Of a DNA stretch of 23,436 nucleotides, positions 1 through 23,436 are shown piece by piece. The notes beneath the pieces are model-generated. The model saw only the letters and a list, made by a program, of their open reading frames with translations, had not been told where the DNA came from and searched no databases. This DNA comes from a virus. Where the stretch lies: IMG/VR virus record IMGVR_UViG_3300031673_008658, positions 1 through 23,436 of that record. One strand, written 5' to 3'. Position numbers and translations under genes: made by a program. Within the stretch, counting starts at the first letter, position 1. Every line of letters begins with the position of its first letter.

Positions 1-363
1 ATTAAATCTAACGTTCAACATTTAAGAAATAGTATGAAAGAAGACAGAATTGATCAGATGGTGGAAGATCTACAAAATACTGATTTAAGAAAAGATTCAA
101 CAATAAAAAATACAGGCGAATATATAGAAAGAGGATCTAATTATAAGGCTCCTCAAAATCATATAAGTATTTTTGATGATAAGTTGGATTTTAGTAGAGT
201 ACCAGAAAAAACAGCAGGCGAAAAATCAGCAGAAGAATCCCGTAAAGAAAAAGACAAAGAATATGATAAGAGAAGAGTGATGTCTACAAAAAGTATGGAG
301 AATAGTTTATTTGAAAATCTTATGCAAGTAGGAAAAAAGGATGAGAAAAAAAGCTCAATTTAA
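1..363 (+). CDS. Unknown charged protein, 5' end cut by window
   Basis: The frame is open from the first base of the window. The first ATG is at 34, but ten in-frame sense codons precede it and only a poor ribosome binding site lies before it, so the true start is probably outside the window. The visible part is hydrophilic, rich in Lys, Glu, Asp and Ser, and ends in a Lys-rich tail (GKKDEKKSSI). No domain is recognised. It overlaps the next gene by 23 bases, which suggests translational coupling within the head operon. By position just upstream of a portal gene it could be the tail of a packaging or structural gene, but nothing in the residues shows this. Confidence 0.6.
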   Translation: MKSNVQHLRNSMKEDRIDQMVEDLQNTDLRKDSTIKNTGEYIERGSNYKAPQNHISIFDDKLDFSRVPEKTAGEKSAEESRKEKDKEYDKRRVMSTKSMENSLFENLMQVGKKDEKKSSI

Positions 364-1795
364 AGATATCTTGCAAGAAATAAAAAGTCTTGCAGATAGT
401 GCGAAGGCTTTAGGCGGAATTGCTCCTCAAGATATTTTGAATTCTGTATCAAATGCTGGAGCCAATACGCCTGAAATGGTAGCTAGTATTTTTGCTGGAA
501 TAGGGAAATCAATGAACGACGCAATGGGAAGTTTTACCAACTTTAATGAGAATTTAGCAGAAGCAATAAATAAATCGCAAGGCGAAGCAACAGGAGAAGC
601 AAATAAGATACAAAATAATTTATTAAATAATAATGTGGCGCTGCCAAGTGGTCAACAAGCAAACGGTCAACAAGCAGTTATTCCAATAAATGATGCAGGA
701 CAATTGGCTAACGTGCCAGGTAATGAGCAATTAGCTAATACAGCGTCTTCAAAAACAAGGAAACGAAAAATGGCTTCAAACACATTCAATTTACAGACAC
801 ACAAGAAAGCACAGTTTGGTGGCATAGAACAACCTCCTGTTGCAGATACTTCAACAGTAACTCCAGAAGTTGTTCCAGAAACTCAATCAGACAGTTTTCA
901 ACTAGACGAATTTACAGAAGACAATCCTCCTCAAACTGATCAGCTTTCACAAGATATGGGACAATTAAAAGATGGTAATGAACTTAAATTATGGTTAGAC
1001 AGCCAAGATCAAAGAGTAGCAAGAGATGTTGTATTACAAAAAGTGACAGATAAAGATAATGCGGCAGATCTTTTATCAGGTTTTTACGAAATAGCAGATA
1101 CAGAAAATGCAAAATTAGAATTTGCAACAGAATTATGGAAGATTTTACCGGATGATGTGAAAGTAGATTCTTCTGCAATTGAAGATGATGTTATTGAAGC
1201 TCCTTTGGTAGAAGCTGATGCACATCTTATTAGATTAGTAAAAGAAACCGAAGAGAAAATCAAAAAATTAGCTCAATCAAATATCAGCCCTAAAAGAAAA
1301 GAATTCAATCTCAAGAAAAGTGCTCAAGCTAAGACTACAGAAAATATGATTATGTATATGCCTAATGACAAGAGCACACTTCACCCTCAAAGAATCGATC
1401 CTTTCTTAAGACAGCCAATCAATGATTGGCATGTTGTTGAAAGAAATAAAGGTTTTGGATTGGTCTTAGATGATTACTGGAATGTCGATTGGGAATCCAT
1501 TTGGCGTGGAAATATCATGGATAAGTACAGCAGACCATATCGTGATACTAAAACGGGAGAATGGGTAGGTGGATATATCCAAAAACGTTTTGAAGTAGAT
1601 AAATGGATTCCAGAAGAAAACAATTATCAACTGCTTCCAGGACAACGTAGAAAACCTCGTCTGCCAGAATATGGGATTATAGAAGGCAGACTAGAGGAAA
1701 TGCGTAAGGCAGAAGCGAAAAAAAGAGGATACGGTCCTGTTTCAGAAGGCGAAAGTTTTAATTGGAAAGAAGCTCAAGCTAAAAAAAAAAGATAG
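341..1795 (+). CDS. Unknown head-operon protein ending in an A10 run; probable upstream part of a frameshift fusion
   Basis: The start ATG overlaps the previous gene and has AGGAAAAAAGG just before it. The 484-residue product has a Gln/Asn/Ala-rich N-terminal half with low complexity and an acidic middle (about residues 160-310). The C-terminal third is better ordered and rich in Trp, Tyr and Arg, with motifs such as NDWHVV, DDYWNVDWESIW and GEWVGGYIQKRFEVDKW. Lys-Lys-Ala-Gln motifs recur (RKKAQF at the start, HKKAQF, LKKSAQA, EAQAKKK at the end). No family is recognised. The stop lies immediately after ten consecutive A's, while the -1 frame remains open through the supposed intergenic gap into the zinc-ribbon ORF. 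I infer a single protein of about 640 residues made by frameshifting or slippage, or split by an assembly error. A virion role is inferred only from position before the portal gene. Confidence 0.75.
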   Translation: MRKKAQFKDILQEIKSLADSAKALGGIAPQDILNSVSNAGANTPEMVASIFAGIGKSMNDAMGSFTNFNENLAEAINKSQGEATGEANKIQNNLLNNNVALPSGQQANGQQAVIPINDAGQLANVPGNEQLANTASSKTRKRKMASNTFNLQTHKKAQFGGIEQPPVADTSTVTPEVVPETQSDSFQLDEFTEDNPPQTDQLSQDMGQLKDGNELKLWLDSQDQRVARDVVLQKVTDKDNAADLLSGFYEIADTENAKLEFATELWKILPDDVKVDSSAIEDDVIEAPLVEADAHLIRLVKETEEKIKKLAQSNISPKRKEFNLKKSAQAKTTENMIMYMPNDKSTLHPQRIDPFLRQPINDWHVVERNKGFGLVLDDYWNVDWESIWRGNIMDKYSRPYRDTKTGEWVGGYIQKRFEVDKWIPEENNYQLLPGQRRKPRLPEYGIIEGRLEEMRKAEAKKRGYGPVSEGESFNWKEAQAKKKR

Positions 1796-1824
1796 AAGCT
1801 GATTCTGGGACAGGATTACCAGAA
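1781..1824 (+). other. Candidate -1 frameshift or slippage site: A10 run followed by a hairpin
   Basis: Positions 1781-1790 are ten A's, read AAA AAA AAA AGA then TAG in the upstream frame. This fits the A-AAA-AAA slippery heptamer, and an A run of this length also favours polymerase slippage. TTCTGG (1803-1808) pairs with CCAGAA (1819-1824), a 6-bp stem about 12 bases after the run. The -1 frame is open from 1783 through to the stop of the next ORF at 2259. An assembly indel is the main alternative. Confidence 0.5.
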
Positions 1825-1884
1825 CCCCGTCGCCCTAAAGGATCAGGTTATTTTGAAGGCAAAAAACCTTCCTCACACGTCGTT

Positions 1885-2259
1885 ATGTCTTGCCCTATTT
1901 GTGGGGCAGTTTTAAAAACACCAATGTTAGAAAAAGGAAAGACCACAGTAGGACCAACTGGTTGTCCTAAATGCGGTCCTGATATTGTGCCTATCCCTAG
2001 CTACCAAAATGCTCCAAAACCAAAAGGCAAAGAAAAAACAGATGTAGTTGTAAGATTTGCTGAGAAAAAAAAGAAAAAGCTTCCTTTCGCACCCAAAATA
2101 CATGTTAGTGATGAGTTTGAAATGATGGAAGGTGGAATCCCAGGAGAAATACCTGGTGGAGAATTTAAAATGATTAGCGATCCTGATGCCGATAATAAAG
2201 ATGAAAAATATTTAAAACATATACGACTAACCGCTGATGATTTGGCGATTGATGGTTAA
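1885..2259 (+). CDS. Zinc-ribbon ORF, probably the 3' part of the upstream gene
   Basis: The 124 residues open with CPIC (residues 3-6) and, about 24 residues later, CPKC, a pattern typical of a small zinc ribbon. A Lys-rich linker and an acidic tail containing a GGIPGEIPGGE stretch follow. The first ATG (1885) has no ribosome binding site in front of it. The frame is open upstream to 1783 and encodes a plausible linker (for example GTGLPEPRRPKGSGYF), so I favour translation as the continuation of the 341-1795 gene after a -1 shift. Its stop is 12 bases before the portal start, whose AAGGA binding site overlaps and follows the stop codon. Function is unknown; zinc binding is inferred from the Cys spacing alone. 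Confidence 0.55.
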   Translation: MSCPICGAVLKTPMLEKGKTTVGPTGCPKCGPDIVPIPSYQNAPKPKGKEKTDVVVRFAEKKKKKLPFAPKIHVSDEFEMMEGGIPGEIPGGEFKMISDPDADNKDEKYLKHIRLTADDLAIDG

Positions 2260-2271
2260 GGATTAAAAAAA

Positions 2272-5200
2272 ATGATTAAATTCACAAAAGGTGATGACAC
2301 CCCAGAACAGAGAAGAAGGCTTGTCCATGCATCAGGTGGAGAAATTGTTGAAGGTAAAAATAAACACAAATATGCAGTCAGCACACTTTCACAAACTCCT
2401 TTAACAAAAAACTCTCAATTTGCAGGTTCAGGTGCCAACGTAATTTGGACCCAACCTATGTTCTTCTCTCCATTACATACGCCCCAAAATTGGCAAATCG
2501 CGAGTAAAAGAAGAGAAATTTATCAATGGAGTTTTGTATCACCTTGTGGCATAACGCTTTATGATGGAAGTATAATGCCAATTTCGGTAATCTATGAAGA
2601 ATCCCAACCGATATCTACTTCTTCTCTTCTAATAGCTGACGACAGAATTCGTATTGATTTACCTAATATAAAAGTACAAGATGGTCACGGTAATTTAGTT
2701 AAGCCGGATAGAGCCAGTAAAAAATGGGCAAAGAAAAAAATAAATAAAATAAAAGTTTTAGGTGGTGCTGAATCCTTAGTTGTCACAAATGACCATAATT
2801 GTATGGTTATAAAAAAAGAAGATGTTGTATGCAAAAAGAACAAATGGAATGCCAAAAAGTGCATTTGTAATTATAATGCTCCAACCTGTAAAAGAGCAAA
2901 ATGTCAAGAATATATAAATAAAGAATATAATATTTCTACACTCAAAGCAAAAGACATAGAGAAAGGCGATTATCTTTTAGTCTCTTTTACGACAGAAGTT
3001 ATTAAGAGTATTATCACCTCTGAAGAAGAAGCTAGGTATGCAGGTCATTTAGCTTCTGATGGTTGGGTATGTAATGGTAATAACAAAACAAATTATTTTG
3101 TATCTGGGATTTGTTTTAGCAAAAAAGAAAAGGATTATGTTTTACCTACAATTAAAAAAGTTTTTTCTCAATATGATATAAATATAGAAGAGAAAAAATC
3201 CATAAATTCTAATTGTGTTACTTTAACCGAAAATAGTGATCAACTTTATAGTATCAGAAGTTCAAATCCTTCTCTATATGATTTTTCTGTAAAAACGGTT
3301 GTTGGTAAGGGAAAAAATAAACGTTTTACAGATCAGGTAACTCTTCTTAATCCCAAATTACAATTACATGTTTTAGGTGCATATATCCAATCTGATGGGA
3401 CATTTAATAAAGCCAATAAATGTGTAGAAATAACTACTTATTCTCCTAACCTTGCTAATCAGTTAGTATTAATGTGTTATCGTTGTGGAATATTAGCAAG
3501 AGTTAATAAACAACCTATAAGTTCAAGCAAAACAACTTTTTCTACAGATAATTCATATAGATATATTGTTAATATTTCTTCTTCTGAGTGCGAAAAAATT
3601 GCTCAATATGTGCCTGGGAAAGTTTTAGGGCAGGAAACAAAAAAAGCTAGACATAATAAAAGATTCTTTTGGAAGAATTTTGTTGTAACTCCTGTTATTT
3701 CTAATATATCAGAAGATTATGAAGGATATGTATATGACGTTAGAGTTCCAGGAACATATACAGTTACAGCTAATGGAATTGCATGCCATCAATCAAGATT
3801 CTACTACGAGAATGAGCCAAAAATCGCCGCAGGCATAGATTTTTATTGCTTTACACCACAAATGCAAGTATTAATGGAGAATGGAACCCAAAAAGCTATA
3901 TCTTCTATAAAAGAAGGTGACACAGTAAGATGCCATGATGGGTCTGTAGGAGTAGTGTCTAAAGTGCATACCAGAAATGCCAAGGAAGATATATATAATA
4001 TAAAAATACATGGTATTAAAAATATTCTTAGAGTTACAGCAGGACACGAAATTTTTGTTCAAAGAAATAATAAAAATATTTGGCAACAAATTTATCAATT
4101 AAAAAAAACAGATAGTCTTCTAACCCCTATCGATAATGTTAGAAACAGTTATATAGCAAGAAAAATTAAAAATATAAAAATAGAAAAATATGAAGGACCG
4201 GTTTTTGATCTAACCATTGAAGGTTCTCATACATATGTGGTTAATCGCGTGTCTGTGCATAACTCCGGCTTCCCGATGAATGGGTTCAAATTTGAATGTA
4301 AAGATAGAAAAATATTAAATTTTTATGACAGACTTGCAGAACGTATAAGACTTAATCATTGGCTTAAACTATTGTCATTTGAATATTACTTATTAGGAGA
4401 CGTTTTCCCGTTCGTGGAATATGAATGTTCACGCTGCGGTGGAGGAGGATACACAAAAAACAACGAAATATGTTATCATCCTGGCGGAACGATAAAAAGA
4501 ATTACAGTTATGAATCCTGATTGGATTACTGTACATGATAATCCAATGACAAAAGAGGCTGTATATTTCCTAGAACCTGATGATGAACTCAAAGGTATTA
4601 TTGCAAACAAAGAACCTAGAGAAGTTTATGATAGACTTCCTCCATTACTTATTCAGGCTGTAATGTCAGGACAACCTATCCAATTATCCAATAGATGCAT
4701 GAGTCATATGAAACATAATGCATCACCATATGGAACTTATGGCAATTCTATTGTACGTCGTATGTTTACGTATCTTGCGTATAAAACAAAACTAATGACT
4801 GCAAACTGGATTGTTGCAGAACGACTAATTTTGCCTATTAGAGTTGTAAAGGTTGGCGAAAAGGATAGACCAGCAAGCCAAGAAGATCTTTCTGATATCT
4901 CAAATCAATTAGCAGCAGTAGCTAATGATCCCAATTTAACACTAATCACTCACCACGCTTTCTGTCATGACAATAAGACAGAGGTTCTGACAGATGAGGG
5001 ATGGAAAAAACATGACGAATTGAATCATAATGAAAAAATTATGGTTTTTGATCCTAATACAGAAAATTGTAGATATGAAAAACCTATAAAATATCATGAA
5101 TTTGATTATGATGGCGAAATGGTTAAAATATCTGGAAATAAATATGATATGATGATTACTCCGAATCATCGCATGTTAAGATATAAAAGAAATAAAAAGC

Positions 5201-7668
5201 AATGGTATGTTGAAACTGCTGAAAAATTTGCATCAAGAAATGAGAGTGATAGATATATCAGATCATTCGCTGATTATAAAGCCAAAGATTTAGAGGAGAT
5301 CAATGTATGTGGATATAAGGTGCCTATCGATGATATGCTGGAGTTTTTAGGTTGGTATTTAAGCGAAGGACATTCAGAATATAAGCCGCTTAAAAGACGT
5401 TATATTGTTTCTGTATCTCAAAGTCCAACTCATAACCCCCAATATTGTGAAGAAATAGATAATTGTTTTAGCAAAATAGATATTCCTTTTCATAAATATG
5501 AATATGAAGGAAGAAGTACAACATGGAATATTTTGAAAAAGGATATAGCAAAACAGATAGGAGAATGGTTTGGGCATACTGCTTTTGACAAGAAAATTCC
5601 TTCTTTTATTAAAAACCTTCCACCGCATAGATTAAGAATTCTAATTAATTCCTATTGTAAAGGAGACGCTAGTTGGTATCACTGTGAATCTTCTGAATAT
5701 GTTCAGTGTGGCACAGTAAGCAATCAATTAGCTGATGATCTGTTGGAGATTATGTTCAAGGCTGGTTTCTCCCCAACAATTAGTCGATTTGGAAAAGAAA
5801 ATCAATACGTAGTAAATTGTAATTTATCTTCTGTTGGAAAAGGTAGGTTTAGTAGGGTGAAAGATAACCATATTAGCAAAAAACATTACAAAGGAAAAGT
5901 TTGGTGTTTTACAACTTCTACTGGTTTCTTTGTTACGAGAAGAGAAGGACGTATAGCAATACAAGGTAATTCATACGATTGGGTCGGGGCAACGGGCAAG
6001 ATTCATAGTATTACAAATGAACTAGAACAAATTGGTAAAGAATTACTTGATGGTTTTATGTTAAACCAAGCACTATTAAACGGGGAAATGGGGTGCCATG
6101 ACGAACAAACTTTAACTCTTACAGATAAAGGTTTTAAGAAATACGATCAAATTAGTGTAGAAGATAAAATCGCTTGTTATAATCCAACAACGAAAAAATT
6201 AGAATACCATCTTTATGCACAAAAACATGTATATGATTATGATGGGGATATGATACAATTTAAAGATAAAAATATAGATATTTGTGTAACACCTAACCAT
6301 AGGATGTATGTAAAAGAAAAAGAATCCGGTCATTTTGAATTTACAACTGCCGACAAAATAAAGAAAAAAGGTAAAATTATAAATTTCAATGAATTTTGGG
6401 ACAAAAAATATAAAAACAGATATCAACGCATAACATCTATTCAACATGTTCCGTATAAAGGTAAGGTATATTGTTTTTCAGTTCCTCATGGTTTATTTGT
6501 AACTAAACGTAAAGATAAAATCACGATACAAGGTAACAGTTACGGTGGTGCTCAGGTTGGTGTAGAAGTTATGATTCGTAGATTAGATAGTTGGAGATCT
6601 TCTTTATCAGAATGGGTAGAAAAGAACATCCTTCTTCCTGTTGCTATGATGCAAAACTTTATCGATATAGAAAAGTCAGAAGAAGCAGGAGAAACTTTAT
6701 ATTTATATCCAAGAATTAAATGGAATGACTTAAACTTACGAGATAAAACAAATTATAGACAGACCTTGATACAGCTTTATGACCATGGTATCGTTTCTAC
6801 TCAAACATTACTAGAAGAATTTGATCTTGATTATGATCAAGAAACTCGCAGAAGAAGAGAAGAACAAATAATTACATCAGCAGCCGGAATGGTTATGCCA
6901 GGTGGCGGTGGAATGCCAGGAGCAATGCCAGGTGGCGGAATGCCAATGGATATGGGCATGGGCGGCATGGGTGGTATGCCAGGTGGAGATATGGGTATGG
7001 GCGGCATGGGTGGTATGCCAGGTGGTGATATGAGCGGCGGTATGGGGGGAATGCCAGGTGGAGAGATGGGTGGTGGAATGGCAGCAGGAGCTACACCTGA
7101 TATCAAAGTAGGGAAAAGAGGTTCAGGTGGAAAAAGTTTAGAAGAACAAATGCCCAAAGCTCCTATGCCTAAAACGGTTAGGCTAACTTCACTAGAACAG
7201 AAAATGTTCAAATTATTGCAGGGGATGTCTAATAATGTTCCTTATAAGTTATTCGGACAATATGCTGTACAAATGCCTGGAGCACAACAGCCATTCTTAA
7301 TTGATTTTGCTTATCCATCTGTGGGTGTAGGAGTCGAAGCGGACGGTGATAAGTGGCATTCGGATTTAGAGAGTAGAGCGAAAGATTCAAAAAGAGATCA
7401 AAAACTTGCTAGTGTAGGATGGAGAATTCTCAGATTTAATGAAAAAGCATTTGATCGAGTAGCAGACATGCAGAAGATAATTTATGATAATTTGGCAGAA
7501 GCCACTAAAGAAAGGCAATCGAGAATGAAGACAGCTTCAACAAATGAAGAAATGCTAAAACAAACAACTCGATTATTAACTTTTGAAGGAATTAATGAAA
7601 AAGATTTGAAAGTTAAAAGAATACCACTTCCAAATGATTTGGGGGATGTTTTCTTAATTGGAAATTAA
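2272..7668 (+). CDS. Portal protein precursor with four inteins and a nuclease-like C-terminal domain
   Basis: The portal forms the dodecameric ring at the head vertex through which DNA is packaged. The 1798-residue reading frame alternates portal-like segments with four inteins (residues 92-507, 526-664, 898-1233, 1275-1422). Every junction has an intein Cys1 and a downstream Ser. Joining the exteins gives a smooth sequence, for example SFVSP-SRFYYENEP, GIDFY-SGFPMNGF, THHAF-SYDWVGA and NGEMG-SYGGAQ. Portal-like features are the stretch around KHNASPYGTYGNSIVRRM, the SYDWVGATGKIHSI segment and the following long helices. A CSRCGGGG segment lies between inteins 2 and 3. After about residue 1540 come a Gly/Met-rich repeat linker and a Vsr/DUF559-like domain. 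The start has TTAAGGATT about 8 bases upstream. The spliced product would be about 759 residues, within the range of large-phage portals. The portal call rests on sequence character and gene order, not on a search. Confidence 0.75.
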   Translation: MIKFTKGDDTPEQRRRLVHASGGEIVEGKNKHKYAVSTLSQTPLTKNSQFAGSGANVIWTQPMFFSPLHTPQNWQIASKRREIYQWSFVSPCGITLYDGSIMPISVIYEESQPISTSSLLIADDRIRIDLPNIKVQDGHGNLVKPDRASKKWAKKKINKIKVLGGAESLVVTNDHNCMVIKKEDVVCKKNKWNAKKCICNYNAPTCKRAKCQEYINKEYNISTLKAKDIEKGDYLLVSFTTEVIKSIITSEEEARYAGHLASDGWVCNGNNKTNYFVSGICFSKKEKDYVLPTIKKVFSQYDINIEEKKSINSNCVTLTENSDQLYSIRSSNPSLYDFSVKTVVGKGKNKRFTDQVTLLNPKLQLHVLGAYIQSDGTFNKANKCVEITTYSPNLANQLVLMCYRCGILARVNKQPISSSKTTFSTDNSYRYIVNISSSECEKIAQYVPGKVLGQETKKARHNKRFFWKNFVVTPVISNISEDYEGYVYDVRVPGTYTVTANGIACHQSRFYYENEPKIAAGIDFYCFTPQMQVLMENGTQKAISSIKEGDTVRCHDGSVGVVSKVHTRNAKEDIYNIKIHGIKNILRVTAGHEIFVQRNNKNIWQQIYQLKKTDSLLTPIDNVRNSYIARKIKNIKIEKYEGPVFDLTIEGSHTYVVNRVSVHNSGFPMNGFKFECKDRKILNFYDRLAERIRLNHWLKLLSFEYYLLGDVFPFVEYECSRCGGGGYTKNNEICYHPGGTIKRITVMNPDWITVHDNPMTKEAVYFLEPDDELKGIIANKEPREVYDRLPPLLIQAVMSGQPIQLSNRCMSHMKHNASPYGTYGNSIVRRMFTYLAYKTKLMTANWIVAERLILPIRVVKVGEKDRPASQEDLSDISNQLAAVANDPNLTLITHHAFCHDNKTEVLTDEGWKKHDELNHNEKIMVFDPNTENCRYEKPIKYHEFDYDGEMVKISGNKYDMMITPNHRMLRYKRNKKQWYVETAEKFASRNESDRYIRSFADYKAKDLEEINVCGYKVPIDDMLEFLGWYLSEGHSEYKPLKRRYIVSVSQSPTHNPQYCEEIDNCFSKIDIPFHKYEYEGRSTTWNILKKDIAKQIGEWFGHTAFDKKIPSFIKNLPPHRLRILINSYCKGDASWYHCESSEYVQCGTVSNQLADDLLEIMFKAGFSPTISRFGKENQYVVNCNLSSVGKGRFSRVKDNHISKKHYKGKVWCFTTSTGFFVTRREGRIAIQGNSYDWVGATGKIHSITNELEQIGKELLDGFMLNQALLNGEMGCHDEQTLTLTDKGFKKYDQISVEDKIACYNPTTKKLEYHLYAQKHVYDYDGDMIQFKDKNIDICVTPNHRMYVKEKESGHFEFTTADKIKKKGKIINFNEFWDKKYKNRYQRITSIQHVPYKGKVYCFSVPHGLFVTKRKDKITIQGNSYGGAQVGVEVMIRRLDSWRSSLSEWVEKNILLPVAMMQNFIDIEKSEEAGETLYLYPRIKWNDLNLRDKTNYRQTLIQLYDHGIVSTQTLLEEFDLDYDQETRRRREEQIITSAAGMVMPGGGGMPGAMPGGGMPMDMGMGGMGGMPGGDMGMGGMGGMPGGDMSGGMGGMPGGEMGGGMAAGATPDIKVGKRGSGGKSLEEQMPKAPMPKTVRLTSLEQKMFKLLQGMSNNVPYKLFGQYAVQMPGAQQPFLIDFAYPSVGVGVEADGDKWHSDLESRAKDSKRDQKLASVGWRILRFNEKAFDRVADMQKIIYDNLAEATKERQSRMKTASTNEEMLKQTTRLLTFEGINEKDLKVKRIPLPNDLGDVFLIGN
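2545..3792 (+). mobile_element. Intein 1 in portal (416 aa), LAGLIDADG endonuclease, ends in Gln
   Basis: It starts at Cys92 (CGITLYDGSIMPIS), has a block B Thr-x-x-His (T172, H175), and ends with a YDVRVPGTYTVTANGIACHQ block F/G before Ser508. Two LAGLIDADG motifs are visible: YAGHLASDG (about 256-264) and LGAYIQSDG (about 368-376), with Asp263 and Asp375 as the acidic residues. The last residue is Gln instead of the usual Asn, with the penultimate His (506) kept. A Cys-rich insert (Cys187, 197, 199, 206, 211) lies within the splicing domain after block B and may bind metal. The element should excise itself from the portal precursor and may cut an intein-less allele. Confidence 0.93.
3847..4263 (+). 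mobile_element. Intein 2 in portal (139 aa mini-intein)
   Basis: It starts at Cys526 (CFTPQMQVLMENG), has block B T589-x-x-H592 (VTAGHEIF), block F around GPVFDLTIEGSHTYVV and a canonical VHN end before Ser665. At 139 residues it contains only the splicing (Hint) fold, with no endonuclease. Only 18 extein residues separate it from intein 1. All expected splicing residues are present, so it should be active. Confidence 0.93.
4963..5970 (+). mobile_element. Intein 3 in portal (336 aa), LAGLIDADG endonuclease, Gly-Asn end
   Basis: It starts at Cys898 (CHDNKTEVLTDEGW), has block B TPNH (T963, H966) and ends IAIQGN before Ser1234. The endonuclease motifs are FLGWYLSEG (about 1025-1033, Glu1032) and LINSYCKGD (about 1124-1132, Asp1132). 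The penultimate residue, normally His, is Gly. Natural inteins lacking this His are known and can still splice. The splicing blocks closely resemble those of intein 4 downstream, so the two are paralogues or came from related invasions. Confidence 0.93.
6094..6537 (+). mobile_element. Intein 4 in portal (148 aa mini-intein), paralogue of intein 3
   Basis: It starts at Cys1275 (CHDEQTLTLTDKGF), has block B TPNH (T1340, H1343) and ends ITIQGN before Ser1423. The N-terminal and C-terminal blocks align directly with intein 3 (shared CHD, LTD, YDGxM, TPNHRM, KGKV.CF, FVT.R and IQGN), but the endonuclease is absent. Only 41 extein residues separate it from intein 3. I infer descent from the same family with endonuclease loss. 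Confidence 0.93.
6892..7080 (+). repeat. Gly/Met-rich tandem repeat linker in the portal
   Basis: Imperfect tandem units of about 39 bases encode a 13-residue repeat of the form MGMGGMGGMPGGD, flanked by looser MPGGG units (about residues 1541-1603). Two adjacent units are nearly identical at DNA level, and a third is diverged. The segment probably forms a flexible tether between the portal body and the C-terminal domain. Such repeats are prone to expansion and contraction and to assembly error. Confidence 0.85.
7186..7506 (+). other. Vsr/DUF559-like nuclease-type domain at the portal C-terminus
   Basis: Residues about 1639-1745 match the core pattern of Vsr and DUF559 proteins of the PD-(D/E)xK fold. 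FLIDFAY supplies an Asp (D1678). GVEADGDKWH follows (E1689, D1691, H1696). A KRDQKL element (R1708, D1709) and a GWRILRF strand complete the pattern. All the acidic positions expected from these families are present, so it is not obviously dead. Whether it cuts DNA, binds DNA or plays a structural role cannot be told from sequence. Confidence 0.7.
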
Positions 7669-7670
7669 TT

Positions 7671-8135
7671 ATGAATAAATTCAATTTAAAAGAACAGAAA
7701 GCTACTGAAGATTTTTTAGAAAAATTAGAAAAGATAGCCGGACCCAGAAAGATTAAAGATAGGCACATAAGATGGCAAGAAGTGTATGGAGAAAGATCTG
7801 AGCACTTAAAAGAAAGATTTGATGAAGAAATTGGTCCTGGTGCTTATTACAGATGGGACGGTCATGATTATACAACAAATTCTGATTATTTTATTGTTGT
7901 TGGACCGGCTATTGATCCTCATGGGAAAAAAGCATTCTTTTCTGGTATAAAAAAACTACCTCCAATAGAAAAAAGAAAAAAAATATATGCTCCTTATGGA
8001 GAATATTTTCCTTCCATTATGTCAGCATTAAGTCATGCAAACCAAAAATGGGGATCACCTATTCCTCAAGGTCAACATAATTACTCTGTAGCAGAGTTAG
8101 CTAATATTAAAATCCCAAGGCACATAAAGGGTTAA
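7671..8135 (+). CDS. Unknown 154-aa protein after the portal
   Basis: It starts 2 bases after the portal stop, with GGAAATTAATT before the ATG, so it is probably translated from the portal transcript. The N-terminal 45 residues are charged and helical. The centre has aromatic and Gly-rich stretches (GPGAYYRWDGHDYTT, YFIVVGPAIDPHGKKAFF), and the C-terminus is mixed. No Cys, signal peptide or membrane segment is seen and I recognise no family. Its place between the portal and protease genes suggests a head or head-tail component, as an inference from position only. Confidence 0.7.
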   Translation: MNKFNLKEQKATEDFLEKLEKIAGPRKIKDRHIRWQEVYGERSEHLKERFDEEIGPGAYYRWDGHDYTTNSDYFIVVGPAIDPHGKKAFFSGIKKLPPIEKRKKIYAPYGEYFPSIMSALSHANQKWGSPIPQGQHNYSVAELANIKIPRHIKG

Positions 8136-8158
8136 ATTAATAAAGGACTTTTTTGGTA

Positions 8159-8188
8159 TTTACTGAAGTAAGGGGTATCGGATATAGT
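8159..8188 (+). promoter_or_regulatory. Possible sigma70-like promoter before the protease-scaffold gene
   Basis: TTTACT (8159-8164) and TATAGT (8183-8188) are separated by 18 bases, with 4/6 and 5/6 matches to the consensus boxes. They lie in a 78-base gap with no terminator. The downstream gene has AAGGAAA about 12 bases before its ATG. In an AT-rich genome such matches arise by chance. Confidence 0.3.
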
Positions 8189-8213
8189 CTAAACATTTAA
8201 GGAAATTATAAAG

Positions 8214-11200
8214 ATGGCTATGATTAAAAAAGCTCTTTATTCTGTCATATCTATTGAAGCATTAAATGAACCCTATAAATGGAAAGAATTTAATTTTAAT
8301 CAAGTAAAATTCGCATCTATAGCGAAAGATGATGTGATTAATATAGGTGGTTTTGATTTAAAATCAGCTATAAGTGAAAATCCAGATCATCTTTTTGTTA
8401 AAATATTTGCAATTAAAAAAGATGAAATTAATGATAATGGTGATGCTTTTTCGGAAGAAGAACTTAAAAAAGGTGCTCATACATTTATCGGCGTTCCTAT
8501 TTTTACGAATCATCAAAACGATGATGTTGAAAAAGCAAGAGGCAAATGTGTACATGCATGGTATGACCAGAATGCTGGTGGAATTTATATTATTTCTATG
8601 ATAGATAAAGTAGCATATCCGCAGCTTGCTAGAGGAATAAAACAGGGATATATTTCTGGTACTAGTATGGGGACATCAGTAGAATATTCCTGTTGTTCTA
8701 TTTGCCATAATAAAGCTCATACAGCAGAAGAATATTGTTCTTGTGTAAAGGAAAGAAAAAATAGAAAATTTAGTGGTAAAGTAAAATGTACTTATCATAA
8801 TAGCCAATCAAAACCAGATGATGATTGCCCTATTTGCGGCAAGAAAAAAGGTGAATCTAAGGAAATAGAATATAAAGAAGCTCAGGTTTTTGAACATAAC
8901 TTCGGTCTTAAGTTCATCGAAGATAGTTTTGTAGTAAACCCTGCATGTCATGACTGTTTAGTACAAGAAATTTTTAATATAGACGAACTAGATAAGAAAG
9001 TAGCAAACCTAAAAAAACAAACTGACAAACTTCTCAAAGCCGCTTCATGCCAAACTGGTAAATGCGATTTAGAAAAGCATGCAGGAAAACAAGAAATTGA
9101 AGATTTAAAAAATGCGATGAATACGATTGAGCGTGTTGCGAAAAGCATGATGTCTCAAAAAGATCATGTTTCTATGGAATATGTTAGCGACCTGGTTGAA
9201 GTTATGGCAAATGTACAATCTGTTACGGATGAGCTTGTAGAAATGGGATACATGCAATTGGCTTCTCCTGTTATCGGGGAAGAATCAGTTGAAATGCCTA
9301 AAACGAGTACAGAAACATCCTTAGAAGCACCGCCACAAATGGAAACACAGCCACAAACTGGACAGTTTGAAACCCCAACTGGGAATGTAGTTGAAAACTT
9401 AGGTGGCATAGGAAGTATAACCAAACCTAAATTTTCAGCAAAATTAAAAGAAAAAAAGAAGGATTTTATACGTTTATCATCTAATTTAATAGACAGGTTG
9501 CAATCTCTAAGACAATTTCTCAATGAGACTGTAACTATTGCTAATTCAGAAGTCAATGATAAGGAGTATTCAGAAATGGATAATATGAAAACTGGACAAA
9601 ATCAGGTAGATGCTCAAAAGACTGCCGAACATGATTTAAATGTCATTACGGAAAAGCAATTGCCTGATGCCGAGTTTACTGGTAAAAGACAAGGGACTGC
9701 TCCCAATGTCATTACCGAAAAACAACTTAATGATCCAAGAGATGTTAATGTAACAACTTCTAAATCCCCACAAGAACGTTTGGGATCATATGATGTTATT
9801 ACTGAGAAACAACTCAGTAGCATCAAAGAAGGTTATGTTACTCGATGGGATACCTTTCCTGCTGTTATTACAGAAAAACAATGGGAAGAGACAAACCGTA
9901 TGATTGGATCTGAATTAAGTAGAGATCAATCCAATATTATCACAGAAAAACAATTAATTGATTTTCTTGGTCATCACCGTTATGTTCCTGCTAATGTTAT
10001 TACAGAAAAACAACTGAGTGACGATAGTAGGACAACTACTGGTGATCTTTCTCGTTGGGCATATACATATGATGCTTCAAGGCTTCTTAAGGCTGCTAGT
10101 GAAGCGGTTTCAGATGCCATCGCGTTTTATGGTAAAACCCCTCAAGAACTTAAGAGAACATCTTCTGTTCTAACAGAGAATGTTAGAAACGCTGACAAAG
10201 CAGCATATCTTGTACTAATAAATGCATTGCCTCATAAGGCTGCTGCTAGAAACGATGATAAGGTAAGATACAATTACTTATCAAAACTGGCTGATACAAA
10301 TGTTCCTACTCCTTCAACAACTGACGTGCTTATTGCCAGTATGAGTGATAAGTTAGAAGATCTTAGTGCTGATGATCTTATTCAGACAGTACAATATGTA
10401 GTAAACAATGAAAAAGCTTTGAATATTGCATCAGAATTAGCTAAAATAAAATTACAATCTGGTCCATCAATTGGTCAAACTGTTGATAAGTTTGCTGCAC
10501 TTGACAAGGCCGTTAATGAAATGTCTAAAGAAGCAGACGGTCTTTATCAGATCAATATTGCTGCTAAAGATATTGGAATGGAACCAGTAAAAAATGGTAA
10601 GTTCCTTAAAGCGGCCCATAAATGTGCTGAATCTTTAATTGGCTTAGATATCAAAACCGCTTTGATGAAGCTTGATGTTTCCGAAGACAAAGAGAATATT
10701 ACAGCAACACTTAAGGATGTTGATAAATTAAATGGCGAAGAAAAGAAAGCTTGGAGTGGGATTCTTGATCTTATAAGAAAAGATGATAAAGCTCCTCTCG
10801 ATTTAGACGATGAATCTCCTCTTGGTTTAGGTGGTGATGAAGAATGTGTAGAGTGTGAAGAAGACGGATTGCCATCTTTGAAAGAATTGCTTAGAGAATA
10901 CGGTGATGATGAAGTATTAGATGGAGAGGGAGGAGAAGAAGAATTGGACGAAAATGGTAATCCTGTTGATGTTGTTGATAATACCAAAGAAGAAGATATG
11001 AAATATATGGATACTGCTGCACCTGGAATGGCAAACATGTTCTCGACTATGGCTTCCCGTAAAGGAAAGAGAGAAGATTTGGTTAAGACAGCACAAGATG
11101 CCATGTTTGGTGGTGGCCCAGCCGGTCAAGCTGGTGCTGCCCCTGGAATTGGTCAACCAGCCGGTGCCGTTCCTCAAGCAGGTGGAGCAGCCGGTGCTCC

Positions 11201-14200
11201 TCTCGAAAGCTTTGAACAATCTGATATGGGTGAAGAATTTGGAGACGAAGGTGCAAGTGATCTACAACCGTCCCCTCCAGGTACTAAGTGTCCTGTATGT
11301 TCATCTGATGATGTAACGGTGAGTGATGGCAAGGGTGTTTGTGGCAATTGTGGCTCAAAGGTAAACTATAAGGTTGTTTTGGAAGTTGTAGAATGGGCCG
11401 GTTTACTAGAAGATTCTCAAGACGCAAAAGAAGAGGAAGAAAAAGACGAATTTGGTGGTGAAGGTTTTGAAATGCCAACCGAAGAAGCTGCTCCAATGCC
11501 AGGTGCCGGTCTTGCCGGTGCTGGTGGTGCTCCTACTGCACCAGCTATGCCAGCAGCAGCATCTACAAAGAATAATACCATGGTAAAAGAAGCTGGAGTG
11601 AGAGTCAAAAAATTTGCTACAGTAGCACAAATTACACCTATTATTGCTAACAAAATGAAAAAAGACAATATTAAACTAGGTTCGGTAAGTCCATTAACCG
11701 GATCAGTAAATACGATAGACCTTGGCGATGGCAAACATCTATGTCTCGATACCGGACATGCATATCATCTAAGATTTGCATTCAACAAAAACAAGCCTAA
11801 AGAAGTTTATGCTGAATGGTCCTGGGATCCAAATGTAGATGCCGAATGTCCTTCTTGCACAAGACGTAAACAAGATTTTGTAAACGCTCTTGGTAAGATG
11901 AATATATCGGAAGAAGAATTCGACGGAATGTCTCTCAAGACAAAATCCGAAACAATAATTTCCATGAAGAGTGCCGGTCTTCTTAAGAACACAAAAGTTG
12001 CTTCCGCAGAAGACGATGTTGTTGCACAAATGGTTAAGAAAGCAGAAGGAAGACTCGGAAACCGATTCCCAATGGAAACTTGTCTAGAGAAGTTAGCTCG
12101 TCGTTATGGCGAAGATGCACTTGCTCTTAGCGGTCCATGTGAGGGGAAGCCATTAGCCAACTGTATCTGTGAAACATTGAAAAAAGCTGGTGTTTACTCT
12201 GACAACACACTGTTCAAGGTTGCTGACATTTGGAGTGAAAAAGAAGCTGGTATTGAATGTATCGAAGACCATGTAAGAATGGGATTTGATCTTAAGGAAT
12301 CCGCTGTTGCTTGTGAAGGCATTAAAACCAAATATGCCCAAAACTCTGATATATTAGCAGAAAAACTAGCTCAACTAGCTATGGAAGAAGATGTAGCCGA
12401 ACCTGGATTGGGTGGTGGAGTCATTGAAGAAGAAACAGAAGAAATAGATCCATTTGCAGATGAAGAAGTTAGTGTTGATGAACTTGGTGATAGTGAAGTT
12501 GATGAAGGAAGGGGTGGTGGAGAGAATACAGTAACAATTAATATTCCAGCCAATGTACTGGAACAACTAGATAGAGCTATTGATGAAGCAACTGGTGAAA
12601 ATGTAGAAGATGAACTTCATCATCAAGAACCTGTTCCTAATATGGATGTTGATGTTGAAGTTCCAGCAGATGCTGCTGAAGCAGTCGATGAGGCTGCTGA
12701 TACCGCATTAGATCAAACAATGGATGTTGAACCAAATATTGAAGAAGAAGCGGCTCAAGAAGAAAGTTTTGGGGGTGATGAACCTGTTGTAGAGGAAGAG
12801 GTTGGAGTTGAAGGCGATCTTCCTGTTGATGAAACAGTTGTAGAAGAAACCGAAGATTGCGGAATGGCCCCAATGGATGCCGGATCAGTAGAAGTTGAAA
12901 TAGAAGATGATGGATTTGGTGGAAACGGTGAAGTTGATGAAGTTGGAGAAGAAAGTAGAGTGCAAAAGTTAGAAAGAAGAGTAGAAGAATTAACAAGAAA
13001 AGTAGAAGGTAAAGAAAAAACAGAAAATAAAGAACCTGGTGTTAGAGATGGAACTGGTCCAAGAGGAGGTAGTGAAGAATGCCCATTTAATAAAAACGTA
13101 GAAAATAAAGAAGGAGAAAATGAAGATAAATCAAATAATGATGAAGACAAAGAAGTTGTTCCAGAAGAACAAGGCGAATTTAAAGAAGGCGAAGATATGG
13201 AGACAAGTGCAATGTCTGAACAAGAATTCGAAAAAGAAGCCACTGCAATGAGAAGAGGACACATTAGTTCTGTCGGCAAAATGGGATTAGATCTCAGCAA
13301 GGTTGCCGAAGTTCTCAAGAAGGCTGGCGTAATTAAGTTAAGAAATGCACAAGACTCTGTACCTTTTACATATACAAATAATAGTGTTATCGGCGATGAA
13401 GATAAATTCAAAGCTGATGACCCTTCCGCCCCAAGTAAGGGTGATGCATCGAAGATGGGTCAAGAGGAGCCACCTTCAGCAAATAAACCAGACATCCCTG
13501 TTGCTGATGCAAGAATGGGTGGAGAAAAGGGCGAAAGTGATTTGAAACCAGAATTAGACGATAGTGCCACTGGTGGTATAGATGGAGCCGGAAATTCAAA
13601 GGCTGCTTCTACAAGAGATATGATGAATGGTCTAGCAGATCGAATCATCGAAGCTCAAACTCAAATCCAGAGAAAACAAGATCAGGATTTAGAGGAAGTG
13701 AAACCATACGGTGGAAATAGTTGGATTGGAAATGAAAAGGAAAGTATTGGAGAAATACCAAAAGCCAATATTAGACCAAAACAAGTTCCAATAACCAATA
13801 ATGCGTTTATCGGTGACGAAAAAGCCTCTATAGGTGATAAACCATCCGATAACGACACCCCTAACATTCCTACTAAGGATGACAGGATTGGTGGAGAAAA
13901 AGATAACGACAAGATTAAACCAGAACATGATAACGAAATGACTGGATTAGTAAACTCCGGTACTGTTCTAGCGGAGTCCAAGACTAATATCAAAGAAGCA
14001 TCTAGAGTCGCTGGCAAAATGCTTCAAGCTGGAAGAATCCAGCCAGAAGATCTTGCAAGCAAAATTGCAGAGCTACAAAGATATCAGCCCGAACAACTTA
14101 AAGATTTCGAAGATGCAATCTTTTCGAACAACAAAGGACTCAATAATGTACCAGACGGGATAGAGCAACCCGTAATCATTCATGAAGCAAGTAACCAACG

Positions 14201-14315
14201 AAATGCACAAAATGAGTTGGCCCACAAACTTCAGAGTTTATTCTCTTTGAATAAGCAAAATGTACTTGCTCAACAGGATACTGTCAACGAGTTAAGACGA
14301 TTAACTCGTGGCTAA
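8214..14315 (+). CDS. Prohead protease fused to a very long acidic scaffold-like protein
   Basis: Residues about 45-160 resemble the HK97-type prohead protease (peptidase U35): GDAFSEEELKKG, then PIFTNH with catalytic-type His100, then GYISGTSMG with the probable nucleophile Ser151. A Cys/His cluster follows (CSICHNKAH, YCSC, CPIC, ACHDC; about 161-248), then helical regions. Six VITEKQL repeats span residues 477-601. Beyond these are further helices, an Ala/Gly/Pro-rich stretch, a zinc ribbon (CPVC at 1026-1029 and CGNC), a Cys-containing helical region, a strongly acidic segment (about residues 1385-1660) with a short coiled coil, and a C-terminal repeat block. At 2033 residues it is far longer than usual separate protease (about 200) and scaffold (200-400) proteins. 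I infer a self-processed protease-scaffold precursor that supports head assembly and is cleaved during maturation. The start is the first ATG (8214); ATG 8220 is equally possible. Confidence 0.75.
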   Translation: MAMIKKALYSVISIEALNEPYKWKEFNFNQVKFASIAKDDVINIGGFDLKSAISENPDHLFVKIFAIKKDEINDNGDAFSEEELKKGAHTFIGVPIFTNHQNDDVEKARGKCVHAWYDQNAGGIYIISMIDKVAYPQLARGIKQGYISGTSMGTSVEYSCCSICHNKAHTAEEYCSCVKERKNRKFSGKVKCTYHNSQSKPDDDCPICGKKKGESKEIEYKEAQVFEHNFGLKFIEDSFVVNPACHDCLVQEIFNIDELDKKVANLKKQTDKLLKAASCQTGKCDLEKHAGKQEIEDLKNAMNTIERVAKSMMSQKDHVSMEYVSDLVEVMANVQSVTDELVEMGYMQLASPVIGEESVEMPKTSTETSLEAPPQMETQPQTGQFETPTGNVVENLGGIGSITKPKFSAKLKEKKKDFIRLSSNLIDRLQSLRQFLNETVTIANSEVNDKEYSEMDNMKTGQNQVDAQKTAEHDLNVITEKQLPDAEFTGKRQGTAPNVITEKQLNDPRDVNVTTSKSPQERLGSYDVITEKQLSSIKEGYVTRWDTFPAVITEKQWEETNRMIGSELSRDQSNIITEKQLIDFLGHHRYVPANVITEKQLSDDSRTTTGDLSRWAYTYDASRLLKAASEAVSDAIAFYGKTPQELKRTSSVLTENVRNADKAAYLVLINALPHKAAARNDDKVRYNYLSKLADTNVPTPSTTDVLIASMSDKLEDLSADDLIQTVQYVVNNEKALNIASELAKIKLQSGPSIGQTVDKFAALDKAVNEMSKEADGLYQINIAAKDIGMEPVKNGKFLKAAHKCAESLIGLDIKTALMKLDVSEDKENITATLKDVDKLNGEEKKAWSGILDLIRKDDKAPLDLDDESPLGLGGDEECVECEEDGLPSLKELLREYGDDEVLDGEGGEEELDENGNPVDVVDNTKEEDMKYMDTAAPGMANMFSTMASRKGKREDLVKTAQDAMFGGGPAGQAGAAPGIGQPAGAVPQAGGAAGAPLESFEQSDMGEEFGDEGASDLQPSPPGTKCPVCSSDDVTVSDGKGVCGNCGSKVNYKVVLEVVEWAGLLEDSQDAKEEEEKDEFGGEGFEMPTEEAAPMPGAGLAGAGGAPTAPAMPAAASTKNNTMVKEAGVRVKKFATVAQITPIIANKMKKDNIKLGSVSPLTGSVNTIDLGDGKHLCLDTGHAYHLRFAFNKNKPKEVYAEWSWDPNVDAECPSCTRRKQDFVNALGKMNISEEEFDGMSLKTKSETIISMKSAGLLKNTKVASAEDDVVAQMVKKAEGRLGNRFPMETCLEKLARRYGEDALALSGPCEGKPLANCICETLKKAGVYSDNTLFKVADIWSEKEAGIECIEDHVRMGFDLKESAVACEGIKTKYAQNSDILAEKLAQLAMEEDVAEPGLGGGVIEEETEEIDPFADEEVSVDELGDSEVDEGRGGGENTVTINIPANVLEQLDRAIDEATGENVEDELHHQEPVPNMDVDVEVPADAAEAVDEAADTALDQTMDVEPNIEEEAAQEESFGGDEPVVEEEVGVEGDLPVDETVVEETEDCGMAPMDAGSVEVEIEDDGFGGNGEVDEVGEESRVQKLERRVEELTRKVEGKEKTENKEPGVRDGTGPRGGSEECPFNKNVENKEGENEDKSNNDEDKEVVPEEQGEFKEGEDMETSAMSEQEFEKEATAMRRGHISSVGKMGLDLSKVAEVLKKAGVIKLRNAQDSVPFTYTNNSVIGDEDKFKADDPSAPSKGDASKMGQEEPPSANKPDIPVADARMGGEKGESDLKPELDDSATGGIDGAGNSKAASTRDMMNGLADRIIEAQTQIQRKQDQDLEEVKPYGGNSWIGNEKESIGEIPKANIRPKQVPITNNAFIGDEKASIGDKPSDNDTPNIPTKDDRIGGEKDNDKIKPEHDNEMTGLVNSGTVLAESKTNIKEASRVAGKMLQAGRIQPEDLASKIAELQRYQPEQLKDFEDAIFSNNKGLNNVPDGIEQPVIIHEASNQRNAQNELAHKLQSLFSLNKQNVLAQQDTVNELRRLTRG
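9642..10016 (+). repeat. Six VITEKQL repeats in the scaffold region
   Basis: The motif (V/I)ITEKQ(L/W) begins at residues 477, 499, 528, 551, 575 and 595, spaced 20-29 residues with unrelated sequence between. The codons differ between copies (for example ACG, ACC, ACT and ACA for Thr), so conservation is at protein level. The I-T-E core fits the (L/I)-x-E cleavage pattern known for the T4 prohead protease, which makes these candidate maturation cleavage sites. A binding motif for a capsid or core protein is the alternative. Confidence 0.85.
13380..13946 (+). repeat. Two-copy IGDE...GGEK repeat in the C-terminal scaffold region
   Basis: Copy one (13380-13575) and copy two (13800-13946) share NxxIGDE at the start, a Pro-rich middle with PDIP or PNIP, then R(M/I)GGEK, KPE and a D..(A/M)TG end. 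A partial copy (NSWIGNEKESIGEIP) lies at about 13719-13757. The copies are diverged at DNA level, so this is an old internal duplication kept for its protein sequence. Confidence 0.7.
14287..14309 (+). other. 9-bp hairpin at the end of the scaffold gene
   Basis: ACGAGTTAA (14287-14295) pairs perfectly with TTAACTCGT (14301-14309) across a 5-base loop. It lies in the last codons of the protease-scaffold gene, and no T tract follows, so it is not a standard terminator. It may protect or mark the 3' end of the upstream message. Confidence 0.6.
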
Positions 14316-14318
14316 AAA

Positions 14319-14334
14319 CAGTAAAGTTTTACTG
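14319..14334 (+). other. Inverted repeat overlapping the decoration gene's ribosome binding region
   Basis: CAGTAAA (14319-14325) and TTTACTG (14328-14334) form an inverted repeat whose last base is the first G of the GGGAG ribosome binding site of the next gene. It could act as an RNA stem tuning initiation, or as a processing site. Confidence 0.5.
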
Positions 14335-14346
14335 GGAGATTAAATA

Positions 14347-14916
14347 ATGGCATTGATTGAAATTTATCACGTTGTTGCAGATATGTACGACGTTGATCCT
14401 GACAGCACCACAACTTATGAAGAAGGTGAATTCGCAAGACTGACTACTTCCGGTACAAATGTTTACGCTACTGTAGATAACGCCTCAGGTAACGCTATCG
14501 GTGTATTGGCTGACACAAAAAGTACTTCCGCCATTGGTGCAGGTACTCCATACGCAGCTAATCTAATCGTCAACGCAAATGGTGCTACTCGTTCGACTCA
14601 GAACAGAGTTAGTGACTATTTTGATGAAACCGTAGGTTCCGGAAAAGTAACTATCTATAACAGTGGCGGAAAGTTTGCTACCGATATGTACGAAACTCTT
14701 GATGGAGCAGCACCTGTAAGTTATACGGTTGGTGCTGTGTTAGAAACAAGTGCTAATGGAAGGCTTTGCCCAACTACGTTTTCTACACATAGTGGTCAAA
14801 CAGTTGCTCGTTGTGTAGACAATCCAAAAGCATGGACATCCGGTGTTCCAGGTACGGATACTACTGATAACAGTATTAGTCTTGGAACATATATTACGTT
14901 CTTACTACTTATCTAA
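14347..14916 (+). CDS. Probable capsid decoration (cement) protein
   Basis: The 189-residue product is rich in Thr, Ser, Gly, Ala and Val with alternating hydrophobic residues, as expected for a beta-rich surface protein, and has few Lys. Its leader, GGAGATTAAATAATGGC, is the same as that of the major capsid gene downstream, which suggests matched high expression. A gene between the protease/scaffold and the major capsid protein is the usual place for a decoration or stabilisation protein of lambda gpD type, but no specific family motif is recognised. It has two Cys residues (in RLCP and VARCVD) and a hydrophobic end (TYITFLLLI). A minor capsid or head-fibre protein is an alternative. Confidence 0.6.
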   Translation: MALIEIYHVVADMYDVDPDSTTTYEEGEFARLTTSGTNVYATVDNASGNAIGVLADTKSTSAIGAGTPYAANLIVNANGATRSTQNRVSDYFDETVGSGKVTIYNSGGKFATDMYETLDGAAPVSYTVGAVLETSANGRLCPTTFSTHSGQTVARCVDNPKAWTSGVPGTDTTDNSISLGTYITFLLLI

Positions 14917-14950
14917 AAAGAAAACGCTAGAACAGTGTTATATTTGTAAT

Positions 14951-14976
14951 CTTAGGCTTGTTTTGCAAGATCTAAG
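14951..14976 (+). other. Hairpin in the leader of the major capsid gene
   Basis: CTTAG (14951-14955) pairs with CTAAG (14972-14976), and CTTG (14957-14960) pairs with CAAG (14966-14969), around a 5-base loop with a small internal loop. It lies 17 bases before the AAAGGAG ribosome binding site of the capsid gene. It may be a processing or stability element; it has no T tract, so termination is unlikely. Confidence 0.5.
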
Positions 14977-15005
14977 GAACAAGTATTTCCAAAGGAGATT
15001 AAATA

Positions 15006-15878
15006 ATGGCTATCAATAAAAATGGCTTAACTGACAAAGAAAAAGAGATGATCATTGAAGCTGCTTTGAACACAGACGAGGGGCGTGTTGCACTAGCTCA
15101 AGCTATGGTCGAACCTATTCGTAGATCGTTAGAGTATCAAGCTGTAGGTCGTAAACTGCTTATGGTTGACGAACTGCCACAAGGTGCTCTTGCAAGATAC
15201 GAAAGGGACGTAGCCTCTGTTGCACACGTCGTTTCTCGTCGTGGTGCAGTCCCTGATCAAATCCAAGAAGGCGAAGAGATCTTAGTCCCTACCTTCGAAA
15301 TCGCTGCTCACCCAACAGTACGTCTAAGTGAAATTAAAGCACGAAGATTCTATATTGTTGATAGAGCACAAATTAAAGCAAAAGAAGCAATCCAAAAAGA
15401 AGAAGATACAAACATTTTCAACGCTTTGATTGCAGCCGCTGTAAACAACGGTAACCAAATCGTTTACAACATGGGCGATTTAACAGTTAACTCCCTCAAC
15501 ACAGCTTACCGCTATATTGAGGCACATGACCTTGTAACTACAAAGGTGGTTATGCATGCAAACCAATTTGCAGCAGTCAGAGTATTCGGTAAAGAGTTCT
15601 TCGATGAAGCAACTCAGAGAGAAATCATCACAACCGGTCTTTACGGCCACCTATGGACTGCCGATATTCACGTATCCTCACGTATGAATACCGAAGTAGT
15701 CCTGGTTGTAGCTTCCCCTGATACAGTTGGTGCATTCCCTGTAAGACAAGATATTACAGTGCTGCCTGCTGACGATCCCAAGAAGCTCCGACTCGGTTGG
15801 GTGATATACGAGGAAATAGGGATTTGTATTGTCAATGATTATGCAGTATCCCTCGTAGAAGTTAACAGTAGCTCATAA
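15006..15878 (+). CDS. Major capsid protein, HK97 fold
   Basis: This is the shell subunit of the head. The 290 residues begin with a helical segment, followed by RRSLEYQAVGRKLL, an E-loop-like charged region with RRGAVPDQIQEGEEILVP, then HPTVRLSEIKARRF and the long spine-like helix AKEAIQKEEDTNIFNALIAA. A P-domain and A-domain core follows (ATQREIITTGLYGHLW, TVGAFPVRQDITVLPADD, YEEIGICIVNDYAVSLVEV). These are characteristic of short HK97-fold capsid proteins without a long N-terminal scaffolding arm, consistent with a separate scaffold upstream. AAAGGAGATTAAATA before the ATG is the best ribosome binding site of the plus-strand block. Codons end in C more often than in neighbouring genes, as expected for high expression. 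A strong terminator follows. Confidence 0.88.
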   Translation: MAINKNGLTDKEKEMIIEAALNTDEGRVALAQAMVEPIRRSLEYQAVGRKLLMVDELPQGALARYERDVASVAHVVSRRGAVPDQIQEGEEILVPTFEIAAHPTVRLSEIKARRFYIVDRAQIKAKEAIQKEEDTNIFNALIAAAVNNGNQIVYNMGDLTVNSLNTAYRYIEAHDLVTTKVVMHANQFAAVRVFGKEFFDEATQREIITTGLYGHLWTADIHVSSRMNTEVVLVVASPDTVGAFPVRQDITVLPADDPKKLRLGWVIYEEIGICIVNDYAVSLVEVNSSS

Positions 15879-15910
15879 CCTATTGTAAAATAACGAGTTA
15901 TAACACACCC

Positions 15911-15945
15911 ATAGGGGAGCTTAAGCTCCCCTATTTTTATTTTTG
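15911..15945 (+). terminator. Intrinsic terminator after the major capsid gene
   Basis: A perfect 24-base palindrome (15911-15934; arms ATAGGGGAGC and GCTCCCCTAT around TTAA) is followed by TTTTATTTTT. It should end most capsid transcription before the homing endonuclease gene. The hairpin is symmetric, but only the plus side carries a good T tract. Confidence 0.93.
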
Positions 15946-15965
15946 TCATAAAAAGTAAGAAAATA

Positions 15966-15994
15966 TTGTGTTTTCTATTAGTAAGTGCTATAAT
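15966..15994 (+). promoter_or_regulatory. Extended -10 promoter for the homing endonuclease gene
   Basis: TATAAT (15989-15994) is a perfect -10 box preceded by TGC, which makes an extended -10. TTGTGT (15966-15971) is a weak -35 at the ideal 17-base spacing. Transcription would start near 16001, right at the AAAAGGAGA ribosome binding site, and therefore downstream of the GTG at 15968. Confidence 0.6.
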
Positions 15995-17812
15995 GTATTA
16001 AAAGGAGACATAATCATCAATAATACGAAAATTTTAAACCAATCATTTTTTGAAAAATACTACATAGATATGCAAATGTCTTTTCCTGAAATATCAAAAA
16101 TGCTTTATAATAAAGGAACACCAATTGCAACAAGTACCCTTTACAAATATGCAAAAAAAATTGGTATTAGTCGTTCTATTTCTGAAGGCAAAAGGTTAAG
16201 TCAAAATATATACTTAGATTATAAACAAACATTTATTAATGAATCTATAATAGAATGTATAGACGGATTTCTTTTAGGGGATGGTCATATAGATTTAAGT
16301 TCAAGCAAACAAACGCTGGTAGCTCGTTTAACATGTGGATTGGCATATCAGGAATTCTGTGAATATTTAATGTCATTTTTTAGTAATTATAATTCTTCTT
16401 GCACACCCTATAAAGACAAAAAAATGTCTAGTGGAATACAGTGGCAAGGTAGAACATCTTTTCATCCAGATTTGTATATTCAGCACAAAAGATGGTATCC
16501 TCAAGACAAAAAGAAACAGCCACCCCAAGATGTAAGATTAACACCAACTTCTGTATTGTTATGGTATTTAGGTGATGGATCACAAGTCCAATCAGGAAAT
16601 TCCATTTCTGTTCGTCTTTCAACAGATGGATTTTCTCCAAAAAATAACGAGTTTTTAGTTAAGCAATTAAATGAATTAGGTATTTCGTGTCATCGCAATA
16701 ATGATAATAGGATTTATATAGAAGCAAAGGGTATTCCTGACTTTTTTAATTTTATAGGCAAAGAATCTCCAATTGAATGCTATTCGTATAAATTCGATTT
16801 ACCTGAATGGCGTTTTGCATCAAAAAGAATGAGAGAGGTCGCAGAAGAGTTAAAAATAGATTATAATAAATTATCCTACTGGGTAAAAACGAACAAAATA
16901 CCTTGTTTTCGTACAGATCCAAAGGGTAAACCCAGATTTTTAACAGAACACATTCAAGAAATAAAACAATTTATAGCATCACATGAAGACTGTTTACAAG
17001 ATATTATAAATGTTTTTTCGACTGAAACAATACAACATAAAATTAATGGTTTATATTTTCCTAAACATAAGTTCCTCATACAATTAGTAAAAAATATAGA
17101 ATCTTCAGAAAAAAATATTTCACATACAGACGCTTATAAAAAACAAAAAAACATATTAACTGAGTGCAGAACAAAAGGGATACGTTTATTTTTAATATTT
17201 GAAAATCAATGGAGAGAAAGAAAAGAGCAAATACTCAATTTTTTAACAACTATAATACAAAAGAATTCTGTTATTGCAGCAAGAAAGTGTTCTATAAATA
17301 ATGAAAATTGCAAAGTATTTGTCAATCAAAACCATATTCAAGGGTATGGTATTGGAACTATAAAATTCTTTAATTTAATATATAACAATGAAATCGTGGC
17401 TTCGATGACTGTTTCAAAGCATCACAGGCAAAACATAGAAGGCAATCCTCTTATTCTTAATCGTTTATGTTTTAAAAACGGTTATACGATTCAGGGAGGA
17501 GCAAGTAAATTGTTTAAATATTTAAAGAACTGGGCGATAGGAGAAGGATATGATAGGATTATATCATGGTCTGACAGTTGTTGGACAGAGGGTAAAATTT
17601 ATGAAATTTTAGATTTTGAATTGGTTAAAGAATATGACCCTGATTATTTTTATTGGGATAGCATAAATAATAAATATCTATCAAAACAATCACAGAAAAA
17701 AAGCAATACAGGTTGTCCAAAAGAAATTACAGAAAAAGAATGGGCCTTACAGAAAGGGTTATTCAGGATATGGAACTGCGGAAAGAAATTGTGGCAATAC
17801 GAAAAAGGATAA
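15968..17812 (+). CDS. Composite LAGLIDADG homing endonuclease
   Basis: Domains, counted from GTG 15968: a DNA-binding helix-turn-helix (about 30-68, FPEISKML and STLYKYAKKIGIS); two LAGLIDADG motifs (IDGFLLGDG at 98-106 and LLWYLGDG at 197-204); a second excisionase-like helix-turn-helix (about 286-336); then a region resembling Vsr-type endonucleases of phages (INGLYFPKHK, GIRLFLIFENQW) and an acetyltransferase-like C-terminal part (IAARKCSI, NQNHIQGY, GGASKLFKYL, ISWSDSCW). In related Vsr-type proteins the INGLYFP position reads more like ELNGLYWH, so that site looks degenerate here. GTG 15968 is only the first usual start codon in frame. The promoter and AAAAGGAGA (16000-16008) point to translation from ATA/ATC at 16010-16016. 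ATG 16070 has no binding site. It probably spreads by cutting DNA at or near the capsid gene. Confidence 0.85.
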   Translation: MFSISKCYNVLKGDIIINNTKILNQSFFEKYYIDMQMSFPEISKMLYNKGTPIATSTLYKYAKKIGISRSISEGKRLSQNIYLDYKQTFINESIIECIDGFLLGDGHIDLSSSKQTLVARLTCGLAYQEFCEYLMSFFSNYNSSCTPYKDKKMSSGIQWQGRTSFHPDLYIQHKRWYPQDKKKQPPQDVRLTPTSVLLWYLGDGSQVQSGNSISVRLSTDGFSPKNNEFLVKQLNELGISCHRNNDNRIYIEAKGIPDFFNFIGKESPIECYSYKFDLPEWRFASKRMREVAEELKIDYNKLSYWVKTNKIPCFRTDPKGKPRFLTEHIQEIKQFIASHEDCLQDIINVFSTETIQHKINGLYFPKHKFLIQLVKNIESSEKNISHTDAYKKQKNILTECRTKGIRLFLIFENQWRERKEQILNFLTTIIQKNSVIAARKCSINNENCKVFVNQNHIQGYGIGTIKFFNLIYNNEIVASMTVSKHHRQNIEGNPLILNRLCFKNGYTIQGGASKLFKYLKNWAIGEGYDRIISWSDSCWTEGKIYEILDFELVKEYDPDYFYWDSINNKYLSKQSQKKSNTGCPKEITEKEWALQKGLFRIWNCGKKLWQYEKG

Positions 17813-17867
17813 TTTATAAAATATCGGTAGATAAGAATATGTTTATATAAAAACAGAGAGAATTAAA

Positions 17868-18086
17868 GTGGAAAGTCCTAATATACAAAAATGGCTTAGT
17901 AAATTCCTTGGGTTATATCACTGCACAACAGAGAAAAAGTCTTCTGGAATTATTTGTGTTTATTACGAAGATGGGGATACGATAAGATTTACACCAAAAG
18001 AATGGATTATGGTTAAAAATATTTGTGATAATCTTTTAAAAGCAATTGACAATATAGAAAACAAGAGATATAAAATTAACTCTTAA
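17868..18086 (+). CDS. Unknown 72-aa protein
   Basis: It starts at GTG with ACAGAGAGAA about 7 bases upstream, a modest binding site. The sequence looks like a small folded domain: an N-terminal helix (NIQKWLSKFLGLYH), beta-like SSGIICVYYEDGDTIRFT, then a helix (EWIMVKNICDNLLKAIDNIE). It follows the endonuclease gene by 55 bases and may share its transcript. Its stop overlaps the stop of the convergent gene. No family is recognised. Confidence 0.6.
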   Translation: MESPNIQKWLSKFLGLYHCTTEKKSSGIICVYYEDGDTIRFTPKEWIMVKNICDNLLKAIDNIENKRYKINS

Positions 18087-18652
18087 TATCCACGCAAAGA
18101 CTGTTCAACTAACCAGGCGATAAAATTACTTTCTTCTTCATTACCTGAAGCACACTTCTTAAGGATTGTTAACACATTACTACAATATTTATTACTGTCT
18201 GTAAGCCAATCCCTTTCTGTTCTACCTATTTTGTTAAACTCTTTCACTGCTGACATTAAGGCAACTTCAATTTTATCTATATCTATTGGTAATGCAGTTT
18301 CTGCCAAGTAGTTTTGTGTCTTTTTTGCAAGAATAACGTCAAACCCATTTAGCCCAATTTTCAAATCTCTAATGGCTGCATCAAATATCCTTTTTTGTTT
18401 TATTTTTTCGATAATGTGAGGAAAATTTTCTTTTACTTGATTCATAGCCATTAATAGATTTGATAGTATACTTATATTAGATAAAAATGGTTCTGGTATA
18501 TCTTTTGCAAGTTGTAGACCTATCCTATTAGCTCTGACTATATTTAGAGATATTTCTTTAATTTTCTTTGCTGGGATATTATCTGACATTGTGACTTTTC
18601 CCTTTAGTATTGTTTTTGCTAATGCTAATAGTTTTTTGAAGAAATCGTTCAT
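18083..18652 (-). CDS. Unknown helical 189-aa protein
   Basis: The ATG directly follows the TAA of the GMP reductase gene, and the ribosome binding site AAAGGA lies in the last codons of that gene, so translation is probably coupled. The protein is predicted almost wholly helical from its residues, with a basic N-terminal 25 (FFKKLLALAKTILKGK), no Gly-rich loops, and no recognised motif. The N-terminal stretch is too polar for a sure membrane segment. It is the last gene of the minus-strand cluster. Function is unknown. Confidence 0.7.
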   Translation of the reverse strand: MNDFFKKLLALAKTILKGKVTMSDNIPAKKIKEISLNIVRANRIGLQLAKDIPEPFLSNISILSNLLMAMNQVKENFPHIIEKIKQKRIFDAAIRDLKIGLNGFDVILAKKTQNYLAETALPIDIDKIEVALMSAVKEFNKIGRTERDWLTDSNKYCSNVLTILKKCASGNEEESNFIAWLVEQSLRGY

Positions 18653-19729
18653 TTATTGTCCTTTACAAAGATTATCAAACACGTCATTTTTTACTTTATT
18701 CACTTTTGCAATCATAGCACATTTATGTAAATCTTTAAGTTCAACTGCTCCTGAATAAGAGCAAGCAGAACTTAATCCACCTAATATATCTTGTACAACT
18801 CTCTCTACTTTACCTTTATACGGAATTTTTACTTCTTTTCCTTCTGCTGTTCTGTGAGAGGCCATTCCATTATAGTGAATATCCATTGCTTCTTCACTAG
18901 ACATCCCGTGAAACTTTAAAAACTTTTTTCCGTTTTCTTCTACCCATTCTCCTTCACATTCCTCTGTACCTCCCAGCATTCCTCCGATCATCGTAAAATC
19001 GGCTCCACCAGCAAAACTCTTTGCTATGTCACCAGGATACCTACAGCCTCCGTCACCGCATATATGGCCTTGAGGGTGTCCATGGGCATAATAAGCACAT
19101 TCGTTAATTGCAGAAAATTGTGGGTAGCCTATCCCTGCCACAATTCGAGTAAGACATAACGAACCTCCACCAATTCCTGTTTTAATAATATCTGCACCAC
19201 AATCGATTAGTTTTTCCACCATATTTCCAGTAACAATATTTCCTGCCATTATGACAGATTCATTACCTACAATTGTTCTAATTTCTTTTAGTCTTTCGCT
19301 GAATCCTTCCATATATCCATTTGCTGCATCTAGGCATATTAATTTAGGATATCGTAGTGCCATTTGTTTATATTCTAAAAGTTTATCAAAATCTTTTGTT
19401 GAGATACCCATTGTATAAAAGACATAATCTTTAGCTTGTCTTTTTGTCTTGGGATCTGTGTAATGAAAGAAGTTATATACGTCTTTTATATCGTAAAACT
19501 TATGTAGTGCTGTTAACATCCCATATTTCATTAATTCTTGAGCCATTTTCATAGAACCAGTTGTATCCATATTGGAAGCTATAATGGGTATACACGTAAG
19601 CTCAAAGAAAGCGTGTGGAAATTTAAAAGTTCTTTCTAATTTAATATCTTTGCGACTGGTTGCTCCACTAAGTTGAGGAACAATCATAACATCATCAAAT
19701 CCTAGTTTAATATCTTCAAGCATCTTCAT
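18653..19729 (-). CDS. guaC: GMP reductase
   Basis: It reduces GMP to IMP with NADPH, releasing ammonia. The 358 residues match the IMPDH/GMPR barrel: FDDVMIVPQ near the N-terminus, PIIASNMDTTG (about 48-58), the GGGSLCLTR catalytic loop with Cys192 and Thr194, GHICGDGGCRYPGDIAKSFA, and MIGGMLGGTEECEGE followed by FHGMSSEEAM. The MSSEEAM flap region, the Thr after Cys-Leu, and the lack of CBS domains favour GMP reductase over IMP dehydrogenase. The length agrees with bacterial GuaC (about 347). The start has AAGGAAAAATATA before ATG and overlaps the membrane-protein gene by 14 bases. A phage copy suggests redirection of guanine nucleotides toward IMP and adenine nucleotides. Confidence 0.9.
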   Translation of the reverse strand: MKMLEDIKLGFDDVMIVPQLSGATSRKDIKLERTFKFPHAFFELTCIPIIASNMDTTGSMKMAQELMKYGMLTALHKFYDIKDVYNFFHYTDPKTKRQAKDYVFYTMGISTKDFDKLLEYKQMALRYPKLICLDAANGYMEGFSERLKEIRTIVGNESVIMAGNIVTGNMVEKLIDCGADIIKTGIGGGSLCLTRIVAGIGYPQFSAINECAYYAHGHPQGHICGDGGCRYPGDIAKSFAGGADFTMIGGMLGGTEECEGEWVEENGKKFLKFHGMSSEEAMDIHYNGMASHRTAEGKEVKIPYKGKVERVVQDILGGLSSACSYSGAVELKDLHKCAMIAKVNKVKNDVFDNLCKGQ

Positions 19730-19937
19730 TATATTTTTCCTTTTTTAAAAATTGCATTAATTTGAATGTATGGGATATTAAACTTATTGAGCATAAAATT
19801 AACGCAATAATTGGTAGCAAAAAAGTAAACCAAGGATCTTGGTCTATATATCTCCAAGTGATAACAAATATATTGATAGAAATACAAATAGACATTAAAA
19901 TCATCATAAGCAAATTTTCTAACATTTTATTTTTCAC
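19716..19937 (-). CDS. Small membrane protein with two helices
   Basis: The 73 residues contain two hydrophobic segments, about residues 8-27 (MLENLLMMILMSICISINIF region) and about 36-54 (WFTFLLPIIALILCSISLI), joined by a short acidic loop and ending in a basic tail (KKEKYNEDA). The start is GTG, overlapping the TGA of the Thg1-like gene as GTGA, with AAGGAGA 7 bases upstream. ATG 19925 is an internal alternative. The overlaps on both sides show tight coupling. It is likely an inner-membrane protein; no family is recognised, and a holin-like role cannot be shown. Confidence 0.7.
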   Translation of the reverse strand: MKNKMLENLLMMILMSICISINIFVITWRYIDQDPWFTFLLPIIALILCSISLISHTFKLMQFLKKEKYNEDA

Positions 19938-20665
19938 TCTTCGTCTCCTTTTTCTTTTGGCATAACCTTTTCAACTATTGCATTAACGAATTCATATTTT
20001 GGTAAAATTTCTTTATCGAACATAAATCCACCAGTTTCTTCGGATTTATAAATAAAGGTTCCATTCTTTAGTTGGCTATCTAAATCTGTTGTCCAATTTT
20101 TTCCAATTTTGTGTAACATTTCGTGTATGTCATCTTTATTTTTTTTATTTAGTTGTTTATGTGAAAAGAATGATCTTGCATACATTTGTAGGGAATTTCT
20201 TGACCAATCTTTAGTTCTAAAAAGAAAATAATTTGCCACATCCTCTTTGGGCACATTAAAAGCACGGGAATCAAAGATTGGAGGATTAGACATTCTTGGG
20301 TCATCAGGAGCCAACATCGTATTCACGAAATCCACAGACATTCTAGCGGCTGAGATAGATACCATTTTATTTATATTATAATCGAACCAAGGTTCCGTTT
20401 CAATCTCGTCAAAATCTGTTAGTACAAAACTAACCTCATCACTTTGTACATATGCTAATTTGAATCCTTGCATTTCAGAAGCTAGGTTTGTAGCCGCATA
20501 GACCATACCATCAATAAAACCTTGGTCAAAAGGTTTATTTAGTTTTCTGGTGAATGTCGAAAAACATCTTCCATCGACTCTGATGATAACAGGGACTTTT
20601 CGTGTTAGAAAGTTACGATTCACATTTTCGTAAGTTTTCTGGCGATCACCTAATGAATCTTTCAT
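19934..20665 (-). CDS. Thg1-like 3'-5' nucleotidyltransferase (tRNA-His guanylyltransferase family)
   Basis: This family adds nucleotides to RNA in the 3' to 5' direction. Eukaryotic Thg1 puts G-1 on tRNA-His, while bacterial and archaeal Thg1-like proteins repair truncated tRNA 5' ends. The 243 residues carry the key motifs: VIIRVDGRCFSTFTR with metal ligand Asp31, YVQSDEVSF with Asp76 and Glu77, PPIFDSRAFNVP, and FRTKDWSRNSLQMYARSFFS. The HINNLYN-type motif of eukaryotic Thg1 is absent, pointing to the Thg1-like protein branch and a repair activity. The start has AGGGGAATAAT before ATG. A second, broken copy of its N-terminus lies about 490 bases upstream. Confidence 0.92.
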   Translation of the reverse strand: MKDSLGDRQKTYENVNRNFLTRKVPVIIRVDGRCFSTFTRKLNKPFDQGFIDGMVYAATNLASEMQGFKLAYVQSDEVSFVLTDFDEIETEPWFDYNINKMVSISAARMSVDFVNTMLAPDDPRMSNPPIFDSRAFNVPKEDVANYFLFRTKDWSRNSLQMYARSFFSHKQLNKKNKDDIHEMLHKIGKNWTTDLDSQLKNGTFIYKSEETGGFMFDKEILPKYEFVNAIVEKVMPKEKGDEE

Positions 20666-20674
20666 ATTATTCCC

Positions 20675-20995
20675 CTATAATTTTGCGATATATGCGGTAT
20701 CTCTCAATCTAGTGAATTTCCAGTTTACATGTTCTGCGTTACTATGTTTCATAATTAAATTACACCAATCTTTATATCTTTTACATTCTATTCTTGCTGC
20801 CATTTTAGTATTAAGACATATGGTATTTTTGTGTAATAGATCTTTCTCCACAAAGTCTACACTTGTACGTCTTGAAGTACACCAATCATAACGGATAAGA
20901 ATACTATTTTCCTTGATATCGCGTACAAGAAAACATATTTCTGTTCCAGAGGTATCGCCTAAATAGTATTTAGATTTTCTTATGATATAGTACAA
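20675..20995 (-). CDS. Unknown 106-aa protein
   Basis: The start is TTG with GAGGAAAAATAG upstream, a good binding site at normal spacing. The protein is basic and beta-rich at the N-terminus (YYIIRKSKYYLGDTSGTEIC, ILIRYDWC) with a helical second half (MAARIECKRYKDWCNLIMKH). It has six Cys residues but no zinc-finger spacing. It lies between the Thg1-like gene and the Thg1 remnant, so it is flanked by imperfect direct repeats. No family is recognised. Confidence 0.6.
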   Translation of the reverse strand: MYYIIRKSKYYLGDTSGTEICFLVRDIKENSILIRYDWCTSRRTSVDFVEKDLLHKNTICLNTKMAARIECKRYKDWCNLIMKHSNAEHVNWKFTRLRDTAYIAKL

Positions 20996-21135
20996 CTATT
21001 TTTCCTCAGAACAGCCGCCAGATCCCTCCTGCGTGCAGTTCTTATCAAAATGGTATTATGGCACCCTTTTGTTAGTTTACACATAATTCGCCTTTGTGTT
21101 AGAAAGCTACGGTTTATATTCTCGTAAGTCTTCAT
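20980..21135 (-). CDS. Possible 51-aa chimeric ORF starting in the Thg1 remnant
   Basis: The ATG at 21135 has AGGAACCCGT before it. The first 15 residues (MKTYENINRSFLTQR) copy the Thg1 N-terminus, then the sequence switches to an unrelated Arg-rich tail rich in G and C codons (RTARRRDLAAVLRKN). It overlaps the TTG start of the 106-aa gene by 16 bases. It may be translated but looks like the product of a deletion join; expression is uncertain. Confidence 0.3.
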   Translation of the reverse strand: MKTYENINRSFLTQRRIMCKLTKGCHNTILIRTARRRDLAAVLRKNSCTIS

Positions 21136-21156
21136 ACGGGTTCCTGATGAATCATT
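21092..21156 (-). pseudogene. Remnant of a second Thg1-like gene (5' end only)
   Basis: About 64 bases align with the first codons of the Thg1-like gene (20601-20664), roughly 70% identical, with differences mostly at third positions. The encoded DSSGTRMKTYENINRSFLT matches DSLGDRQKTYENVNRNFLT. The original start codon is lost: the first copy-like codons follow directly on the TAA of the neighbouring gene. The mostly silent changes suggest that two homologous genes diverged under selection before this copy was truncated. Confidence 0.75.
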
Positions 21157-21678
21157 TTAAACTATCGAATATCGTAGGGATTTTTCGTATTCTGCAATAT
21201 GGGTTTTAAGATTCATATTATCTAGTTCGTTGATTTTTTTCTCATAATAATCATTATTCTCTAACGAATTAAAAAGTTGTTTAATCATAAAGTTTTTAAG
21301 ACCTACATGTTCTGGTGTTGGTGGATTCCACTTCTGAGCTTCTTTTATCATTGCTCGAATTTTGATATTTCCTGATTCATTTTTTTTCATCTGGTTTTTT
21401 GTTGATGAAATACTTCTTGAAATTTGTGCTTTTATTTTCTTTTCTTTTTCTTTCTTTGACAATTTTTTCCATTCTGCCAGGATTTTCACTGCCTTTGCAT
21501 ATGCTTTTTTGTGATAGGTATCTTCTGGTAATGATTGAGGAATAGGCGTTCCCATTGGATCGTCTCTCATAGAAACAAGTGCTCCAAAAGCACGAGAACA
21601 TTCAAAAGCGAAATCCTTAAAATTAAGATTTTTGTCTAACATCTGATGAACATAACCGGTTCTACTTCCACTTGATAT
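21157..21678 (-). CDS. Conserved phage protein (ARAFGA...MRDDP...PIP family), probable ATA start
   Basis: The residues FKDFAFECSRAFGALVSMRDDP and GTPIPQSLPEDTYHKKA follow the pattern of a small phage protein I recall from many tailed phages, whose function is unknown to me. Family members usually begin a few residues before this with an M-x-S/T-G-Y-T-like segment. Here the frame reads SSGSRTGYVHQ before the first ATG (21642), and a strong AAGGAG (21686-21691) sits 7 bases before an ATA at 21676-21678. I therefore place the start at ATA. With ATG 21642 there would be no binding site. The rest is Lys-rich and helical. The 173 residues are near the family's usual size. Confidence 0.75.
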   Translation of the reverse strand: MSSGSRTGYVHQMLDKNLNFKDFAFECSRAFGALVSMRDDPMGTPIPQSLPEDTYHKKAYAKAVKILAEWKKLSKKEKEKKIKAQISRSISSTKNQMKKNESGNIKIRAMIKEAQKWNPPTPEHVGLKNFMIKQLFNSLENNDYYEKKINELDNMNLKTHIAEYEKSLRYSIV

Positions 21679-21725
21679 GTTTTTTCTCCTTATATGTTTT
21701 TCTTCCTACAACCTATTATAGTTTG

Positions 21726-22571
21726 TCAATAATTGATTATTATAAGTTCTTTGCCTTTTTCTTTTTTTGATTTAGAAGTTCCACAATAAGTCCAATTTTC
21801 TTCAATAATCGTAAAACCTTCTGATGAAGGATACATTTGTCTGATTAGGGGATTATCATCATATGTAATCAAAACTTTATGTTTACATTTTTGAACATCT
21901 TCTGCGAATTTTTTATGTTGTTCAAGGGTAAAACCATATTTGTATAATTGAGATGAACGTTGAAGATTTGTGTTTTTTAAATATGGAGGATCTGCAAATA
22001 TAAAGACGCTATCTCCTTTTTGTTGTAATAATTTTTCATATGGGCCTATGGTGATATGGGTATTTTTTAAAAATTCCGCCGCTTTTTCTAATACGTCTTT
22101 TTTTATTATATTCCATCCTTGTGGATTCGAATAATATAGACGAGAAGGGAGATCATAATTAACTCTACCATACCATACGACCCTATTAAGAAAGTAATAT
22201 CTTAATGCCGGGTCCATATTTTTGTCTTTTACGAATTGGTCAAAAACTTTCTTAAGACGGGCATTATATATTTTTTTGCCGCCTTTTTTTGTGGAGGTAA
22301 GTTTTTCAGAAAGTTTTTGTGGTTCTATCTTTTTGCATTCTTCTATAAACTCTTGACTTCTTTCTTTCAGGGCTATATAGACACTCATAAGGTCCATATC
22401 GATGTCATTGATCCATCGTTTGATATTTGGATCTATAGCAAAAAATATGCCCCCTCCACCTACAAATGGAAATCTTGCTTCTTTATAGATTTTGGGGGCG
22501 TATTTCAAGATCCTTTGTCTGATGGATTTTTTAGATTTGCCACCAGGAAAACGGAAAGGTGATTTAAGCAT
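21726..22571 (-). CDS. dam: DNA adenine methyltransferase, Dam/D12 class
   Basis: It transfers methyl from S-adenosylmethionine to N6 of adenine in DNA. The 281 residues show the D12-class layout: SPFRFPGGKSK at the N-terminus, the cofactor loop PFVGGGGIFFAID (35-47), NDIDMDL (55-61), the aromatic NRVVWYGRVNYDLPSR segment, catalytic ADPPY (Asp194-Tyr197), and a late TYDDNPLIRQMY and TSKSKKEKGKELII region. Length fits Dam (about 270-280). No restriction enzyme lies next to it, so it is probably an orphan methyltransferase for protection or regulation; the recognised site (GATC or other) cannot be read from sequence. The ATG overlaps the stop of the 65-aa gene by 8 bases, with only a weak binding site, so coupling is likely. 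Confidence 0.92.
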   Translation of the reverse strand: MLKSPFRFPGGKSKKSIRQRILKYAPKIYKEARFPFVGGGGIFFAIDPNIKRWINDIDMDLMSVYIALKERSQEFIEECKKIEPQKLSEKLTSTKKGGKKIYNARLKKVFDQFVKDKNMDPALRYYFLNRVVWYGRVNYDLPSRLYYSNPQGWNIIKKDVLEKAAEFLKNTHITIGPYEKLLQQKGDSVFIFADPPYLKNTNLQRSSQLYKYGFTLEQHKKFAEDVQKCKHKVLITYDDNPLIRQMYPSSEGFTIIEENWTYCGTSKSKKEKGKELIIINY

Positions 22572-22761
22572 TTAACCACTTAACATTTGTTTTCATAATA
22601 CGTGTTTTCTTGCGAAGATTTCCCTTGTCGCTAGCAATGACTTTTCTACAGGCTTCTTGTGATGCAAACATTTCACCGAGGTAGGGTCCACGCCATACTC
22701 CTTTGTCTAGATAAAAAATAGAATAAGCCTCAGTGTTACTTCTTCTGATCGTAGTTCTCAT
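22564..22761 (-). CDS. Unknown 65-aa protein
   Basis: AAAGGAGAAAATGTT precedes the ATG, a strong binding site. The sequence is basic, with an aromatic patch (AYSIFYLDKGVWRGPYLGEMF) then ASQEACRKVIASDKG and a Lys/Arg-rich end, consistent with a small mixed alpha/beta domain. It overlaps the methyltransferase start by 8 bases and is probably its translational partner. No family is recognised. Confidence 0.65.
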   Translation of the reverse strand: MRTTIRRSNTEAYSIFYLDKGVWRGPYLGEMFASQEACRKVIASDKGNLRKKTRIMKTNVKWLNA

Positions 22762-22796
22762 AACATTTTCTCCTTTTCTAAAATGTACTCATAATT

Positions 22797-23436
22797 TTAT
22801 ATAATGAGTGTTTCTCCGTCAATTGTAAATATATCTTTGTATTCTTGACTTGGTATGGCTTTGTTTTGTTCATTAAATTCGGCATATGTAATTTTTTTAT
22901 TTGATGGTCCTGTATATCTTTTCTTCTCTCCCCAAACATAATACTTAAACATTTTATTTGAAGACATTAATTCCCATTGTATCTTTTGTATTTTAATAGA
23001 GGGTTTACCTGCCGCAAATCGAGGATCATTTCCTTGAGGCCAATCTTCTATTAATCCCTCAATAAATTTCGGTCCTATTACTGTCCAAAAATCCGGCATA
23101 CAAACCAACATATAACTATTTTGTTTAACATACCTGTGTAAATCTTTAACTTTAAATGTCATCTTCTCGTTTGTTTTAGGATTATTTTTGATATCCCATT
23201 TCTGCCAACTTTTGCCATCTATAGAGATTTTATAATCAGCTACACCCGTAACCACTCCTGCTATAATGATATTGCCGGTATTGTCTATTCCATTATCTCG
23301 AAATCTAACTATATGACCTCTTCCTTTCATATCTTTTGTAAATTTATACATCGAATTTTCTTCTTTAAGCGTTCCTTTTTTGATATCTTCTATAAATTCT
23401 TGCCATGTTCTTTTGTCTTTTCTTTTTGATGCATTT
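22797..23436 (-). CDS. Unknown protein, N-terminus cut by window
   Basis: The first ATG inside the window is at 23351, but the frame stays open to the window edge and reads as natural protein (KRTWQEFIEDIKKGTLKEEN) before it, with no binding site at that ATG, so the gene probably starts beyond the window. The visible part is beta-rich and Trp/Tyr-containing, with GRGHIVRFRDNGIDNTGNI, VVTGVADYKISIDGKSW and SYMLVCMPDFWTVIG. The last residues are IFTIDGETLII. No family is recognised. Confidence 0.65.
   Translation of the reverse strand, partial: NASKRKDKRTWQEFIEDIKKGTLKEENSMYKFTKDMKGRGHIVRFRDNGIDNTGNIIIAGVVTGVADYKISIDGKSWQKWDIKNNPKTNEKMTFKVKDLHRYVKQNSYMLVCMPDFWTVIGPKFIEGLIEDWPQGNDPRFAAGKPSIKIQKIQWELMSSNKMFKYYVWGEKKRYTGPSNKKITYAEFNEQNKAIPSQEYKDIFTIDGETLII

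Follow-up and report, generated by a model that had tools for sequence, protein, structure and literature searches.

A probable transcriptional slippage site beside the portal gene in uncultured phages related to Bacillus phage G

How is a phage gene read that ends just past ten consecutive A's while the -1 frame stays open behind the same run: as two genes, as one gene broken by an indel, or as one gene with two products, one short and one extended? The locus in question lies in a complete IMG/VR record of 23,436 bases (here called the window, that is, the whole stretch of DNA analyzed), which is perhaps a piece of a larger genome. The major capsid protein of the window is 52% identical to the capsid protein of Bacillus phage G (Donellivirus), and the group from which the window comes is a family of relatives of that phage, none of them cultured. 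In the window, the gene that carries the run (hereafter, the slippage gene) is followed in succession by the portal gene, a protease-containing ORF, and the capsid gene.

The junction and its extension

A sequence-only reading of the window had described a run of ten A's with a stop soon after it and a -1 frame open across the run, and this description proved accurate (Table 1). The run is the sole stretch of nine or more A's within the 23.4-kb window and is read in frame as GCT AAA AAA AAA AGA TAG. The -1 frame opens directly after a TAA at 1780 to 1782, and given the stops in the 0 and +1 frames, both of the frames that do not lead into the extension close at once. Joining the two ORFs takes either one additional A (eleven) or two fewer (eight). 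The sequence-only reading had supposed that nine or eleven A's would give an intact ORF; this holds for eleven, but nine A's fail to join the frames. It had also taken an intact eleven-A ORF as evidence against recoding. Such ORFs do occur in relatives, but there they support slippage, given that the run is kept and the other frames are closed nearby.

Table 1. Features of the slippage gene and its surroundings in the window
Feature	Position	Strand	Remarks
0-frame ORF, 484 aa, predicted short form	341..1795	+	Variable N-terminal part, conserved C-terminal domain, end KKKR-stop
Domain common to all relatives	1388..1705	+	WRGNIMDKYSRPYRD...GGYIxKRFEVD...NNxQLxPG; from alignments of relatives
Candidate slippage run, A10	1781..1790	+	A9-A11 at the equivalent junction in 56/58 relatives and 14/14 held-out contigs
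-1 frame extension, ~156 aa past the run	1783..2259	+	Would be entered after insertion of one A or after a ribosomal slip of -1
0-frame stop, TAG	1793..1795	+	Terminates the short form
+1-frame stop, TGA	1800..1802	+
Zinc ribbon, CPIC-x20-CPKC	1891..1974	+	Found also in the alignment of relatives' extensions
Portal protein gene with inteins	2272..7668	+	Directly 3' of the extension

Could the extension instead belong to a second, separate gene that starts at position 1885? An ATG is present there, but the sequence ahead of it, cttcctcacacgtcgtt, contains no Shine-Dalgarno, in agreement with the earlier claim that this start lacks a ribosome binding site. Furthermore, conserved coding begins upstream of this ATG. 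The supposed gap between the two ORFs had been called protein-like, and the relatives bear this out: upstream of the first codon at which translation could start, the extension frame (-1, or 0 in the in-frame relatives) has a pN/pS of 0.37, which denotes purifying selection, and the differences in this stretch number 107, 79, and 201 at the first, second, and third codon positions (from pairs that are not all independent). Several relatives have no usable start ahead of the zinc ribbon; in one of them (L078) the whole -1 ORF is devoid of ATG, GTG, and TTG, and in three others (L061, L063, and L039) a start codon occurs only close to the end of the ORF. In addition, seven relatives carry a single continuous ORF. 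These comparisons indicate that translation passes through the junction into the extension. The start-less relatives, together with selection upstream of the first ATG, exclude a separate downstream gene, a reading to which we assign almost no probability.

Conservation of the run among relatives

Searching IMG/VR with the conserved domain yielded 25 relatives, and searching with its alignment yielded 58. All but two of them (56 of 58) have a run of nine to eleven A's where the window has its A10. The exceptions are L085, which is uninformative for the junction because its contig ends before it, and L080, which has A7, an in-frame zinc ribbon, and a second frame break within the conserved domain. 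This region of L080 (4200-4400) suggests either a copy in decay or an assembly prone to indels. Once near-copies were removed, 49 non-redundant genomes remained, the window included, and in these the extension lies in the -1 frame 42 times, in the 0 frame 7 times, and in the +1 frame never. The 42 shifted genomes have A9 (11 genomes), A10 (29), or A11 (2), and the 7 in-frame genomes have A10 (3) or A11 (4). As a held-out test, scans with a divergent alignment added 14 further homologous contigs (about 12 non-redundant), every one of which has A9-A11 at the junction, with the extension in the -1 frame in 11, in frame in 3, and in the +1 frame in none; their unused frames are closed within 0 to 12 codons. 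One further candidate, L158, was rejected as a false match.

The run is kept by selection, and other coding sequence avoids such runs. In most loci the junction run is the sole run of nine or more A's; counting both strands together, one to three A9 runs occur in each of G002 (494 kb), G003 (334 kb), and G006 (170 kb), and G001 and G005 have more. Across ORFs of at least 150 aa in these loci, the other KKK tripeptides are encoded as pure AAA AAA AAA in only 2 of 104 cases. In a divergent clade (L083, L154, L155, L091, and others), the extension has no zinc ribbon and the A run is kept, so the slippage site is retained despite a different extension. Two peculiarities of individual contigs may be recorded here: in L083 an intein- or homing-endonuclease-like insertion (4001-6574) separates the A run from the conserved domain, and L047 has a second A10 upstream in the same ORF (4453-4462), through which the 0 frame is open. 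Outside this set, neither a search of genome contigs nor a tblastn search of annotated phage records with four family members found a relative, and the gp9-gp15 region near the portal of phage G contains no homologue of the slippage gene.

Is the run itself real, and is it stable? Long A runs are error-prone in principle, and an assembly indel had been offered as one explanation for the junction. The recurrence of the arrangement in dozens of contigs from different metagenomes excludes an assembly or sequencing error within the run, and near-identical pairs agree in run length; the chance of such an error is negligible. A different possibility is phase variation, in which run length would change during DNA replication and each phage would make only one of the two forms, short or extended. 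Related genomes do differ in length and frame, as this predicts (L041 has A11 and is in frame; L043 and L044 have A10 and are shifted). However, near-identical contigs from different records (97.9 to 100% identity) always have the same run length, the distribution of frames is non-random, and the frame switches at a constant A10 (between L034 and L040 and between L038 and L048). Based on the shared run lengths, the biased frames, and the frame changes at constant length, we consider phase variation quite improbable.

Polymerase or ribosome?

Conservation in about 60 non-redundant relatives lends strong support to the proposal that a programmed shift or slippage produces one protein in two forms, short and zinc-ribbon-extended, and on comparative grounds programmed slippage at the junction run is very likely. 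We consider it probable that slippage is programmed at the A10 run, with RNA polymerase realigning on the A tract and generating mRNAs with varying numbers of A's. An unslipped mRNA would yield the short protein, which terminates just past the lysines, and an mRNA lengthened by one A (or shortened by two) would yield the same protein plus ~156 residues that include the zinc ribbon. We infer that two protein products are made. Bacterial (specifically, enterobacterial) RNA polymerase slips on runs of at least nine A's or T's, and insertion is commoner than deletion, being at least twice as efficient on 7 to 11 A's in a lacZ assay (PMC6260861). A -1 extension in all 42 shifted genomes is what would be expected from insertion of a single A.

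Might the ribosome, rather than the polymerase, do the slipping? In programmed -1 ribosomal frameshifting, tRNA-Lys would move back by one base on A_AAA_AAA or A_AAA_AAG, and some of the ribosomes would continue into the extended form. One of these heptamers is present in the right phase in every run, and for the majority of A9 sites it is A_AAA_AAG at the 3' end, the classical shift site of E. coli. The direction of the shift is always -1, as for ribosomal frameshifting, and the 0-frame stop often lies directly past the site. However, a ribosomal heptamer requires only 6 to 7 A's, and yet none of the 49 genomes has fewer than nine. Further, the first lysine codon at the junction is invariably AAA, whereas AAA makes up only about half of the first codons in other KKK tripeptides. 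Stimulators are also lacking: upstream of the run, Shine-Dalgarno sequences are not enriched (2% versus 8% in the null), and folding 0 to 12 nt past the run gives no signal across relatives. The 6-bp stem that the sequence-only reading noticed does exist in the window (TTCTGG at 1803-1808 and CCAGAA at 1819-1824), but as a stimulator it is not significant, the best local folding within 18 nt past the run having a z of +0.3. In vitro, ribosome sliding on A runs is robust at A11 and weak at A9-A10, the range in which most of the present sites fall (PMC4363877).

The earlier reading had named both mechanisms, and of the two we favor transcriptional slippage, given that the run is never shorter than nine A's, that its codon phase varies freely among relatives, and that there is neither a Shine-Dalgarno nor a proximal stem. 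Ribosomal frameshifting as the main explanation is unlikely, and a ribosomal contribution to the extended form is possible. Besides the heptamers, a weak fold signal 24 to 36 nt past the run (mean z about -1) and the A7 of L080 with its in-frame extension count against the transcriptional reading, although the L080 contig has a second frame break as well. Which polymerase would slip? Genes for a multisubunit RNA polymerase were not found in 10 larger records (possibly incomplete), so the host RNA polymerase is the simplest candidate; in a search for T7-type polymerases, the control itself gave no match. The threshold of nine A's is that of the enterobacterial enzyme, and the phage may use an RNA polymerase with another slippage length.

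Frame flips beside the portal gene

If slippage has to produce a truncated form in the in-frame genomes too, then stops should lie close to the run there as well, and they do. The in-frame state accounts for seven independent changes on the tree, at least six of them forced by well-supported branches, and the nearest relative of an in-frame genome is mostly a -1 genome. In-frame genomes keep A10-A11, with stops in both other frames at 0 to 11 codons; the mean distance to the other-frame stops is 2.4 codons versus 11.7 at random positions in the same ORFs (p<1/2000). In -1 genomes the corresponding mean is 2.8 codons versus 11.4 in the null, a value unmatched in 2,000 samples. On balance, we lean toward a model in which selection keeps the A run and closes both unused frames, whatever the genomic frame, at a transcriptional slippage site beside the portal; the DNA would flip repeatedly between shifted and in-frame states with both protein forms still made, even with a different extension domain.

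What might the two forms do? The conserved domain has no match in Pfam, PHROG, NCBIfam, or PDB sequence searches, and in the same searches the zinc ribbon has weak matches only. In the conserved domain, W39, R40, M44, D45, K46, G61, G62, Y63, and other positions are invariant in 50 aligned sequences. AlphaFold models are poor (mean pLDDT of 59 for the fused L034 protein and 60 for the domain of the window). The slippage gene has no match to tail assembly chaperone families of the G/GT type, and it lies upstream of the portal gene in all 49 genomes, with an insertion between the two in L060. From this gene position, we infer that the protein is part of the virion, and head or neck assembly beside the portal presumably requires both of its forms. 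In one clade, the stop of the extension appears to overlap the portal start; there, slippage could also influence portal translation.

The neighboring genes have features of their own. Within the portal ORF lie several stretches that resemble inteins (three Intein_splicing matches, LAGLIDADG), and its C-terminal domain is nuclease-like (MTES_1575/DUF559). A 2033-aa ORF (8214-14315) combines an N-terminal head maturation protease match with repeated VITEKQL segments and a zinc-ribbon match, and a GTG-started 614-aa ORF adjoining the capsid gene (15968-17812) has a translation that by eye is homing-endonuclease-like. In the putative virion proteins (341-15878), K[KTEIV]A[QSAG] is present 16 times versus 2.8 times in shuffles. 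This motif, which the capsid protein lacks, might mark a cleavage site of the prohead protease.

The ribosomal frameshifts of tail chaperones are the main known instances of recoding in phage structural genes. Like the widely conserved lambda G/GT tail assembly chaperone (PMC5009743), the present gene would have short and -1-extended forms; unlike G/GT, whose shift is ribosomal and linked to the tape measure protein, it adjoins the portal gene and has no family match. In Bacillus phage G, for all the similarity of its capsid protein, no such gene was found near the portal. A parallel to the in-frame genomes is dnaX (tau/gamma) of Thermus thermophilus, in which slippage occurs at a run of nine and nearby stops in both other frames give a truncated form (PMC5009743). 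In the in-frame genomes here, too, a homopolymer is accompanied by stops that close both other frames, but dnaX is a cellular polymerase gene, whereas the extension here is mostly in the -1 frame and the frame state flips between lineages. In Shigella, spa13 and mxiE likewise gain a C-terminally extended product through slippage at a run of 9 to 10, which in spa13 affects the next gene too (PMC5009743; PMC6260861); those are secretion-system genes, however, and not phage genes.

The mechanism is a known one, and it is the gene family and its setting that are new; a search of open-access papers yielded no report of this slippage gene or site. Gene callers split the slippage protein in most genomes. 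The repeated frame flips constitute a natural experiment in which selection for slippage can be set against selection for one particular frame. If our reading is true, a stuttering polymerase can set the proportions in which two forms of a portal-adjacent protein are made across a deep group of uncultured phages.

What the first reader, a model, noticed from the sequence alone, without database searches (positions are those of the whole stretch)
9642..10016. Six VITEKQL repeats as candidate prohead protease sites
The motif recurs every 20-29 residues with different codons and unrelated spacers, so it is selected at protein level. Ile-x-Glu matches the known (L/I)-x-E cleavage rule of the T4 prohead protease, and a protease domain lies in the same chain. 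Cleavage would release a set of about 20-residue peptides, like T4 internal peptides.
Basis: partly seen in the sequence, partly recalled or inferred. Interest (0 to 1): 0.6.

Follow-up and report, generated by a model that had tools for sequence, protein, structure and literature searches.

The report
Six-motif array opening a phage scaffold
A repeated short motif in a huge phage head protein is real and ancient, but it looks more like a row of six docking helices at the front of a separately made scaffold protein than a row of cut sites for the protease it is fused to.

Summary
The six ITEKQ repeats are real, at the stated coordinates, and conserved as a six-copy array in relatives on 40 other viral contigs. 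They lie in a 2033-residue protein whose N-terminus has the fold of the T4 gp21 prohead protease (Z 10.0). The protease-site reading is weakened. Across 41 family members the Gln of I-T-E-K-Q-L is kept in 239 of 246 slots and the would-be P1 Glu in 200; one member (L061) has Gln in all six P1 positions beside an intact catalytic His and Ser. However, the 12 members nearest the window (itself included) keep Glu in 72 of 72, so cleavage there is not excluded. In an AlphaFold model all six motifs begin a short helix exactly at the Glu, as a helix N-cap motif would. New finding: just upstream of the array is a conserved in-frame ribosome-binding site and start codon (41 of 44 members; 5.3% of other in-frame Mets). 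In relative L011 protease and array protein are separate genes. Best reading: a protease gene with a nested scaffold gene, whose product opens with six binding helices. A second six-copy array, [M/I]-G-x-E, is a better candidate for Glu-directed cleavage. All functions are inferred.

The parts
8214..14315 (+). 2033-residue ORF: head protease domain, linker, motif array 1, helical and Zn-ribbon-like regions, motif array 2, C-terminal helices
8355..8978 (+). protease domain (about residues 48-255), T4 gp21 / herpesvirus assemblin fold; His100 (8511-8513) and Ser151 of S-M-G (8664-8666)
   Evidence: AF2 pLDDT mostly 80-95 there; 5jbl_B Z 10.0, 128 aligned, 2.9 A; phrog_18299 head maturation protease E 2e-10; H100/S151 kept in 25 of 25 readable rows
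9560..9566 (+). internal Shine-Dalgarno TAAGGAG, 9 nt before an in-frame ATG
9576..14315 (+). nested scaffold ORF started at internal Met455 (1579 residues)
   Evidence: Met455 column at least 90% conserved; SD of 5 or more nt in 41 of 44 members; separate gene in L011
9642..9662 (+). array 1 slot 1, VITEKQL
9708..9728 (+). array 1 slot 2, VITEKQL
9795..9815 (+). array 1 slot 3, VITEKQL
9864..9884 (+). array 1 slot 4, VITEKQW
9936..9956 (+). array 1 slot 5, IITEKQL
9996..10016 (+). array 1 slot 6, VITEKQL
13389..13400 (+). array 2 slot 1, IGDE
13455..13466 (+). array 2 slot 2, MGQE
13515..13526 (+). array 2 slot 3, MGGE
13725..13736 (+). array 2 slot 4, IGNE
13809..13820 (+). array 2 slot 5, IGDE
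13887..13898 (+). array 2 slot 6, IGGE
13965..14138 (+). C-terminal helices (residues 1918-1975)
   Evidence: AF2 pLDDT about 80-93 over most of it
14347..14916 (+). 189-residue protein between scaffold and capsid genes, possible decoration protein
   Evidence: same place as phage G gp26 'capsid decoration'; sequence match to gp26 only E 0.023
15006..15878 (+). major capsid protein, HK97 fold, 290 residues, short N-terminus
   Evidence: phrog_2522 E 2e-65, NF042927 E 1e-54, phage G gp27 E 5e-98

Best explanation
The gene is a head protease with a scaffold gene nested in its 3' part, in the same frame. Ribosomes start at 8214 (protease plus scaffold) and also at the internal ATG 9576, which gives a protease-free scaffold of 1579 residues whose N-terminus carries the six motifs. 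Each motif (I-T-E-x-Q-L/W) is a helix-initiation motif: Ile is N', Thr the N-cap, Glu N1, Gln N3 (capping box), Leu/Trp N4 (hydrophobic staple). The array is thus a string of six short helices on flexible linkers, most likely a multivalent docking site for a head partner such as the major capsid protein, the portal or scaffold neighbours. After assembly the protease clears the scaffold, more plausibly at Glu sites such as the [M/I]-G-x-E array near the C-terminus. Shown by computation: array, conservation pattern, protease fold, internal start signal, split gene in L011, second array. Inferred: use of the internal start, scaffold role, binding partner, cleavage sites.
For: Gln 239/246 and hydrophobe 246/246 kept, Glu 200/246; Gln of slots 1, 4 and 5 invariant in A3. 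Helices start at 480, 502, 531, 554, 578 and 598, exactly the six motif Glu; only 2 of 8 helix starts between residues 450 and 620 lie elsewhere. Slots 3-6 spacing 22-23, 24, 20-21 residues in the 33 main-clade members while spacers drift. Internal SD of 5 or more nt in 41 of 44 (6 or more in 31 of 44) against 5.3% (1.4%) of 2162 other in-frame Met codons and 27% (18%) in a synonymous-codon null; GGAG falls in two main codon frames, 27 and 12 members. L011: protease ORF 1945-3417 and array ORF 5605-7554 are separate, the latter with its own TAAGGAG, ATG and an in-frame stop just upstream. Phage G, whose capsid protein and protease are related, has a free-standing 300-residue protease gene followed by separate genes in the same place.
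Against: The array has low pLDDT (10-residue means 28-77, highest near slot 4), and the helices of slots 1 and 2 are three residues long, so they are weak predictions. The synonymous null is not small (27%). L011 (no internal start of this kind, because it is split), L048 (4-nt SD) and L037 (TTG, seen by eye) are exceptions. The divergent relative L082 has six degenerate copies in which Thr is mostly lost and Glu and Gln are each 5 of 6 by eye, which does not single out Gln. Among the 12 nearest members Glu is as conserved as Gln. No binding partner was identified, and a scaffold role rests on gene position and architecture only.
Confidence: 0.5

Rival explanations
1. Protease sites: the protease cuts after ITE in every repeat, clearing the scaffold and leaving about 20-residue peptides.
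For: Protease in the same chain; window and its 11 nearest relatives keep Glu in 72 of 72 slots and [I/L]-x-E in 67 of 72; low pLDDT, so accessible; the T4 scaffold gp22 is cut into many pieces (PMC9026906, passages).
Against: 21 of 41 members have at least one slot without Glu, 17 of them among the 25 rows with readable intact His and Ser; L061 has none; Thr, Gln and the hydrophobe are kept although the L/I-x-E rule does not need them; an Asp at the T4 cleavage position inhibits processing (PMC9026906, passages), while here Glu gives way to Gln in 42 slots and Asp in 2.
Confidence: 0.2
2. Dual-use peptides, like the T4 capsid targeting sequences: the motif first docks, then is cut after ITE in lineages that keep Glu.
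For: T4 CTS peptides target by some residues and are processed at others (PMC9026906, passages); the Glu/Gln split by clade would be cutting and non-cutting versions.
Against: The conserved docking residues here lie after the would-be cut; no direct evidence.
Confidence: 0.2
3. Slots 3-6 are parts of a folded domain whose helix starts look alike, with no repeat function.
For: Fixed spacing of slots 3-6 and pLDDT up to 77 near slot 4.
Against: Near-identical motif in slots with drifting spacers (0.68 against 0.26), low pLDDT over slots 1-2, six copies kept in a second clade with different spacings.
Confidence: 0.1

Closest known systems
T4 gp21 prohead protease (PDB 5jbl) and herpesvirus assemblins
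   Same: Fold (Z 10.0; 9.2 for varicella-zoster protease), catalytic His and Ser conserved, gene upstream of the capsid gene
   Different: Fused in frame to a scaffold-like chain of about 1580 residues carrying two motif arrays
Nested protease/scaffold genes (phage lambda C/Nu3, herpesvirus UL26/UL26.5; both recalled). T4 gp21 also has a second start, Met45 (PMC9026906, passages)
   Same: Protease first, scaffold-like part second, internal in-frame start at the domain junction
   Different: Here the fold is gp21-like, the nested product is very long and opens with six repeats; in relative L011 the two are separate genes
Bacillus phage G head module (gp14 portal, gp19, gp26 decoration, gp27 capsid)
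   Same: Gene order; protease gp19 E 9e-48 against the family profile; capsid gp27 E 5e-98
   Different: Protease is a 300-residue free-standing protein; gp20 and gp21 in the scaffold position show no significant match to the array protein
Mycobacteriophage Alice gp90 and Phrappuccino gp53 (phrog_2774)
   Same: Homologous N-terminal protease domain (33-34% identity), long C-terminal extension, upstream of the capsid gene
   Different: No ITEKQ array in these two proteins

Membership tests
T4 gp21-type prohead protease | gp21/assemblin fold | tested here: met
   5jbl_B Z 10.0, 128 aligned, rmsd 2.9 A; Foldseek rank 1, probability 1.00, E 4e-3
T4 gp21-type prohead protease | conserved catalytic His and Ser | tested here: met
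   H100 and S151 in 25 of 25 readable rows of 41; the other 16 rows were given without that part because of inserts
T4 gp21-type prohead protease | sequence match to head maturation protease families | tested here: met
   phrog_18299 E 2e-10
T4 gp21-type prohead protease | cuts after Glu in a short motif (L/I-x-E in T4, A-x-E in SPN3US) | not testable with these tools
   rules from PMC9026906 and PMC10052503 (passages); no activity data for this protein
VITEKQL as prohead protease site | P1 Glu and P3 Ile/Leu kept across the family | tested here: not met
   149 of 246 slots, 12 of 41 members in all six; but 67 of 72 slots of the 12 nearest members
Nested protease/scaffold gene (lambda C/Nu3 type) | in-frame internal ribosome-binding site and start at the protease/scaffold junction | tested here: met
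Nested protease/scaffold gene (lambda C/Nu3 type) | internal product is made and acts as scaffold | not testable with these tools
   L011 shows the array part as its own gene, which supports but does not prove it
T4-like internal peptides | cleaved peptides kept in the virion | not testable with these tools
   needs virion mass spectrometry

The most novel reading that the evidence does not exclude
A hexavalent capsomer ligand: the constant number six, with fixed spacing and slot-specific residues, means one scaffold chain grips six capsid subunits, for instance around one hexamer, through six helix-initiation peptides; a second six-copy array at the other end of the chain is where the protease lets go. 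Scaffold-to-capsid stoichiometry would be written in the sequence.
Probability: 0.12. Interest if true: 0.75.

Novelty: new variant of a known kind. Interest (0 to 1): 0.5.

Why it matters
Scaffolds are among the least conserved and worst annotated head proteins. Here a sequence mark (a six-motif array behind a conserved internal start) points to the scaffold of a group of uncultured phages, suggests a gp21-type protease with a nested scaffold gene, and names concrete peptides for binding and cleavage tests. It also shows that an I-x-E array beside a protease is not enough to call cleavage sites.

Tried and rejected
A search for paired ITEKQ codons in GTDB genomes gave 2 stretches; L030 and L031 read as non-coding repeats. 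The array region has no significant match among 50,697 phage records (3 matches at E 4-6), no PHROG, and profile A3 matched no PDB sequence at E up to 1. Cleavage site in the capsid protein: the IIE is not conserved. The model of the C-terminal 370 residues gave no PDB match with E under 1. Rfam: no match at gathering scores in L011 or the window, so an intron explanation for the L011 split was not supported, though a degenerate intron is not excluded. Cleavage after the Gln was considered and dropped (no known head protease of this type does so, recalled). A first slot count scored candidates partly by Gln and so leaned towards it; it is replaced by alignment columns.

Rows dropped: of the 54 loci, 40 went into A3 with the window. 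Left out: L041, L043, L044, L052, L055, L074, L079 (short ORFs cut off by the end of the contig, no motif found), L036, L039, L047, L068 (near-duplicates of L035, L038, L046, L059), L082 (no regex hit; read later, six degenerate copies), L084 and L085 (no matching ORF found). For 16 of the 40 only the part after an in-frame insert was aligned. L011, L013, L015 and L016 were used in some counts but not in A3. A4 used 39 rows.

Full report
Observation. The ORF 8214-14315 encodes 2033 residues. Six ITEKQ motifs lie at 9642-10016, four exactly VITEKQL, all with different DNA, starting 22, 29, 23, 24 and 20 residues apart. Shuffling the protein 500 times never gave ITEKQ once.

Family. A protein search (4 loci) and a protease-alignment search (54 loci) in IMG/VR found relatives. 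A search for two ITEKQ codon runs 42-72 bases apart, independent of homology, gave 18 and 11 stretches; all 19 loci behind them hold an ORF with at least two ITEKQ motifs, and the ORFs I read or aligned are the same protein family. In GTDB genomes the one scan gave 2 stretches, both read as non-coding repeats. Alignment A3 holds 41 members, the relatives 28-58% identical to the window. Gln plus hydrophobe is found in all six aligned slots in 34 of 41 members and in five slots in the other 7. The most divergent relative, L082, also shows six degenerate copies by eye. The array is therefore old, and copy number six is kept. Each slot has its own identity to a degree: slot 4 of different main-clade members is 64% identical over 18 residues, against 25-32% to other slots; slots 1, 3 and 5 are 39-41% against 21-33%; slots 2 and 6 are only slightly above background.

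Which residues are kept. Mean pairwise identity per motif position is I 0.55, T 0.77, E 0.72, K 0.32, Q 0.95, L 0.76. Glu is present in 200 of 246 slots (42 Gln, 2 Asp, 1 Ser, 1 Gly), Gln in 239 of 246, and a hydrophobe in all 246. Weighted for relatedness, Glu and Gln are 80% and 97%. In slot 5 Glu falls to about half while Gln stays at 100%. L061 has Gln in all six P1 positions with intact catalytic residues. Against this, the 12 members at 50% identity or more (window included) have Glu in 72 of 72 and Gln in 71 of 72 slots, so the test has power only outside the window's own clade, and L082 keeps Glu and Gln equally.

Structure. The AlphaFold model of residues 1-720 (mean pLDDT 64.8) has a confident domain at about 45-255. 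Its best match is T4 gp21, Z 10.0, followed by herpesvirus proteases, up to Z 9.2. The array has low confidence, but helices start at exactly the six motif Glu residues (6 of the 8 helix starts between 450 and 620). That is the geometry of a helix N-cap: hydrophobic staple plus capping box (recalled; a literature search only listed papers using both terms). Glu and Gln are both acceptable at N1, which would explain their exchange, while N3 Gln and N4 Leu/Trp are kept (inference). A peptide bond in the first turn of a helix is a poor protease site (inference).

Internal start. The array begins about 20 residues after a conserved Met (Met455; column at least 90% conserved). Upstream lies TAAGGAG, 9 nt before the ATG. 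Among 44 members, 41 have an SD match of 5 nt or more before a Met in that zone, 1 has 4 nt and 2 have no Met there; of those two, L037 has AAGGAG before a TTG and L011 is split. Controls: 114 of 2162 other in-frame Met codons (5.3%) reach 5 nt; synonymous recoding reaches it in 27%. The GGAG falls mainly in two codon frames (27 and 12 members), so bases as well as residues seem to be kept. In L011 the protease ORF ends at 3417 and the array protein is a separate ORF at 5605 with its own TAAGGAG, ATG and an in-frame stop just upstream; between them lie a homing-endonuclease-like ORF (Pfam HNH_repeat, E 6e-7) and two small ORFs. Phage G has a free-standing protease and further genes in the same region. 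The capsid protein is short (290 residues) and shows no long N-terminal propeptide that could serve as a built-in scaffold (inference), which leaves the nested product as the scaffold candidate.

Second array. Near the C-terminus six [M/I]-G-x-E motifs (residues 1726, 1748, 1768, 1838, 1866, 1892) recur in relatives; Glu is kept in 196 of 221 aligned slots, Gly in 174 and a Met/Ile/Leu in 189. In the last 420 residues of 40 members, M-G-x is followed by Glu in 106 of 128 cases, against 31 of 252 elsewhere. One clade (L034, L037, L038, L040, L046, L048) has mostly lost it (0-2 regex matches each). The region is predicted unstructured. G-x-E resembles the S/A/G-x-E rule of phiKZ (recalled) and A-x-E of SPN3US (PMC10052503, passages). 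L061, which lacks Glu in array 1, keeps 4 here. This makes array 2 the better cleavage candidate, but it is only a candidate.

Verdict. The cleavage reading is possible in the window's own clade but is not what the family conserves. The best-supported reading is a gp21-type protease gene with a nested scaffold whose N-terminus is a six-fold docking array. In print: searches for ITEKQL (0 papers) and for protease/scaffold internal starts (0, 1 and 1 papers, seen as search listings only) found nothing on this family; the library holds only open-licence papers.

Noticed in passing
window 2272-7668: The portal gene carries several inteins (Pfam Intein_splicing in 3 stretches, LAGLIDADG) and a C-terminal restriction-endonuclease-like domain (MTES_1575/DUF559).
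   Followed up: no
relatives L056, L058-L060, L062-L065, L072, L073, L075-L078, L080, L083, L013: 17 of 45 aligned members carry a long in-frame insert (intein-like, about 240-550 residues) in or near the protease active-site region; in 9 of them the printed sequence shows it beginning right after the catalytic S-M-G. Splicing would then gate protease activity.
   Followed up: partly
L011:1945-7554: Protease and array protein are separate genes, split by a homing-endonuclease-like ORF.
   Followed up: partly
window 15968-17812: Free-standing LAGLIDADG homing endonuclease directly after the capsid gene (Pfam E 5e-21); its ITEKEW is probably a chance look-alike of the motif.
   Followed up: partly
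window 18653-22571, minus strand: IMP dehydrogenase/GMP reductase, Thg1 (tRNA-His guanylyltransferase) and D12-class adenine methyltransferase genes; Thg1 and IMPDH are unusual cargo for a phage (recalled).
   Followed up: no
window 11280-11360: Zn-ribbon-like motif inside the scaffold region (residues 1023-1049), below Pfam's cut-off; similar Cys pairs are seen in relatives such as L005 and L007.
   Followed up: no
L009 codon 1114 of gp90 and L010 codon 421 of gp53: Both mycobacteriophage relatives have an ATG with a 5-nt SD match at what looks like the same place in their extensions, a possible internal start there too.
   Followed up: no
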